Program-made: the position numbers and the translations under genes
Shown here: positions 1 to 64,000 of the stretch, in pieces
How the letters are laid out: each line of letters opens with the position of its first letter
How positions within the stretch are numbered: the first letter of the stretch is position 1
Notes under the pieces: model-generated
Told to the model about the DNA's origin: nothing
Seen by the model: only the letters and a program-made list of their open reading frames with translations
Databases searched by the model: none
DNA from: a gamma proteobacterium HTCC2207
Lineage (GTDB): Bacteria; Pseudomonadota; Gammaproteobacteria; Pseudomonadales; Porticoccaceae
Direction: 5' to 3'
Length of the DNA: 64,000 nt
NCBI GenBank assembly: GCA_000153445.1
Contig: CH672397.1
Coordinates: 62,001-126,000, forward strand

Positions 1-2
1 CC

Positions 3-434
3 GGTCGTATTCACCACTGCATGCGTTCTATTGGCATGGCTGAAGCCGCACTGAAATTGATGGTTGAGCGTTCGTTAGAGCGTGAAGCTTTCGGTCGTCC
101 GCTGGCCAAGTTAGGTGGCAATGTGGATATTATTGCTCAGGCGCGCATTGATATTGAGATGACTCGACTGTTATGTCTCAAGGCTGCATGGCTGATGGAC
201 AACGTGGGTACCGACGCGGCACAGCCGTTTATCTCCATGATTAAGGTAGCGGCACCGAATATGGCCCTGAAGATTCTCGATGAAGCCATGCAGATGCACG
301 GCGGACTGGGTCTCTCTCAGGATACGCCTCTGGCGATCTGGTATGGCGGTCAGCGAACTCTGCGTTTTGCCGATGGTCCAGATGCAGTGCACCGTATGGT
401 GATTGGTCGCCGCGAAATTAAACAATATATGTAA
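3..434 (+). CDS. Acyl-CoA dehydrogenase, C-terminal part (5' end outside window)
   Basis: This is the last 143 residues of an acyl-CoA dehydrogenase, open at the left window edge. The FAD enzymes of this family oxidise acyl-CoA to trans-2-enoyl-CoA. The visible part is the C-terminal four-helix bundle: it opens with GRIHHCMRSIGMAE, continues with RSLEREAFGRPLAK, and contains MQMHGGLGLSQDTPLA near the end, all typical of this fold. The reading frame runs upstream of the first internal ATG, so the gene starts before base 1. An SDR gene follows after 9 bp and an MDR reductase after that, which suggests an operon for fatty-acid or other acyl-CoA turnover. Which acyl chain it uses cannot be told from this fragment. 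Confidence 0.93.
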   Translation, partial: GRIHHCMRSIGMAEAALKLMVERSLEREAFGRPLAKLGGNVDIIAQARIDIEMTRLLCLKAAWLMDNVGTDAAQPFISMIKVAAPNMALKILDEAMQMHGGLGLSQDTPLAIWYGGQRTLRFADGPDAVHRMVIGRREIKQYM

Positions 435-443
435 GGAAACAGC

Positions 444-1358
444 ATGACGATTAGATATGACGATCAGGTTGCCATTGTCACAGGCTCGGGCAATGGCTTG
501 GGCCGCTCTCATGCCCTGGCATTAGCAGCGCGTGGCGCCAAAGTCGTGGTTAACGATCTTGGCGGTTCGGTAAATGGTGATGGCGTATCCAGTGCTGCGG
601 CACTGGAAACCGTTGCCATGATTGAAGCTGCCGGCGGCGAAGCGATTGCCAATGGTGCCAATGTGGCAAAAATGGATGAAGTTGAAGCCATGGTTGCTCA
701 GGCTGTGGCGAAGTGGGGCCGTGTCGATATTTTGGTCAACAATGCCGGAATCTTGCGCGACAAAAGCTTTGTCAAAATGGGCATGGATGACTTCCAGCTG
801 GTTGTGGATGTTCACCTGATGGGCTCAGCCAACTGCTCGAAAGCGGTTTGGGAACTGATGCGCGAGCAGGGCTATGGTCGTATTGTGATGACCACCTCCT
901 CCAGCGGCATGTACGGCAACTTTGGTCAGGCAAACTATGGCGCAGCAAAAATGGCTGTAGTTGGATTGATGAATACTCTCTGTATAGAGGGTGAAAAATA
1001 CAATGTGAAGGTCAACTGTCTGTCTCCCACAGCCGGTACTCGTATGTTAGAGGGACTGATCACGGAAGAGCATTCTGAGCTGATGACTGTAGAGTCGGTA
1101 ACTGCTGGTCTGTTGACTCTCTGCGATGCAGATTCACCCAACCGCTCGATTTTATGTGCCGGTGCCGGCGGTTACGCTCGCACGCAGATCTATGAGACTC
1201 AGGGTATTTATCTACCACCAGAGCAACAATCACCAGAGAATGTTCGTGCGCAAATCGAAGCTATCGACAATGCTGATGGGCAGGAAGTTCTCGTAGGCGG
1301 TTTCCAACAGACCAATAAGTTTATTGCAAAAGCCGTCGATTATTTGGCTGAAAAATAA
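444..1358 (+). CDS. SDR-family 3-hydroxyacyl-CoA dehydrogenase-like protein
   Basis: A 304-residue short-chain dehydrogenase. The nucleotide-binding motif TGSGNGLG lies at residues 13-20, NNAG at 99-102, and the catalytic Ser near 152-154 with Tyr165 and Lys169 (YGAAK). The sequence NDLGGSVNGDG just after the second beta strand and the extra C-terminal 50 residues resemble the dehydrogenase unit of peroxisomal multifunctional enzyme type 2, so oxidation of 3-hydroxyacyl-CoA with NAD is the best guess. A good ribosome site (AAGGAA) precedes the ATG. It lies 9 bp after the acyl-CoA dehydrogenase, matching the next but one step of beta-oxidation. A generic 3-oxoacyl reductase role is the alternative. 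Confidence 0.88.
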   Translation: MTIRYDDQVAIVTGSGNGLGRSHALALAARGAKVVVNDLGGSVNGDGVSSAAALETVAMIEAAGGEAIANGANVAKMDEVEAMVAQAVAKWGRVDILVNNAGILRDKSFVKMGMDDFQLVVDVHLMGSANCSKAVWELMREQGYGRIVMTTSSSGMYGNFGQANYGAAKMAVVGLMNTLCIEGEKYNVKVNCLSPTAGTRMLEGLITEEHSELMTVESVTAGLLTLCDADSPNRSILCAGAGGYARTQIYETQGIYLPPEQQSPENVRAQIEAIDNADGQEVLVGGFQQTNKFIAKAVDYLAEK

Positions 1359-1384
1359 TAATAACACTAGCCCAGGACATAAAT

Positions 1385-2362
1385 ATGAAAGCGTTAGTCT
1401 GTAATGAGTTTGGCCCCACTGAAAATTTAACTCTTGAAGAGCGCCCGGTACCCACCCCAGGTAAAGGCGAGATTCTGGTTGATATCAAAGCTGCCGGGGT
1501 TAACTTTCCCGATGTGTTAACGGTTCAGGGCAAGTATCAATTTAAACCGGAGCTACCCTTTGTTCCCGGTGGCGAAGTAGCGGGTATAGTCACTGCTGTA
1601 GGCGAGGGTGTAACCAGCCGCAAAGTCGGCGACAAAGTGGTTTCTACTGTTCAGATCGGTGGTTTTGCAGAGCAGTGTGTGGGTTCTGAACACGGCGCTT
1701 TTGCCATGGGTGAAACCATGTCTTTTGAACAGGCCGCGGGTTTTGCAATTACTTATGGCACCTCTTACTACGCCTTAAAGCAGCAGGCCAATATTCAGCC
1801 CGGCGAAACGCTGCTGGTCTTGGGTGCCGCTGGCGGTGTGGGTATTGCCACGATTCAAATCGCTAAAGCCATGGGTGCAACAGTGATTGCTGCAGCCAGC
1901 ACCGAAGAAAAGTTGGATTTTGCCTGTGAAGCCGGTGCTGATTTGCGTATTAACTACAGCACTGAAAACCTTAAAGATAAAGTCAAAGAGCTCACCGGTG
2001 GCAAGGGTGCAGATGTTATCTATGATCCCGTCGGCGGTGACTTTTCGGAGCAAGCCTTTAGAGCGATTGCCTGGGATGGTCGTTTCTTGGTGATTGGCTT
2101 TGCCTCTGGCCCGATTCCTAAGATCCCGCTTAATCTTTGTTTGTTAAAGGGTGCTTCTTTAGTCGGCGTGTTTTGGGGTGCTTGGGCAGCGAGATTCCCG
2201 CTGGAGTCGCGCAACAACTTTGATGAGTTGATCGCTATGATAGATGGCGGCCAGTTCTCGCCATTGGTCACAGAGGTCTATCAACTGGCAGATTATAAAG
2301 ATGCCTTTGCCTCGATCTCAGAGCGACGTGCCAAGGGTAAAGTTATCCTGTCGATGGCTTGA
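1385..2362 (+). CDS. NADPH:quinone oxidoreductase-like MDR enzyme
   Basis: A 325-residue zinc-free medium-chain dehydrogenase/reductase. The N-terminal GroES-like domain has AAGVNFPDVL and PFVPGGEVAG. The Rossmann part carries LGAAGGVGIATIQIAKAMGA near residues 145-165. There are no catalytic or structural zinc cysteines, as is usual for the QOR group, which reduces quinones or enoyl/enone compounds with NADPH. It is the last gene of the acyl-CoA cluster, 26 bp after the SDR, and is followed at once by a strong terminator. In this context it may reduce an enoyl-CoA or a reactive enone, but the substrate is not shown by the sequence. Confidence 0.88.
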   Translation: MKALVCNEFGPTENLTLEERPVPTPGKGEILVDIKAAGVNFPDVLTVQGKYQFKPELPFVPGGEVAGIVTAVGEGVTSRKVGDKVVSTVQIGGFAEQCVGSEHGAFAMGETMSFEQAAGFAITYGTSYYALKQQANIQPGETLLVLGAAGGVGIATIQIAKAMGATVIAAASTEEKLDFACEAGADLRINYSTENLKDKVKELTGGKGADVIYDPVGGDFSEQAFRAIAWDGRFLVIGFASGPIPKIPLNLCLLKGASLVGVFWGAWAARFPLESRNNFDELIAMIDGGQFSPLVTEVYQLADYKDAFASISERRAKGKVILSMA

Positions 2363-2372
2363 TCGTTTTACT

Positions 2373-2414
2373 GATACAAAAAAGGGTCTGCAACTGCAGA
2401 CCCTTTTTTGTATC
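2373..2414. terminator. Bidirectional rho-independent terminator
   Basis: A perfect 8-bp stem GGGTCTGC / GCAGACCC with an AACT loop is flanked by A6 on the left and T6 on the right, so it can end transcripts from both strands. The symmetry extends to GATAC / GTATC at the outer ends. It separates the converging MDR reductase and zinc alcohol dehydrogenase genes. Confidence 0.9.
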
Positions 2415-2462
2415 TATCGACTAATTACTTGCTATCGATTTAGACCGCTACCTCATAGCGAA

Positions 2463-3482
2463 TCAATCGTTTGACAGCACAATTCGATAGCGCGCATCGC
2501 CGGTTTTTAAGTGCGCAAATGCCTGATTGATCTCAGTCATGGGAAAGCACTCAACCTGCGGTTTAATATTGTGCAAGTTGGCAAAATCTAACATGGTCTC
2601 AATCGTTGCAGGGCTGCCCACTGGGGAGCCCGAAACCTCTCTCTGGCCGAGCATCAGCGGAAACATACTGATATCCAAGGGCGCAGTGATCGCACCGACA
2701 AAGTGCAATCGACCCTTAGGCTTTAGGGCGTTGAGATAAAGATTCCATTCCAACTTAACGTTGACTGTAGAAATAATAAAATCGAAAGAACTGGCGGCGT
2801 TTTTAAGCGCATCGGGATCCCGTGAATTTAAGGTCTTATGAGCACCCAAATCCAGCGCTTCCTGATGTTTCGAATCGCTAGAGGTAAAAGCCGTTACTTC
2901 GCAGCCCCAGGCATTTAAAAACTGCAGTGCGAGATGACCAAGGCCTCCAATACCAATTACCGCAACCTTGTCAGTGGACTTGATACCAAACTGAACAATC
3001 GGGTTAAACACCGTGATACCGGCGCAGAGAAGTGGGCCGGCAGAGACAGGATCCATGCCCTCTGGAATCACCACCACACTAGAGGCCTGCGCGCGGACCT
3101 TTTCTGCGAAGCCACCGTTGTGGCCAATAATGGTACGCACCGCACTGGGGCAGAGGTTTTGATCGCCTGTTTTGCAGGGATGGCAGTGGCCGCAGTAGCC
3201 GCTATGCCAGCCTAGACCCACAACTGTGCCAGGCTTTAAGCCATGCACATCGGCACCTTTGGCGGTAATTTTTCCGATAATTTCGTGGCCTGCGACCAGC
3301 GGATATTTAGTCAGCCCCCATTCATTTTCCACCATGCTTAAATCGCTGTGGCAGATACCGGAGTGCAGTACGTCCATCTCAACTTCATTGTTTTTGAGAT
3401 CATCAACTGGATAGCTGTAGGATTCAAATTGTCCGCCCGGCTCTAAAATAGCGTAGGCATTAATGGATTTGGCAGTGCTCAT
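2463..3482 (-). CDS. Zinc-dependent alcohol dehydrogenase (CAD/YahK-like)
   Basis: A 339-residue NAD(P)-dependent zinc alcohol dehydrogenase. The catalytic zinc region GICHSDLS and AGHEIIGK is followed by the structural zinc cysteines in CGHCHPCKTGDQNLC, then the cofactor motif GIGGLGHLALQF. This layout matches the cinnamyl-alcohol-dehydrogenase-like aldehyde reductases (E. coli YahK type), which mostly reduce aldehydes. The frame stays open upstream to 3644, but similarity to the family begins at MSTAKSINAYA, so I start at 3482. It stands alone and faces the MDR gene across a shared terminator. Confidence 0.9.
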   Translation of the reverse strand: MSTAKSINAYAILEPGGQFESYSYPVDDLKNNEVEMDVLHSGICHSDLSMVENEWGLTKYPLVAGHEIIGKITAKGADVHGLKPGTVVGLGWHSGYCGHCHPCKTGDQNLCPSAVRTIIGHNGGFAEKVRAQASSVVVIPEGMDPVSAGPLLCAGITVFNPIVQFGIKSTDKVAVIGIGGLGHLALQFLNAWGCEVTAFTSSDSKHQEALDLGAHKTLNSRDPDALKNAASSFDFIISTVNVKLEWNLYLNALKPKGRLHFVGAITAPLDISMFPLMLGQREVSGSPVGSPATIETMLDFANLHNIKPQVECFPMTEINQAFAHLKTGDARYRIVLSND

Positions 3483-3875
3483 GATAGGTTCACTTTTTAT
3501 TATTGTTATTGATGATTTCTTGGCGTTTTGATGCAAGTTTAAATGATGAATTGACGATAACCAGTGGCCGTTGCAAATGCAAACGCTCACAACTGATTGG
3601 CCGATTTTTTTAATGACCGATGGGGCTTGTGGGACAGAACCCAAATACAGGCCCTTTTTAGGGGGTTTTTAGGGGATTTTTAGGGGCTTTCTAGGTCCTT
3701 TCTAAACAGTTTTTATACACATTTTTTGTCGAGGGTTTATCAGGCTGAGTGGTAATGGTTGGCCACATTGTGGCTGGCCCTATACAATCGTGCCGGCTCC
3801 CGCAGCGGCTTTAAAGTAACTGGAATGGGGCGACTGAATTCATTCTTCGATTTAACCTTAATAACTAAGAGTAAC
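3483..3875. other. Intergenic region between adh and recQ
   Basis: A 393-bp divergent gap that must hold the promoters of the alcohol dehydrogenase (minus) and recQ (plus). Apart from the phased 11-bp repeat listed separately, I see no gene or clear hairpin. Confidence 0.6.
3655..3720 (+). repeat. 11-bp tandem repeat with phased T-tracts upstream of recQ
   Basis: Six consecutive 11-bp units begin with a T-tract: TTTTTAGGGGG, TTTTTAGGGGA, TTTTTAGGGGC, TTTCTAGGTCC, TTTCTAAACAG and TTTTTATACAC. The copies decay towards recQ. T-tracts repeated about once per helical turn are a known cause of intrinsic DNA bending. The plus strand also has G-runs at 3661-3665, 3672-3675, 3683-3686 and a GG at 3694-3695. 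Confidence 0.8.
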
Positions 3876-5699
3876 ATGACGCAAAACGCGCTAGACATTT
3901 TAAACAGCCTGTATGGCTATAACAGCTTTCGCGGTCATCAAGCGGACATTATTGAGCATGTTAGTCAGGGCAATAATGCACTGGTGCTGATGCCCACAGG
4001 TGGTGGTAAATCGCTTTGCTATCAGATTCCCTCGCTGCTGCGAGACGGTGTTGGAATCATTATTTCGCCATTAATCGCACTGATGCAAGATCAGGTAGGT
4101 GCGATGCAGCAGTTGGGTGTCAAGGCCGCGTTTTTGAATTCCAGTCTGTCTCACAGCGACCAAAATGAAATTGAGCAACAGCTGATGGCAGGGCAGTTGG
4201 ACCTGCTCTATATTGCCCCAGAGAGACTGATTCAGCCCTATGTTCTGGATATGCTGAGCCGTTGTCGGTTGGCGCTATTTGCCATCGATGAAGCCCATTG
4301 TGTCTCCCAATGGGGTCATGATTTCCGATCCGATTACCTGGCCCTAAGTTTACTTGCCGAGCGTTTCTCAGCCATACCGCGAATAGCGCTGACCGCTACC
4401 GCCGATATTCGCACCCGCAACGAAATTATTGAGCGACTTTCTCTGGGCGGTGCTAAGGCCTATATCAGTGGCTTTGATCGACCTAATATTCGCTACGCTA
4501 TCGCCAACAAAACGACCCCGAAAAAACAGCTGCTGGCGTTCTTGCAACAGCGTAAAAGTGAAGCTGGGATTGTTTACTGTCTGTCGCGCAAGAAAGTTGA
4601 AGATACCGCAGAGTGGCTGAGTCAGCAGGGTTACAAAGCCTTGCCCTATCATGCCGGACTGCCTTCCCAGTTAAGACAGACTCATCAAAATCGATTTCTC
4701 CGAGAAGACGGCGTGATTATTGTCGCCACCATTGCCTTTGGTATGGGTATAGATAAGCCGGATGTGCGCTTTGTCGCTCACCTGGATCTACCCAAAAGTA
4801 TCGAAGCCTATTATCAGGAAACTGGTCGAGCAGGGCGCGACGGTCAGCCCGCCGATGCTTGGATGGTCTATGGTCTGCAAGATGTTGTGCGTCTGCAGCA
4901 GATGGCGCAGGGCTCAGATGGCTCAGAACAGTTTAAGCGCGCCGAGCGTCACAAGCTCGATGCCATGCTGGGACTCTGTGAAGTCACTAGCTGTCGGCGC
5001 AAAGTGTTGCTCAGTTACTTCGCTGACGACGCCCCCAATCAATGTGGTAACTGCGATAACTGTCAGTTTCCCCCTGAGACCTGGGACGCCACCGAAGCGG
5101 CACAGAAGGTGCTGTCCTGCGTCTATCGCACTGGTCAACGCTTTGGTTTGGTGCATGTGATGGATGTGCTGCAGGGCAGAGAAAATGAAAAAGTGCTTCA
5201 GCATGGTCATCAACAGCTGAGTACCTTTGGTATTGGCCGCGACACTCATGAAGCTCAGTGGCGCTCTGTGATTCGTCAGTTGGTGGTGAGGGGATTCTTG
5301 CGCGTGGATCTGGAGGGTTATAGTGCCTTGCAGCTAACTGATCTCTGTCGGCCGGTTTTGAAAGGTGAGCAAGAGCTGCATCTGCGCAAGGAAGAGGTTA
5401 AGGCGCCATCTTTGAAAGGCGGCAAAGGTGGTGGTAAGAAGTCGGCGGGCAAAGTGCAGATTGCGCCGGAAGATCAAGAGTTGTGGGAAGAGTTGCGCGA
5501 GTGTCGCAAATATCTCGCCGAAGAGCATAATGTGCCGCCCTATGTGATTTTTCATGATGCCACATTAAAAGAGATGTTGGATGTGATGCCTATGTCTGGG
5601 TCGGAGTTATTGACCTTAACTGGGGTGGGCGACAGTAAGTTGGAGAAATATGGTGCGGATTTTATTGAGATAATTTGTCGTTATGCGAAGACGCGGTAG
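3876..5699 (+). CDS. recQ: ATP-dependent DNA helicase RecQ
   Basis: A 607-residue RecQ helicase, which unwinds DNA 3' to 5' in recombination and fork repair. Walker A is [10 protein letters not shown], the motif II region is [17 protein letters not shown], and motif VI includes [10 protein letters not shown]. The RQC zinc cysteines are in the CEVTSCRR and [10 protein letters not shown] segments. A C-terminal HRDC domain fills the last 80 residues. An in-frame extension of 39 codons upstream has no family similarity, so the ATG before [14 protein letters not shown] is chosen; the resulting length is close to E. coli RecQ. A Lys/Gly-rich linker ([15 protein letters not shown]) joins RQC to HRDC. 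Confidence 0.96.
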
Positions 5700-5775
5700 G
5701 CTTAGTTATAGGGTTTTCTGCGCTCGTTTGAAATAAAAAGTCCTATCTTACTCTGGGTGGAATCAAAGGGTTTTT

Positions 5776-6168
5776 GAGATCCCTCGTCGTTACACTCTGT
5801 CGGGATGACAGTTTGGGTGGGGCTGGGTTTTCAGCGTCTATGTCACCCTGAGCGGAGCCGAAGGGTCTCATGCAGACCACTCCCAATATCAGAAATATAT
5901 TGTGCCGAGCTATTCATCGGTCATTGCGAATAATCTAGCTGAGCTGTCGATCCATCCAGCTGCTATTTAGAGCGATCCATCTCGAACCACCCACTTGTCA
6001 TCTCGAACTACCCACTTGTCATCTCGAACGAATGTGAGAGATCTCAGATCCCTCGGCTTCGCTCAGGATGACAGCCGAGGCCTCAGACTGACAGCCGAGG
6101 CCTCAGACTGACAGCAGAGTTAAAGCCTACAGTCGCGTGGACGAGATCCTTCGGCTGTGCTCAGGATA
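5776..6168. repeat. Cluster of dispersed palindromic repeats and short tandem repeats
   Basis: The gap between recQ and acnB (5700-6176) holds no gene but four copies or variants of the dispersed element with ends GAGATCC and GGATGACA: about 5776-5810, 5841-5869 (opposite orientation), 6046-6073 and 6143-6168. It also holds a 21-bp tandem repeat at 5977-6018 with a partial third copy (CATCTCGAACTACCCACTTG core) and a perfect 20-bp tandem repeat, ACAGCCGAGGCCTCAGACTG, at 6071-6090 and 6091-6110. Confidence 0.8.
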
Positions 6169-6188
6169 ACTGGAGCTTAAGCTCCAGT
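6169..6188. terminator. Perfect 20-bp palindrome across the acnB stop codon
   Basis: ACTGGAGCTT / AAGCTCCAGT is a perfect 20-bp palindrome centred at 6178/6179, overlapping the TAA of acnB (6177-6179). It could form a stem at the 3' end of the acnB message, though no T-run follows. Transcript-end function is inferred. Confidence 0.4.
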
Positions 6189-8798
6189 AACCTCAACAAT
6201 CTGCTGCGCAGCAATCAACTTGCCTTCCTCAGCCGACTTCTGGAACGACTCAATCTGATCGAAGTTCATATAGCTATAAACCTCTGCAGACATGGAATCA
6301 ATCTTGCTGGCGTATTCCATATACTCGGCTACTGTTGGCAGTCGACCCAAAATACCGCCCACTGTTGCTAGCTCGGCAGAGGTTAGATAAACATTGGCAC
6401 CATCACCCAAGCGGTTGGGGAAGTTACGAGTCGAAGTAGACAGCACTGTAGCACCGGCTAATACTCGTGCCTGGTTACCCATGCACAGCGAACAACCTGG
6501 CATCTCTGTGCGAGCACCGACCTTGCCGTAGATGTTGTAGTAGCCTTCTTCCATCAGCGTGTGAGCATCCATGCGAGTCGGTGGGCAGATCCAGAATCTG
6601 GAATCTACTGAACCGGCTTCGTCGAGGAGCTTGCCCGCTGCGCGGAAGTGACCAATATTGGTCATGCATGAACCGATAAAGATTTCGTCGACTTTGTCGC
6701 CAGCAACTTCTGACAACAATTTGGCGTCATCCGGATCATTTGGGCAGCAGACGATTGGCTCTTTGATATCTGCCAAGTCAATTTCAATGATGGCCGCATA
6801 TTCTGCGTCAGCATCGGCTTCCATCAGAGTTGGCTCAGCCATCCACTCTTCCATCTTGCGGACACGACGCTCTAGGGTACGAACATCGCCATAGCCTTCA
6901 GCGATCATCCAGCGCAGCAGAGTCGCGTTGGAGCGCAGGTACTCGGCAACGGAATCTTCGCTTAACTTAATGGTACAACCTGCAGCTGAACGCTCGGCAG
7001 AGGCATCGGATAATTCAAATGCCTGCTCAACCGTAAGGCTTTCAATACCTTCGCCTTCAATTTCCAGAATACGACCACTAAAGAAGTTCTTTTTGCCTTT
7101 CTTCTCTACGGTCAGCAAACCTTCTTTGATGCCGTAGTAGGGGATTGCATGAACCAGATCGCGCAGTGTAATACCGGGCTGCATTTTGCCTTTAAAGCGC
7201 ACCAGCACTGATTCAGGCATATCCAGTGGCATAACGCCGGTTGCTGCTGCGAAAGCCACCAGACCAGAACCGCCGGGGAATGAAATACCCATCGGGAATC
7301 TTGTGTGTGAATCACCACCAGTGCCCACAGTATCTGGGAGCAACATACGGTTCAGCCAGCTGTGAATAATACCGTCACCTGGACGCAGGGAGACGCCGCC
7401 ACGATTCATAATAAAGTCGGGCAGGCTGTGCTGGGTGGAGATATCAACGGGCTTGGGGTAAGCCGCTGTGTGGCAGAAAGACTGCATTACCAGATCTGTT
7501 GAGAAACCCAGGCAAGCCAGATCTTTCAGTTCGTCTCTGGTCATTGGACCAGTGGTATCCTGTGAGCCCACAGTAGTCATCTTCGGCTCGCAGTAGGTGC
7601 CGGGGCGAATGCCGTCGGTACCACAGGCTTTGCCGACCATTTTCTGAGCCAGTGTAAAGCCGGCGTCAGTCACTATTGGAGCAGTGGGGTGGCGGAATAC
7701 TTCTGAAGGAGGCAGACCCATATGCTCGCGAGCACGCTGGGTAAGACCGCGACCAATAATCAAGTTGATTCGACCGTCGGCCTGAACTTCATCGAGAATC
7801 ACTTCTGATTTGTGTTCAAACTCGGAAACCACTTCGCCAGCTTCATTTAGAATTTTGCCTTCGTACGGGTAGATGGTAATCACGTCGCCATTGGCAATAT
7901 TGTCGACTGGAGCTTCAAAGACTAGAGCGCCGGCATCTTCCATGGTGTTGAAGAAGATTGGCGCGACTTTGCTGCCGAAGCAGATGCCGCCAGAGCGCTT
8001 GTTGGGAACGCCGGGCATATCTTCACCGAAGAACCACAAAACTGAGTTTGTAGCTGACTTACGAGATGAGCCTGTTCCAACCACGTCGCCGATAAAGGCA
8101 ACTGGCAGGCCGCGAGCTTTCAGCTCGTCGATTTGGGTCATAGGACCAGTGACACCATGCTCTTCTGGGTGCATGCCGTCGCGAGTCATTTTAAACATGG
8201 CGCGGGCATGTAAAGGAATATCAGGGCGCGACCAGGCATCCTGTGCAGGGCTGAGGTCATCGGTATTGATTTCGCCAGTGGCTTTAAAGACGGCGACTGT
8301 GATGCTTTCGGGGACTGCATCATTGGCAGTAAACCATTCGGCGTCGGCCCATGATTGCATTACCGCTTTAGCATTGGCGTTGCCGCTATCAGCTTTTTCA
8401 GCCACGTCATGGAAGGCATCAAAAACAAGCAATGTGCTCTTCAATTCTTCAGCTGCTTGGCCCGCCAGCTCTGCATCGTCGAGCAGAGCGACCAATGTGG
8501 CGACGTTATATCCGCCATGCATATTGCCCAGCAGGGTAACCGCAGCGCTGCGATCAATAATCGGTGAAGAAGCGTCGCCATTAACCAGAGCACTCAAAAA
8601 ACTCGCTTTGACATAGGCAGCTTCATCAACCCCAGGAGGCACGCGGTTGGCAATTAGATCGAGCAGAAATTCTTCTTCGCCGGCTGGTGGGTTCTTTAAT
8701 AACTCAACTAGCCCTGCAGTCCATTCTGGATCCAGTGGCTTGGCGGGAATGTTCTGTAATGCTCGTTCTGCGACATGCGCGCGATAGGCTTCTAGCAC
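6177..8798 (-). CDS. acnB: Aconitate hydratase B
   Basis: An 873-residue AcnB-type aconitase, which interconverts citrate and isocitrate in the TCA cycle (and often 2-methylaconitate hydration). The N-terminal HEAT-like domain aligns with E. coli AcnB from the first residues (MLEAYRAHVAERA), so the GTG at 8798 is the start; AAGGAG lies 9 nt upstream. Cluster ligands are visible as the Cys in FIGSCMTNIGHFRAAG and the pair in PGCSLCMGNQARV. The swivelling domain precedes the catalytic domains, as expected for AcnB rather than AcnA. It is monocistronic. Confidence 0.97.
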   Translation of the reverse strand: MLEAYRAHVAERALQNIPAKPLDPEWTAGLVELLKNPPAGEEEFLLDLIANRVPPGVDEAAYVKASFLSALVNGDASSPIIDRSAAVTLLGNMHGGYNVATLVALLDDAELAGQAAEELKSTLLVFDAFHDVAEKADSGNANAKAVMQSWADAEWFTANDAVPESITVAVFKATGEINTDDLSPAQDAWSRPDIPLHARAMFKMTRDGMHPEEHGVTGPMTQIDELKARGLPVAFIGDVVGTGSSRKSATNSVLWFFGEDMPGVPNKRSGGICFGSKVAPIFFNTMEDAGALVFEAPVDNIANGDVITIYPYEGKILNEAGEVVSEFEHKSEVILDEVQADGRINLIIGRGLTQRAREHMGLPPSEVFRHPTAPIVTDAGFTLAQKMVGKACGTDGIRPGTYCEPKMTTVGSQDTTGPMTRDELKDLACLGFSTDLVMQSFCHTAAYPKPVDISTQHSLPDFIMNRGGVSLRPGDGIIHSWLNRMLLPDTVGTGGDSHTRFPMGISFPGGSGLVAFAAATGVMPLDMPESVLVRFKGKMQPGITLRDLVHAIPYYGIKEGLLTVEKKGKKNFFSGRILEIEGEGIESLTVEQAFELSDASAERSAAGCTIKLSEDSVAEYLRSNATLLRWMIAEGYGDVRTLERRVRKMEEWMAEPTLMEADADAEYAAIIEIDLADIKEPIVCCPNDPDDAKLLSEVAGDKVDEIFIGSCMTNIGHFRAAGKLLDEAGSVDSRFWICPPTRMDAHTLMEEGYYNIYGKVGARTEMPGCSLCMGNQARVLAGATVLSTSTRNFPNRLGDGANVYLTSAELATVGGILGRLPTVAEYMEYASKIDSMSAEVYSYMNFDQIESFQKSAEEGKLIAAQQIVEVTGA

Positions 8799-8998
8799 GG
8801 GGTGCTTCTCCTTTGGTCTTAAATTGGATGGTTTAGGGACTCAGGGCCCCTTATTTAACGAGCGAGATTGTACGTTAATCTGTAGTTTAATTACAGAATT
8901 ATGGCTTATAACCACTATTCCTCGGATTGTTATGCTGGTTGTCATTTAAAAACGTTTTTTATCCGCTTTATATCCGGTAACCTGCTCGAGAATTTTTC

Positions 8999-9688
8999 AT
9001 GGCAGTTCCTATGAGTAGTAAAACAGCAGTCAAGCTCGGGCGTCGTTTAAGGCAGTTGGATACTATGCTTAAACAGCGCTATTCGATCATTTGGGACTGC
9101 TGTTGTGATCACGGTTTACTGGGTATGTCGTTACTTCAGCGCAAGCTGGCGGACAAGATTTTTTTTGTCGATATTCTCAGTCCACAAATGGCATTGTTGG
9201 AAAAAGATTTACACGGGCGCTTCTCGGGCGATAAAGCCAACTGGCAAGTGATCTGCCAAGATTTAAACGATCTTGAGGTGCCCGAGGTTGAGTCGCAGTT
9301 GTTTATTATTGCCGGAGTTGGCGGCAACAAGACCATCCAATTTATTGAGAGCCTCTGCGCCGCTATGCCGACGCTGCCCTTTGACCTGCTGCTCTGTTCT
9401 GTGCATGGCAATTACGCGGTGCGCAAAGTCCTTATTGAGCATGGCTTCTTTTTAAAAGAGGAACAGATTGTCTTTGAGAATAATCGGTTCTATGAGGCCA
9501 TTTATGTCTCGCAAAGTGGTGGGCAGGCGATTGCAGCCACCGGCAGTGTTATGTGGGATAAAGTAAACCCAAAACATCAGCAGTATTGGCAAAAGACTCT
9601 TGACCACTATCGCAAAAAAGCTGCAGCGGACCCAGCTGCCTTTGGCTCGATTGTTGCCGATTATGAGGCGCTTCTAATCACAGGCTAA
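8999..9688 (+). CDS. TrmK-family SAM-dependent methyltransferase (putative tRNA m1A22)
   Basis: A 229-residue class I methyltransferase. The SAM-binding region is DCCCDHGLLGMSLL near residues 34-47, followed by FFVDILSPQMA. Later blocks IAGVGGNKTIQFIE and FDLLLCSVHGN fit the TrmK (tRNA adenine-22-N1 methyltransferase) family. In Bacillus that enzyme modifies tRNA-Ser and tRNA-Leu; the target in gammaproteobacteria is less certain, so I give no symbol. The start may be the ATG at 8999 or the one at 9011; neither has a strong ribosome site. The gene stands alone, followed by a palindrome at 9711. Confidence 0.72.
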   Translation: MAVPMSSKTAVKLGRRLRQLDTMLKQRYSIIWDCCCDHGLLGMSLLQRKLADKIFFVDILSPQMALLEKDLHGRFSGDKANWQVICQDLNDLEVPEVESQLFIIAGVGGNKTIQFIESLCAAMPTLPFDLLLCSVHGNYAVRKVLIEHGFFLKEEQIVFENNRFYEAIYVSQSGGQAIAATGSVMWDKVNPKHQQYWQKTLDHYRKKAAADPAAFGSIVADYEALLITG

Positions 9689-9710
9689 CGATTACAAACT
9701 AATATTTAAA

Positions 9711-9742
9711 AGCTGATCATTAAAAGCTTTTAATTATCAGCT
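9711..9742. terminator. 32-bp near-perfect palindrome after the methyltransferase gene
   Basis: AGCTGATCATTAAAAG pairs with CTTTTAATTATCAGCT with one mismatch in 16 bp. A second small hairpin (CTGTTT-C-AAACAG) follows at 9745-9757. Position after a stop codon suggests transcript termination, but the stem is AT-rich and lacks a clean T-run. Confidence 0.45.
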
Positions 9743-9806
9743 AAGCTGTTTCAAACAGGGCTCCTGAAGAGCTAATAAATTATTCCACTTCACAGGTACT
9801 CTAGAA

Positions 9807-10454
9807 ATGATCAAACTTTACGGTCTCGAAATCAGTAATTATCACGCTGCGGTCAAAGCCTTTATGTTGGAAAAGGGTTTTCAGTTTGAGGAGGTGGAGA
9901 TAGCGCCGTCTTACAGCGAGCCCTATATTGAGCTGAGTCCCATGGGCAAGATGCCTTTTATTGAGGTGGATGAGGGTTATCTCAGCGAGACCACTGCGAT
10001 CTTAGGTTTTCTCGAGAACTGTGTTCCCGACCAGCCCATGACGCCGGCCAACCCCTTTGCCAGCGCCAAAATGTCGGAGCTCCTCAAGGTATTCGAACTT
10101 TATGTGGGCAATGAATCTGCCCGTTTAACGGGCTATGTGTTTTTTGGTGCTGAGCTAAATCAGGCGGTTGCCGATCAGGTCAAACCCGTGATGGAAAGAG
10201 GCTTGGCTGCGGTTGATCGCCTTGCCAGTTTTTCCCCTTATATGATCGGTAACCAGATTACTATGGTCGATATTTACGCTTATTACATTGTCATGAATGC
10301 GCGAATTATTGCCAAGAAAACCTGGGGTTGGAGCATACTATCTGAAGTGGATGGACTGGGTGAGTGGATGCGGATGATGTCGCAGCGGCCGATGATTAAG
10401 CTGGTTGATGATCAGCGTAATGTTGCCATCGCAAAGATGTTTGATAAGGCTTAA
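9807..10454 (+). CDS. Glutathione S-transferase family protein
   Basis: A 215-residue two-domain GST. The thioredoxin-like half includes LYGLEISNYHAAVKAFML, the cis-proline loop SPMGKMPFIEV and the glutathione-binding YLSETTAILGFLE. The alpha-helical half ends with MVDIYAYYIVMNARII. GSTs conjugate or reduce electrophiles with glutathione. It is single, with repeat-rich sequence downstream. Substrate unknown. Confidence 0.88.
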   Translation: MIKLYGLEISNYHAAVKAFMLEKGFQFEEVEIAPSYSEPYIELSPMGKMPFIEVDEGYLSETTAILGFLENCVPDQPMTPANPFASAKMSELLKVFELYVGNESARLTGYVFFGAELNQAVADQVKPVMERGLAAVDRLASFSPYMIGNQITMVDIYAYYIVMNARIIAKKTWGWSILSEVDGLGEWMRMMSQRPMIKLVDDQRNVAIAKMFDKA

Positions 10455-10503
10455 GTTTTTTAAAGCTTGGACTTTTTCTTTTAGGTTCGCCGCTAGCTGG
10501 CAT

Positions 10504-10652
10504 GAGATCCTTCGGCTGCGCCCAGGATGACAGGGTCGTTTATGGTACTCCTTGCAAGGTGCTTTTAGGTCATCCCACCAGAGCGCTCTATATGTCATCC
10601 CGTCAGAGCGCTCTATATGTCATCCCGACAGAGCGTAGCGACGAGGGATCTC
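10504..10652. repeat. Dispersed palindromic repeat plus 25-bp tandem repeat
   Basis: One copy of the dispersed element (GAGATCCTTCGGCTGCGC start) is at 10504-10532. A 25-bp unit, beginning GTCATCCC and ending GCTCTATAT, occurs at 10569-10593 and 10594-10618. A third, diverging copy from 10619 runs into an opposite-facing element ending GAGGGATCTC at about 10652. The gap holds no gene. Confidence 0.78.
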
Positions 10653-10666
10653 AACAATTCCCCAGA

Positions 10667-12439
10667 CTACTGAAGAAATGCCACTGAGGTGTCATCACCG
10701 ATCAGATAATCATTGCCGTCCGCCACAACCACAAACTCAAAGCCAATTGCAGAGCCTCCAGCTGGCAAGCTCAGGTCTACAGGGTCAATATTGAAATCGC
10801 TCTGCAGGGCAGCAATAGTGAGTTCCCCATACCCTGTGGTTACCCAATTCCCAGCGCTGTCAGACCCTCGTATTTCATACAAAACATCTAGAGGGGCAGC
10901 GTTTGAACCACTCCGTGAAACACGGATATTGCCATTATTTTCCTGTACTGCTGACACTTGCATACGATTAGTGATCAGACCTTTCTGCAGTTTAATTTCC
11001 ACTGGATTAATGCCGAGCATATAGACATTGTCGTTGTCATACATGCTAAAGCTGGCGATATAAAAATTGCCTTTGCTGTCCCAGGAGTCATAGCCGGTAA
11101 TAAAGGCTTCGGCCGCCGCGGCATCGTCGAGCTCGTTTATTTTAAGCAATTCAAAGGAACTGCCGGTGGCTATATCATACTCATAGATCGCGTTGGGCTG
11201 TGGACCGTCACTGAGGCCAATATAGATCTTTTTCTCATCGGCAGAGAGTTGGAAAATCCAGGTCTTTAATGAGCTGGAAAAATTCGGCCGGCCGAGAAAT
11301 TTCCAGCTCGCAGCGGCATCGTTAAAACGATAAATATTGCCCTGGTCATCGCTGGTATAGAGATTTTTGTGCTCGCGATCCCACTGACCAACTTCCATTG
11401 AGTTGGGGCCCTGAAGCTCAAACTCTGGCAGCTCTCCAAAGCCTGTGGCTGGGTCGTAATACCAGACATGATCAAAAACTGCGGAAGACTCACCTTTATT
11501 CCACTGACCTCTCGACGATCCGCCGGTGATATAGACCCGGCCCCGTGAGTCCACCCACATAAAGCGGTTGGTGTAGAAGTAACCAGTCCACTGAGAAGGA
11601 TTGCCCAGTACCCTAGTGGTGCCTGACGCAATGTCATAACGCACCAGTTTATTCTCTGGAATCGACATGCCATAGAGCAGGTTGTTCACAGGATCTATTT
11701 GAATAGTGGCTAACTGCAGTGTCTCTGCACCGACGCCATTGGCCTCTGAGGCGCTCAAATCATAGAATCTATTTTGGCTGATTTTGTAGCTGTACCAGTG
11801 AAAGCCTCTGGTGGTGCGGAAACCATCGTCCATTCCGGACTTGTCCAGCGTGGCCACATAGACTTGGCCATCGTGATGAATCGGGCGGGTATGGAACTTC
11901 TCTGCGGTTTCGCCATTTTCCCAATTGTCAGCCGCTTCAGATGCAGTGCGCGCATCGCCAATCCAGCGCACTGTATTATCGGATTGATACATACGGTAGA
12001 GCATGGAGTTGGTCTGATGGTCATGGCCAGAGATATAGATTTCACCGCTGGCATCAGAACCCACCGCTAGCCAGCATTGATCGGGACGGTCACCGTCTGG
12101 AGAATTGGGCAGCTGCCAAATATTGACACCAGGAATCTTGCCTGCGCGAGCCGAATCAGATTGGGCTGATAGGGGATCAGGCTGCTCTGTTACTGGTTCC
12201 TCTTCAGGCTCTTCAACTGCTGGTTCTTCAATACCAGGCTCTTCAATAACGGGCTCTTCAATTACCGGTTCTTCAATCACAGGTTCGTCGGTTACGGGCT
12301 CTTCAGTAACTGGATCTTGAGTTGCAGATGAACCGCCACCACCACAGGCCATCAAGACACTGCACAGGACGATCAGACTGGACTTTCGGGCACTGCAAAG
12401 TATGCCGACTAAGGCAAAGAGCTGTGAGCTAGATAGCAT
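10667..12439 (-). CDS. Putative lipoprotein with Glu-Pro repeat stalk and propeller-like domain
   Basis: A 590-residue predicted lipoprotein of unknown function. A signal sequence ends in the lipobox LMAC with Cys32, followed by GGGGSS. Residues 43-88 are 5-residue repeats of the type EEPVI/EEPVT, probably an extended acidic spacer. The rest resembles a beta-propeller: recurring blocks such as GEIYISGHDH, GQVYVATLDK, GRVYITGGSS, GNIYRFNDAA and KKIYIGLSDG are spaced about 45-60 residues apart. That fits a cell-envelope protein displaying a propeller away from the membrane. No catalytic motif is recognised, and neighbours give no hint. Confidence 0.8.
   Translation of the reverse strand: MLSSSQLFALVGILCSARKSSLIVLCSVLMACGGGGSSATQDPVTEEPVTDEPVIEEPVIEEPVIEEPGIEEPAVEEPEEEPVTEQPDPLSAQSDSARAGKIPGVNIWQLPNSPDGDRPDQCWLAVGSDASGEIYISGHDHQTNSMLYRMYQSDNTVRWIGDARTASEAADNWENGETAEKFHTRPIHHDGQVYVATLDKSGMDDGFRTTRGFHWYSYKISQNRFYDLSASEANGVGAETLQLATIQIDPVNNLLYGMSIPENKLVRYDIASGTTRVLGNPSQWTGYFYTNRFMWVDSRGRVYITGGSSRGQWNKGESSAVFDHVWYYDPATGFGELPEFELQGPNSMEVGQWDREHKNLYTSDDQGNIYRFNDAAASWKFLGRPNFSSSLKTWIFQLSADEKKIYIGLSDGPQPNAIYEYDIATGSSFELLKINELDDAAAAEAFITGYDSWDSKGNFYIASFSMYDNDNVYMLGINPVEIKLQKGLITNRMQVSAVQENNGNIRVSRSGSNAAPLDVLYEIRGSDSAGNWVTTGYGELTIAALQSDFNIDPVDLSLPAGGSAIGFEFVVVADGNDYLIGDDTSVAFLQ
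12176..12313. repeat. 15-bp coding repeats (EEPVI type) in the lipoprotein gene
   Basis: Nine or so degenerate 15-bp units encode the pentapeptides EEPVT, DEPVI, EEPVI, EEPVI, EEPVI, EEPGI and EEPAV and so on. Such arrays can change length by slippage while keeping the frame. Confidence 0.8.
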
Positions 12440-13043
12440 GGATTTTTCTCTGGTTTTTTATTTTTTTAATTTAGTTGACTGGTGTTCGAAGAGTGCGCCA
12501 ATAGCTCAGGCAGCGCAAAGCTAAAGCGCTAATCAGGGCAAGCGATGCGATGAAAGTGGCGGCTGCTTGCCAAAGGGGCTTCGGATGGAGTCCAGGGTTA
12601 ATCAACAGCCTTTTATTCCGACAGAACGCAGGGACTAAGGATCTCGAGATCTCTCACATGCGTTCGAGATGACAGGCTGGGGGTTTGCAGCGCCAGGTTT
12701 GCAGTTCGTAGTCACACTTCCCGCTTTGTCACACTTCCCGCTATGTCACACCTCCCGCTATGTCACACCTCCCGCTATGTCACATTTCCCGCTATGCCAA
12801 CCTCCCGCTATGTCATCCTGAGCGCAGTCGAAGGATCTCCTGCAGACTAGCTCAGGGCTGGCCAGTGTATTCGAAATGACAGGCTGCGGGTTCGCAGTGA
12901 CAGGTTAACTGCTCGTAGTGACACCGCCCCCCAATCTGTCATCCTGAGCGCAGTCGAAGGATCTCAAACTTGTCACTGAACGTACCACTTTCCAGACCCT
13001 GCCAAACAGGGCAGAATACCTGCCAAACTAGAAAGGAACTTCT
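12440..13043. other. 604-bp gene-free, repeat-rich gap before ubiX
   Basis: No coding potential is seen. The gap has a 17-bp tandem array (separate entry), two nearly identical copies of the dispersed element in the same orientation at 12812-12839 and 12937-12965 (TCATCCTGAGCGCAGTCGAA core), and a degenerate one near 12640-12674. The ubiX promoter must lie in or after this region. Confidence 0.75.
12711..12811. repeat. 17-bp tandem repeat, six units
   Basis: Units start at 12711, 12728, 12745, 12762, 12779 and 12796. The consensus is GTCACACCTCCCGCTAT; units 3 and 4 are identical and the last is one base short. The seventh position runs straight into a dispersed element beginning GTCATCC, so the array may have grown from the end of that element. 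Confidence 0.88.
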
Positions 13044-13610
13044 ATGCGACTCATTATTGGTATGTCAGGCTCCAGCGGTGTTATTTACGGCATTCGCATG
13101 TTGCAGATGCTCGCCGACAAACCCGAAATTGAAACTCATCTGGTGATGAGCCAAGCGGCGCGTATGAATATTGGCATCGAAACTGATTGGGCTGCTGAAG
13201 ATGTTGAGGCCCTGGCCGATGAAGTGCATAACAATAAAAATATCGGCGCCACCATCGCCAGTGGGTCATTTGAAACGGCCGGCATGATCGTAGTCCCCTG
13301 TTCTATGAAAACTCTCTCAGGAATTGTTAATTCCTATGCTGATAATCTGCTGATTCGCGCCGCCGATGTGATTCTCAAGGAGCGCCGCAGACTGGTGATT
13401 GTGCCCCGTGAGTCGCCCTTACACACCGGCCACTGTGAACTGATGTTCAAGGCCAGCCAATACGGTGCGATTATTTGCCCACCCTCTCCGGCGTTCTATA
13501 CCAATCCTCAAAGCGTGGACGATATTATCAATCACTCTGTGGCCCGGGTGTTGGATCTATTTGATATTGAAACTGCAAGCCTGAAACGCTGGCAAGGGCA
13601 GGGCAGTTAA
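13044..13610 (+). CDS. ubiX: Flavin prenyltransferase UbiX
   Basis: A 188-residue UbiX/Pad1 protein, which joins dimethylallyl phosphate to FMN to make prenylated FMN, the cofactor of UbiD-type decarboxylases in ubiquinone synthesis. The flavin-binding start LIIGMSGSSGVIYGIR is typical, as are PCSMKTLSGIVNSYADNL and VPRESPLHTGHCELM. AAAGGA lies upstream of the ATG. The next gene begins inside its stop codon (TAATG), so the two are translationally coupled. No ubiD lies in the window. Confidence 0.93.
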   Translation: MRLIIGMSGSSGVIYGIRMLQMLADKPEIETHLVMSQAARMNIGIETDWAAEDVEALADEVHNNKNIGATIASGSFETAGMIVVPCSMKTLSGIVNSYADNLLIRAADVILKERRRLVIVPRESPLHTGHCELMFKASQYGAIICPPSPAFYTNPQSVDDIINHSVARVLDLFDIETASLKRWQGQGS

Positions 13611-14086
13611 TGGCAGCTGATACGTCCCCCTTAAAGGCGTTTCTGCATTCTGAATCGGTGCTGACTCTCTCGGTTAACGACGATCAAGGGCCCTGGACTG
13701 CGCCAGTACTCTATGTGGCTGACGAGGATTTAAACCTCTATTTTCTCTCCTCTTCCTCGACCCGACATATTGCCAGCCTGCCGGAAGATGGCTGTATTGC
13801 GGCGTCGATTTACAGTGACTATAAGGGCGATTGGTTGGGAATCTGTGGCGTGCAGATGGCCGCTGATATCAGTCAGGTGGAAGAGACCGATAGAGCTGCT
13901 GCAGCGGCGCGTTATTTTAAGCGTTACCCGGAAGTGAAGGCATTGATTGATAATCCGGCCAATGAACAGGAAAAGCGTATTGGCGCGGCCTTTGGCAAGA
14001 GCCACTTTTTTCGGGTAACGCCGACCTTTTTACGCTTTATCAATAATGCCGATGGTTTCTCATCGCGCAATGAATGGCGTTTCTAG
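13610..14086 (+). CDS. Pyridoxamine-phosphate-oxidase-like (YhbP/UPF0306-like) protein
   Basis: A 158-residue protein with a split-barrel flavin-binding fold. The order LSVNDDQGPWTAPVLYV, LYFLSSSSTRHIASL, then GVQMAADISQVEE and a C-terminal FRVTPTFLRFINN resembles E. coli YhbP. Members of this superfamily bind FMN, F420 or heme; the reaction is unknown. The ATG overlaps the ubiX stop, which suggests a flavin-related shared role, though that is inference. Confidence 0.75.
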   Translation: MAADTSPLKAFLHSESVLTLSVNDDQGPWTAPVLYVADEDLNLYFLSSSSTRHIASLPEDGCIAASIYSDYKGDWLGICGVQMAADISQVEETDRAAAAARYFKRYPEVKALIDNPANEQEKRIGAAFGKSHFFRVTPTFLRFINNADGFSSRNEWRF

Positions 14087-14321
14087 TCCTCTCTATAATA
14101 TCTCCTCTAAAGAAGCTACTGAATTCCAAAGCCTTAAGTGAACGCCTGCTCTTTAAAGAAGTGTAGATCGCTGTTTACTTTTTTTGAACACATAAGCAAC
14201 TTGTCTGGCCTGCATGTTCAGCTTGGGAAGTGGCTAAAGTTCAAGTTTAAAAAAAGTTTTATGATGCGCTAAATAATTTTCTTATGACTCTAGTGGGTGC
14301 TCATCAAATTGCTTTGCCTGG

Positions 14322-14681
14322 TCACCAAATTTTTAGCCAATCCGGCTTTTCCGAAACAAATTCATGAAAGTTGTTTTCGATGCCAATATGTTCGTCGAAA
14401 CAGTTGGCTGCAACAGGAAATGAATCACTCTTGGATAGAACTTCTCCAAGTGCCGTGCCACATGCAGAGCAAAAGCATCGGTCATATTTGTAAGGAGGTA
14501 CAGCCTTATAGGTTGAGATATTGTTTATGCCGGTAGTGATCTGAAACGACTCAGATTTTACAAATACTAAAGTGCTTGCACCTACCTTACGACATCGATT
14601 GCAATGGCACGTGCCCATCATACTAGGCAGTTCAGTTATTTCTAACTGAACTGCACCACAACAACAACTTCCTTTAATCAT
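14322..14681 (-). CDS. GFA/CENP-V family zinc protein
   Basis: A 119-residue protein of the glutathione-dependent formaldehyde-activating (GFA) family. Zinc cysteines appear as GSCCCGAVQ, CHCNRCRKVG and CFCSACGTALG, the usual three clusters. Some members bind S-hydroxymethylglutathione; most are uncharacterised. AGGTGA sits just upstream of the ATG. It is a single gene, 58 bp from the end of putA on the same strand, so it may be read through from putA. Confidence 0.88.
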   Translation of the reverse strand: MIKGSCCCGAVQLEITELPSMMGTCHCNRCRKVGASTLVFVKSESFQITTGINNISTYKAVPPYKYDRCFCSACGTALGEVLSKSDSFPVAANCFDEHIGIENNFHEFVSEKPDWLKIW

Positions 14682-14739
14682 AAATCACCTATTGGATATC
14701 GTTTTCACTTAACGTCAATACTTTGAATTGTAGGTAAGA

Positions 14740-17700
14740 TTATTCCTCTAGATTAAATAATTTGGTATTGCCCCCTCGAGCGACCAAATTTTCCGTGCGC
14801 GTGCGCTCGCTTAAAAACCACAGCAACCAATGGTAGCTGTAATCCTGGTCCCGCTGAGGCCATTCAATCAGCGGGATAATACTCCCAGAGCGTTTTGCCA
14901 TGGCCTGCCTTAGGCTTGAGCTATCAGCATTTAAACTATTGGCGACAATCGCCTCCACCTGATTATTCTGAATCAACTTCCCAAGACCTTCGAGAGCCGT
15001 AGGTTGTAGTAGCTGATTAGGCACACCGGCGTTGAGATAGTTATTTTGCAGACTTTTTAGTGCCTTTTGATGAACGATGTCGGCCGCCACAATCACTGGG
15101 CAGCCACAGAGTAGGGCGCTGGCAATTTGCTTCTCTGCATCGGCCAAAAAATCTTGCTGGGTAACAATAAGTATCACCACACCTCGGCCTTGGACCGATA
15201 GTCGATTGTCTTCGCCAGTGGGTCCCGGCAGCTCTATGGGGTTGGCCAGCTTTTCTCTAGCCACAGCATCAATCTGCTGCAGCCATGACTGATCTGTCAC
15301 CGCCTGTTGCAGAATAATCAGTCGCGAGTCGATTGAAGTGCATTGCCAGTTTTTCAGTGCCTTTTGGGCGCAGGATACTGAGGCTCCATGATCTGTTTCA
15401 GGTGTATTGATGGCCACGTCAAATGATCGGCCTGCAGTCTCAGGAATATCTGCACGAGAGAAGCGCAGCATATAGTTGGGACCACCGGCTTTTGGCCCTG
15501 TGCCGGATAGCCCGCGCCCACCAAAGGGATTGACCCCAACCACCGCGCCGACCATATTGCGGTTGATATACGTATTGCCGGCAATGGTGTTGCTAAAGAC
15601 CTTCTGGGCAAAGGCTTGGATGCGACTGTGAACGCCGAGGGTGAGGCCAAAACCGGTGTTATTGATCTGTTCAATCACATCCCCGAGCTTATCCGAATCA
15701 AAGCGCACCACGTGGAGTATGGGTCCAAAGACCTCTTCTGTAAGCAGGTCGAGGGAATCAATTTCAAAGGCGTGGGGTGCGACGAAGCTGCCGTTTTCAC
15801 AGTTGCTGCCCAGCTCAACCTTGGCGATAAATTCTGCCTCTCTGTGCATGCGATCTATGTGGGCCTGCAACTCTTTTTGCGCCCTAGAGTCGATCACTGG
15901 CCCCAGGTCGCTGCTTAAGAGGCGCGGGTCGCCGGCGTTCAGTGACGCCATGGCGCCTTTGAGTATATGCAGCACATCCTCAGCGATATCGGATTGGATA
16001 AATAACACACGGAGGGCCGAACAGCGCTGCCCAGCACTTTGGAAGGCCGACATAATCACGTCGTCCACCACTTGCTCGGGGAGGGCGCTGGAGTCGACCA
16101 CCATACAGTTTTGACCGCCGGTCTCTGCGATAAAGGGAATAGGTGCGCCGCGACGCAGAGCCAGTTGTTGATTGATATATTGAGCAGTGCCAGTAGAGCC
16201 GGTGAAAGAAATACCGGCAATGCGACGGTCGCCGAGCACTAGATTGCCAATCTGCGAGCCGCTTCCGAGCAGTAGCTGCAATGCTGCGCCGGGCACTCCG
16301 GCCCCATGAAACAAACGCACTGCATAGGCTGCAATCGCCGGTGTTTGAGCTGCGGGTTTAGCCAGTACCGTGTTGCCCGCAGCCAGAGCCGCGGCGATTT
16401 GGCCTACGGTAATGGCGAGGGGAAAGTTCCATGGGCTGACGCAGAAGAATACCCCGCGTCCAGTTAAGCCCTGTAACGATTTGGCTTGCACTGCATAGTA
16501 GCGGCAGAAGTCGATGGCCTCGCGCACTTCAGAGATGCCGTCATTAACTGTGCGGCCGCCCTCAAGGCTAATAACGCCAATGAGCCGACCAAAATCTCTC
16601 TCCATTAAGTCCGCGACTTTCTCGAGAATCGTTGCTCGTGCACCATGACCCACGCCATTCCAAGCTGGATAGGCTCGATTGGCAGACTCTAAGGCGTGGA
16701 GAATATCTTTATCATCGACTCGGGCGCTGTGGCCAATCAGCTGAGTTTGATCGCTTGGGCTGTAGCTGGGTATCAGTTCTCTTTCTAAAGCCACGCCGTC
16801 AACGATCGGTTGCGACAGCAGTTGCGGGGTTTTGGCAACCTCGGCTAAGAGCTGCTCGGCTTCCAGTATTGAATCCAGATCTATGCCAAGGGCATTTTTA
16901 CGATCTTCCCCTACAGCGCTAAACATCTCTGGCGGCACAGGAATACCTTTGTGCTGGTAGGGGAAGCAGCTATTGACCTGCTTGCGGTTATCATCGAGCA
17001 ATTCTGTCACTGGCGTCTGTTCATCGAGGAAGCGATTAACAAAGGAACTGTTGGCGCCATTTTCCAGTAGTCGTCGCACTAGGTAGGGAAGCAGATCACT
17101 ATGGTTGCCGATGGGGGCATAGACGCGCACTGAAACGGTTTTGGCCGCGGCCTTTCTCAGATTGTTATAGAGAATATGGCCCATGCCATGGAGACGCTGA
17201 AACTCAAAATTACGGTCCCCGGCAATATTGAGAATCATACTTGCGGTATAGGCATTGTGGGTGGCAAATTGCGGGTAAACAGCGTCCTGGGCATCGAGTA
17301 GTATACCGGCACAGTGCTGATAGCAGAGATCGGTATTGGCTTTGCGGGTGAACACCGGATAGCTGGTAAGGCCCAGTTCCTGAGCATGTTTTATCTCGGC
17401 ATCCCAGTAGGCACCTTTAACCAATCGCACCATCAAACGGCGATTAGTCTTACGGGCTAGGCCGATCAACCATTTGGCCGTATCCGGAGCGCGCTTCTGA
17501 TAGGCCTGCAGAACAAAGCCGAGTCCCTGCCAGCCATCGAGATCCTTGTCTTTGGCCAGAGCTTCAAAGATATCCATGGAGATGTCGAGTCTGTAGGCCT
17601 CCTCAGCATCTATGGACAGACCTAAATTGTATTTCGCAGCCTGGACACAGAGCTGCTTAATACGCGGCAGTAATTCGTCCATTACTCGTTTATGTTGCGC

Positions 17701-18459
17701 AAAATAGTAGCGCGGATGAAGCGCTGAGAGTTTTACCGAAATACCATTGGCGCTGTGCACATCAGAGTCATTGGCGCTCTGGCCAATACTGTCAATGGCA
17801 CTGGCATAGGCGGCCAAATAGTTACCGGCATCTTCATCGGTGCGGGCACCTTCGCCGAGCATATCAAAGGAAAATCTAGTTTCAGCATCGTTTTGTTTGG
17901 CGCCGCGTTTAAGACCTTCTTTAATGTTGCGACCCAGCACATACTGACCGCCCATTATTTTCATTGCCTGCATCACTGCGGCGCGAATAACCGGTTCCCC
18001 CGCACTGGCGGTGAGTCGCCTGACCCAGTTGTCAGTGTTTTCAGTGATCTCTGCATCGAGACTCACCAACTGGCCGGTCAGCATCAGGCCCCAGGTGGAG
18101 GCATTCACAAACAGGGACTTGGAATTATTGCGATGGCTATTCCAGTTGCCCGCCTTAATCTTCTCGGCGATTAGGCGATCCGCGGTTAACGCATCCGGCA
18201 CTCGCAGCAGTGCTTCGGCAAGGCACATCAGCGCGACGCCTTCGGCATTAGAAAGCCCAAATTCGAGTAAAAAAGCATCCAATATTCCGCTGCTGGATTT
18301 GTCTGCGCGACACTGAGTCACCAGCTCTCGAGATTCCTGCAAAATCCGCTCCCGAGTTGCTGCAGAGATTTGATTGCTGTGCAGTAATTGCGTGACGGCC
18401 TGATGCTCATCCTGATGCGTTGTCTGACGGATTTTATTGCGCAGTGCAGTCTGATTCAT
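14740..18459 (-). CDS. putA: Bifunctional proline dehydrogenase / P5C dehydrogenase
   Basis: A 1239-residue PutA that oxidises proline to glutamate. The proline dehydrogenase barrel includes RRLMVRLVKGAYWDAEIKHA and FATHNAYT. The aldehyde dehydrogenase half has VSPWNFPLAI, ETGGQNCMVV and the catalytic Cys in AGQRCSALR. A further 170 or so C-terminal residues form the extra domain found in long PutAs. The N terminus lacks the ribbon-helix-helix DNA-binding domain of E. coli PutA, so it should not repress its own gene; a divergent Lrp-type regulator fits that job. The fusion channels P5C between the two sites. Confidence 0.96.
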   Translation of the reverse strand: MNQTALRNKIRQTTHQDEHQAVTQLLHSNQISAATRERILQESRELVTQCRADKSSSGILDAFLLEFGLSNAEGVALMCLAEALLRVPDALTADRLIAEKIKAGNWNSHRNNSKSLFVNASTWGLMLTGQLVSLDAEITENTDNWVRRLTASAGEPVIRAAVMQAMKIMGGQYVLGRNIKEGLKRGAKQNDAETRFSFDMLGEGARTDEDAGNYLAAYASAIDSIGQSANDSDVHSANGISVKLSALHPRYYFAQHKRVMDELLPRIKQLCVQAAKYNLGLSIDAEEAYRLDISMDIFEALAKDKDLDGWQGLGFVLQAYQKRAPDTAKWLIGLARKTNRRLMVRLVKGAYWDAEIKHAQELGLTSYPVFTRKANTDLCYQHCAGILLDAQDAVYPQFATHNAYTASMILNIAGDRNFEFQRLHGMGHILYNNLRKAAAKTVSVRVYAPIGNHSDLLPYLVRRLLENGANSSFVNRFLDEQTPVTELLDDNRKQVNSCFPYQHKGIPVPPEMFSAVGEDRKNALGIDLDSILEAEQLLAEVAKTPQLLSQPIVDGVALERELIPSYSPSDQTQLIGHSARVDDKDILHALESANRAYPAWNGVGHGARATILEKVADLMERDFGRLIGVISLEGGRTVNDGISEVREAIDFCRYYAVQAKSLQGLTGRGVFFCVSPWNFPLAITVGQIAAALAAGNTVLAKPAAQTPAIAAYAVRLFHGAGVPGAALQLLLGSGSQIGNLVLGDRRIAGISFTGSTGTAQYINQQLALRRGAPIPFIAETGGQNCMVVDSSALPEQVVDDVIMSAFQSAGQRCSALRVLFIQSDIAEDVLHILKGAMASLNAGDPRLLSSDLGPVIDSRAQKELQAHIDRMHREAEFIAKVELGSNCENGSFVAPHAFEIDSLDLLTEEVFGPILHVVRFDSDKLGDVIEQINNTGFGLTLGVHSRIQAFAQKVFSNTIAGNTYINRNMVGAVVGVNPFGGRGLSGTGPKAGGPNYMLRFSRADIPETAGRSFDVAINTPETDHGASVSCAQKALKNWQCTSIDSRLIILQQAVTDQSWLQQIDAVAREKLANPIELPGPTGEDNRLSVQGRGVVILIVTQQDFLADAEKQIASALLCGCPVIVAADIVHQKALKSLQNNYLNAGVPNQLLQPTALEGLGKLIQNNQVEAIVANSLNADSSSLRQAMAKRSGSIIPLIEWPQRDQDYSYHWLLWFLSERTRTENLVARGGNTKLFNLEE

Positions 18460-18633
18460 CTGTGCCTACCTGATTATTACTCAATTTAAGATATGGCATT
18501 TTCAAATAAAAACTGCAGTATATGTCTCTATAATTCGGTTTAATCCAGTTTAATAATCTGCTAATTTAGTTTTTGTAGACTAATATGCTATTAACGATAT
18601 CTGGCTTATGGTGCCTTGAGTGGAGTGCTAAAA
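18460..18633. promoter_or_regulatory. Divergent control region between putA and the Lrp-type regulator
   Basis: A 174-bp AT-rich gap between two divergent genes. Lrp-family regulators usually bind such shared regions, with the cognate amino acid as effector. Several AT-rich half-site-like stretches are seen (TTTAATCCAG, TTTAATAATC), but I cannot fix a promoter or operator. Confidence 0.4.
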
Positions 18634-19110
18634 ATGAAAACAGTGACTGATCTGGATCGTACCGATCGACGAATTCTCACACTATTGCAGCGTCAGGGGC
18701 GCATCGCGAATGTGGATCTGGCAAAGCTGGTCAATCTGACGCCCACACCCTGCCTTGAACGGGTTAAGCGCTTGGAGAAAGAAGGTTTTATTACCCAGTA
18801 TGTTGCGTTGCTAGATCCAGTCAAAGCCAATGCTGCACTCTGTGCCTATATCGAGGTGCAGCTGTCGAGCACCACCACAGAGGCAATTGCGCTATTTAAT
18901 CAGCAGATACTCGACTTGGAAGAGGTGTCGGAATGTCAGATGGTGGCGGGGGGCTTCGATTATCTGATCAAGATTAGAGTGGCAGATATGCAGGACTATC
19001 AGCGTTTTTTGGGTGGCAAGCTATCTGCAATTAAAGGTATCAGCCAGACCCACACCTATGTGGTGATTGAGGATGTGAAGTCGGAAACGGCGATTAAGAT
19101 TAATCCCTAA
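18634..19110 (+). CDS. Lrp/AsnC-family regulator (probable putA activator)
   Basis: A 158-residue Lrp/AsnC protein. An N-terminal helix-turn-helix (LDRTDRRILTLLQRQGRIAN, then LTPTPCLERVKRLEKEGFI) is followed by a RAM effector domain with the MVAGGFDYLIKIRV block. The ATG at 18634 with GGAG upstream is preferred to an in-frame TTG at 18616. Divergent placement from putA resembles PutR/Lrp control of proline use in alphaproteobacteria and vibrios, where proline is the effector. It could instead be the global Lrp of this genome. Confidence 0.88.
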   Translation: MKTVTDLDRTDRRILTLLQRQGRIANVDLAKLVNLTPTPCLERVKRLEKEGFITQYVALLDPVKANAALCAYIEVQLSSTTTEAIALFNQQILDLEEVSECQMVAGGFDYLIKIRVADMQDYQRFLGGKLSAIKGISQTHTYVVIEDVKSETAIKINP

Positions 19111-19123
19111 TCCGGAGTTGGCG

Positions 19124-20200
19124 TTACAAATAGACCCGTGGAACCCGTTCTGGCATGCGGGTTAGCAGTTCATAGCCAATGGTGTCGCAGTAGCTAGCCA
19201 CTTCATTGACCGGTAACTCGGGGCCCCAAAGCACTGCTTTATCACCAATCGCAACCTCACTTAAGGCTGTGACATCCACAGTAATCATATCCATGGAAAC
19301 ACGTCCCACCAGCGGGCAGCGAATACCGTTTATCAGCACCGGCGTGCCATTAATAGCATTGCGTGGATAGCCATCGCCATAGCCAACGGTAATTGTGGCA
19401 ATGGTGGATTCGCGCTCAGCGGTCCAGTTGGCGGTGTAACCCACAGATTCCCCAGCGGCAATTGTGCGCAGAGAAATCACCGCCGATTCAAATGACATCA
19501 CCGGCTTCAGTTGATCGGCATTTTCTTGGGCCACTGCAAAGGGCGAGTTGCCATAGAGCATATAGCCCGGGCGCTGCCATTCACGCTGGGCTTTGGGCCA
19601 GGCCAAAATGGCGGCTGAATTGGCTAGGCTCTGCAATGCAGTGACCGGCGCACAGGCTTTAAAGGTCTGGATCTGCTTTAGGGTCGAGTCACTGTCCAAA
19701 TTATCGGCACAGGCAAAGTGCGAGGTAAACACGATCGGCTGACTAATATTGCGGCTGCTATTGAGGGTTTTATAGATATCGGCAATTTCTCCGGGCTGAA
19801 ACCCGAGGCGGTGCATGCCGGTGTCAACGCCGAGCCAGACGTTTAAAGGTAGTGCTAAATCGGCATTGAGAATCGCTTCTTTTTGCTGATGATTTTCGAC
19901 CATCACCCAAAAGCCTTTGGTGGCGGCTAATTTCAGTTCAGTGGCTTCAAAGGTGCCTTCTAGTAGCAGTATTGGTTGTTTGATACCGGTGTCTCGTAAT
20001 TCCAGCGCTTCTTCAATGCAGGCGACGCCAAAGGCAGGTGCAATATCGCTAAGCGCCTGAGATACCTTTATCGCACCATGGCCATAGGCATTGGCTTTGA
20101 CCATGGGAATGGTTTTTGATTTTGGTGCCAGAGATTGCGCCAACTCATAGTTGTGGCGCAGTGCCTGCAGATCAATAACCGCTTTGGTGGGTCTGGACAT
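19124..20200 (-). CDS. alr: Alanine racemase
   Basis: A 358-residue PLP enzyme that interconverts L- and D-alanine. The PLP lysine is in MVKANAYGHG near residues 33-42; the catalytic tyrosine region reads SVGYTANW, and GYGDGYPR follows. Length is standard. It is the last gene of a minus-strand run with D-amino acid aminotransferase 34 bp upstream, which points to a catabolic (DadX-like) rather than only a wall-building role. The gene converges with the Lrp-type gene, 13 bp apart. Confidence 0.94.
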   Translation of the reverse strand: MSRPTKAVIDLQALRHNYELAQSLAPKSKTIPMVKANAYGHGAIKVSQALSDIAPAFGVACIEEALELRDTGIKQPILLLEGTFEATELKLAATKGFWVMVENHQQKEAILNADLALPLNVWLGVDTGMHRLGFQPGEIADIYKTLNSSRNISQPIVFTSHFACADNLDSDSTLKQIQTFKACAPVTALQSLANSAAILAWPKAQREWQRPGYMLYGNSPFAVAQENADQLKPVMSFESAVISLRTIAAGESVGYTANWTAERESTIATITVGYGDGYPRNAINGTPVLINGIRCPLVGRVSMDMITVDVTALSEVAIGDKAVLWGPELPVNEVASYCDTIGYELLTRMPERVPRVYL

Positions 20201-20234
20201 GGCGCTACCTGTTTTTCAAATAGAATAGCAAAAT

Positions 20235-21092
20235 CTAGTAATCAAATTTCGCGGCGGAGTAGAGGGTCTGAGCCGCCAGCCAGATATCGCCAATGTTGCC
20301 ATCGCCGACCGGCTTGCCGTCGATCTCAGTGATCGGTGCTATTTCTTTCGAGGAACTGGTAATCCACACTTCATCGGCATTGGCCACTTCGTCCATGGTA
20401 ACCGTGCGCTCTTCCACGCTTATCTGGCCATCGTTGCGCAGCACATCTATAACAATTTGGCGGGTGATACCCGGGAGTTTTTGATTATCTAAAAGGGGCG
20501 TAATCACGCTGCCGTCTTTAACAATAAAGACATTGCAGGCACTGGCTTCGGTTAGCTGATTGTCGGCATTAAATAACAGTGTTTCATCACTGCCCTGTTC
20601 GTAGCCATGCTGAAAGTGCAGTACATTGCCCAGCAGCGCCGTGGATTTAATCTGGCAGCGTTCCCAGCGCAGGTCGCGACTGGTGGAGACTTTTTTGGCT
20701 TTAACTTTGCTCTTGTCGGCTATGGGTGGTGGAGCGATCTCAAAGGTGTAAGCAAAAATTGTTGGCGCAATATTCTTAGGAAAAGCATGAAAACGTTTAT
20801 TGTCTGTACCGCGAGTCACATGGAGGTAGAGCCCCAAATTGCCTGCGCCATTCTCGACGATCAAGCGATTGCACAGTTGTGCCCAGTCTTCAGCTGACCA
20901 GTCGAGCTGGATACCGATCGCTTCGAGGCCACTTTTCATGCGCGCAATATGGGGTGCAAAACCGACCATTTTCCCAGCGTAAGAGGGCACCACTTCATAG
21001 ATGCCGTCACCGAACAAAAATCCGCGATCCATCGGGGAAATTTTGGCCTGTTCTATTGGCATATATTGGCCATCTAGAAACGCAATGCTCAT
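20235..21092 (-). CDS. dat: D-amino acid aminotransferase (fold IV)
   Basis: A 285-residue class IV aminotransferase. Early blocks are FLDGQYMPIEQAKISPMDRG and FLFGDGIYEVV. The PLP lysine is in RCQIKSTALLGNVL, and LTEASACNVFIVKDG follows. These match D-amino acid transaminase (D-Ala + 2-oxoglutarate to pyruvate + D-Glu) more than IlvE. Context supports this: alanine racemase is 34 bp downstream and D-glutamate cyclase-like and 5-oxoprolinase genes lie upstream. Branched-chain or aminodeoxychorismate-lyase-like activity is the alternative. Confidence 0.85.
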   Translation of the reverse strand: MSIAFLDGQYMPIEQAKISPMDRGFLFGDGIYEVVPSYAGKMVGFAPHIARMKSGLEAIGIQLDWSAEDWAQLCNRLIVENGAGNLGLYLHVTRGTDNKRFHAFPKNIAPTIFAYTFEIAPPPIADKSKVKAKKVSTSRDLRWERCQIKSTALLGNVLHFQHGYEQGSDETLLFNADNQLTEASACNVFIVKDGSVITPLLDNQKLPGITRQIVIDVLRNDGQISVEERTVTMDEVANADEVWITSSSKEIAPITEIDGKPVGDGNIGDIWLAAQTLYSAAKFDY

Positions 21093-21289
21093 ATTGATAC
21101 CTTGTTGGGCTGTGGCAAACTTTTACTTTGATTTATTTTTTGGCTGTTTTTTTGATTAGGCCGGTACTTAAAAAATGGTATCAGCGGGGTGGATTTCACG
21201 CAAAGTAAATTCATTGTTATCACCGCTTTATTCTCGACTAATCAGGTGTTTTATAGGGCTGATACGGTGAATGTCGAGAAAAAACCCTG

Positions 21290-22162
21290 CTACTGGCAAA
21301 ATCCACCTAATTTTCTCAGGTCCTCAATCAATTTTTCGCTAATATCCGAGCTTAAGCCATCCTCAGTTAGGCTGTTTTCTCTGGTTACGCCATCGACACT
21401 GCCGCGGGCTGAGAGATATTGCAGCGTGGCCAAATTATCCCAGCCGAGCAGCATATCTCGCTGCCTTAGCGCAGATAGCATGGCGATCAATCCATGAGCT
21501 GCCCAGTTGGATACATCGGCAATAAGCAGTTCATCACAGCGCGTCGCCGAGGGAATAATATCCAGTTGCTCGATTGTGCTAGCTATATTACCCATGCCAA
21601 TTTCATTGCCGCCATCGCCAATGGCAATAGTCGGGCAGCTGGCTGTACTTAAAAAATAATCGAAGCTGGCACAGGCGGGGCTGATATTTTCACCGCGCAT
21701 ATTGTAATACTGGCCATCCGCGGCCATGCCTGGGCGCTCAATGGAAATAACCAGAGAGGGCTGGTAGTGCTGCAGCGTTTTTGCTGCCTCGAGCTTGCTG
21801 ACGGCGGGTTCGCCTACACTGATTTTGTGTACTCGAAAGTCACTGGCGATGGCGTCCGCCAGCGGTGCGCCGCAGATCAGTACCGGTTCCGCACCCAGCG
21901 TTTCCAGCGCGCTGTAGAGAGCGATAGCCCCAACTGGACCATCGGTTTCATAGGTGCCGGCTACCGGAAAGCCGGTGCCGATTAAGACAGTGCCCCTAGC
22001 CCTTAGCAGCAACTGTGCGGCGCGCAGATAGTAGCCTGGCAGCAGAGCTTGCTGCAGTGTTTGCATGCCTCGGGGATTGCGTGCCACCAAGAGGTTTTCG
22101 ATCTCGATGCTGAGATTAAGAAGTGGATTATCCACCTTCCTCACCTTTTTCATCTTTTTCAT
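21290..22162 (-). CDS. DUF4392 protein, D-glutamate cyclase C-terminal-type
   Basis: A 290-residue protein of the DUF4392 family, the domain that forms the C-terminal part of mammalian D-glutamate cyclase (DGLUCY). Recognisable parts are LIGTGFPVAGTYETDGPVGA near residues 61-80, ISIERPGMAADGQYYNMRG, and AIGDGGNEIGMGN, the most typical block. It overlaps pxpC by 35 bp (an alternative ATG three codons in shortens this), so it is translationally coupled to the 5-oxoprolinase. D-glutamate cyclase turns D-glutamate into 5-oxo-D-proline; for a bacterial stand-alone DUF4392 protein that activity is inferred. Confidence 0.8.
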   Translation of the reverse strand: MKKMKKVRKVDNPLLNLSIEIENLLVARNPRGMQTLQQALLPGYYLRAAQLLLRARGTVLIGTGFPVAGTYETDGPVGAIALYSALETLGAEPVLICGAPLADAIASDFRVHKISVGEPAVSKLEAAKTLQHYQPSLVISIERPGMAADGQYYNMRGENISPACASFDYFLSTASCPTIAIGDGGNEIGMGNIASTIEQLDIIPSATRCDELLIADVSNWAAHGLIAMLSALRQRDMLLGWDNLATLQYLSARGSVDGVTRENSLTEDGLSSDISEKLIEDLRKLGGFCQ

Positions 22163-23126
22163 CGTCGTCGAAATCTGTCGTTAGAGTCTCTAACACAGCG
22201 TCATTAAAACGCTGTTGACTGAGTAGCAGTGCATTGTGCGCTTGTTCAATGCTGATAGCCTCAAAGCGAACAGAGCCTCCGGGTAAAAGCTGTGCGAGTT
22301 TGCCAAGATCCAGCGACAACACCGAGCCAAGCTTGGGGTAACCGCCAATGGTTTGGCGGTCATTGAGCAGAATAATGGGCTGACCATCTGCCGGGACCTG
22401 AATAGCGCCGAGGCAAATACCCTCTGAGAGAATCCCGTCCAGCGTCGATTGAATTGCTGGACCCTTAAGCCTAAAGCCCATTCGGTCACTGCTCTCGGTA
22501 ACGCGATATTCAGAGCTGAAAAAGCGCTGTTGACTAACTGTGCTAAAAGCCTGCTGCTGATAGCCCAGTATCACTCTCAGTAGCGCGCTGTTATCAGCGT
22601 AATCTGGACGTTGATTCTCGGGGACACGCAGCTGTTGCCTCGCCGGGTTTACCGAGCAGGGCAATAGATCGCCGGCCTGCAGCGCTGTGCCATCGCAATG
22701 CAGCCCACCGAGCGCTTCCCGCGTCACTGTGGCGGCACTATTGAAAATCGGTTTAATGGTAAATCCACCGGCAACGGCTAAGTAGCTGCGACTGCCGGAT
22801 AGGGCAAATCCCAATTCGATTCGATCGCCGACTTTTAGCGGATGACTCTGCCACAGTTCTCGGGTCTGACGGTTGATGCTAAATGGAACAGTGGCACCTG
22901 TTATGGCTATGGTGGTATCCACAGTCGCCTCTAAAATCAGCCCGCCAACAGTGATCTCTATGGCCGCCGCTGAAAGCGGATTACCACAGAGTCGGTTAGC
23001 CCATTGAAAGGCCTGGGGGTCCATGGGGCCGCCGCTAGTGAGTCCGATGCCGTGGTGGCCAAAGCGACCGGCATCTTCGATCAAGCTAAAGATGCCTGGC
23101 TGAAGAACCTTTAAGCCACTGCTCAC
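22128..23126 (-). CDS. pxpC: 5-oxoprolinase subunit C (biotin-dependent-carboxylase-like)
   Basis: A 332-residue PxpC/KipA protein, one of three subunits of the prokaryotic ATP-dependent 5-oxoprolinase that opens 5-oxoproline to glutamate. Family blocks are GIFSLIEDAGRFGHHGIGLT, GGPMDPQAFQWANRL and near the end LNDRQTIGGYPKLGSV. It starts with GTG overlapping the pxpB stop (GTGA). The acidic tail DFDDDEKDEKGEEGG lies in the overlap with the next gene. Confidence 0.93.
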   Translation of the reverse strand: MSSGLKVLQPGIFSLIEDAGRFGHHGIGLTSGGPMDPQAFQWANRLCGNPLSAAAIEITVGGLILEATVDTTIAITGATVPFSINRQTRELWQSHPLKVGDRIELGFALSGSRSYLAVAGGFTIKPIFNSAATVTREALGGLHCDGTALQAGDLLPCSVNPARQQLRVPENQRPDYADNSALLRVILGYQQQAFSTVSQQRFFSSEYRVTESSDRMGFRLKGPAIQSTLDGILSEGICLGAIQVPADGQPIILLNDRQTIGGYPKLGSVLSLDLGKLAQLLPGGSVRFEAISIEQAHNALLLSQQRFNDAVLETLTTDFDDDEKDEKGEEGG

Positions 23127-23815
23127 AATAGGCCACCCATATCCAGGTAGGTCTCTCTGTCGATCGCCTTAAAGCGGACTCGATCACCCACCTGAACCGG
23201 CGTGCTCGGCTCGAGGCTAGGATCAAACATCAGCTGCGGGCAGAGGCCAATAAGATTCCAACCACCGGGAGATTCAGCTGGATAAACGGCGGTCTGACGA
23301 TCGGCAATCGCCACTGCGCCGCGGGGGACTTTTTGCCTTGGAGTGGCGAGTCGCGGCGCGGCTATCCGCGGGTCAAGCTCGCCGAGATAGGCAAAGCCTG
23401 GGGCAAAACCAATGGCATAGACTCTGTACTCGGATTGTTGGTGGATAGTGATAACGTCTTCAATGGTGAGGCCAGCATTGTCGGCTAGCGATTGTAGGTC
23501 GGGTCCCGATTCGATGCTGTAGTAAACCGGCAGTGTTACCAGACTAGCTGATTGGTTGCTATCGGGATCAATTGGCGTGTTCAGTGCCTTGCGAATTGCT
23601 TTGCGCACGGCATGATGGTCGGTTTTAAAGGGGTCATAGATCACTAGCAGAGACGCGTAGGAGGGCACCAGATCAACCAATGTGTCGTCGAGGATAATGC
23701 GCAACTGTGACGCGGTTGCGGCTATCTCGGCTGCAATTGCTTCACTGGGTGTGTCGCCAAAATAAACGATTAGCGCGTTCTCTCCGGCAATGGAGATTGT
23801 CCGCTGAGGCGCCAT
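23123..23815 (-). CDS. pxpB: 5-oxoprolinase subunit B
   Basis: A 230-residue PxpB/KipI protein, partner of PxpC. It has VDLVPSYASLLVIYDP, then YRVYAIGFAPGFAYLGELD and the C-terminal ESPGGWNLIGLCPQLMFDP, all standard. The ATG overlaps the pxpA stop as TAATG; an in-frame TTG two codons earlier is less likely. The order pxpA-pxpB-pxpC is complete and tightly coupled. Confidence 0.93.
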   Translation of the reverse strand: MAPQRTISIAGENALIVYFGDTPSEAIAAEIAATASQLRIILDDTLVDLVPSYASLLVIYDPFKTDHHAVRKAIRKALNTPIDPDSNQSASLVTLPVYYSIESGPDLQSLADNAGLTIEDVITIHQQSEYRVYAIGFAPGFAYLGELDPRIAAPRLATPRQKVPRGAVAIADRQTAVYPAESPGGWNLIGLCPQLMFDPSLEPSTPVQVGDRVRFKAIDRETYLDMGGLL

Positions 23816-24549
23816 TAGCAATTGATTAACTGTCGAATTTCTTGGATGGCTTGCACGCCTTCCATATTATCGCCGTGGACACAGAGAGAGTCGGCTTGCA
23901 ATTCAAGGCGATGGCCACTAACCGTAGTGACGCAGCCTTCGGTTTTAAGTTGCTCTACCTGCGCGAGCATTTTTTCACGGCTGTGAACTGCACCCTCTTT
24001 GGCCCGTGAGAGCAGGGCGCCATTATCGTCGTAACAGCGGTCGGCGAAGGCTTCAAAAATAACCTCTATGCCAAACATCTTGGCCTCTTCGCGATGAATT
24101 TCGGCATCAGGTGTCGCCTGCAACATAAAGGCAAGGGGCAGGTGTGATTCGGCAATGGCTTCCATTACGGCGCTGCGAATATGGCCATTGGCCATCATAT
24201 CGTTGTAGAGCGCACCATGAGGTTTGACGTAGGTGACTGGCACACCCAGGTCTGTTGCCATACCAGTGAGTGCGGCAATCTGGTATTGAACTATGGCGAT
24301 GATTTCGATGGCCGGTAGTTTCATTGAACGACGACCAAAGCCGGCAAGATCGGGATAACTGGGGTGCGCGCCGACAATCACATTATTGCGCTTGGCGGAG
24401 AGCAGCGTTTTTTTCATAACCACCGGATCGCCGGCGTGGAAGCCGCAGGCGATATTGGCTTGATCTATGAAGGGCATAACCTGGTCGTCGAGGCCCATGG
24501 TCCACGCGCCGAAGCTTTCACCGAGATCGCAATTTAATAGTAGTGGCAT
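23815..24549 (-). CDS. pxpA: 5-oxoprolinase subunit A (LamB/YcsF family)
   Basis: A 244-residue PxpA protein. It starts LLNCDLGESFGAWTMG, then has QANIACGFHAGDP, VGAHPSYPDLAGFGRR and TYVKPHGALYNDM, all hallmark blocks. The frame is open 43 codons further upstream, but that extension (with CHPERAQRTEGSS) is a translated dispersed repeat, so I start at the ATG with AGGAAA 7 nt upstream. With PxpB and PxpC it hydrolyses 5-oxoproline at the cost of ATP. Confidence 0.94.
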   Translation of the reverse strand: MPLLLNCDLGESFGAWTMGLDDQVMPFIDQANIACGFHAGDPVVMKKTLLSAKRNNVIVGAHPSYPDLAGFGRRSMKLPAIEIIAIVQYQIAALTGMATDLGVPVTYVKPHGALYNDMMANGHIRSAVMEAIAESHLPLAFMLQATPDAEIHREEAKMFGIEVIFEAFADRCYDDNGALLSRAKEGAVHSREKMLAQVEQLKTEGCVTTVSGHRLELQADSLCVHGDNMEGVQAIQEIRQLINC

Positions 24550-24610
24550 AGTGTTTTCCTGGATGCTGCTAGTTTTTTGTTTGTGTGCTTCGGACTCTGC
24601 CATTCTGCAA

Positions 24611-24706
24611 GAGGATCCTTCGGTTCGCTGTGCTCTCTCAGGATGACAGGGTGGAGTGTCATCCTGAGCGCCTAACATGTCATCCTGAGCGTAGCCGAAG
24701 GATCTC
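24611..24706. repeat. Inverted pair of dispersed repeats upstream of pxpA
   Basis: A left-facing and a right-facing copy of the dispersed element sit head to head. One starts near 24611 (GGATCCTTCGGTT ... CTCAGGATGACAG), the other ends near 24706 (TCATCCTGAGCG ... CCGAAGGATCTC), with a short extra partial copy between. In the transcript between the DUF1445 gene and pxpA they can fold into a long stem. Confidence 0.8.
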
Positions 24707-24739
24707 CCTTCTCTGGCTGCAATCCCATCGGATCACCGA

Positions 24740-25552
24740 TTATTCAACCGTTACCGCAAGCTCACTATTCTTCAAATCAGTCACCAGCATACAGCCTGGA
24801 CTATGGGTTATACAAAAAGGCAACTTAGCCGCCTCCAAGGCAACCTGAGGTGTCACACCACAGGCCCAAAATAGTGGTAATTCGCCTTGTTTAATCGTCA
24901 CCGCATCACCAAAATCCGGGCGATTAATGTCAGCAATCCCTATATGCTCCGGATTAGCATAATGTATCGGCTCACCGTGCACCGAGGGAAAGCGCTGACA
25001 AATTTCTGCAGCGCGCAGCGCCTCCTCTGGTACAAAAGGTCTCATGCTGACAACCATCTTTCCCGCAAAGGGGCCAGCAGGGGTGCAGTCTATATTGGTT
25101 CTGTACATGGGCACATTGACCGCTTCACTGATATTGCGTACCTCAAGTCCATCAGCAATTAACGCCTCCTCAAATGAAAAGGAGCAGCCGAGCAAAAAAG
25201 CCACCAAATCATCCCGCCACAGGGAGGATATATCCTTGACTTCACTGACCACCTGGCCGTGTTCAAAAACCTTATAGCTTGGTATGTCAGTGCGAATATC
25301 AATATCTTCCCCCAGTGTTGGCAGCCTAAAGTTACCGGGTTCAGATGTTGCAATCAGCGGGCAGGGTTTCGGGTTAGTTTTGCAAAACTGTAGAAAATCC
25401 GCTGCGGAATCAGCGGGCAGAATCACTAGATTGCACTGCACATAGCCGTGGCAAAATCCTGAGGTATTACCCTTGTGCTGGCCGCTGCGTATTTGCTGGC
25501 GCAGCTGTTGTGGTGAGACTGTCTGTTCAGTGCTGGTGATGGACTTTGACAT
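24740..25552 (-). CDS. DUF1445/YcsI putative hydro-lyase, D-glutamate cyclase-type
   Basis: A 270-residue DUF1445 protein. Family marks are [30 protein letters not shown], the cysteine-bearing [18 protein letters not shown], and near the end [15 protein letters not shown]. This domain is also found in mammalian D-glutamate cyclase, where it is fused to DUF4392. Here it is separate, the first gene upstream of pxpABC on the same strand. ATG at 25552 with GGAG 7 nt upstream is preferred to a TTG four codons earlier. Its exact activity in bacteria is not proven; cyclisation of D-glutamate is the contextual inference. Confidence 0.85.
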
Positions 25553-25625
25553 AAGCAACTCCAACTGTTGTCTGGTGAGTTTAACAAAGCTACAGCGTTA
25601 ACTCATTAACCCTAGCAGGGTAAAT

Positions 25626-26261
25626 TTAGCGCCAGTGTTTGGTCCAGCTATCGAGCACCAACTCTGAATACCAGTACTGTTCATAGCTGCCATTGTAGCG
25701 GGCTAGTGCGTCAGCCAGCCGGCCCTTTTCCCTGTCTAAATAGTATTTAAGAATAGTGCAGCCGTAGCGCAGGTTAGTTTGGATATTGATCAAATTGTCC
25801 TCCGGGCGTCCGATTTCATGCTTCCAAAAGGGCATTATCTGCATCATGCCCTGGGCACCGGCGGAGGAGACCGCATAGCGATCGAAGTGACTTTCCACTT
25901 CAATTAGCGCGAGAACAATTTCCGGAGAAAGCCCCGCCCGCGAGGCTTCGCTGTGAATAAGTTTGAGTAAGGATATGCGCTGGACTGGATCTTTGACTAA
26001 ACGAGCGAGCACTGGATCCTTTTCTACAAGCCATACTTCGGCATCATATTGATCGCCAAAACTATTGGCTTCGGCAGCGGCTTGCTTGAGCAGAGCCAAG
26101 AGTGCCGGATCGGCAGCGGGTTTTTCTTCACTCGAGACAGTGACCGAAATAGAGAGCAGAAGCAGGACCACAGCAATCCACTGTGGCCATAGCAACAGGT
26201 TACTTGGCCGCGGGTTACTTAGCCGCGAGTTACTTGGCGATGTTCTCGGCAATAAAATCAT
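25626..26261 (-). CDS. Lytic transglycosylase, SLT domain
   Basis: A 211-residue protein with an N-terminal membrane segment ([15 protein letters not shown], about residues 28-42) and a C-terminal SLT domain. The catalytic Glu is in [10 protein letters not shown], followed by [15 protein letters not shown] and ending with [15 protein letters not shown]. Such enzymes cut peptidoglycan glycan strands with release of 1,6-anhydromuropeptides in the periplasm. It overlaps the end of proS by 32 bp and precedes the D-amino-acid genes on the same strand. Confidence 0.9.
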
Positions 26262-27954
26262 CCAGCTTATCCATAGCTATATGTTGATTTTCGTGTTCCC
26301 GGCGATTGCGGTATTCAACATTGCCATCGGCTAAACCGCGATCGCCAATAACGATTCGATGGGGAATGCCGATCAGCTCGATATCCGCCAACATGCCACC
26401 GAGGCGAGCTTTGGGCTCGTCCATAAACAGTACTTCATAACCGGCACTAACAAGCTTGCTATAAAGTGTCTGGCAGGTTTCGGCGACCCGTTCAGACTTA
26501 TGCATATTGATTGGCACAATGGCGACTTGAAACGGTGCAATCGACTCCGGCCAGATAATGCCATTATCATCGTGATTCTGCTCAATGGCTGCGGCAACAA
26601 TACGACTGACACCTATACCATAGCAGCCCATAGACATGGCGCGGTCTTTGCCATTTTCGTCGAGTACAGTGGCTTTCATAGCTTCGCTGTATTTGGTGCC
26701 GAGCTGGAAGATATGACCCACTTCAATACCGCGCTTAATTTCTAATACGCCACGACCATCAGGGCTCGGATCGCCAGCCACTACATTGCGAATATCGGCA
26801 ATTGTGAATTCGCCGCAGTCGCGCTGCCAGTTAACGCCGGTCAGATGATAGCCGTCGCGATTGGCACCGCAGACAAAGTCGCTGAGCTGCGCGGCCCAGT
26901 GATCCACAACGATTGGCAGATTGAGATTCACTGGACCAATGGATCCCGGTGAGCAGTTCAAAGTGCTTTTAATCTGATCTTCAGTGGCGAAAGTCACTTC
27001 AGTTTGCAAGCCGAGGGCCCGCTGAGCCTTTACTTCATTGAGTTCATGATCGCCGCGGATCATCAAGCCATAGAGCTGAGTTTTGCCTTCTTCGTCTTCG
27101 GCGCTGACAATTAGCGCTTTAAGCGTTTGCTCAGCGCTGGTGTCGATAAAGTCGCAGAGCTGTTTAATCGTGTGCACGCCGGGGGTGGCCAATTCGGCCA
27201 TGGTTTCTGTGGCGGGTAGGGCAGCTTCACTGGGTGCCAGTGCATCGGCCTTCTCTATATTTGCGGCGTAATCACTCTCGCTGGAAAATACGATGGCATC
27301 TTCCCCAGAATCGGCCAGTACATGAAATTCATGGGAAACACTGCCGCCGATGCTGCCAGTGTCGGCCAGCACAGCGCGATAGACCAAGCCGGTGCGATCG
27401 AAAATCGCCGAGTAGGTTTGATACATCAGGTCGTATGTCTCTTGCAGAGAGGCGCTGTCCACATGAAATGAGTAGGCGTCTTTCATGCAAAACTCTCGAG
27501 TTCGCATCACCCCAAAGCGCGGGCGTCGCTCATCGCGGAACTTAGTTTGAATTTGATAGAAGTTGGCGGGCAGCTGTTTGTAGCTGCGAATTTCATTGCG
27601 AATAATATCGGTGACCACCTCTTCATGGGTTGGGCCGAGGCAAAATTCGCGACCATGACGGTCCTTGATACGCAGTAACTCAGGACCAAATTGGCCCCAG
27701 CGTCCAGATTCGGTCCACAGGTCGGCGGGCTGCACAACCGGCATCATAATTTCCAAGGCACCGGATCTGTCCATCTCTTGACGGACAATAGCTTCGACCT
27801 TGCGAAATACACGGAGGCCCAGGGGTAGCCAAGAGTAAAGCCCAGAGGCAACTTTGCGGATCATACCAGCGCGCAGCATTAGTTGATGGCTGATGACTTC
27901 GGCATCGGCGGGAGATTCTTTTTTTGTTGAAATCAGGTATTGGCTGGCGCGCAT
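26230..27954 (-). CDS. proS: Prolyl-tRNA synthetase (bacterial type)
   Basis: A 574-residue class II ProRS. Motif 2 is in [21 protein letters not shown]; the editing insertion (YbaK-like) occupies about residues 225-400; motif 3 is in [15 protein letters not shown]; an anticodon-binding domain ends the protein. It attaches proline to tRNA-Pro. The start is the ATG before [14 protein letters not shown]. It is the upstream gene of the minus-strand run that includes the transglycosylase. Confidence 0.97.
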
Positions 27955-28057
27955 GGTTTCTCTTACACTGCTGGTCGGTTGATTTGAGGCGCCATTTTAC
28001 GGCTCTGAGCTGTCGCCGTACAGAGAGTAAACACAGATAAGCAGAGATGAGGACAAA

Positions 28058-28486
28058 ATGTTTCAATTAGATCCCCGATTAGAAGCGGACACCCAATTGT
28101 TGGGCGCCTTTCCATTGAGCTTATTACTGCTCAGTAAAGACGCCAATTACCCTTGGTGTATTTTGGTACCTCGGCGTGAAAATCGACGCGAAATTTATCA
28201 GCTGGACCAAGCTGACCAACAGCAGCTGTTGCATGAATCCTGCCTACTTGCCGAGACCTTGTCTGATCTTTTCGGGGCCGACAAAATCAATGTCGCGACC
28301 CTAGGCAATATGGTTCCGCAGCTGCATATGCACCATATAGTGAGATTTGAGGCCGATGTGGCCTGGCCTGGGCCAGTCTGGGGAGCAGTGGTCGCAGCGA
28401 CCTATCCGCAGCAACTGTTAACTGAAACAGCTGAGCGTATTGTCGCTGCGCTTGCACCGTTGGGCCTGCACGTTGAGCAGGCTTGA
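28058..28486 (+). CDS. HIT-family hydrolase
   Basis: A 142-residue histidine-triad protein. The triad region reads PQLHMHHIVRF, that is Q-x-H-x-H, with the first His replaced by Gln as in a common proteobacterial subgroup; WPGPVWG follows. Members hydrolyse nucleoside phosphoramidates or dinucleotides. Divergent from proS, it converges with the HU-like gene, 19 bp away. Substrate unknown. Confidence 0.88.
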   Translation: MFQLDPRLEADTQLLGAFPLSLLLLSKDANYPWCILVPRRENRREIYQLDQADQQQLLHESCLLAETLSDLFGADKINVATLGNMVPQLHMHHIVRFEADVAWPGPVWGAVVAATYPQQLLTETAERIVAALAPLGLHVEQA

Positions 28487-28505
28487 TTGGAGTTAGATGC
28501 GGAGG

Positions 28506-29039
28506 CTACTGCGCCATATCTTTTAGGCCTTTTAAGGCATGCACTTTAACGGCCACGGAAGCAGGGCGTGCTTTAAATGTCGTTTCTTTGCCGGTGAAGG
28601 GATTAGTGCCTGTATAAGCTTTTTTAGCCGGACGCTTAACCGTATGAATTTTAATCAGGCCGGCGAGAACGAATTCACCCACGGAGCGTTTTTTAACATG
28701 GCGTTCCACCAGAGTTGCCAGCTCAGTAAGCAGTGTATTCACCTGCTTGCGCGTCAAATCTGAATTAGCGGCCAGCTCACTGATGATTTGAGTCTTGCTA
28801 AAGCGCTCTCTGACAGCAGTGACTTTTTTACTCGGGGCTGTCTTGGCGACAGGTGCTTTCTTGACGGGCGCTTTCTTCACCCGAGCTTTCTTTGCCGCCA
28901 CTTTACTAGAGACCTTTTTGACTGCCGCTTTTTTTATGCTGGTGCTTTGTTTAGCGGCGGACAGCGTTTTTTTCTTTAGCGGCGTCCTACCCTTTTTTGC
29001 AGTTGAGGTTGCTTGCGCAGATCCTTTCTTAAAAGCCAT
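28506..29039 (-). CDS. HU-family DNA-binding protein with Lys/Ala-rich tail
   Basis: A 177-residue protein in two parts. Residues 1 to about 80 are Lys/Ala/Ser-rich with KKAPVKKAPV-type repeats, like a histone H1 tail. The second part is an HU-like domain: SKTQIISELAANSDLTRKQV at its start and TGTNPFTGKETTFKARPA in place of the HU DNA-binding arm. It should bind DNA as a nucleoid protein. The ATG at 29039 with AAGGA upstream is preferred to an adjacent GTG. Confidence 0.88.
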   Translation of the reverse strand: MAFKKGSAQATSTAKKGRTPLKKKTLSAAKQSTSIKKAAVKKVSSKVAAKKARVKKAPVKKAPVAKTAPSKKVTAVRERFSKTQIISELAANSDLTRKQVNTLLTELATLVERHVKKRSVGEFVLAGLIKIHTVKRPAKKAYTGTNPFTGKETTFKARPASVAVKVHALKGLKDMAQ

Positions 29040-29341
29040 CACATTTTCCTTTATAAATGTAAATCATATTTCATCCCTGCTGTATTGCGATTGAGGGCCA
29101 ACAGGGCCTCGCAATCATTTATAGCCGCTGTTTTCCTGATATGCCAAAAATGGCAATGTTTTTCGTCATTTTTTTAATCTGCAGTGGGCTCAGCCCATGC
29201 GCGGGCATTCTACAAGTGCTGGTGCTGGGGTATAATGCGGCGCTTTTTCGCCGCGGCAGCCAACAAATATTAGGATATTGACTGTCTGCGACTATTGGAC
29301 AAGTGTATTTTTACTCTCTTAGTCAGTTAGGAAACAACGTT

Positions 29342-29590
29342 ATGCCCATATATGACTATCGCTGCGCGGCTTGTGACCACGAGCTTGAAGCGATACAAAG
29401 AATGAGTGATGACAAGCTGGTGGATTGCCCAGCCTGTGAAAAGCCCGAATTAAAAAAACAGCTTTCCGCAGCAGGCTTTCGCCTCAGTGGAAGTGGATGG
29501 TATGAGACCGACTTTAAAACCGGCAGCAAAAAGAATCTTAGCGACAGTGGTAGTTCGAAGGCAGCTACCACGGACGCCAGCAGCTCTTAA
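29342..29590 (+). CDS. FmdB-type zinc ribbon protein
   Basis: An 82-residue protein starting PIYDYRCAACDHELE, with a second CPACEKPELKK pair giving a CxxC-CxxC zinc ribbon, then a Ser/Lys-rich tail. Members of this FmdB-like family are small putative regulators or RNA-associated proteins, commonly next to aspS in gammaproteobacteria, as here. AGGAAA precedes the ATG; an upstream extension to 29303 lacks similarity. Confidence 0.9.
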   Translation: MPIYDYRCAACDHELEAIQRMSDDKLVDCPACEKPELKKQLSAAGFRLSGSGWYETDFKTGSKKNLSDSGSSKAATTDASSS

Positions 29591-29670
29591 ATAAGCGCTA
29601 GTTTTACGCGCTAATTAAAGAACTCATTTAAATTTAACCAAATCAAAATTAGAATAGGGATAGACAACAG

Positions 29671-31446
29671 ATGTATCGATCTAACTATTGTGGATTATTC
29701 ACCAGTGAGCATATTGATCAAGAAGTGACCCTCTGCGGCTGGGTAGACCGTCGCCGTGATCACGGTGGTGTGATCTTTGTTGATCTGCGCGATCGCGAAG
29801 GCATTGTTCAGGTGGTATTTGATCCCGATGCGGGTGAGTTCTTTGAGCAGGCTGACAGTGTGCGCTCGGAATATGTACTCAAGGTTACTGGTGTAGTTCG
29901 CGCTCGCAGCGCTGCGACAGTGAACCCGAATATGGCGACCGGTGAGATCGAAGTCTATGGCACTGCTCTAGAAATCCTCAATAGCGCCGTTACACCGCCA
30001 TTTCAGTTAGATGACTATGTCACCGTGGGTGAAGATGTCAGACTTAAATATCGCTATATGGATTTGCGTCGCAAGGAAATGCAGAACAGCCTGCGCTTCC
30101 GCTCCAAGATCAGCTCATCGATCCGCAATTATCTGGTCGACGACGGCTTTTTAGATATAGAGACGCCGATCATGACCAGAGCCACCCCTGAGGGTGCGCG
30201 AGATTATTTGATTCCCTCGCGAACGCATCCCGGGCAATTTTTCGCCATGCCACAATCGCCGCAGCTTTTTAAGCAGTTGCTGATGGTTGCCGGCTTTGAT
30301 CGCTACTATCAAATTGCCAAGTGTTTCCGCGATGAAGATCTGCGCGCCGATCGTCAGCCAGAATTCACTCAGATTGATATAGAGGCCTCTTTTGTCGATG
30401 AAGAGGACATTATGTCGACCACTGAAACCATGATTCGCGGCGTCTTCTCTGAGCATATGGGCGTTGATTTCGAGACCTTCCCGCGTATGACCTATGCCGA
30501 TGCCATGCATAAATACGGTTCTGATAAGCCTGATTTACGTATTCCTTTAGAGCTAGTTGAGGTCAAAGATCTGCTTAAAGACATCGAGTTTAAGGTCTTT
30601 GCCGGTCCAGCCAATGATCCAGCCTGTCGCGTTACCGCACTTAAAGTGCCAGGTGGCGCTGACATTTCTCGCAAGAAAATCGACGAGTACACCAAGTTTG
30701 TCAGCATCTACGGTGCCAAAGGTTTGGCCTGGATTAAGGTCAATGCCATTGAGACTGGCATCGAAGGGCTGCAGTCACCGATCATTAAATTCCTCGGCGA
30801 TGAAGTAACCATGAATATTATGCAGCGCTTGGACGCCAAGAATGGCGATATCGTCTTCTTTGGTGCCGACAAGTCTCAGGTAGTCTCTGAAGCCCTGGGT
30901 GCGCTGCGCTGTAAAGTAGGTGCCGATCTGGATCTTTATACCTGTGTCTGGGCACCTATGTGGGTGATTGATTTCCCAATGTTTGAAACCACTGATTCCG
31001 GTGCGCTAACGCCGTTGCACCACCCGTTTACCGCGCCCTCGTGCAGCGAAGAAGAACTTAAAGCCAATCCGGGAGCGGCTCTGTCTCGGGCATACGACAT
31101 GGTGCTCAATGGTTGTGAGTTGGGCGGTGGATCGATTCGTATTCATGATCAGAATATGCAGCAGACAGTATTTGAAGTGCTGGGTATAAACGCAGAAGAA
31201 CAGCGTGAAAAGTTCGGCTTCCTGCTCGATGCCCTTAAGCATGGTGCGCCACCGCATGGCGGCTTGGCCTTCGGTCTAGATCGCCTAATTATGTTGATGA
31301 CCGGTGCCGATTCTATCCGCGATGTTATTGCCTTCCCGAAAACACAGTCGGCTGCCTGTCTGCTGACTGATGCACCGGGTGTGGTGGATAATAGCCAACT
31401 GCGGGATCTCAGTATTAAGCTGCGTACTAAAGAGCCCGCTGCGTAA
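29671..31446 (+). CDS. aspS: Aspartyl-tRNA synthetase
   Basis: A 591-residue bacterial AspRS. The anticodon-binding OB domain comes first ([20 protein letters not shown]), then class II motif 2 ([16 protein letters not shown]), the GAD insertion, and motif 3 ([14 protein letters not shown]). It charges tRNA-Asp. FmdB upstream and the ruv-tol block downstream reproduce the Pseudomonas-type order, except that yebC is not between aspS and ruvC here. Confidence 0.97.
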
Positions 31447-31778
31447 TAGATAGTAAGGTTGTTGACTCGCTATTGACTTGGATTGCCAGCCTGTAGGATA
31501 TTGAGGGCTGGCGACAATAATGTGTAAGTGCAGATGCTAACAAACAGTAGTGTCTGTAAAGAAAATGCTTGGAAGATTAAGAAAGTGCAAAGTCGTTTGA
31601 TTGCTTTGCACTAACGCAGAGATTCCGGACTATGTGTTGGATCGTTTAAATGAGCTCTTTTAAACAAGCTCGCTCAAGTATGAGCGGGCAATTGATCAAG
31701 CGCATAGATCGGCATAAAGAAGTAGTAGGATTGATAAATACTATAAACTCAAGCGAGTAATCAGAAGAGGAAATAGCG
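31447..31778. other. 332-bp gap with inverted repeats between aspS and the Ala/Pro-rich gene
   Basis: No gene. Inverted repeats are GCCAGCC / GGCTGGC at 31485-31512 (possible weak aspS terminator, no T-run) and AGTGCAAAG / CTTTGCACT at 31584-31612 (9-bp perfect stem, 11-nt loop). The promoter of the next gene should lie after these. Confidence 0.55.
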
Positions 31779-32333
31779 ATGAAAGTTATAAGAAAAACAA
31801 AAGAATACAAAATTTATCAAAAGGGTTCTGGGCGTTTTGCCGTAAAGAACAGCGAACATAATTGGGTTAATGGCGACGACAAAGTGACTATTTTGCAGGC
31901 CGAGGGGCTGGTTAAAGCCGCTGCGTCGGCTCCGGCACCCGTTGTTGAAGAGGTCGTAGAAGCGGCTCCTGAAGTAGTTGAAGCGCCCGCCGCTGAGGTG
32001 GTTGAAGAGCCTGCGGCTGAGGTTGCTGAAGAGCCTGTTGTTGAAGAACCTGTTGTTGAAGAACCTGTTGTTGAAGAGGCCGCAGCAGCGCCCGTAGCTG
32101 AGGAAGCACCAGCAGCCGAAGAAGCACCAGCCGAAGAAAAAGCACCGGCAAAAAAAGCGGCGCCCAAAGCGAAGGCTGCACCAAAAGCCAAAGCGGCTCC
32201 TAAAGCTAAAGCCGCACCAAAGGCCACACCAAAAGCCAAGGCCGCACCAAAAGCCAAGGCCGCACCAAAAGCCAAGGCCAAAGCAAAAGCCGCACCGAAA
32301 AAAGCCAAAGCAGAGGCTAAAACCGACGAGTAA
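31779..32333 (+). CDS. Low-complexity Ala/Pro/Glu/Lys protein of unknown function
   Basis: A 184-residue protein in three parts. Residues 1-47 are an ordinary, probably folded segment (VIRKTKEYKIYQKGSGRFAV). Residues 50-120 are acidic, with VVEEP and AAEVVEE repeats. Residues 120-184 are strongly basic with KAAPKA repeats of the kind seen in histone H1-like proteins. AGAGGAAA lies 7 nt before the ATG and a good terminator follows, so it is a monocistronic, probably well expressed gene. I do not know its function; the charge-segregated tail suggests nucleic-acid or nucleoid contact. Confidence 0.82.
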   Translation: MKVIRKTKEYKIYQKGSGRFAVKNSEHNWVNGDDKVTILQAEGLVKAAASAPAPVVEEVVEAAPEVVEAPAAEVVEEPAAEVAEEPVVEEPVVEEPVVEEAAAAPVAEEAPAAEEAPAEEKAPAKKAAPKAKAAPKAKAAPKAKAAPKATPKAKAAPKAKAAPKAKAKAKAAPKKAKAEAKTDE

Positions 32334-32350
32334 GCAGGTTGGTTTAGAGA

Positions 32351-32383
32351 AAGCCCTCGGGTGTTATGCCTGAGGGCTTTTTT
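32351..32383 (+). terminator. Rho-independent terminator
   Basis: AAGCCCTC / GAGGGCTT stem, extended by GG/CC with a bulge, then six T. It ends the Ala/Pro-rich gene and separates it from ruvC. Confidence 0.9.
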
Positions 32384-32498
32384 GTGTCCCGCCGAATCAC
32401 GGCCCTATAGTAGTTGACTCCCAAGCATGGGGTTGCAACACTCTTATCCTTAACGCATAGGCCCTTTGCGGACCATTACCAAAAGACTAATATTCTCA

Positions 32499-33014
32499 AT
32501 GACTCGAATAATTGGCATAGACCCAGGATCCCGCCGCACCGGCTATGGCATAGTCGACGCTGTGGCAGGGAAGGTGAGCTATGTCACCAGTGGCATTATT
32601 CGTCTGCCTGAAGGCTCACTGCCCGAGCGCTTAAAAATTATCTTTAATGGTGTTGGTCAGCTGATCGAACAGTATGCGCCTGAAGAAATGGGCATCGAAG
32701 AAGTATTTTTATCCCACAATGCCAGTAGCGCGCTAAAACTGGGTCAGGCTCGAGGTGCGGCAATTGTGGCCGGGGTCAATGCCGGGCTCTCGGTGGGAGA
32801 GTACTCTGCCCGCAGTATCAAGTTGGCGGTAGTGGGCACCGGGGGCGCAGATAAGTCCCAGGTGCAAATGATGATTATGCAGCTATTAAAGCTTTCAAGC
32901 GCGCCAGCGGAAGATGCAGCCGACGCCTTGGCCGTGGCCCTCTGTCACGCCCAGACGTCGAGAGCCTTGGCCGCAACAGGCGCCAAAGGCTATGCCCGCG
33001 GGCGACTTAAATAA
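32499..33014 (+). CDS. ruvC: Holliday junction endonuclease RuvC
   Basis: A 171-residue resolvase. The first catalytic Asp is in IIGIDPGSRRTGYG, the Glu in MGIEEVFL, and the last acidic residues in EDAADALAVALCHAQ. It cuts Holliday junctions bound by RuvAB. An 11-codon upstream extension is not part of the family; ATG at 32499 is chosen although no clear ribosome site is seen. First gene of the ruvCAB-ybgC-tol run. Confidence 0.96.
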   Translation: MTRIIGIDPGSRRTGYGIVDAVAGKVSYVTSGIIRLPEGSLPERLKIIFNGVGQLIEQYAPEEMGIEEVFLSHNASSALKLGQARGAAIVAGVNAGLSVGEYSARSIKLAVVGTGGADKSQVQMMIMQLLKLSSAPAEDAADALAVALCHAQTSRALAATGAKGYARGRLK

Positions 33015-33038
33015 ACTAACTCAGGAACTATAGCGAAA

Positions 33039-33638
33039 ATGATTGGACGACTTCAGGGCAAGGTAATCGAAAAGCAGGCACCGGATCTTTTAATTGATGT
33101 GCAGGGCGTTGGCTATGAAGTGCTGGTGTCGCTGAACACCTTTTTTGGCGTTCCCGGCGTTGGTGAAATCACGACTCTACACACCCATTTTGTCGTTCGG
33201 GAAGATGTGCAGCAGCTCTATGGTTTTGGCACTCAGTCCGAGCGTCAACTGTTCCGTCATCTCATAAAAGTTAATGGCGTAGGCCCAAAAATGGCCCTGG
33301 CGATTCTTTCGGGTATGTCGGCCAATGACTTTGCCATCTGTGTGCACAATAACGATATAGCCACCTTAGTAAAACTGCCAGGTGTTGGCAAAAAGACTGC
33401 TGAACGGTTGCTGATTGAAATGCGTGACAAGATCGGCGATATGGATGCCACTGCGGCGGGATCTGCCACTGGTGCCCAAGAGGCGAAGCCGGATATTTCA
33501 CAAGAAGCAGAGAGTGCATTGATTGCCCTGGGCTATAAGCCTGCAGATGCGGCGAAAATTATCAGTCGCGTAGCAACGGAGTCGGTTAATGATGCCGGCG
33601 AGTTGATTCGTCTGGCGCTTAAAAGTATGGGTTCATAG
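33039..33638 (+). CDS. ruvA: Holliday junction helicase subunit RuvA
   Basis: A 199-residue RuvA. The OB-fold domain starts MIGRLQGKVIEKQAPDLLI; the two helix-hairpin-helix motifs are in LIKVNGVGPKMALAIL and LVKLPGVGKKTAERLLIEM; the RuvB-binding third domain ends the protein after a flexible linker. It binds four-way junctions and loads RuvB. 24 bp after ruvC. Confidence 0.97.
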   Translation: MIGRLQGKVIEKQAPDLLIDVQGVGYEVLVSLNTFFGVPGVGEITTLHTHFVVREDVQQLYGFGTQSERQLFRHLIKVNGVGPKMALAILSGMSANDFAICVHNNDIATLVKLPGVGKKTAERLLIEMRDKIGDMDATAAGSATGAQEAKPDISQEAESALIALGYKPADAAKIISRVATESVNDAGELIRLALKSMGS

Positions 33639-33729
33639 AGGGCCGGTTTTTCACAATAAACCTCCGGCCCGCTAGTGAAAATCTCTACCCATCAATGTAT
33701 GCTTAGGGGCAAAATCACCATGGTGTCAG

Positions 33730-34755
33730 ATGATAGAGCCCGACCGCATAATTTCCCCCGACATGTCTGTTGCCGAAGAGCGTTTTGATCGCGCACTGCG
33801 CCCGGAAAGCTTAAAAGATTATGTGGGTCAGCCAGTTGTGGTTGAACAGTTGAGCATCTTTATTGAAGCGGCACGCAAGCGCAGCGAACCCCTAGATCAC
33901 ACTTTGGTATTTGGTCCTCCAGGACTGGGTAAAACCACGCTCGCCCATATTATTGCCAATGAGATGCAGGTGGCCCTTAAAACCACCTCTGGGCCGGTTC
34001 TCGAAAAAGCCGGTGATCTCGCGGCACTCTTGACCAACCTTGAACCCGGTGATGTGCTGTTTATCGATGAGATCCATCGTTTGAGTCCAGTCGTTGAAGA
34101 AATTCTCTATCCTGCAATGGAAGACTACCAACTCGATATTGTGATCGGCGAAGGGCCTGCAGCACGTTCGATAAAATTGGATCTACCGCCTTTTACCCTA
34201 GTTGGTGCGACCACTAGAGCGGGATTACTCACAGCCCCATTGCGCGATCGTTTCGGTATTGTTCAACGGTTGGAATTTTATTCAGAAACAGACCTGACCC
34301 ATATTGTGCAGCGTGCCGGTGCGATTTTAAATGTCTCCATCGATGCCAAGGGTGCAGCTGAAATTGCTCGCCGTTCTCGAGGAACCCCGCGTATAGCCAA
34401 CCGATTATTGCGCCGTGTACGCGATTACGCTGAAGTCAAAAGTGACGGTTCGATTAGCGCAGAAATTGCTGATGCCGCGCTAAATATGCTGGCAGTTGAT
34501 CAGCGTGGATTTGATCACCAGGATCGCCGTTTGCTGCTCACTCTGATGGAAAAATTTGAAGGGGGCCCCGTGGGCGTCGACAGTCTCGCCGCGGCAATGA
34601 GCGAGGAACGCGGTACTATTGAAGATGTATTGGAACCCTATCTGATTCAGCAGGGGTATCTAATGCGCACCTCCCGTGGTCGTATGGCAACGCGCATGGC
34701 CTATGAGTATTTTGGGTTGCAGAGACCCAAGTCTATGGATGCAATCGATGACTAA
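33730..34755 (+). CDS. ruvB: Holliday junction helicase subunit RuvB
   Basis: A 341-residue AAA+ motor. Walker A is [12 protein letters not shown], Walker [12 protein letters not shown], sensor region [19 protein letters not shown], and a winged-helix C-terminus with the [14 protein letters not shown] end. It drives branch migration with RuvA. Its stop codon overlaps the ybgC start (ATGACTAA). Confidence 0.98.
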
Positions 34756-35161
34756 GGCGCTGGCAGAATTTCGTTTGCCTATCCGAATCTATGTCGAAGA
34801 TACCGATGCCGGCGGCATTGTCTTCTATGCAAATTACCTAAAGTTTATGGAGCGAGCGCGCACCGAATTGATGCGCAGTCTAGGCTTCGATAAACCGGCG
34901 CTGTTTGATGATATACAGTTTGTGGTTAGCCAAGTGTCCCTGAAATATCATAGTCCAGCGATGTTGGATGACCAGATAAGCGTTACCGCAGTGCTCAGCA
35001 AAGCCGGTCGCGTAACCTTTGAAATGACGCAGCAAGTTTTTCGTGGCGATGAACTGTTGGTGGAGGGGTGGGTCAAAGTGGCTTGCATTAATTCCACCAG
35101 CAAGCGCCCCCAGGGCATGCCCAAACCAATGTTCCATGCTTTAACCGAGAGCTTTAACTGA
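34748..35161 (+). CDS. ybgC: Tol-Pal-associated acyl-CoA thioesterase YbgC
   Basis: A 137-residue hot-dog thioesterase. The active-site Asp lies in [20 protein letters not shown]. It hydrolyses acyl-CoA thioesters and is the usual first gene of tol operons. The ATG overlaps the ruvB stop; an alternative ATG lies three codons earlier. The last codons and the stop (35159-35161) lie inside a 13-bp tandem repeat, so the C-terminal tail FHALTESFN is repeat-encoded. Confidence 0.94.
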
Positions 35162-35202
35162 GAACTTTAACCGAAAGCTTTAATCGAGAGCTTTAATCAA
35201 AA
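35138..35202. repeat. 13-bp tandem repeat spanning the ybgC stop codon
   Basis: Five 13-bp units: 35138-35150, 35151-35163, 35164-35176, 35177-35189 and 35190-35202. The consensus is GCTTTAAYCGAGA. The ybgC stop is in unit 2. Since 13 is not a multiple of three, added units cannot extend the protein in frame. Confidence 0.88.
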
Positions 35203-35255
35203 TCGTTAGCAAAACGTTTTGAGAACCCAATTTAGCAAAACAGGGAGTGACACAG

Positions 35256-35945
35256 TTGATAGAAGAAAACATGTCCATTTGGCATTTGATCTCCAATGCC
35301 AGCGTGCTGGTGCAACTCGTGATGGGGCTTTTATTTGTCGCCTCAATCATGTCTTGGGTGATGATTGTGCAGCGAGGAATCTTTCTCAACGCCGCTCAGC
35401 GTGGATTCCGCCAGTTTGAAGATGCCTTCTGGTCCGGAGTGGATCTCAATAAACTCTACGGCGAACTGACTCAGGAAGCCAAAGAACATGGCGGCCGCGA
35501 CGGTGTAGAAAATGTTTTTCGCGCCGGGTTTCGTGAATTTAATCGTCTTGCCCAAGTTGGCAGTGCAGACTCAGATACCATTATGGAAGGCACCGATCGC
35601 GCCATGCGTGTAGCGCTGTCTCGGGAAGATGAAAAGCTCAATATCAGCCTGCCATTTCTCGCCAGTGTCGCATCAGTTAGTCCTTATATAGGCCTGTTTG
35701 GCACCGTCTGGGGGATTATGAACTCCTTCCGCGGCCTCGCCATGGTGCAACAGGCAACCCTAGCCACAGTAGCTCCCGGAATCTCTGAGGCACTGATCGC
35801 CACCGCCATGGGTCTGTTCGCCGCGATTCCCGCATTAATTGCTTACAACCGCTACGCCGCCATAGTGGAGACCATGAACAGCAGCTACGAAACCTTCGCC
35901 GAGGAGTTTTCGAGTATTTTGCATCGCCAGATTCGCGCCAACTAA
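35256..35945 (+). CDS. tolQ: Tol-Pal system proton channel subunit TolQ
   Basis: A 229-residue TolQ with three membrane helices: the first near residues 13-35 (VLVQLVMGLLFVASIMSWVM), the others around ASVSPYIGLFGTVWGIM and IATAMGLFAAIPALIAYNR. It forms the inner-membrane motor with TolR that energises TolA. Start choice: AGGGAG at 35242-35247 is 8 nt from the TTG at 35256. A GTG at 35247 sits on that site, and the ATG at 35271 lacks one, though it cannot be excluded. Confidence 0.93.
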   Translation: MIEENMSIWHLISNASVLVQLVMGLLFVASIMSWVMIVQRGIFLNAAQRGFRQFEDAFWSGVDLNKLYGELTQEAKEHGGRDGVENVFRAGFREFNRLAQVGSADSDTIMEGTDRAMRVALSREDEKLNISLPFLASVASVSPYIGLFGTVWGIMNSFRGLAMVQQATLATVAPGISEALIATAMGLFAAIPALIAYNRYAAIVETMNSSYETFAEEFSSILHRQIRAN

Positions 35946-35993
35946 TTGGCTCAAGCGCAGTGAGCAAATGGATAAGCTTTTGAGGCTCGATAA

Positions 35994-36416
35994 GTGAAGA
36001 CAAAACGAACAAAACGAAAACTGGTTGCCGAGATTAACGTCGTACCCTATATCGACGTAACGCTGGTGTTGCTGGTGGTATTTATGATTACTGCGCCACT
36101 GCTGATGCAGGGCGTCAAAGTGGACCTGCCCGAGGCCAATTCAGCGCCTATGGACGCCAAGGACCAAGAACCCTTTATTGTCTCGATTAAAGCCGATGGC
36201 AGTTATTGGATCGACGTAAAGGGCGAGAATCAGATTCAAAGCCTTGAGGTGATCAAAGACCGGGTCGGCAAAATATTGCGTCAGACACCGAAAACCCCAG
36301 TATTAGTGTGGGGTGATAGCAAAGTGGATTACGGTGTGGTGGTCAATCTGATGAGCGAGTTACAGGCCGCCGGAGCGCCCTCTGTGGGTTTGGTCACGGA
36401 GCCACCACCAAATTAA
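35994..36416 (+). CDS. tolR: Tol-Pal system protein TolR
   Basis: A 140-residue TolR. One membrane helix (VTLVLLVVFMITAPLL) follows the short cytoplasmic basic tail and carries the proton-relay Asp in PYIDVTLVL; a periplasmic domain follows. It starts with GTG. It is 48 bp after tolQ and 1 bp before the tolA start. Confidence 0.95.
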   Translation: MKTKRTKRKLVAEINVVPYIDVTLVLLVVFMITAPLLMQGVKVDLPEANSAPMDAKDQEPFIVSIKADGSYWIDVKGENQIQSLEVIKDRVGKILRQTPKTPVLVWGDSKVDYGVVVNLMSELQAAGAPSVGLVTEPPPN

Positions 36417-36417
36417 T

Positions 36418-37182
36418 ATGGGCAGTTTTCTCAGTTATTCCGTCGCCGTACTGGTCAGTCTTGCACTGCACCTTGGCCTGCTTGCAGTGCTGTTTGTTGG
36501 CTGGGAACCTGAAACCACTCGAGTAATGATCCAGCCGCAGTATATTGAGGCTAAGCTAGTAGAATTGGCGCCGAAGAAAGTCGTTCAACCAAAGGCCAAA
36601 CCAAAGAAACCGAAGACCGATAGTGCCAAGCAAAAGCGCGAGGCAAAAAAACGCCGAGACAAACTCGCAGCGCAGAAAAAGGCCAAGGATAAAAAACGTG
36701 AGCAAGAGCGTCTTAAAGCGCTCAGCGAAAAACAACGTCTAGAGGCTTTGCGTCTGGCTGAAGAGCAGCGACTCAGAGACGAACAGGAGGCGGCCCGAGA
36801 GGCTGAACGCAAACGCCTAGAGACAGAGTTTGCCGAGGCGCTAGCGGCGGAGCAGGCCGAAATCAACGCTCAGGAAGACGAGCGTGTCGCCAACAGTTAT
36901 CGCCAGCTTATTCAGCAGCGTCTATCGGAGAACTGGAGCCGTCCGCCCAGTGCACGGCTGGGGATGGAAACCTTAATTCGTATTCGCTTGGTGCCCACTG
37001 GCCGCATCGTAGGTGTGAATATCCTCACCTCCAGTGGCGATACAGCCTTCGATCGCTCGGTAGAGCAGGCGGCACAAAAGGTAGAGCAGTTTATTGAATT
37101 GCAGGGCATGGCCCCAGACTTATTTGAACGCAAATTTCGTCAGGTGGATGTCGCATTTAGTCCCGAAGATCTCAGATTATAA
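36418..37182 (+). CDS. tolA: Tol-Pal system protein TolA
   Basis: A 254-residue TolA. One N-terminal membrane helix (VSLALHLGLLAVLFVG), then a Lys/Glu/Ala/Arg-rich helical stalk at about 55-155 (e.g. RLKALSEKQRLEALRLAEEQ), then the C-terminal TonB-like domain (VRIRLVPTGRIVGVN type). It is far shorter than E. coli TolA because the stalk is short. It links the TolQR motor to Pal and TolB. Confidence 0.95.
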   Translation: MGSFLSYSVAVLVSLALHLGLLAVLFVGWEPETTRVMIQPQYIEAKLVELAPKKVVQPKAKPKKPKTDSAKQKREAKKRRDKLAAQKKAKDKKREQERLKALSEKQRLEALRLAEEQRLRDEQEAAREAERKRLETEFAEALAAEQAEINAQEDERVANSYRQLIQQRLSENWSRPPSARLGMETLIRIRLVPTGRIVGVNILTSSGDTAFDRSVEQAAQKVEQFIELQGMAPDLFERKFRQVDVAFSPEDLRL

Positions 37183-37194
37183 GGTAATGACGCA

Positions 37195-38517
37195 ATGACA
37201 GTTAGAATCGCCAAATCCTCAATCCTCAGCATGCTGCCGGTTAAGCTACTGGTTGCCGTGCTGTTAGCCGTCGCCTCGCCGAGCTACGGTGAATTGGTTA
37301 TTCGCGTGACTCAAGGCAATGATCAGCCGACCAAGATTGCCATAGCGCCAATCGCCATGGGCGGGATTCAATCCTCCGAGGATATCAGCGCGATTGTCGA
37401 AGCCGACCTGGCCCGCAGTGGTTTGTTTGCTCCCATGGAACGCCGCGATATGCTCGCCTTCCCAAGCTCAGCTTCAGAGGTCTATTACCGCGACTGGCGT
37501 CTTTTAGGGGCTGAGTATCTGGTTGCTGGCAATATGCGCGCCATATCCGAAGGCCGCTATCAAATTGAATTTAGCCTATTAAATGTCAGCGGCCAAAAAA
37601 CCGTATTGACTCACAAGGTTAGCGGCACCAGCAGCCAAATGCGCGATCTTGCCCACCTGATCAGCGATAAAGTCTATGAAGAAATTACTGGCATCCGCGG
37701 TGCCTTCTCCACGAGACTGGCCTATGTCACCGCCACGCGAATCAATGACGTATATACCTACAGATTAAATGTGGCCGATGCAGACGGCGCCCGAGAGAAG
37801 TTAGTTTTGGAATCTGGCGAGCCCATTATGTCCCCAGCCTGGTCCGCCAACGGTAAAGAGCTCGCCTATGTGTCCTTTGAAACTGGTCGTCCGGCTATTT
37901 TTCGGCAAAATTTGGTCACTGCTCAACGTGAACAGTTAACCAACTTTACTGGTCTTAATGGCGCACCCTCCTGGTCTCCCGATGGCAAGAAGATGGCTCT
38001 AGTACTGTCGAAAGACGGCAACCCAGAACTGTATCTGTTGGATTTGCAGACTAAGAAATTCTCCCGCCTGACCCGGCACTTCGCTATTGATACTGAACCC
38101 ACTTGGATGCCCGATGGTAAACACCTGTTGTTTACCTCGGATCGAGGTGGCACCCCGCAAATATATAAATTAAATATTGCCAGCAAGGCCACTGAGCGCC
38201 TAACATTCAGCGGTAATTACAATGCCCGTCCAAGCCTGGCGCCAGATGGTCGCACAATGGCCATGGTGCACCGTCAGAGAGACACTTTTCATATTGCCTC
38301 GTTTGATCTTAAGACTGGCAGAATGATTGAACTGACCGAAACCAGACTAGACGAATCTCCGACGGTTGCGCCCAATGGAGCTATGCTAATGTATGCCACT
38401 AAACAAGGTGACCGAGGGGTTCTAGCTGCTGTATCATTGGACGCTGGAGTGCGCTACGTGCTGCCGTCCAGCAGTGGTGATGTCAGAGAGCCAGCCTGGT
38501 CGCCTTTTTTGCGATAG
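37195..38517 (+). CDS. tolB: Tol-Pal system beta-propeller protein TolB
   Basis: A 440-residue periplasmic TolB. The signal peptide likely ends at PSYG before ELVIRVTQG. An N-terminal domain precedes a six-bladed propeller with repeats such as [36 protein letters not shown] and [18 protein letters not shown]. It binds Pal and TolA. 12 bp after tolA. Confidence 0.97.
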
Positions 38518-38649
38518 ACATTTTGTGTATAGCCCTAGTGATAGCTGATTTAACTGCCTTTTTAAGGGTATACATAGTTAAAACACTTATAGAGACAAAA
38601 ACAGTACCACCTTATAATGCTTAAAACCTTTGCCAAACAGGAGTTCAAA

Positions 38650-39150
38650 ATGAAAACATCTTTTATCAAATCTGGCCTCAGCACGTTGCTTTTAGCCGCG
38701 CTGTTGACCGGTTGTAGCAGTAATCCAGTAGTAGAAGAACAGCAGACTTCAACTGATATTGAAGATACATCTGTACAGACTGGTCAGGTTGATACCTCAG
38801 CGATCGACGATGCCGCTGTCGAAGTGATGACCGCAGATACCGTATTCTATTTTGACTTTGACAAAGCGCTTTTAAAGCCTGAGTCGCGCGCAGCGCTGCT
38901 CGAGCACTCTGCATCACTGCAGAACAGCCCGCGCAATGTGCGTCTTGAAGGTCATGCCGATGAGCGCGGCACGCGCGAGTACAACATGGCACTGGGCGAG
39001 CGACGCGCCAACGCAGTTAAAGAATTCCTCGTTCTGCAGGGTGTTTCTCCCGGTTTGATCGAAGTTATCAGCTACGGCGAAGAACGCGCAGCAGCCTATG
39101 GCAGTAACGATGATGCCTGGGGCCTCAACCGTCGAGTTGAACTGAAGTAA
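38650..39150 (+). CDS. pal: Peptidoglycan-associated lipoprotein Pal
   Basis: A 166-residue lipoprotein. Lipobox LLTGC near residue 20; an acidic linker; then an OmpA-like peptidoglycan-binding domain with FYFDFDKALLKPESRAAL and GHADERGTREYNMALGERRA. It tethers the outer membrane to the wall and binds TolB. AGGAG lies upstream of the ATG at 38650. A 132-bp gap before it may hold its own promoter. Confidence 0.97.
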   Translation: MKTSFIKSGLSTLLLAALLTGCSSNPVVEEQQTSTDIEDTSVQTGQVDTSAIDDAAVEVMTADTVFYFDFDKALLKPESRAALLEHSASLQNSPRNVRLEGHADERGTREYNMALGERRANAVKEFLVLQGVSPGLIEVISYGEERAAAYGSNDDAWGLNRRVELK

Positions 39151-39261
39151 AAAATTCTTTGGCGGGTTAAAATAGCCAAAAGAAATAAGCGTGCGGCCGG
39201 GGTTGTGACATACTCTGGCCGTTTCTCTATTTGTTATAAACAGGATTATCCTCGACTCGCC

Positions 39262-40161
39262 ATGAAATCTTCTCTTGCACCGGTCTTACTCTCAGCTACC
39301 TCCCTGCTATTGGTGTCATTAGCCGGCAATGTTGCGGCCCAGGTTGCACCTGTAGTCGACTTAACGTCCAGTACGCCCAAGCCAGTGGTTCGCACTGCGG
39401 CAGCAGTGGACGACCGCTATAACCAGTCGCAGATGATGCAAAATGAAGTGCGTGAGCTGCGTGGCTTGGTTGAGCAGCTCAGCTATGAGTTGCAGCGCGT
39501 CAAGCAGCGACAGATGGATGATTACCTGGACCTCGACAGACGACTTAGTGCGGTGCTATCCGGTGCTACGCCAGAGGAATTTACCGCTGATGCAGATGGC
39601 GACTTGCAGCTTAATATCGATGGTCAGTCAGCAGTGGTTGCTGGATCCTCAGTTATTAATGGCGACGGTATGGAAGGACAGGTGCCAAACCAGGCTCTAG
39701 AGGGACAGGCTGTTGATGGTCTGGCTTTAAATGGGCGGTCGTTAAATGGAGTGCCTCAAACTCCAACGATTACACCGGCCATTAACACCGAAGAGATCGC
39801 GCAAAATTACGCACAGGCATCCAACCTGCTGCTTAAGGAGCGCGACATCAATGCCGCAGCGCAAGCTTTTAAACAGCATGTTATCGACTATCCAGCCAGC
39901 CCCTATACCGCCAATGCCCACTACTGGCTCGGTGAAATCTATCTGCTGCAAGGACAGGATGAAATGGCCCGCCAGGCCTTCACCCTGGTCGTTGAGCAAC
40001 ACCCAAAACATAGTAAGGCGATGGACGCGACCTTTAAACTTGGCAAGATATATCACCAACTGGGCGAGATAGACCGCGCCCGCGAGCTTCTCGAGAAAGC
40101 CTCGAGAGGCACCGGTGGTGCTGCCAGCAAAGCTCAGCGCTACTTAAAGACGAATTTTTAG
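39262..40161 (+). CDS. cpoB: Cell division coordinator CpoB (YbgF)
   Basis: A 299-residue exported protein. The signal peptide ends near NVAAQ; a coiled-coil region (ELRGLVEQLSYELQRVKQRQ) gives the trimerisation part; a variable Gly/Asn-rich linker has repeated VDGLALNGRSLNGV; three TPR motifs fill the C-terminal 120 residues (e.g. SPYTANAHYWLGEIYLLQGQ). CpoB links Tol-Pal to PBP1B during septation. Start at ATG 39262. Confidence 0.94.
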   Translation: MKSSLAPVLLSATSLLLVSLAGNVAAQVAPVVDLTSSTPKPVVRTAAAVDDRYNQSQMMQNEVRELRGLVEQLSYELQRVKQRQMDDYLDLDRRLSAVLSGATPEEFTADADGDLQLNIDGQSAVVAGSSVINGDGMEGQVPNQALEGQAVDGLALNGRSLNGVPQTPTITPAINTEEIAQNYAQASNLLLKERDINAAAQAFKQHVIDYPASPYTANAHYWLGEIYLLQGQDEMARQAFTLVVEQHPKHSKAMDATFKLGKIYHQLGEIDRARELLEKASRGTGGAASKAQRYLKTNF

Positions 40162-40220
40162 TCCTGAGCGTTTAATCAATAGTTTTTACCTTCAGTCCCA
40201 GCCAACCAGACAATAATCAC

Positions 40221-40871
40221 ATGCCCGAAACCGAACTTCGTATCACCGAGATATTCCACTCCCTGCAGGGTGAAACCAGCACCGTAGGCCTGCCCACCGT
40301 ATTTGTGCGCCTCACCGGCTGCCCACTGCGCTGTGGTTATTGCGACACCGCCTATGCCTTCGAAGGCGGCAGTAAATGGACTCTCAGTGATATTCTTAGC
40401 ACCGTAGCCGACTACGGCGCCAAATATGTCACCGTCACCGGTGGCGAGCCTCTAGCGCAGCCTCAGTGCATAGAGCTACTGAAACAACTCTGTGATCTGG
40501 GTTACCGCGTATCTCTAGAAACCAGCGGCGCTATGCCAGTAGAAGACGTAGACCCAAGAGTCTTTAAAATTGTCGATCTAAAAACCCCGGGTTCGGGCGA
40601 GGTATCGAAAAATCTCTATAGCAATATCGAATATCTTTTGCCCCATGACGAAGTGAAATTTGTTATCTGTGATCGCCAAGATTACGACTGGAGCTGCATG
40701 AAAATCGACGAACTAGGCTTGCAGGGCAGGGTAGCTGAAATACTCTTCTCACCCAGCCAGGGCGTGTTACCCCCGGCAGAGCTCGCCAAATGGATGCTCC
40801 ACGACAAACTCAATCTGCGCATGCAGATTCAGACTCACAAATATATCTTCGGTGACCAACCAGGTCACTAG
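40221..40871 (+). CDS. queE: 7-carboxy-7-deazaguanine synthase QueE
   Basis: A 216-residue radical SAM enzyme of queuosine synthesis. The cluster motif CPLRCGYC (CxxxCxxC) follows [21 protein letters not shown] is the SAM-binding GGE block. It makes 7-carboxy-7-deazaguanine from 6-carboxytetrahydropterin. queC follows after 41 bp. Confidence 0.96.
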
Positions 40872-40912
40872 CACCAAGTAAAAAGTCGTTAATACAGGAC
40901 AATCTAAAAAGC

Positions 40913-41593
40913 ATGGCAAAGAAAGCGGTAATTCTCGTATCCGGCGGGCTCGATTCCACCACCGTAGTCGCAATGGCCAAAAGCCAAGGCTACGACTGTT
41001 ACACCCTCAGTTTTGACTACGGTCAGCGCCATCGCTCCGAGTTAGTCGCCGCCCAAAAAATCTCCGAGTTAATGACCGTCCATGCTCACAAAGTGGTCAA
41101 ATTGGATCTAGGTAGTATTGGCGGCTCAGCTCTAACCGACAGCAGTATCGAAGTGCCTGAAACAGAAACCACCGGCATACCGGTCACCTATGTTCCTGCT
41201 CGCAATACCGTGTTTCTCTCAATCGCCCTAGGCTGGGCCGAAGTGCTTGGCGCCAACGATATCTTTCTCGGCGTTAACGCCGTCGACTACTCCGGCTACC
41301 CAGACTGTCGCCCCGAGTACATAAAAGCCTTTGAAACCATGGCCAACCTTGCCACCAAAGCTGCAGTAGAAGGGCAGAAGTTAACAATCCACGCGCCGTT
41401 AATAGATTTGACCAAAGGACAGATCGTTGAGGCTGGAATGGCCCTAGGCGTCGATTACAGCAATACCGTTTCCTGTTATCAGGCCAATTTAGAAGGCGAA
41501 GCCTGCGGCAAATGTGAAAGCTGCCGACTGCGCCGACAAGGCTTCGAACAGGCCGGAATAAAAGACCCTACCAGATATCAAAAAAACGCTTGA
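40913..41593 (+). CDS. queC: 7-cyano-7-deazaguanine synthase QueC
   Basis: A 226-residue ATP-dependent enzyme giving preQ0. The PP-loop is [10 protein letters not shown] near residues 9-18; a C-terminal zinc site is formed by [17 protein letters not shown]. It takes the QueE product to the nitrile. It is the last protein gene before tRNA-Lys, as in pseudomonads. Confidence 0.96.
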
Positions 41594-41632
41594 ATTCTGG
41601 CAGCTGGTCAGTATGATACGCACCTCTTCAAA

Positions 41633-41707
41633 GGGCCGTTAGCTCAGCGGTAGAGCAGTTGGCTTTTAACCAATTGGTCGATGGTTCGAATCCATCACGG
41701 CCCACCA
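41633..41707 (+). tRNA. tRNA-Lys(UUU)
   Basis: A full cloverleaf of 75 nt with encoded CCA. Acceptor GGGCCGT pairs with ACGGCCC; D-arm GCTC-AGCGGTA-GAGC; anticodon arm GTTGG-CTTTTAA-CCAAT gives anticodon TTT; T-arm GATGG-TTCGAAT-CCATC. Confidence 0.97.
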
Positions 41708-41720
41708 AACAAATAAAAAA

Positions 41721-41744
41721 GCCACCCAATCGGGTGGCTTTTTT
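41721..41744 (+). terminator. Terminator after tRNA-Lys
   Basis: GCCACCC-AATC-GGGTGGC stem-loop followed by six T and preceded by A6. It ends the tRNA transcript and can work in both directions. It is the first part of a duplicated 114-bp segment. Confidence 0.92.
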
Positions 41745-41897
41745 ATTTGTCCGGCGGGTTCGTCTGGAAAGAACCACGTTCGACAAACTAGCCTTACAGG
41801 CGAGTTTGGACGCCAAAGGCGCCCCGAAGGGGTGGGAAATAGCCCAAGGGCTATCTCCCATCAATCCATCACCCATTCTCCTAGTCGAACACAATCT

Positions 41898-41921
41898 GCC
41901 ACCCAATCGGGTGGCTTTTTT
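41898..41921 (+). terminator. Second copy of the tRNA-Lys terminator
   Basis: Identical GCCACCC-AATC-GGGTGGC hairpin plus T-run, in copy 2 of the duplication. No gene lies between the two terminators. Confidence 0.8.
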
Positions 41922-42269
41922 ATTTGTCCGGCGGGTTCGTCTGGAAAGAACCACGTTCGACAAACTAGCCTTACAGGCGAGTTTGGACGCCGCAGGCGCC
42001 CCGAAGGGGTGAACAACAGCCGATAGGCGACTTATCATCACTAATTAGGCTTACAGCCGAGTTTGGACCCAAAAAGCGCCTGGCCGGATCTGTAACAACC
42101 CAAAACCTATCTTCCATCAACTAATCATGCCTTAAAGTCCCGTCCAAGCCGCCCCAAAATTTAATCTAACGTCACTTTATATTCCAAGGTGGGGTTTTCC
42201 CACACTCAAGCGTCTTATACCCCTGCGATAGCGTTCTTTATCGTCCCTCATATCAGCACAGGAATAGCC

Positions 42270-43658
42270 ATGAATCTCCAACACTTCGATAAAATCATCC
42301 GCACCCAAATGCGCAAGCGCAACACCCCAGGGATGGCGATTAGCATTATTAAAGACAACCGAACCCTGTACTCAAAAGGCTTTGGTGCTCGCAACCTAAA
42401 ACAGCAAGAGCCCATGGATGCCGATACACTGCTAGGCATTGGTAGTATTACCAAATCCTTCACCGCCTTCGCCATTATGCAACTGCAGGACCGCGGACAG
42501 CTCTCCATTGAAGACAGCGCCGCCAAGTATCTCAATGTAGAGCCCTTCGTCTCGCGGCCCGAGATCAAAATCAAACATATGCTCTCGCACGCCAGCGGTG
42601 TGCCTTCGATGGATGCTGGAATGCTTTCATTTAACTACACCTTTGGCGACTTTAGCCGCATTTACCCAGCTAGCAATCGTGAGGACTTTTTAGCTCATTT
42701 AGCTGATGCTGAAGAATTTACTCTATTTAAGCCCGGCGAGAAGTTTTTTTATAACAACGATATGTACACCTGCTTGGCGTTTATCGTTGAGGAAATTACG
42801 GGCCTCAACTTTGAACAGTTTGTGCAAGCGAATATCCTTAATCCCCTTGAAATGACCCGAGCGGTTTTATCCAAGTCAGCATTTGACGCCGATGATAATC
42901 GCATGACCGGTTATCTCTTAGAAATGAAAAACGGCAAGTCCTGTGCAAAAGAAAGTGATGTCCCCATCGACGGTTATCTCCAGGCGATCGGTGGTCTATA
43001 TGTCTCAATGAACGAAATGCTTAACTATGCTAAGTGCCTGTTAAACCATGGGGAGTTTAATGGCACGCAGATACTCTCTAAAGAATCAGTAGCCACATTG
43101 TTCGCATCACAAATTGCCACGCCCTACGGCGAAGGGAACAACCCCCAATATGCATTGGGCTGGTGCATAGAGTCACCAACAAATTTTGTTCCTTATGGCG
43201 TGCTGCAGCATGGCGGTGGCATGGGAACAAGCAATTCTTTTTTACTGCTGATACCCGAGTTAAACGCCGCCGTTGTTGCTGCAGAAAATGCGGGTACAGG
43301 TATCACACCGCTTATAGCCCGAGTGGCGGTGGCCGAACTGCTGGGAGATAAGCCCGAGGTAGTGGTTGAGGATCTGCGCATGGACCTGTGCCTTGCTGAG
43401 GTCGAAGGTACCTATCAGTCCCAGTACGATATGTATAAGTTAACCGTCGGTCGTAAAAACGGAGTGCTGCAAGCAGATGTAGAAACAGACGATGGCAGCT
43501 TTAGTTTTCCATTGATTCCCAGTGATATAGATAATTTGGAATTCAGTGTTTACTCATTGCGATCATCTCGTCATGCCAAAGTAGTGTTTTATCGAGACGA
43601 AAAAACCCAAAAAATTGCTTTTTCGAGGTATGACCGGTTTATGTATCGCCGAGTTTAA
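42270..43658 (+). CDS. Serine hydrolase, beta-lactamase/S12 family
   Basis: A 462-residue S12 (class C beta-lactamase-like) hydrolase with no signal peptide. The SxxK motif is SITK (Ser59, Lys62), the Tyr motif YNN (Tyr161), and the third motif HGG (His314). A C-terminal domain of about 90 residues (VEGTYQSQYDMYKLTV onward) resembles the lipocalin-like tail of some S12 peptidases. The family includes D-aminopeptidases, D-Ala-D-Ala carboxypeptidases and esterases. The M55-M17 gene 154 bp downstream makes a peptidase acting on D-residue peptides plausible. AGGA precedes ATG 42270; the frame is open upstream but unlike the family. Confidence 0.88.
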   Translation: MNLQHFDKIIRTQMRKRNTPGMAISIIKDNRTLYSKGFGARNLKQQEPMDADTLLGIGSITKSFTAFAIMQLQDRGQLSIEDSAAKYLNVEPFVSRPEIKIKHMLSHASGVPSMDAGMLSFNYTFGDFSRIYPASNREDFLAHLADAEEFTLFKPGEKFFYNNDMYTCLAFIVEEITGLNFEQFVQANILNPLEMTRAVLSKSAFDADDNRMTGYLLEMKNGKSCAKESDVPIDGYLQAIGGLYVSMNEMLNYAKCLLNHGEFNGTQILSKESVATLFASQIATPYGEGNNPQYALGWCIESPTNFVPYGVLQHGGGMGTSNSFLLLIPELNAAVVAAENAGTGITPLIARVAVAELLGDKPEVVVEDLRMDLCLAEVEGTYQSQYDMYKLTVGRKNGVLQADVETDDGSFSFPLIPSDIDNLEFSVYSLRSSRHAKVVFYRDEKTQKIAFSRYDRFMYRRV

Positions 43659-43809
43659 GTTGCATAGGCTAATAGGGTGTATTGATTCAAACGGAAAGGA
43701 GTCGGTTAATGATTAATTTTCTATTTGTCTATCACGGCAGTAGTGATTCAGTGCCTGATTGTCGCTGACAATTGAAGATTAACTTTATAAATTCATTTGC
43801 AGGGAATAA

Positions 43810-45354
<1,545 letters not shown>

Positions 45355-45390
45355 GGGTTTGTTGTCTCTTGTGTGGTGGCGGGGGGGTGA

Positions 45391-45450
45391 GATCCCTCGT
45401 CGCTGCGCTCTATCGGGATGACGAAGTGGTTGTGTTCTGTCGGGATGACG
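45391..45450. repeat. Dispersed palindromic repeat with partial tandem copy
   Basis: A GAGATCCCTCGTCGCTGCGC-type element ending CGGGATGACGAAGTGG is followed at once by a second TCTGTCGGGATGACGAAGTGG end. The rest of the gap 45355-45594 shows no gene. Confidence 0.7.
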
Positions 45451-45594
45451 AAGTGGGTGTGGTAACGAGTTTGGTTTAGGTGGCAAGGTGAGTTTTTAGA
45501 GTGGGGAGAATTAATACTAAACCCTCTCTAGCTTTCACCAATACAAGTCGTTATTGTCCTTGCTATCAAGTGTCAATCACTCCCAGAGGCGGCT

Positions 45595-46371
45595 ATGAAA
45601 ATCCATCAGGTGTATACCGAAAGCGAACTGCGCAACTTCACTTATCTTATCGAGTTAGAGAATAACTCAGCGCTGGTTATCGATCCCTGGGATGCCGATG
45701 AGGTAAACACTCTGTTACAGCAAAAGCAGCTGCGTCTGCAGGCGATTATCAATACCCATGAGCACTGGGATCATATTCAAGGCAATAAGGCACTGGTGGC
45801 TGAACATGGCTGTGAGGTTTGGGCGCACAGTAATGGTCAGGGGAAGGTTCCTGGCTTGAGTCGTTTACTCACTGCCGGTGAACTGATCGATCTCGATGCT
45901 GGCGCACAGTTGCGGGTGCTGGATACACCCGGCCATACTTATGCCCATCTGTGTTTTTTGGTGCTCGAACAGGGCACGGCGGTGGCTGTTTTTACCGGTG
46001 ACACATTATTCAATGCTGGAGTGGGGCACTGCCGTGGAGGTGATGTCGACTCGCTGTATCAGACTATATCTGAGCAATTTCATAGCCTCGATAACAATGT
46101 GTTGGTCTATCCCGGTCATGACTATCTGGAGAATAACCTGCGTTTTACCCTCAGTGTGGAGCCGGATAATCAGCAGGCTCAGGCGTGGTTGCCTAGGGCC
46201 ATGGCTGCAGATCCTACGGTGACACCTCTGGTTACCTGCATAGGCGATGAGCGGGAATTTAATAGCTTCTTTCGCTTGGGTAATGCACAGATTCGCGAGG
46301 GTTTAAACTCTATGGATGCAACCGATAAAGAGGTTTTTGTTAAGCTGCGGTCACTGCGCGACAATTGGTAG
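45595..46371 (+). CDS. gloB: Hydroxyacylglutathione hydrolase (glyoxalase II)
   Basis: A 258-residue metallo-beta-lactamase-fold enzyme. Metal motif THEHWDHIQGN; second ligand region LDTPGHTYAHLCF; FTGDTLFNAGVGHCRGG; and VYPGHDYLENNLRF with the glutathione-binding C-terminal region. It hydrolyses S-lactoylglutathione to lactate and glutathione, the second step of methylglyoxal removal. Confidence 0.94.
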   Translation: MKIHQVYTESELRNFTYLIELENNSALVIDPWDADEVNTLLQQKQLRLQAIINTHEHWDHIQGNKALVAEHGCEVWAHSNGQGKVPGLSRLLTAGELIDLDAGAQLRVLDTPGHTYAHLCFLVLEQGTAVAVFTGDTLFNAGVGHCRGGDVDSLYQTISEQFHSLDNNVLVYPGHDYLENNLRFTLSVEPDNQQAQAWLPRAMAADPTVTPLVTCIGDEREFNSFFRLGNAQIREGLNSMDATDKEVFVKLRSLRDNW

Positions 46372-46431
46372 GGTGGCTAAACTCATAACTAGAAAACACA
46401 TTAAATTATGTCTCTAAATTATTGATTGAGT

Positions 46432-47670
46432 TTATTTTATAAGGTCAATTGCAATCATTATGGCAAAGCCAAAGCTGATTATCAGCCCAGTAATGGGTAC
46501 AGCTATAGGCACCCGAATTCCCTTCTTCTCTGGCTGTTCTTCCGCCCTCAATTTGATCTGAACCAACGCTGTATTGACTACTACGGCGATGACTAAAATC
46601 ATCAACGAGGTCGTTTCGGCGAGACTTTCAATGGCATAACTCAGAGCCAAAACAGAGACTAAAAGCATCACTAAAAGCGTGGCTTTGATTGGCGTTTGAG
46701 TGCGTGGATTGATCTCGGCCATAAAGTTTAACTGGGCGGGAATCATTGACTGACGGCTCATGCCATACAACACCCGCGAGGCCATAATCATCTGTATCAG
46801 GGCACCATTAACAATGGCTAGAATGCTGATCAGGCTAATCAGCGTTGCGTCTGATCCCGTTTTAGCGGCATAGATATACGTTAGTGGAGCACTCTGCTGA
46901 CCGAGCTGCTCTGGCGGCACAGTTAAGACTGCGGCAAGAGTCACTAGACAGTAAATCAATGTGGTCAGAATTAAGGTGATAATGATCGCCTTGGGCAGAT
47001 TGTTCTCCACATCCACCACTTCCTCAGCAACATTCACAATATCTTCGAAGCCAATAAAGGCATAAAAGGCGAGAAAGGATCCGCTGAGAATCCCCAACCA
47101 CATCGCACTGTTTAGTCCCGGATTGAATTCATTAAGGCGCACTGGAAAGGTGGCGAGATCGCTGCGGGTGACCCAGACGATCAGTATCAAGCCGATTATC
47201 TCTATAACTGTGATCACTGCGGCGGTGATAACTGATTGGCCAATACCCCAAATGGCCAACAGTCCAAGGGCTGCGGTGACCGTGACAATGGCTATCCAGT
47301 CGGGGATCGAGACAAATACCTGAAGGTAGCCGACAAAACCATTGGCCAGTGCAGCGGCTGAAATACAGCCATTGAGTATCACAAGCATTCCAATAACCAC
47401 TGTCAGGCTCTTTTTGTTAAATGCCTGCTGCACATAGACTGCTTCGCCAGCGCTCTTGGGGTAGCGGCTAGAGAGTTCTGCGAAGGCGAGGGCGGTGAAG
47501 GCAGAGAGGAGCGCTGCGGCGACAAAAGACAGGGGCGCGAGCATGCCGGCCCGCGCCGCAACCTTACCCACAAGGGCGTAGATGCCGCCGCCAATAGTGG
47601 TCCCAAGACCATAGAGAATCAACATTGGCAAGGTTAACGAGCGCCGAAGTTGGTTATCTGTACTGGGCAA
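46432..47670 (-). CDS. APC-family amino acid permease
   Basis: A 412-residue membrane protein with about 12 helices. The start LTLPMLILYGLGTTIGGGIY carries the APC glycine-rich first helix; FAELSSRYPKSAGEAVYV and FYAFIGFEDIVNVAEEV follow, typical of the family. It imports or exchanges an amino acid or amine. It is a single gene converging with gloB. Substrate not shown. Confidence 0.9.
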   Translation of the reverse strand: MPSTDNQLRRSLTLPMLILYGLGTTIGGGIYALVGKVAARAGMLAPLSFVAAALLSAFTALAFAELSSRYPKSAGEAVYVQQAFNKKSLTVVIGMLVILNGCISAAALANGFVGYLQVFVSIPDWIAIVTVTAALGLLAIWGIGQSVITAAVITVIEIIGLILIVWVTRSDLATFPVRLNEFNPGLNSAMWLGILSGSFLAFYAFIGFEDIVNVAEEVVDVENNLPKAIIITLILTTLIYCLVTLAAVLTVPPEQLGQQSAPLTYIYAAKTGSDATLISLISILAIVNGALIQMIMASRVLYGMSRQSMIPAQLNFMAEINPRTQTPIKATLLVMLLVSVLALSYAIESLAETTSLMILVIAVVVNTALVQIKLRAEEQPEKKGIRVPIAVPITGLIISFGFAIMIAIDLIK

Positions 47671-47932
47671 AACGACCTCTCAAATATGGAATATCTGTGG
47701 AATATCAATGACTGGCTATAAATTTATAGTAGACCAGATATCACCTTGCTTATGCGCTTTGAGGTGCTAATCGACTCCCCATCTTTAATAAATTATTCTG
47801 CGATAAGGTGGGGAATATGCTGCTTTTGGAGTCTTATAGAGTATGCCCTTGGTAAGGCAGACCAAAATAAGGATTATTTGGTAAATACTGGCCTCAGGAT
47901 TGAGGTTAGAAAACGGATGTATAGGTGACAAG

Positions 47933-48571
47933 GTGAGTCATAAGCAGCAAGAGACAGAGCAGTTGGACCTGAGGGCGGAAAAGCAGATTCTGCTGGATCG
48001 GGATAGGCTCGAAATAGAGGGACTTATTTTGGATATGACAGCCGCAGGTGCGGGCATTACCCAGACCGAAATCGATCAACTATACAAAGATACATCCAAT
48101 CAGTTACGTCGCCTTTTGGTGCGTAAGCTGGGTGATGAAGAGGGCGCCGAGGCGCTGGCTCAGGATACTTACCTGAAATTACTGCGTGTTAAGCACAATC
48201 AGGATGTTGGCGATCTGCGTCACTATTTGTTTAGCATGGCCGTGAGACTGGCTCTAAATGTGTTGCGCAAGCGCAAGATGGACAGTCAGTACTATGGCCA
48301 AAGGGAAAACCCGTCACGACAACTCAGCCAGAATAGCTGCGCCTACCGTGTGTTACTCGATGAACTTAAGTGTGAAACATTAAAAGAGAGTATTGCGCAG
48401 CTGCCGGAAAAGACTCGCTATATCTATCTGTTACACCAGTTTAAGCGTTTACCTGCCGATGAGATTGCACGGCACATGAATGCCTCTGAGGCGCTAATAT
48501 CCACTCATATCGACTGCGCCAGGGGACAGACAGAGAAGGCTTTAACTGAATTTGTCTTGATGGATGTCTAA
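47933..48571 (+). CDS. ECF-like sigma-70 family factor
   Basis: A 212-residue sigma factor with an unusual N-terminal extension of about 55 residues. Region 2 is recognisable as EGAEALAQDTYLKLLRVKHN and the DLRHYLFSMAVRLALNVLRK core; region 4 is IAQLPEKTRYIYLLHQFKRL plus an HTH (PADEIARHMNASEALISTHI). It is similar to FecI-type ECF factors. The start is unclear: GTG 47933 with AGGTGA upstream is preferred to a TTG at 47900. Its stop overlaps the next gene by 8 bp, so that product is a candidate partner. Confidence 0.85.
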   Translation: MSHKQQETEQLDLRAEKQILLDRDRLEIEGLILDMTAAGAGITQTEIDQLYKDTSNQLRRLLVRKLGDEEGAEALAQDTYLKLLRVKHNQDVGDLRHYLFSMAVRLALNVLRKRKMDSQYYGQRENPSRQLSQNSCAYRVLLDELKCETLKESIAQLPEKTRYIYLLHQFKRLPADEIARHMNASEALISTHIDCARGQTEKALTEFVLMDV

Positions 48572-48824
48572 TAAATGCACCACTGATAAGACGCGAGATG
48601 CACTGAAAAGTCTCGAACCCTGGGCCGATGACGAGATCGGCCGTCTAGAGAAGACCTTTGCTGCTCATCGCCGTTCCGATGATATAGCGGCCAGTGGCCC
48701 TGAATCACGGGGCTCTATATTTGCGATCCCCTTTGGCGTTTTAACCAAGGAGGGTTTTGCGGCTGGTTTTCTCCTGGGTCTGATTTCTGGTCTGGCGTTA
48801 TGGGCATTAGTTACCCGGTTCTAG
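48564..48824 (+). CDS. Small single-pass membrane protein, possible anti-sigma partner
   Basis: An 86-residue protein. Residues 1-50 are soluble and charged (DEIGRLEKTFAAHRRSDDI); residues 64-84 form one membrane helix (FAAGFLLGLISGLALWALVT). It overlaps the sigma gene, the position of an anti-sigma factor, but there is no FecR or zinc anti-sigma motif (no HxxxCxxC). I do not recognise the family. Confidence 0.72.
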   Translation: MSNKCTTDKTRDALKSLEPWADDEIGRLEKTFAAHRRSDDIAASGPESRGSIFAIPFGVLTKEGFAAGFLLGLISGLALWALVTRF

Positions 48825-48948
48825 ATGCCGACTGCTGATTAAAACTACCACCTAATAGACTTATTTTAAGTACACTTGTGGCTCAAAGCTGCCGGTGCAC
48901 ACTGTACTGTTGTGAATAAAATACTCTGAGTTAAATAATAAAAATCCT

Positions 48949-50268
48949 ATGTTAAAAATCTTTAAAGATCGCAATTTCTTCATTTTTTGGTTTGGAGAGA
49001 TGACCTCGGTGGTTGGCGATCATATCAGTCTGCTGGCTTTCCCCTGGCTGGTGCTGCAGATGACCGGCAGCGCGCTAATGACCGGATTGGTATTTGCTGT
49101 GCAGGGTATTCCGCGAGCCGCCCTGATGCTTGCAGGGGGTGCGTTGGTCGACCGCTCTAGTCCGCGTCTGGTTATGATGTTGAGCAATGCGGCGCGCCTG
49201 GTTATGGTGCTGGGCCTTGCTTACATGATTACCTATGATCTGGTGAACCTGACCAATGTGTTTGTGATCGCATTTTTGTTTGGCATAGCGGACGCTTTTT
49301 TCTATCCAGCGAGTACCTCGATATTACCCAGTATTGTGCCCAGAAGTATGCTTCGAGAGGGCAATGCAGTACTGCAAGTCACCCTTCATTTGGGCATGAC
49401 CGCAGGTCCCGTATTAGCCGGTTTAATTATTGCCGGTGAACTCAATAGCTTATCCCATGAGCCAATTGGGTCTAATGCTGAATCTCTCGGAACTGGACTG
49501 AGCGATGCTTATGAAAAAGATCGAGAGGGTTTGGCGCGAGCCTTTTTTGTCGATGCCATAACCTTTGCGCTGTCACTGATATCACTGTTTTTTGTCAAAG
49601 CGCGGCAGCTTGGTGGCGATCAAAAGTCTGAACGCGAGGAGTCTCTGTACCGTGAAATCAAAGTGGCGGTGCAATGGGTTGTTTCGATTCCCGCGGTGCG
49701 CCTCGGTTTTATGGGTATGGCAATTATCCACTTTTTGTTTATGCCGGTTATCTATGTGGGTCTGCCGGTCTTGGCCAAGTCGCGGTTTGCCGACGGTGCC
49801 TATGTCTATGGCCTTGAACTCGCCGCCTATGGGCTTGGCGCACTTTTGGGCGCCACCTTAAGCGGCTTGCTGCGCAGCCCCAGTAATCGCAATTTAATTC
49901 CACTGATGTTTGGCGCGTTTATCTACAGTGGGGCAAGCCTGGGCCTTGTTGTCTGGTACGAACCCTATTGGTGGGCAATGCTGCTGTTCTTTTTTGCAGG
50001 GATTTTTGATAGCTATATGTATGTTCACTTTAATACTTGGATACAGCGTATTTGCCCAGAACAACTCCTGGGTCGAGTGATGAGTATTTTAATGTTTATG
50101 TCGGTGGGGTTGGTGCCGGTAGGTAATGCGGTAATTGGTTTTGCGCTGGATTGGAATCTGTTGGCAACTCTGGTTGGCGTCTCGGCCACTATAGTGGTGA
50201 TCTGCGCAGCGATAGCTCTCAATCCGCGAGCTCGACAGGTGCAAGCGGATAAAGTCGCCAGCCCTTAA
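48949..50268 (+). CDS. MFS transporter, DHA3-like
   Basis: A 439-residue transporter with about 12 helices. The N-terminal RNFFIFWFGEMTSVVGDHIS and FAVQGIPRAALMLAGGALVD resemble the DHA3 drug/siderophore exporters (MefA/EntS group). A hydrophilic stretch at about 165-190 (EPIGSNAESLGTGLSDAYEK) is a long loop. It is 124 bp after the sigma-factor pair and may be its target, which is inference. Substrate unknown. Confidence 0.9.
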   Translation: MLKIFKDRNFFIFWFGEMTSVVGDHISLLAFPWLVLQMTGSALMTGLVFAVQGIPRAALMLAGGALVDRSSPRLVMMLSNAARLVMVLGLAYMITYDLVNLTNVFVIAFLFGIADAFFYPASTSILPSIVPRSMLREGNAVLQVTLHLGMTAGPVLAGLIIAGELNSLSHEPIGSNAESLGTGLSDAYEKDREGLARAFFVDAITFALSLISLFFVKARQLGGDQKSEREESLYREIKVAVQWVVSIPAVRLGFMGMAIIHFLFMPVIYVGLPVLAKSRFADGAYVYGLELAAYGLGALLGATLSGLLRSPSNRNLIPLMFGAFIYSGASLGLVVWYEPYWWAMLLFFFAGIFDSYMYVHFNTWIQRICPEQLLGRVMSILMFMSVGLVPVGNAVIGFALDWNLLATLVGVSATIVVICAAIALNPRARQVQADKVASP

Positions 50269-50316
50269 GCGGGCTGACGACTCTAGTCTTTAACCGATTT
50301 TTTGCCTTAGGTGTTG

Positions 50317-51150
50317 TTAACTTTGGTATTCGGTATTAACCACTACCACATCCACATCCAAACCTGAAATAACCCGCTCAGCTGTATTGCCTCTGCGCGT
50401 GGCAGTTTGGCCGGTCTGACCCAGGGTGCCCATAATCACTAGATCGGCATCAATCTCTTTGGCGGTCTTGGCTACTGCTTCATCTGTATATCCTGGCACT
50501 ACATGAATATTCTTCGATGGCAGATCAGCCTCTTTGGCTAACTTGCCGCGGTCTGGATAATTCATGGAGTCTTTCCAAGCATTAACCACATGTAGCTCCG
50601 CGCCATAGTGCTCGGCAAGCCATTTACCGCGCGCTAGGACATTGGCATTTAAGAGCGTTTGCTGATCGCCAATGGCCTGAAAGTTAACGGCAGCCAAAAT
50701 CGTTTTACGCTGCTCGGCGGCCCCGGGACGCACTAGAATAACCGGGCAGGTGGCTTTCTTGAGCACTTTCCATTTTGACTCGGAAAAGGTGAGTCGCAGT
50801 GAATGTTTTTTCTTCTTCTGGATCGGCAGCAGAATCATATCTGCGCCAAAACGGTTGGCGGATTTAAGAATTGATCGCTGCCATTCGCTAGACCAAGAAA
50901 TTTCGATCTGATAATCCAGCCCTTCTTCCTTCAATGGTCCGTGGATCTCATCTTCAAACCACTGGCTGTTTTTAAATAAAGAGTCATTAGTAGCTCTGGT
51001 GTCGATGCTCTCGCTATCTACAGCTACAAACACATAGAGTGTCGGCGCCTTGGTGCGAAAGCGAGCCGTAATAATGGCGCGCTGCAGGGCGATATGCTCG
51101 CTGGCGGTAGGATCTACGACGACAAAGACTCTTTCTTGGTCTGACTTCAT
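50317..51150 (-). CDS. Double universal stress protein (UspE-like)
   Basis: A 277-residue protein of two tandem Usp domains. The first starts RVFVVVDPTASEHIALQRAI; the second begins KTILAAVNFQAIGDQQTLLN and has the nucleotide-binding end VIMGTLGQTGQTATRRGNTA. Length and layout fit UspE-type proteins. AAGGAG precedes the ATG at 51150; upstream extension rejected. Converges with the MFS gene. Confidence 0.92.
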   Translation of the reverse strand: MKSDQERVFVVVDPTASEHIALQRAIITARFRTKAPTLYVFVAVDSESIDTRATNDSLFKNSQWFEDEIHGPLKEEGLDYQIEISWSSEWQRSILKSANRFGADMILLPIQKKKKHSLRLTFSESKWKVLKKATCPVILVRPGAAEQRKTILAAVNFQAIGDQQTLLNANVLARGKWLAEHYGAELHVVNAWKDSMNYPDRGKLAKEADLPSKNIHVVPGYTDEAVAKTAKEIDADLVIMGTLGQTGQTATRRGNTAERVISGLDVDVVVVNTEYQS

Positions 51151-51534
51151 GTTTTGCTCCTTGTTGGTTGTGCTTTTTATAGCGCTTCTCAAAGTACTGC
51201 TAAGGTGCTGCTAAAGTACTCCTAAGGTACTGCTAAAGGGAGGGGGATAAAAATCGTTGCTCTTACTAAAAAATTATAGAACAGCAGCCCTAGTAACGTT
51301 AACTATATATGATACTTTATTAGTTGATGATTAGATCGTTGCGCACATCAGTTCGAGGATAAAGTTGCGATTGCTCGGCCGCCTCACTTACACTTGAGGG
51401 GTTTTTGAAAGCCAGTTTAAATGGCTCTTTAATACCAAACCAAGGCATCCTGAAGCCATTGTGGCATGAGGTAAAAGCTGCCATAAAAAATAATAAAAGT
51501 GCCGGAGTGCACGAATAAAAGGATATTCAACACT
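51151..51534. other. 384-bp divergent gap between usp and the carboxyltransferase gene
   Basis: No gene. An 11-bp tandem repeat, (A)AAGTACTGCT-type, has four units at 51191-51201, 51202-51212, 51213-51223 and 51224-51234. The rest is AT-rich with no clear hairpin. Confidence 0.6.
51191..51234. repeat. 11-bp tandem repeat upstream of usp
   Basis: Units AAAGTACTGCT, AAGGTGCTGCT, AAAGTACTCCT and AAGGTACTGCT. They lie 40-85 bp upstream of the usp ATG on its 5' side, so in its leader or promoter. Confidence 0.8.
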
Positions 51535-53322
51535 GTGAACAATTCAGTCTTGCAGATTACTTCTCCATTGGCAGCAGCAGTGGTTAGCGTCGAGGTTAAA
51601 CTCGGAGATCAGGTGTTTAAAGGCCAGCCATTGGCCAACCTTGAGTCAATGAAGATGCAAACGCTGGTAACGGCCCCTGAAAATGCTGTGATCACAGCGG
51701 TTTTGGTCGCCAGTGGCGATACGATTCAGGCGGGGCAGCTGTTGTTTGAAATCGAGGCTGGTAGTGCGACGTCTGAGTCCACTGAACAGGTGGTGTCAGA
51801 ACCCCTAGGCTCTGGCACTCTACTTGATGATCTGCAAACTCAATTAGCTTATTCATCCGACGCTGCGCGCCCGAATGCCATTCAGCGTCGGCACAAAAAG
51901 GGCTATCGTAGCGCCCGTGAGAACCTCGCTGACCTTTGCGACCAGAACTCCTTTGTTGAATATGGTCAGCTCGCCGTCGCCGCTCAGCGCGGCCGCAAAG
52001 ACGCCGACTCCTTAAAGTTAGAAACCCCTGCCGATGGCGTAATCACCGGTCTGGCAACAATCAACAGTGCTGAGTTTGGTGTTCAGGCCAGCCAGGTCGC
52101 CGTGATCCTCAACGACTACTCGGTGCTCGCTGGCAGTCAGGGTTATTTTCACCATAAAAAGATTGATCGCATACTGGATCAGGCCGGTAAAGTCGGTCTG
52201 CCCGTGGTGATGTACACCGAGGGCGGTGGCGGTCGACCCGGGGATACTGACGTTAAAACTCAGATCGCCGGTTTAGATGTGCCGACCTTCGCGCGCTGGG
52301 CAAGTCTCAGCGGCCAGGTACCCCTGATTGCGGTGAATAATGGCTACTGCTTTGCCGGGAATGCCGCGCTGTTTGGCTGTGCTGATATTCGTATTGCCAC
52401 AAAAACCTCATGGATCGGTATGGCGGGCCCAGCGATGATTGAGGGCGGTGGACTGGGTAGCTTCGCTCCAACAGAGATTGGGCCAATTGATATTCAAACT
52501 GAAAATGGGGTGGTCGATCTGGTGGCCGATAACGAGGCTCATGCCACGCAATTGGCACAGCAATGTCTGGGTTATTTTCAAGGGGATATGCATGCCTGGG
52601 ACAGCGCTGACCAAGCTGAGTTGCGTGAAATGATGCCCTTGGATCGGCGCTTTGTTTACGATATCCGCTCGATTATTGAGCGCCTTGTGGACACCGATAG
52701 CTTTATTGAATTATCCCAGCCCTACGGCCCCGGTATTGTCACCGGTTTTATTCGTATTGAAGGCGTGGCTATGGGTTTAATCGCCAATGACTGCCGTGTG
52801 CTGGGCGGTGCGCTTGACGCTGAGGCCGCTGATAAGGCTGCGCGCTTTATCACCCTCTGTGATCAGTTCTCGATCCCACTCCTATCACTCTGTGATACGC
52901 CGGGCTTTATGGTTGGTCCCGCCAGTGAAGAGCAGGCAGCCGCGCGACGCATGGCCAATCTATTTATCGCGGGCGCCAAAATCAGCGTGCCGCTGGTTAC
53001 CATTTTCCTGCGTAAAGGCTATGGCTTGGGTGCCATGGCAATGGCGGGTGGCAGCTTTCATCATCCCCGTTTTAGCGCTGCGTGGCCCGCCGGTGAATTT
53101 GGTGCCATGGGGCTTGAAGGGGCAGTGCGTCTAGGCTTTAAGAAAGAGTTGGCAGCAGAGACTGATGAGGCTGCCCGGGAAGTATTGTTTAATAAATTGG
53201 TCGATAATATGTATCAATTGGGCAAGGCCACCGAAGCGGCAGCGCATTTGGAAATTGATGCAGTGATTGACCCAGCTGATACTCGAGCTGTGATTGTCAG
53301 AGCGCTTGGGATTAGCGACTGA
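51535..53322 (+). CDS. Biotin-carboxyl-carrier / carboxyltransferase fusion
   Basis: A 595-residue fusion. Residues 1-75 form a biotinyl domain with the target Lys40 in LESMKMQ. Residues from about 110 form a carboxyltransferase of the acyl-CoA carboxylase beta type, with RPNAIQRRHKKGYRSARENL, TEGGGGRPGDTDV and FLRKGYGLGAMAMAGGSFHH. The biotin carboxylase part is missing and not next door, so it must come from elsewhere. A GTG at 51535 with AAAAGGA 11 nt upstream is chosen; a GTG at 51499 is possible. Substrate (acetyl-, propionyl- or other acyl-CoA) unknown. Confidence 0.88.
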   Translation: MNNSVLQITSPLAAAVVSVEVKLGDQVFKGQPLANLESMKMQTLVTAPENAVITAVLVASGDTIQAGQLLFEIEAGSATSESTEQVVSEPLGSGTLLDDLQTQLAYSSDAARPNAIQRRHKKGYRSARENLADLCDQNSFVEYGQLAVAAQRGRKDADSLKLETPADGVITGLATINSAEFGVQASQVAVILNDYSVLAGSQGYFHHKKIDRILDQAGKVGLPVVMYTEGGGGRPGDTDVKTQIAGLDVPTFARWASLSGQVPLIAVNNGYCFAGNAALFGCADIRIATKTSWIGMAGPAMIEGGGLGSFAPTEIGPIDIQTENGVVDLVADNEAHATQLAQQCLGYFQGDMHAWDSADQAELREMMPLDRRFVYDIRSIIERLVDTDSFIELSQPYGPGIVTGFIRIEGVAMGLIANDCRVLGGALDAEAADKAARFITLCDQFSIPLLSLCDTPGFMVGPASEEQAAARRMANLFIAGAKISVPLVTIFLRKGYGLGAMAMAGGSFHHPRFSAAWPAGEFGAMGLEGAVRLGFKKELAAETDEAAREVLFNKLVDNMYQLGKATEAAAHLEIDAVIDPADTRAVIVRALGISD

Positions 53323-53424
53323 CTGTTTTGATCACTCGCCGCTGAGAAGGCGGCGAGGAGCTAGCGTTGGGGTGTAGGTTTGGTTAGCGCGTAAATTTGG
53401 CTCTTAAAATTAGCGCGTAAATTT

Positions 53425-53467
53425 AGCTCGCAAAACTAGCTCGTAAAACTAGCTCGTAAAACTAGCT
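53425..53467. repeat. 13-bp tandem repeat across the stop codon of the yebC-like gene
   Basis: Units AGCTCGCAAAACT (53425-53437), AGCTCGTAAAACT (53438-53450) and AGCTCGTAAAACT (53451-53463) precede AGCTCGG. The gene's stop (53462-53464) lies at the last junction. Looser copies (TTAGCGCGTAAATTT) extend back to about 53384. Confidence 0.85.
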
Positions 53468-54181
53468 CGGTTCAACATTGTGGTAAATATCCTGCACATC
53501 ATCCAGATCGTTGAGCATAGCCATAAAGCGCTCAAACATCTCCACATCATCGCCCGTTACAGGTGCCGTATTCTGGGCGATAAACTGAATTTCATCCACT
53601 TCGTAGTCGATTTCACCAAAGGCTTCGGCAAGGGCTTGCTTGGCTTTAAAGGATTCTGTGTGAGGGGCAAACACGGTCAACATGCCGTCTTCGTTTTCTA
53701 AGTCTATAACATCCACATCGCTCATCAGCAGGGCGTCCAATACCGCCTCTTCATCTTGGCCGGCAAACATCAGGATACTCAGATGATCAAACATATGGCT
53801 CACCGAGCCCTGAGTACCAATTTTGGTTTTGGTCTTGGTAAAGCACTGGCGCACATCGCCAAAGGTACGGTTGGGATTATCGGTTAAGCATTCGATAATC
53901 ACCATGCAGTTGCCGGGGCCATAGCCTTCATAGCGCGCCAACTCGAAATTCTCACCAGCACCACCCTTGGCTTTTTCAATGGCTTTATCGATCACATGGG
54001 TTGGCACCTGATCCTTTTTTGCCCGCTCAATAAGACTGCGCAGGGTAAGGTTACCAGAGGGGTCGAGACCGCCGGCTTTGGCGCAGACATAGATCTCGCG
54101 TCCATATTTGCTGTACACCTTAGCTTTGGCATCTGAGGTCTTTGCCATTGAGTCTTTACGGTTTTGGTATGCTCTGCCCAT
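53462..54181 (-). CDS. YebC/PmpR-family regulator (YeeN-like)
   Basis: A 239-residue YebC-family protein. It starts [20 protein letters not shown], then [20 protein letters not shown] and [20 protein letters not shown], closest in layout to E. coli YeeN. Members are DNA-binding regulators or assist ribosomes at proline stretches; which applies here is open. It is away from the aspS-ruvC position where YebC usually lies in gammaproteobacteria. The last codons are repeat-encoded. Confidence 0.9.
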
Positions 54182-54322
54182 GTCTCATTCCAGTCCTTCG
54201 AGTTTAAGCCCGCAATTCTACAACAGCCTGAGGCTTAGAGCATTTAAAAATCCTAGATCGGACCAAGAATCTTAGGGAAATAGAACCGCTGAGTAGTCAG
54301 CCGAAAGGCTTATTGAGGTAAA

Positions 54323-54420
54323 GAGATCCTTCGGCTGCGCTCAGGATTACAGAGTAGGTTCTGAGATATCAGTAACGGTCTTAGAATTGCTTGATCGCTG
54401 CGCTCTTTGGTGATGACAGG
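54323..54420. repeat. Dispersed palindromic repeats
   Basis: One good copy at 54323-54350 (GAGATCCTTCGGCTGCGCTC start) and a degenerate one near 54391-54420 (GATCGCTGCGCTC ... GATGACAG). They lie in the gap 54182-54467, which holds no gene. Confidence 0.72.
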
Positions 54421-54467
54421 TGACTGTGTATCTCAGAGCTTGCCGTGGCTAGTGGCGTTGATGTTTT

Positions 54468-55457
54468 TTAGGATGGGGATTGACGATAGAACCAGCTCTG
54501 CTTATTCGCCGGCAGCCAGTCTAATAATCGCGACAGAGCTAAAATAGCCAATAGACTAAAAGCCAGGCGAGCGAACACAATGGTGCTGAGATCAGCGCCC
54601 AACAGTAGCATCAGCAACGTGTCTTCAATCAGGCTGTGACAGAGGCCTAAAAAGGCCATAGACATAAAAATATCTTTACCCGCAATATGTCCCCGACGGG
54701 CTTCGTTGATTAGCAGGCCACCTCCAAATGACAGGCCCAGAGTTAATCCAACAATAATAATATTACTCGCCGCAGTGGCTATACCCAGTAGCCGTAACAC
54801 TGGCGCCAACAAAAAGTGGATCAGGCGCTCGACACCCAGCACTCGCAGAATACGTAGAAAAAAGGTTAGCGCGGCAATAATGGCCAAGGCCATGACAATG
54901 GTTTGGCCTTGGGTTAAAAACCAATAGCCCCATGATGGATCTACGATTCCCGGTTGCCATAGCTGGGGTGCAGGCTCTTGTAGCAAAGCCAAATGACTGT
55001 AAGTTTGAAAGCAGATAAAACCGAAAATAAATGCTCCGCTAATACGCAGGCAGAGGGTAAACCATAGGCTTATGCCCACTGCTCGGGCAATGGCAATTTC
55101 TATAGGTAGGGAATGGGCAATTAGCATCATTGAACTAACAACACTGACTTGTCCTATGGTGAGTTGCTCTGCCATGCCCAGCTGATAAAACACTGCCATG
55201 CCGGTATAGATATTTCCCATCATAGCGGCCATCCAAACCAACCCTGTTTCACCGGGCAGACCTACCAATATCATCACTGGGTGAATCATTTCACCCAGGG
55301 CTTCAATCCAGCCGAGCAGCTCAATACAGCGAACGATTATTAAGGCGGGGATCATGATTTTCATCAGGCTTGAGAAAATCATCCAGACTTCGGTTAGCCA
55401 GTCTTGGGTGGACGCTTTGAGAGCGGTTCGCTGTTTAGTGCTAGGCCAGTTGCTCAT
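54468..55457 (-). CDS. Nucleoside-recognition (Gate) domain membrane protein
   Basis: A 329-residue membrane protein with 8 or so helices and two Gate-like halves. Blocks are VWMIFSSLMKIMIPALIIVR, GLTLGLSFGGGLLINEARRG and LGLCHSLIEDTLLMLLLGAD. It resembles the SpmA/SpmB and YjiH-like group. Function is unknown; transport is likely. Single gene upstream of the yebC-like gene on the same strand. Confidence 0.8.
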   Translation of the reverse strand: MSNWPSTKQRTALKASTQDWLTEVWMIFSSLMKIMIPALIIVRCIELLGWIEALGEMIHPVMILVGLPGETGLVWMAAMMGNIYTGMAVFYQLGMAEQLTIGQVSVVSSMMLIAHSLPIEIAIARAVGISLWFTLCLRISGAFIFGFICFQTYSHLALLQEPAPQLWQPGIVDPSWGYWFLTQGQTIVMALAIIAALTFFLRILRVLGVERLIHFLLAPVLRLLGIATAASNIIIVGLTLGLSFGGGLLINEARRGHIAGKDIFMSMAFLGLCHSLIEDTLLMLLLGADLSTIVFARLAFSLLAILALSRLLDWLPANKQSWFYRQSPS

Positions 55458-55504
55458 AATGTTTTTCTCGAATATTTTGAGTGTTTATACAGGCAATAGG
55501 CAGG

Positions 55505-56122
55505 TTACTCAATCGCCATGACCAAGCCAAAAAGGACCAGTATTCCACCGGCAATATAATTAATCAGTTCAATTCTTTTTGATGACAAAAACCACTCACG
55601 AAAATGATGGGCGAACATCACATAAGTCCCAATGCAGAGAAATTGAGCAGCTGCAATTGTTGGGGCCATAATCAATAGTTGTGGAATTAAATCATGACCG
55701 CTCATTAAAAACTGGGGGATCACTGCCATCAAATAGGCAAACGCCTTGGGGTTAGTCAGCGTCATAAAGAAACCGCGTCGGTATAAAGTGCCTAAAGATA
55801 TATCGAGTTTATAGTCACTGTTGTGGCGATTAAAATTTTTGGCGTTCAAAATCATCTTCGCGCCTAAAAAGACTAGATATCCAGCGCCTAAAAGCTGGAG
55901 TAAAACTAACCCTTTTGGAGATATAGTGGTAGCAATTCTCAAACTGGCAGCTGCGATTATGAGCAGAGTAAAAAGAGCTGAGACATTGCCAAGGGACGCT
56001 ACTAGTGCTTTATTCCTGCCATAGTTCAGACCATTGTGCACCGAAAAAATAACCACGGGCCCTGGTGTCATAAACATAAATAGCGTGAAGGCTAAAAAGC
56101 TTAAATACTGTGGGAGTGACAT
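55505..56122 (-). CDS. LysE/RhtB-family amino acid exporter
   Basis: A 205-residue membrane protein with about six helices. The family start LSFLAFTLFMFMTPGPVVIF is followed by GRNKALVASLGNVSALF and GFFMTLTNPKAFAYLMAVIP. It exports a basic or neutral amino acid or homoserine-type compound. ATG at 56122 is chosen; the 26-codon upstream extension lacks similarity. 47 bp upstream of the Gate-protein gene. Confidence 0.92.
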   Translation of the reverse strand: MSLPQYLSFLAFTLFMFMTPGPVVIFSVHNGLNYGRNKALVASLGNVSALFTLLIIAAASLRIATTISPKGLVLLQLLGAGYLVFLGAKMILNAKNFNRHNSDYKLDISLGTLYRRGFFMTLTNPKAFAYLMAVIPQFLMSGHDLIPQLLIMAPTIAAAQFLCIGTYVMFAHHFREWFLSSKRIELINYIAGGILVLFGLVMAIE

Positions 56123-56501
56123 ATGGGAATATGATCCAAAGTGGTTTGTATGTGTGCAGTTCGGTAACCTATAAGACTCCTTTTGTAGTGAAAACCCCAC
56201 CCTGACTTTAGCAAATTAGCATTTGGACGATTGAGATTCTATAAGCAGTTTTTAATATGATTGGGCGGTTTTTTCCTGCGAGATTATTCACACCCCTCTA
56301 ATAGAAGAGCGCCGCTCTGAAAATAGGGGGCGGCATTGCGTCATCGCGAGATGATTCGGCCTTTGGCCTCACCTCTTCGAGGCCGCCCTAAAGTGCGTTC
56401 TGCGCCGTTTCACGGCTTGTGAACCGGAGCGTTAAACTCACTCCCACTAATCTCCGGCAAATAAAAAATCCCCCACACTTGCGTGTGGAGGATTTTTTAT
56501 T
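56123..56501. other. 379-bp gap between the LysE gene and tRNA-Ala
   Basis: No gene seen. Small inverted repeats are GGCCTC/GAGGCC near 56374-56393 and TTCAC/GTGAA near 56410-56424. The tRNA-Ala terminator closes the region. Confidence 0.6.
56464..56498. terminator. Bidirectional terminator downstream of tRNA-Ala
   Basis: ATCCCCCACAC-TTGC-GTGTGGAGGAT forms an 11-bp stem with one mismatch, with A6 on one side and T6 on the other. It ends the minus-strand tRNA-Ala transcript. Confidence 0.9.
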
Positions 56502-56577
56502 TGGTGGAGCCTAGCGGGATCGAACCGCTGACCTCAACACTGCCAGTGTTGCGCTCTCCCAGCTGAGCTAAGGCCCC
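56502..56577 (-). tRNA. tRNA-Ala(GGC)
   Basis: A 76-nt minus-strand tRNA with encoded CCA. Acceptor GGGGCCT; D-arm GCTCAGCTGGGAGAGC; anticodon arm CAACA-CTGGCAG-TGTTG gives GGC; T-loop TTCGATC. It is 69 bp downstream of gltX and may be cotranscribed with it. Confidence 0.96.
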
Positions 56578-56646
56578 AAAACGGAAGCCGCATAATAGGG
56601 ATGACCTTGGGCCAAGTCAAGCCTGTTTTCGCGGTATAAAGGGCTT

Positions 56647-58128
56647 TCAGCCAAGTTGCTGATATTCCTTTTCCAACTTCTTGAGTTTCTTTTTGCCTAT
56701 ACCACCAAGTAGCTCTATGGCATGACGTAATCTAGCTCTGGACATGTCGGCGCCGAGCAGGTTCATGGAGTCCATTACAGAGATCGACGCGCTGCTGCCG
56801 GCGATGGCGATAAATAAGGGTGCCAGGAAGGGTTTGAGTTTAATGTCCATGCCGTCGGCCACTGCTTTTAGGGCATTGAAGATATTGTCTCGGTTCCATT
56901 GCTGCACAGATTCTAGGCGCCAAAGGGCGAATTGCAGGACTTCTATAAGGCGTTCGTCCTCGATGCCAGCACTACGCAAATCCTCGGCGCTAATAGGTAA
57001 CATCCCAGAAACCAGATAACTGCCGAGAGGTGCTATATCAGAGAGGGTTTCCATACGCTGTTTGGCGAAGGGCAGGAAGGCTTTTAAGGTGTCGCGATTG
57101 AGTGCCCATTCCTGCAGGCGATCGGCGAGCTGGTCATCGGTAAGTTCTTCGCGTATCCACATGCCGTTTAGCCAGCTGAGTTTCTCTACATCGAATACCG
57201 GGCCACCCAGAGACACGCGCTGAATATCAAAGACCTCAAGCATTTCGGCGAGGGTGAACTTCTCCCGCTCATCGGGCATCGACCAACCCATGCGGCCAAG
57301 ATAGTTAAGCAGTGCTTCGGGCAGATAACCCATGCGCTGGTAGAAGAGGATGCTGGTGGGGTTTTTGCGTTTTGACAACTTGCTCTTGTCGATATTGCGC
57401 AGCAGCGGCAGGTGACAGAACACCGGCGTGTCCCAACCAAAGTATTGATAGAGCAAAATATGCTTGGGTGCTGAGTTAATCCACTCTTCACCACGAATCA
57501 CATGACTGATTTTCATCAGGTGATCATCGACCACATTGGCCAAATGATAGGTGGGCATGCCGTCGGCTTTAAGCAATACCTGTAGGTCGATCTGAGTCCA
57601 GTCGATGCTAATTTCGCCGCGTAACATATCGTTAAACACACATTGGCCCTCGCGGGGCACATTCATGCGCACAACATGGGATTCATTGTTGGCCAGTCGC
57701 TGGTCGATCTCGGCTTGCTCTAGATGCTGGCAGTGTCCGTCGTAGCCTATTGGTTGCTTTTCTTCCATCTGGGTTTTACGCAGTTGGTCTAGGCGCTCGC
57801 TGGTACAGAAGCAGCGGAAGGCATGGCCGCTATCTAATAGCTGGTCTGCGTGCTGGCGATAGATATCTGAACGCTCGCTCTGGCGGTAGGGGCCGTGGGG
57901 GCCGCCATTGTCTGGACCCTCGTCCCATTCGAGGCCCAACCAGTGCAGGGCATCGAGGATAGATTTTTCTGATTCCGGGGTTGAACGCACCTGATCAGTG
58001 TCTTCAATACGCAGTAAGAACTGGCCCCCCTGACTGCGGGCAAAGGCCATATTAAACAGGGCAACGTAGGCGGTTCCAACGTGGGGATCGCCGGTGGGAG
58101 AGGGGGCAATGCGGGTGCGAACGGTCAT
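56647..58128 (-). CDS. gltX: Glutamyl-tRNA synthetase
   Basis: A 493-residue class I GluRS. The HIGH-type motif lies in [20 protein letters not shown], the KMSKS equivalent is KLSKRKNP, and [20 protein letters not shown] lies between. A helical anticodon-binding region ends the protein. It charges tRNA-Glu. tRNA-Ala lies immediately downstream. Confidence 0.97.
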
Positions 58129-58295
58129 TTATTAATCCAAGTAAAAAGCAATGGCGCATTATACGTTTTACACGGGGGGCTCTGTCACTATCTGTTGACT
58201 ATCAGGGCCAAATAAACCTGCCAAATAAATCTGCAGGCTGGTCTGGCCTTTCTCTATAAAGGTTCTTTTCCTAAAAGGTACTCGACATAAAAGTC

Positions 58296-59474
58296 TTAGG
58301 CCACCGCGCCGCTGCTTCGAAGTGTGGCGATGGCATCTTTATCAAAGCCTAGATCAGCTAATATCTCGGACGAGTGTTGTCCTATAGCACCGCCGGATAC
58401 GCCATACTCAGGTGCTGATTTAGACAGCTTTAATGCACTGCCAACTTGACGTTGGGAGCCACCATTGGGTGTTTTTACATCGACGATCATTTCTCTCTGA
58501 GCGGAATCTTGATATTCACAGGCTTCTGCAAAGGTCAGTACTGGCTCGACACAGGCTTCTCTGTCTTTAAATATCTCTCGCCACTGAGCTAGGGTTTTAG
58601 TGGCGATAATAGTATCCAGTTTTGCTCTGAGTGCTTTCTGCGTTTCACTGTCTTGCTGATTGGCGAGAGTGAGCAGCTCATCGTCTCCCAGAGTCTGGCA
58701 GAGCACTTGAAAAAACTGCGGCTCTAAGCTGCCGATGGACAGGTAGCGATTATCCGAGGTCTGATAATAATCGTAAAAACTGCCGCCATTTAATGACATG
58801 GAGCCTGAGGTGGGTTCAACCCCAGCACTGAGATAGGTTGAGCCAAAGAGCGCATTAAGAGAGAACATCGCATCAGTCATGCTGATGTCGATCTGCTGTC
58901 CCTCACCACTGATATGGCGCTGGTTCACTGCAGCTAGAATGCCGATCACCGCATGCAGAGACCCACCGGCAATATCTGCTACCGGCATACCCATAATCGG
59001 TGTGCGATCACCACCGCGGCCAGAGTAGCCATTGAGACCTGAGATGGAGAGATAATTATTGTCGTGACCAGCGCGATTCCGATAGGGGCCAGTCTGGCCA
59101 TAGCCTGTCACAGAACAGTAAATCAGCTTAGGGTTAATCTTATGGAGCTGTTCATAGCCAAGACCCAGGCGTTGCATTACGCCTGGACGGAACTGTTCTA
59201 TAACAATGTCGTAGTCCTCGACCAAACGCTTGGCTATAGCCACCGCTTCGGGGTTTTTCAGGTCTAGAGCGATTGAGCGTTTATTGCGATTGAGCGTGCC
59301 ATGGGCGGTTGATTGGCCATCGGCAAAGGGTGGCATATTACGCAGTAAATCCGGCCGAGTCGGCGACTCGATACGCAGGACTTCGGCACCCATATCAGCC
59401 AGCATCATGGTGGCAAAAGGGCCGGGGACTAGTGTGGTGAAATCGAGGATTTTAAGGTTTTCGAGGGCGCGCAT
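58296..59474 (-). CDS. CaiB/BaiF (class III) CoA-transferase family protein
   Basis: A 392-residue class III CoA-transferase. The start LKILDFTTLVPGPFATMMLA, the LDLKNPEAVAIAKRLVEDYD block and YCSVTGYGQTGPYRNRAGHD are typical. The last contains the catalytic Asp equivalent (GHD). Overall it is closest to alpha-methylacyl-CoA racemase-type members. It works on acyl-CoA; substrate unknown. It is 114 bp downstream of the LysR gene on the same strand. Confidence 0.9.
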   Translation of the reverse strand: MRALENLKILDFTTLVPGPFATMMLADMGAEVLRIESPTRPDLLRNMPPFADGQSTAHGTLNRNKRSIALDLKNPEAVAIAKRLVEDYDIVIEQFRPGVMQRLGLGYEQLHKINPKLIYCSVTGYGQTGPYRNRAGHDNNYLSISGLNGYSGRGGDRTPIMGMPVADIAGGSLHAVIGILAAVNQRHISGEGQQIDISMTDAMFSLNALFGSTYLSAGVEPTSGSMSLNGGSFYDYYQTSDNRYLSIGSLEPQFFQVLCQTLGDDELLTLANQQDSETQKALRAKLDTIIATKTLAQWREIFKDREACVEPVLTFAEACEYQDSAQREMIVDVKTPNGGSQRQVGSALKLSKSAPEYGVSGGAIGQHSSEILADLGFDKDAIATLRSSGAVA

Positions 59475-59587
59475 AGTCTAGGTTCACTATTTTATTATTA
59501 GAATTTTGTAGTGCTGCAACGGCAACCTATTATTGACACAACCTGCTACTCAGCGCCAGTCTTTAGGGGAATTATTGGCGGGCTAGG

Positions 59588-60469
59588 CTAGCTGCTGCGA
59601 TTACATTCCTCTATCCACCAGTCAGTGGCGACGGTTTTATGGCGATTTTTGGGCAGGACAAAATAGAAGGTTCGGGTCATATCGCGCTTTGGTAATGTCA
59701 GCGGCACTAGCTCACCGCTCTTAAAGTTATTTTGCAGTACGATCTCAGATAGGCAGCCAATGCCCAACCCCGCTTCCACAGCTTTTTTAATTGCCTCGTT
59801 GTGCTTGAACTGCAAATAGATATCCAGCTTGGGCATCAGCCCGGCCAGCGCAGTATTAAAGGTATGGCGTGCTCCAGATTCGGGCTCCCGAAGAATCCAT
59901 CTTGCGGCAACTATATCGGCATCGGTGAGCCGCTGCTTTTTTGCCAGGGGGTGAGAGGGGCTGCAAAATACTACCAATTGATCTTGCCGCCAGGGAATTA
60001 ACTCTAGATCTCTGTGTTGTATCGCACCTTCGATCATGCCGATATCCACTTCATAGTTGGCCACCTGAGATGCTACCTCAGAGCTATTGGCGACATTGAT
60101 GTCAACTTGAGCTTCTGGGTGACGGGCCAGATAGCCTGCCAAATAGCTCACCGCCAGATGGTTGCCAATGGTAAAGCTGGCGCCTACTTTAAGGTGGCCT
60201 ATCTCGCTGTGGCCTTTAAGTGCCTGCTCAAACTCCTCAGCCTGGGCAATTAATACCTGAGCTTTATTGCGCAATGTTTTACCCACTTCATTGAGCTCGA
60301 GCTTTTTGCCGCTGCGATTAAACAGACTGAGATTAAAGGCTTGCTCAAGGGTTTGCAGGGCAGAGCTGGCTGCAGACTGAGACATATGCAACTGCTCGGC
60401 AGCTTTGGAAATATTTTCGTAGCGGGCAATACTGAGGAATATCTGTAACTGTCTAAGGCTGTATTTCAT
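59588..60469 (-). CDS. LysR-type regulator (YeiE/CysB-like) next to cysC-sat
   Basis: A 293-residue LysR regulator. The winged HTH is at about 1-60 (LRQLQIFLSIARYENISKAA, MSQSAASSALQTLEQAFN); the effector domain starts HLKVGASFTIGNHLAVSYLA and has VDIGMIEGAIQHRDLELIPW. The order of conserved blocks resembles E. coli YeiE, linked to sulfite metabolism. It is divergent from cysC, so control of sulfate activation is a reasonable inference. Confidence 0.9.
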   Translation of the reverse strand: MKYSLRQLQIFLSIARYENISKAAEQLHMSQSAASSALQTLEQAFNLSLFNRSGKKLELNEVGKTLRNKAQVLIAQAEEFEQALKGHSEIGHLKVGASFTIGNHLAVSYLAGYLARHPEAQVDINVANSSEVASQVANYEVDIGMIEGAIQHRDLELIPWRQDQLVVFCSPSHPLAKKQRLTDADIVAARWILREPESGARHTFNTALAGLMPKLDIYLQFKHNEAIKKAVEAGLGIGCLSEIVLQNNFKSGELVPLTLPKRDMTRTFYFVLPKNRHKTVATDWWIEECNRSS

Positions 60470-60511
60470 CTCTACTACCTAACTATTTTGATGGCTGACA
60501 TAATTTTTGTT

Positions 60512-60540
60512 ATCGGTTAAATCGATTATGGAAAACATAA
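60512..60540. promoter_or_regulatory. Two LysR-type T-N11-A palindromes between the LysR gene and cysC
   Basis: ATCG-N7-CGAT at 60512-60526 is joined to TTAT-N7-ATAA at 60526-60540. Both are 15-bp inverted repeats of the size LysR regulators bind. They lie 43 bp from the regulator's ATG and 70 bp from that of cysC. Binding is inferred. Confidence 0.55.
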
Positions 60541-60609
60541 TATCCTGTTTTACTTGTATAGTTAAAGGTTCTAATATTAGACCCATTAATCTCTGGAAAG
60601 GAATGTCTC

Positions 60610-61224
60610 ATGGCTGAGCAAAAAGCAACGAATGTAACCTGGCACGACGGTGATATTACGATCGACGATCGCAGTGTTCTGCTGGGACAAAAAGGCGCTA
60701 CCCTCTGGTTTACAGGGCTTTCAGGTAGCGGTAAAAGTACTGTCGCTGTGGCGCTGGAAAAAGCATTGTTTCAGCGCGGCAAGCTGAGTTATCGACTGGA
60801 TGGCGATAACATACGCTTGGGTATCAATAAGAATCTCGGTTTTTCCGCTGAGGATCGCACGGAAAATATTCGTCGTATTGGTGAAATTGCCAAACTATTT
60901 GTCGATTCCGGTGTTATTGCGCTGTCGAGTTTTATCAGTCCCTATCGCGCCGATCGCGATCAGGTTCGCGCGCTGCATCTAGAGTCAGGCTTTGCATTTA
61001 TTGAAATCTTTGTCGACTGCAGCCTTTCAGAGGCTGAGAGACGTGACCCTAAGGGCCTTTACAAAAAAGCCCGCGCTGGAGAAATTAAAAATTTTACCGG
61101 TATAGATGATCCCTATGAAGCGCCCTCCAGCCCAGAAATTCACCTGCACACCGATCAGATGAGCCTCGAGCAAGAAGTCGAGACGATCATGACTTACCTC
61201 GAAGGGCAGGGCTTTATCGCCTAA
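60610..61224 (+). CDS. cysC: Adenylylsulfate kinase
   Basis: A 204-residue APS kinase that phosphorylates APS to PAPS. Walker A is [32 protein letters not shown] binds [18 protein letters not shown] follows. AAAGGA lies 8 nt before the ATG. It is followed by sat after 61 bp, giving sulfate to APS to PAPS from two neighbouring genes. Confidence 0.96.
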
Positions 61225-61285
61225 CTCTTCTGTTGTATTAACCCTTACCAACTCGTATTAACTGAGAAAAACGGAGAAGTACCTT

Positions 61286-62488
61286 TTGACCAAGTCCATT
61301 TTAATTAAGCCCCATGGTTCAGACAGTCTAAACCCCCTGTTAGTCGACGACGCCCAGCGCCAGGCGCTGCTCCAGGAAGCAGAGTCTCTGCCATCACTGC
61401 TACTCAATTCAGCTGCAGCCGCCAATGCGGTTATGCTCGGTGCCGGATATTTTAATCCTCTTACTGGCTATATGAACCTTGCTGACGCGCTTAGTGTTTC
61501 CGAATCTTTGCACACCACTGAAGGCCTTTTTTGGCCCGTTCCAGTAATCAATTTGACCAAGGATATTTCAGGCATCAGCGGCGCTAGCCGAATTGCCCTG
61601 AGAGATCCCAACACTGAAGGCCACCCGATTATTGCGGTGATGGATGTGGCGGCGATCGAAGAGGTTAGCCCTGAGCAGATTCAATCTATGGCGGCGGATA
61701 TTTTTGGTACTCTGGATCCCGAGCACCCAGGTGTTGCAACCTTTACTCATTTGGGAAATCACCTGATTTCTGGTGATATTCAGGTATTAAACCTGAGCTA
61801 TTTCCAGGCAGATTTCCCTGATACCTTCCGTACAGCAACTGAAATCCGCGATGAGATTGCTCAGCGCGGCTGGAAAAAAGTGGTCGCCTTCCAAACGCGC
61901 AACCCGATGCACCGTGCTCACGAAGAGCTTTGCCATATGGCAATGGAGCGTTTAGGCGCTGATGGTATCGTTGTACATATGCTGCTCGGCAAGCTTAAGC
62001 AGGGCGATATTCCAGCCTCAGTGCGCGACGACTGTATTCGCAAGATGGTTGAGCTGTACTTCCCTGAGAACAGCGTAATGGTGACAGGTTATGGCTTTGA
62101 TATGCTCTATGCCGGACCTCGAGAAGCAGTGCTGCACGCAGTGTTCCGTCAGAACATGGGTTGTACCCACCTGATTGTAGGTCGCGATCACGCTGGTGTT
62201 GGTGACTATTATGGTGCCTTTGATGCCCAGACTATCTTTGCTGAAAAGGTACCTGCAGGTGCATTGGAAATTGAAATCTTTAATGCTGACCACACGGCAT
62301 TTTCCAAGAAGCTAGAGCGTGTAGTGATGATGAATGAAGCCGAAGATCACACCAAAGACGACTTTATTTTATTGTCTGGCACCAAGGTTCGACAGATGTT
62401 GGGTGATGGTATAGCACCGCCGCCTGAGTTTTCTCGTCCAGAAGTGGCGAAAATTTTGATGGATTATTATCAGCTTGAAAACGCTTAG
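61286..62488 (+). CDS. sat: Sulfate adenylyltransferase (homomeric ATP sulfurylase)
   Basis: A 400-residue Sat-type ATP sulfurylase. The nucleotide-binding block is QTRNPMHRAHEELCHMAMER and VGRDHAGVGDYYGAFDAQ follows. It makes APS from sulfate and ATP, or runs in reverse. It replaces CysDN here. The start is a TTG at 61286 with GGAG 9 nt upstream. A strong terminator follows. Confidence 0.95.
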   Translation: MTKSILIKPHGSDSLNPLLVDDAQRQALLQEAESLPSLLLNSAAAANAVMLGAGYFNPLTGYMNLADALSVSESLHTTEGLFWPVPVINLTKDISGISGASRIALRDPNTEGHPIIAVMDVAAIEEVSPEQIQSMAADIFGTLDPEHPGVATFTHLGNHLISGDIQVLNLSYFQADFPDTFRTATEIRDEIAQRGWKKVVAFQTRNPMHRAHEELCHMAMERLGADGIVVHMLLGKLKQGDIPASVRDDCIRKMVELYFPENSVMVTGYGFDMLYAGPREAVLHAVFRQNMGCTHLIVGRDHAGVGDYYGAFDAQTIFAEKVPAGALEIEIFNADHTAFSKKLERVVMMNEAEDHTKDDFILLSGTKVRQMLGDGIAPPPEFSRPEVAKILMDYYQLENA

Positions 62489-62541
62489 AGGCCTCAGAAG
62501 ATTGGCAGCCTAATCGTCACGTGCCAAGAGGTCTTAAAAGA

Positions 62542-62575
62542 AACCCCGCTATTGTCGCCAATAGCGGGGTTTTTT
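62542..62575 (+). terminator. Rho-independent terminator after sat
   Basis: A 13-bp perfect stem AACCCCGCTATTG / CAATAGCGGGGTT with a TCGC loop, then T-run. It lies between the converging sat and exported-protein genes. Confidence 0.95.
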
Positions 62576-62606
62576 AATTGTTAGGAGCTGATATAAGGGG
62601 CTGTTA

Positions 62607-63356
62607 TTAGGGGCTCGTGTTAGGCGCTGAGAAGCAGGCGATTTCCTGCTGCTGTTTTCGAATAAGCTCAAAGTATTCATAGTATTTTTTCTGTGTGCAG
62701 TAGTTGTAGGCGAGGGCTTCCACCGCAGCTTTAAAATCCTCACTCTCTCTACCCAGAACTTGTTGGGCTAGGCTCATCACTTTGGTCAATGCGGCTTCCT
62801 CAGCAGGCCAGTTCTCGGTCAAGCCTTCCAGTGCATAAAGCTGCTTGTAGCGCTCCATTAATTGATAGGCATCGTTGGCAGCATTCTTTTCAAGGTTGAT
62901 AATTTCCATGAGAAGAGGAATGGCTTCGGCATAGTGCTCATTAAAAATCAGATACTTGTAGTAATAGTCTCTGGCACTTTTGGTAGTGGAATGCGCTCGA
63001 CCCAATACGTCGGACGATAATCTATAGGCGCCCTCAATCTGCGCCTTATCTGGATTAAATACGCGGATTTTTTCGTAACTTTGATTAATTTTTTTCAAGA
63101 TCAGAATGCAGCTTGTCGCCTGCTCTGAATACAGCGCGTGACATTGAGGCAATGCTTGTTGGCTGCGCTCGATCACTTTTTCCCAGCGCTTGCGCCGGAT
63201 ATCTTTATCGATACTGAGAATGGTTCTATCAAACTTTCTCTCAGACCAAACCTTGGATTCGCCCTGAGCAGGAAATCCCTGTGCACATAGAACGAGAATA
63301 ATGAGTGCTGATAAATATCTAGAACATGAATGATTAATGCGGAAGCAAAATTTCAT
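62607..63356 (-). CDS. Exported helical-repeat protein of unknown function
   Basis: A 249-residue protein with an N-terminal signal sequence (YLSALIILVLCAQGFPAQGE, cleavage near residue 33). The mature part is all helix-like, with TPR-style spacing (e.g. RDYYYKYLIFNEHYAEAIPL, DAYQLMERYKQLYALEGLTE) and a few Cys. It is probably periplasmic. I do not recognise the family; it stands alone. Confidence 0.72.
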   Translation of the reverse strand: MKFCFRINHSCSRYLSALIILVLCAQGFPAQGESKVWSERKFDRTILSIDKDIRRKRWEKVIERSQQALPQCHALYSEQATSCILILKKINQSYEKIRVFNPDKAQIEGAYRLSSDVLGRAHSTTKSARDYYYKYLIFNEHYAEAIPLLMEIINLEKNAANDAYQLMERYKQLYALEGLTENWPAEEAALTKVMSLAQQVLGRESEDFKAAVEALAYNYCTQKKYYEYFELIRKQQQEIACFSAPNTSP

Positions 63357-63434
63357 GGTTTAGCCCCCCAACTAAAAACACCTTTTACCTCAGTATAGAT
63401 GATGATTTTAGTTTTGCAGGGGAATAGGCCTAGT

Positions 63435-63459
63435 CAGCCCTCGAAAATACTGAGGGCTG
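63435..63459. terminator. Inverted repeat downstream of the SDR gene
   Basis: CAGCCCTC / GAGGGCTG, an 8-bp perfect stem with a 9-nt loop, 15 bp after the SDR stop. There is no T-run, so termination is only suggested. Confidence 0.4.
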
Positions 63460-63473
63460 TTATGATCAAGGGC

Positions 63474-64000
63474 TTAAAGCGTCATACCGCCGTCGACAAC
63501 AATGCATTCACCATTGGTGTAGCTGGAAGCATCAGACACTAAATAGAGCACGGTGCCCGCCATTTCACTGGGCTCCGCATGGCGTTTCATGGGAATCTGC
63601 GCGATTGCTGACTGATAGATTTTATCATCGGTAAACAGTGCACCGGCGAACTGGGTTTTGGTGAACCCCGGGAGCAGGGCATTGACGCGGATACCCAAAT
63701 CGCCACATTCCTTGGCAAATGATTTGGTCATATTCACCACTGCCGCTTTGGTAATCGAGTAAATCCCCTGCATAGCACCGGGCTGCAGTGCATTAATAGA
63801 TGCAGTGTTAACAATTGAACCGCCACCATTCTCGCGCATCAGCTTGCCGGCTTCGATAGACATAAAGAAATAGCCGCGAATATTCACATCAACGGTTTTA
63901 GTATAAGCGCCGAGATCAGTGTCGAGAATATGCCCAAAGTAGGGGTTGGTTGCGGCGTTATTCACCAGAATATCGAGTTTGCCGAACGTGCTTTTGATCG
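63474..64000 (-). CDS. SDR-family oxidoreductase, C-terminal part (cut by window edge)
   Basis: About 175 residues of a short-chain dehydrogenase, open at the right window edge. NNAATNPYFG, the Ser in NTASINALQPG, and YSITKAA (Tyr/Lys) form the active site; the end ASSYTNGECIVVDGGMTL is the classical SDR terminus. The frame continues upstream of the GTG at 63965 (KLDILV precedes NNA), so the true start is outside. Substrate unknown. Confidence 0.92.
   Translation of the reverse strand, partial: IKSTFGKLDILVNNAATNPYFGHILDTDLGAYTKTVDVNIRGYFFMSIEAGKLMRENGGGSIVNTASINALQPGAMQGIYSITKAAVVNMTKSFAKECGDLGIRVNALLPGFTKTQFAGALFTDDKIYQSAIAQIPMKRHAEPSEMAGTVLYLVSDASSYTNGECIVVDGGMTL

Follow-up and report, generated by a model that had tools for sequence, protein, structure and literature searches.

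Positions 19124-25552 of the window, by which we mean the whole 64,000-nucleotide stretch analysed, hold a seven-gene unit on the minus strand with the order DUF1445-pxpA-pxpB-pxpC-DUF4392-dat-alr. The genome that carries it has a single alanine racemase match, a MurD of the D-glutamate type, no TRAP or Nramp transporter gene linked to the run, and no glutamate racemase (MurI) that we could find. On balance, we lean towards regarding the run as a unit for the internal balance of D-glutamate, not as an uptake pathway, with activities that are predicted from the protein families.

In the direction of transcription, the run begins with the gene for a DUF1445 protein (24740..25552; PF07286), which corresponds to the N-terminal half of mammalian DGLUCY, followed by the genes for three 5-oxoprolinase subunits, pxpA (23815..24549; PF03746), pxpB (23123..23821; PF02682) and pxpC (22128..23126; PF02626). 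Then come the gene for a DUF4392 / GLUCM-like_C protein (21290..22162; PF14336), the counterpart of the C-terminal half of DGLUCY and a proposed D-glutamate cyclase, and dat (20235..21092; PF01063), which encodes a class IV aminotransferase of the D-amino-acid type and is the proposed source of D-Glu. The alanine racemase gene alr (19124..20200; PF01168, PF00842; TIGR00492) closes the run. All seven genes lie on the minus strand, and in a profile search their Pfam matches exceed the curated cut-offs, which bears out the identities, strand and coordinates given in an earlier note on this DNA. The longest frame of pxpA starts at 24678, yet the conserved protein begins at the ATG at 24549. Overlapping starts and stops, also part of that description, are found between pxpA and pxpB (7 nt), pxpB and pxpC (4 nt), and pxpC and the DUF4392 gene (35 nt); gaps of 190, 197 and 34 nt separate DUF1445 from pxpA, DUF4392 from dat, and dat from alr, respectively. 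The first of these gaps holds three copies of a repeat. Because all seven frames are open, we rejected a reading of the genes as fragments or pseudogenes.

Against PF14336 the DUF4392 protein reaches 241.2 bits (cut-off 27.9), and the DUF1445 protein scores 216.6 bits against PF07286 (cut-off 25) and 410 bits against NF003969 (cut-off 324). The two DGLUCY domains belong here to separate proteins, whose genes have three others between them, and not to a single chain; therefore, the unit is DGLUCY-like in its parts and does not encode a DGLUCY protein. Glu59 and Asp157 of TON_0340, both needed for activity, align to E72 and D183 of the window's DUF4392 protein, and these two residues are invariant in 19/19 alignment rows. 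The adjacent PxpA, PxpB and PxpC proteins are above the cut-offs not only of PF03746, PF02682 and PF02626 but also of TIGR00370 and NF003816. PxpC stays below the cut-off of the equivalog NF045499 (215.2 bits, cut-off 500) and above that of the broader TIGR00724 (261.9 bits, cut-off 230.2), and Alr reaches 360.3 bits against TIGR00492 (cut-off 168). As Dat misses the NCBIfam Dat cut-offs (228.9 of 277.45 for TIGR01121 and 236.5 of 320 for NF005209), this name is likely, not certified. Its best solved relatives, 4pbc, 4m0j and 3daa, are D-amino acid aminotransferases (177-186 bits), and the best match to a branched-chain enzyme is 125 bits. Solved structural relatives exist for DUF4392, DUF1445 and PxpA as well. 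On contig 2 of the genome, a HyuB gene (PF02538) has a HyuA-like neighbour, and this pair may constitute a second 5-oxoprolinase.

To gauge conservation we sampled 40 genomes from the same order in which a DUF4392 gene is clearly present. The order DUF1445-pxpABC-DUF4392-dat is kept in 32 of them, and dat lies downstream of DUF4392 in 38/40, often a few tens of nucleotides off. Among 80 named loci, dat is downstream on the same strand in 70, sometimes with intervening genes. Window-type dat and DUF1445 are each present in 38/40 DUF4392 genomes; the two that lack DUF1445 (G082 and G242) have their DUF4392 gene at a contig end. Five DUF4392 genomes in which pxpC does not adjoin DUF4392 were checked: pxpC is located elsewhere in four (G003, G047, G103 and G138), and no pxpC was found in G242. 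Ten selected genes that adjoin or interrupt clusters of unusual layout were scanned; no common partner emerged, and one gene, at locus L116 of the DUF4392 set, encodes a TctA transporter. Since the order is preserved across many families though the flanking genes differ, the association is more than chance, and a chance neighbourhood was dismissed. The survey of co-occurrence that the earlier note had called for is thus strongly positive, and it upholds the linkage of both D-glutamate cyclase halves with PxpABC and Dat.

The description of the genes as one run holds for their common strand and conserved order, but less so for the dat-alr end, which probably has its own conserved promoter in this group; furthermore, about 1-1.3 kb separates DUF4392 from dat in 7/40 loci of the order, six of them with a LysR-type frame in between. 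The promoter-like element (21175..21203, minus strand) consists of TTGCGT, 17 nt and TACCAT with an extended -10 TG; its end lies 83 nt upstream of the start of dat, and it predicts a transcription start for dat-alr near 21170. It is conserved in the alignment from which it came, and its pattern was written after the alignment was seen. A consensus promoter scan of 18400-28100 gave 8 sites versus 10.2 in shuffles, the dat element not being among the eight, and a terminator scan of the same region gave 8 versus 9.9. No Rfam match at the gathering score was found in 14000-30000.

Almost all bacteria require D-Glu to build their wall. In the genome itself (assembly 98.58% complete) no MurI was found, the best TIGR00067 match having an E-value of 0.25 (10.7 bits) and the best PF01177 match 22.9 bits, under the cut-off of 31; nor was one found in 4/4 sampled congeners. 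A genome-wide search with TIGR00492 matched the window's alr and nothing else. A single strong MurD (411 bits) keeps the Lys at the position of E. coli K319, which helps set the choice of D-Glu, and a MurD2 with this Lys changed was not found in its place. Within the order, strong MurI is missing in 30/40 DUF4392 genomes versus 46/253 others (Fisher p 2e-12, uncorrected for kinship) and in 34/42 genomes with window-type Dat versus 42/251 others (p 4e-16, likewise uncorrected). MurI is present in the remaining 10/40 DUF4392 genomes, and four genomes with window-type Dat and without strong MurI also lack DUF4392; MurI loss therefore neither demands the module nor is a precondition for it. In 31 genomes both strong MurI and a Dat match at 1e-60 are lacking, so other routes to D-Glu exist in this order. 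Because no MurI was found, only one Alr match is present and MurD is of the D-Glu type, alr-dat most likely supplies the D-Ala and D-Glu of the cell wall. Two genomes from the same family that lack MurI (G041 and G135) keep dat-alr, while PxpC, DUF1445 and DUF4392 were not found in them, so that wall supply appears the simplest role for the pair. Excerpts of two reports (PMC8788868, PMC5885031) already name D-amino acid aminotransferases as a route that can take the place of MurI.

These observations bear on the catabolic reading of the earlier note, taken here as a route for the use of external D-Ala and D-Glu, such as those in the peptidoglycan of dead cells. Every reaction of such a route is found in known families, LysR-type genes are linked at some loci, and marine bacteria use D-amino acids, as excerpts of PMC12363236 state. 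However, a TRAP or Nramp gene, the two types counted at the loci, occurs at 0/40 and 0/80 DUF4392 loci versus 27/31 DUF1445-only loci, and the sole Alr match, the missing MurI and the dat-alr pairs of G041 and G135 do not fit a catabolic use of D-Ala. That direction was not borne out and we consider the route distinctly unlikely, whereas the identities, the linkage and the connection of cyclase, PxpABC and Dat carry over from it. The opposite direction seems to us very improbable: the module would turn L-Glu-derived 5-oxoproline into the D form and then into D-Glu, as a second wall supply. The association of the module with missing MurI would suit such a flow, as would the hydrolysis by PxpABC, which is ATP-driven and hence one-way. 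Yet Dat and Alr would already suffice, and G041 and G135 have Dat but neither MurI nor PxpC; moreover, the mammalian cyclase is reported to go from D-Glu to 5-oxo-D-proline (PMC5339696, seen in excerpt).

In the balance scheme that we infer, which comprises all reactions, the direction of flux and the manner of the D-to-L step, Alr would convert L-Ala into D-Ala, and Dat would transaminate 2-oxoglutarate with D-Ala as the amino donor, which would make Dat the cell's D-Glu source for peptidoglycan, a role proposed because MurI is missing. Surplus D-Glu from Dat or wall turnover would be converted into 5-oxoproline by the DUF4392 protein with DUF1445, and PxpABC would open 5-oxoproline to glutamate at the expense of ATP. 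The module would serve D-Glu as a way back to glutamate, for which other bacteria have reversible MurI. Conversion of D-Glu via 5-oxoproline to Glu stays the best reading of the chemistry. The Dat reaction can run both ways, and Dat alone could remove D-Glu; the missed Dat cut-offs and the report of TON_0340, a member of the DUF4392 family, as a Mn phosphatase with weak Mn-dependent activity (PMC5132392, in excerpt) are further counterpoints.

The stereochemical weak point named in the earlier note is real. The product of the mouse D-glutamate cyclase is 5-oxo-D-proline (PMC5339696), while PxpABC is known to act on 5-oxo-L-proline (PMC13274462); the accessible portion of the latter contains no D-form terms, and the literature searched, in excerpt, yielded no report of PxpABC with the D form. 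Tentatively, one may imagine that the unit replaces the reverse reaction of MurI by an ATP-driven, one-way conversion of D-Glu to L-Glu, with DUF4392 alone as cyclase and DUF1445 turning over or inverting 5-oxo-D-proline for PxpABC, outside the cyclase reaction. Doubtful as it is, this assignment would explain both the presence of DUF1445 near pxp genes without DUF4392 (25/31 loci) and the frequency of window-type dat and DUF1445 in DUF4392 genomes; if true, it would give roles to both halves of the human enzyme. The mouse protein, which includes DUF1445 and is reported to yield the D form (PMC5339696), argues against this assignment.

The same 25/31 loci, together with the substrate used in work on PxpABC (PMC13274462) and the phosphatase activity of TON_0340 (PMC5132392), could also speak for general repair, in which the task of PxpABC is to remove 5-oxo-L-proline that arises spontaneously from Glu and Gln, DUF1445 and DUF4392 have some other function on small molecules, e.g. 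as a Mn phosphatase, and dat-alr are wall genes that merely lie downstream. The probable promoter of dat-alr and the wide DUF4392-dat spacing in 7/40 loci agree with this. We nevertheless judge it unlikely, as dat follows DUF4392 in 38/40 genomes across many families and changing flanks, often at close range, DUF4392 is tied to the absence of MurI, and the two-domain protein of the mouse is a D-Glu cyclase (PMC5339696).

DUF1445 loci without DUF4392 in the same order resemble the window in having pxp genes near DUF1445 in 25/31 cases. They differ in the DctM (TRAP) or Nramp gene present in 27/31, which marks them as uptake-type, and in the strong MurI found in 31/31 of their genomes. DUF1445 and PxpABC of the two locus kinds fall mostly into separate clades. 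With rows L067 and L071 left out of the DUF4392 side, no residues separated the two kinds of DUF1445 at the thresholds used; two did so in PxpA (R125 and H152), three in PxpB and two in PxpC, none attributable to an active site.

Among known systems, DgcN/DgcA of marine bacteria also lead from D-Glu to L-Glu in D-Glu catabolism, but by other enzymes. The gene dgcN is named for marine bacteria in the part of PMC12363236 available. Elsewhere the Dat route is a single enzyme, as far as the excerpts of PMC8788868 and PMC5885031 go, whereas here it stands in a conserved unit with a proposed module for D-Glu removal. Mammalian DGLUCY (9030617O03Rik / C14orf159) shares the domains DUF1445 and DUF4392 with the window; in mouse it is one mitochondrial protein, whereas the window has two proteins, whose genes are separated by pxpABC and followed by dat-alr. 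Split bacterial homologues of human DGLUCY have already been counted in gut bacteria (PMC11580864), in a text whose accessible part does not mention the operon. A description of the operon was not found in the open-licence literature, searched in excerpt, on D-glutamate cyclase, 5-oxoprolinase and their domains. PxpABC operons are present in B. subtilis (ycs), C. glutamicum (pxpTABC) and E. coli, all sharing pxpABC with the window. The pxpT gene of C. glutamicum encodes a transporter; the run studied here is without a TRAP/Nramp gene but has DUF4392, dat and alr. In B. subtilis, where the profile search gave a PF07286 match, the DUF1445 gene is presumably ycsI, judging from its name. The ycs operon includes the Nramp gene ycsG (PMC10448178, in excerpt) and a control search detected no DUF4392 in this species, whereas the run has DUF4392, dat and alr and no TRAP/Nramp gene. 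MurI-less bacteria need both another D-Glu source and another D-Glu disposal, and the joining of Dat-Alr to the halves of the vertebrate cyclase and PxpABC would be a specific solution, open to experiment, in many marine gammaproteobacteria. The separate bacterial genes also make it possible to examine what each half of the human enzyme contributes, and whether 5-oxo-D-proline is a substrate of PxpABC.

On the minus strand, seven genes form a single run at 19124-25552, which the window gene frames place in the transcription order DUF1445, pxpA, pxpB, pxpC, DUF4392, dat and alr. The gene identities and linkage proposed in the earlier note are borne out; all seven genes exceed the curated Pfam cut-off for their own family in a profile search. 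On the 5′ side lie proS (named by eye) and a small gene with a transglycosylase domain; on the 3′ side come an Lrp-type regulator, encoded on the opposite strand, and putA (named by eye). The DUF4392 protein, whose closest relatives among the matches listed are SAR92/Porticoccaceae records, aligns with Thermococcus TON_0340 across residues 51-283. The alignments reveal that Glu59 and Asp157 are kept, and changing either residue in TON_0340 abolished activity, according to the available part of that report (PMC5132392). The DUF1445 protein matches two solved UPF0317 proteins, and a mouse protein carrying both domains turns D-Glu into 5-oxo-D-proline, as stated in the portion of the source at hand (PMC5339696). 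The solved structures nearest to Dat are D-amino acid aminotransferases. Dat falls short of the NCBIfam Dat cut-offs and PxpC of its NCBIfam equivalog cut-off, so both names are likely from sequence but not certified. The HTCC2207 genome (2.63 Mb, completeness 98.58%) also harbors, on contig 2 (locus L197, 6993-10690), a HyuB gene of the 5-oxoprolinase or hydantoinase family (PF02538), beside a HyuA-like gene and near CoA-transferase-like and lyase-like genes (named by eye).

The earlier note called for a survey of co-occurrence, and its outcome is positive. In a sample of 293 genomes of the order, PF14336 (DUF4392) was detected in 41; leaving out a weak match (G104, 19.6 bits), 40 clear loci were inspected in stretches of 9-20 kb. 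Counted from the locus rows, DUF1445-pxpA-pxpB-pxpC-DUF4392-dat occur in that order in 32 of the 40 loci, with alr next in 29 of these 32. In 38 of 40 loci dat lies downstream of DUF4392, seven times after a gap of ~1-1.3 kb that holds a LysR-type frame (named by eye) in six cases; matches to the Pfam-named LysR query occur in 7/40 loci. The other eight loci depart from the six-gene order: G242 and G082 are cut by contig ends, G134 has no DUF1445 nearby, G138 has no pxpABC nearby, G229 is without pxpA and dat, and G103 has DUF4392 alone. In G003 (L064) and G047 (L062), pxpA is present, pxpBC are not beside DUF4392-dat-alr, and pxpC is on another contig. Of the five DUF4392 genomes checked that lack an adjoining pxpC, four have it elsewhere (G003, G047, G103 and G138), and no pxpC match was found in the genome of G242. 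The flanking genes vary from family to family.

A second set comprised the best 80 of 553 matches to the DUF4392 alignment, picked by likeness to the window protein; it shares several genomes with the order sample, and some of its loci span only 3-7 kb. Here, dat is located downstream on the same strand in 70/80 loci and the full six genes are found in 56/80, with an Lrp-like gene interposed in five of the 56. The genera include Rheinheimera, Arsukibacterium, Marinobacterium, Amphritea and Oceanospirillum, as well as Thiothrix, which is without dat. Phylum-wide, the DUF4392 family is rare (10/398 genomes). Besides HTCC2207, nine genomes of the phylum sample carry it: G505 has all six genes, G406 five of six with no pxpA match, two only DUF1445-DUF4392, and four a distant DUF4392 with the other run genes not found nearby. 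In the ninth, G591 (L214, 4680-15401), a 3573-aa open frame combines two DUF4392 domains with a DUF4781 piece, and DUF1445 and a LysR-like frame lie directly upstream.

An alignment of near relatives revealed a promoter-like element with an extended -10 before dat (21175-21203, minus strand), common to 15/15 aligned loci from the window's genus and SAR92-type relatives. A strict pattern, defined post hoc on these related loci, fits 9/15 of them, whereas first-order resampled sequences average 0.002 fits; its single occurrence in the 64-kb window is at 21203. The window's DUF1445-pxpA gap holds three exact copies of a REP-like repeat, TGTCATCCTGAG; among near relatives the length of this gap ranges from 2 to 667 nt. 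A pattern search placed the repeat at 24637-24689 and at 15 further sites across the window (18 matches at ≤2 mismatches, 4.4 expected).

MurI was not found in the HTCC2207 genome (best TIGR00067 score 10.7 bits), and the wider racemase family gave only a sub-cut-off piece. At E ≤ 0.001, MurI occurs in 230/293 order genomes; with strong MurI defined as E < 1e-20, a limit chosen after the values were inspected, 217 are strong, 13 weak and 63 without. DUF4392 genomes with and without strong MurI number 10 and 30 (other order genomes, 207 and 46), and those with window-type Dat (≥52% identity, 42 genomes) 8 and 34 (others, 209 and 42), in tests that ignore kinship among genomes. Among 33 genomes with a more loosely matching Dat (39-48% identity) there is no tie to MurI absence (22 strong, 11 not, p 0.30), and all 31 genomes with DUF1445 and no DUF4392 have strong MurI. 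Of 23 genera with window-type Dat, 17 are without strong MurI in any sampled Dat-bearing genome, three have it in all and three are mixed. The pattern recurs within the family to which the window belongs: the two genomes of genus g3 carry MurI with no Dat match, the five of g1 and the one of g4 carry Dat and are without MurI, and in g2 three genomes carry both while the small genome G041 carries only Dat.

The earlier note assigned dat-alr to D-Ala breakdown; we read the pair instead as the probable cell-wall supply of D-Ala and D-Glu. The run alr is the sole TIGR00492 match in the genome, and the one strong MurD (411 bits) aligns a Lys with E. coli Lys319, reported in the accessible part of PMC8788868 to contribute to the discrimination between D- and L-Glu. 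Because this Lys is kept, the cell wall most likely requires free D-Glu. The dat-alr pair also persists where the other genes are absent. In G135 (same family, no MurI) dat and alr come after proS without an intervening DUF1445, pxp or DUF4392 gene, and G041 too carries the pair on its own; genome-wide, PxpC, DUF4392 and DUF1445 gave no match in either. G010 and G052 (L192, L194) show pxpABC, a gap of ~640-680 nt and then dat-alr, with DUF4392 absent; the G010 gap holds a phosphoribosyltransferase-family gene (L192, 8144-8725).

DUF1445 loci are of two kinds. In 25/31 order genomes with DUF1445 and no DUF4392, pxp genes are nearby, and over the fetched 6.5-16 kb 20/31 loci match TRAP DctM and 7/31 Nramp (27/31 combined, no overlap). 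Neither matched in the 40 DUF4392 loci or the best-80-of-553 set; as the queries came from three DUF1445-only loci (Pfam names), remoter TRAP/Nramp or other transporters could be missed. In DUF1445 and PxpABC trees, DUF4392-locus sequences are mostly separate; the best-parting splits hold 34/35 of them and 0/31 others for DUF1445 (support 0.80), 35/35 and 2/25 for PxpA (0.996), 32/34 and 0/23 for PxpB (0.88), and 32/34 and 0/21 for PxpC (a split carrying no support value). On a plain reading, DUF1445-only loci would import 5-oxoproline or a precursor and DUF4392 loci would be fed internally by D-Glu.

We favor a unit that most likely balances internal D-Glu. DUF4392, together with or followed by DUF1445, would cyclize excess D-Glu, and PxpABC would convert the product back to glutamate; the genes themselves are observed, and the individual reactions, the way the flux runs and the change from D to L form are inferred. 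The main points against this balance are that MurI is present in ten DUF4392 genomes, that four window-type Dat genomes without strong MurI are also without DUF4392, and that 31 order genomes, in which strong MurI and a Dat match at 1e-60 are both missing, must use another D-Glu route. Two further points against it are that Dat alone could drain D-Glu and that our search of open-licence papers found no report of PxpABC acting on 5-oxo-D-proline.

PxpABC operons, the mammalian cyclase with both domains and the use of Dat to make D-Glu are already known, and the part of PMC11580864 at hand counts six bacterial homologues of the human cyclase, in split form, in gut bacteria. The open-licence literature, as far as its accessible parts go, yielded no description of the conserved unit or of its link to missing MurI.
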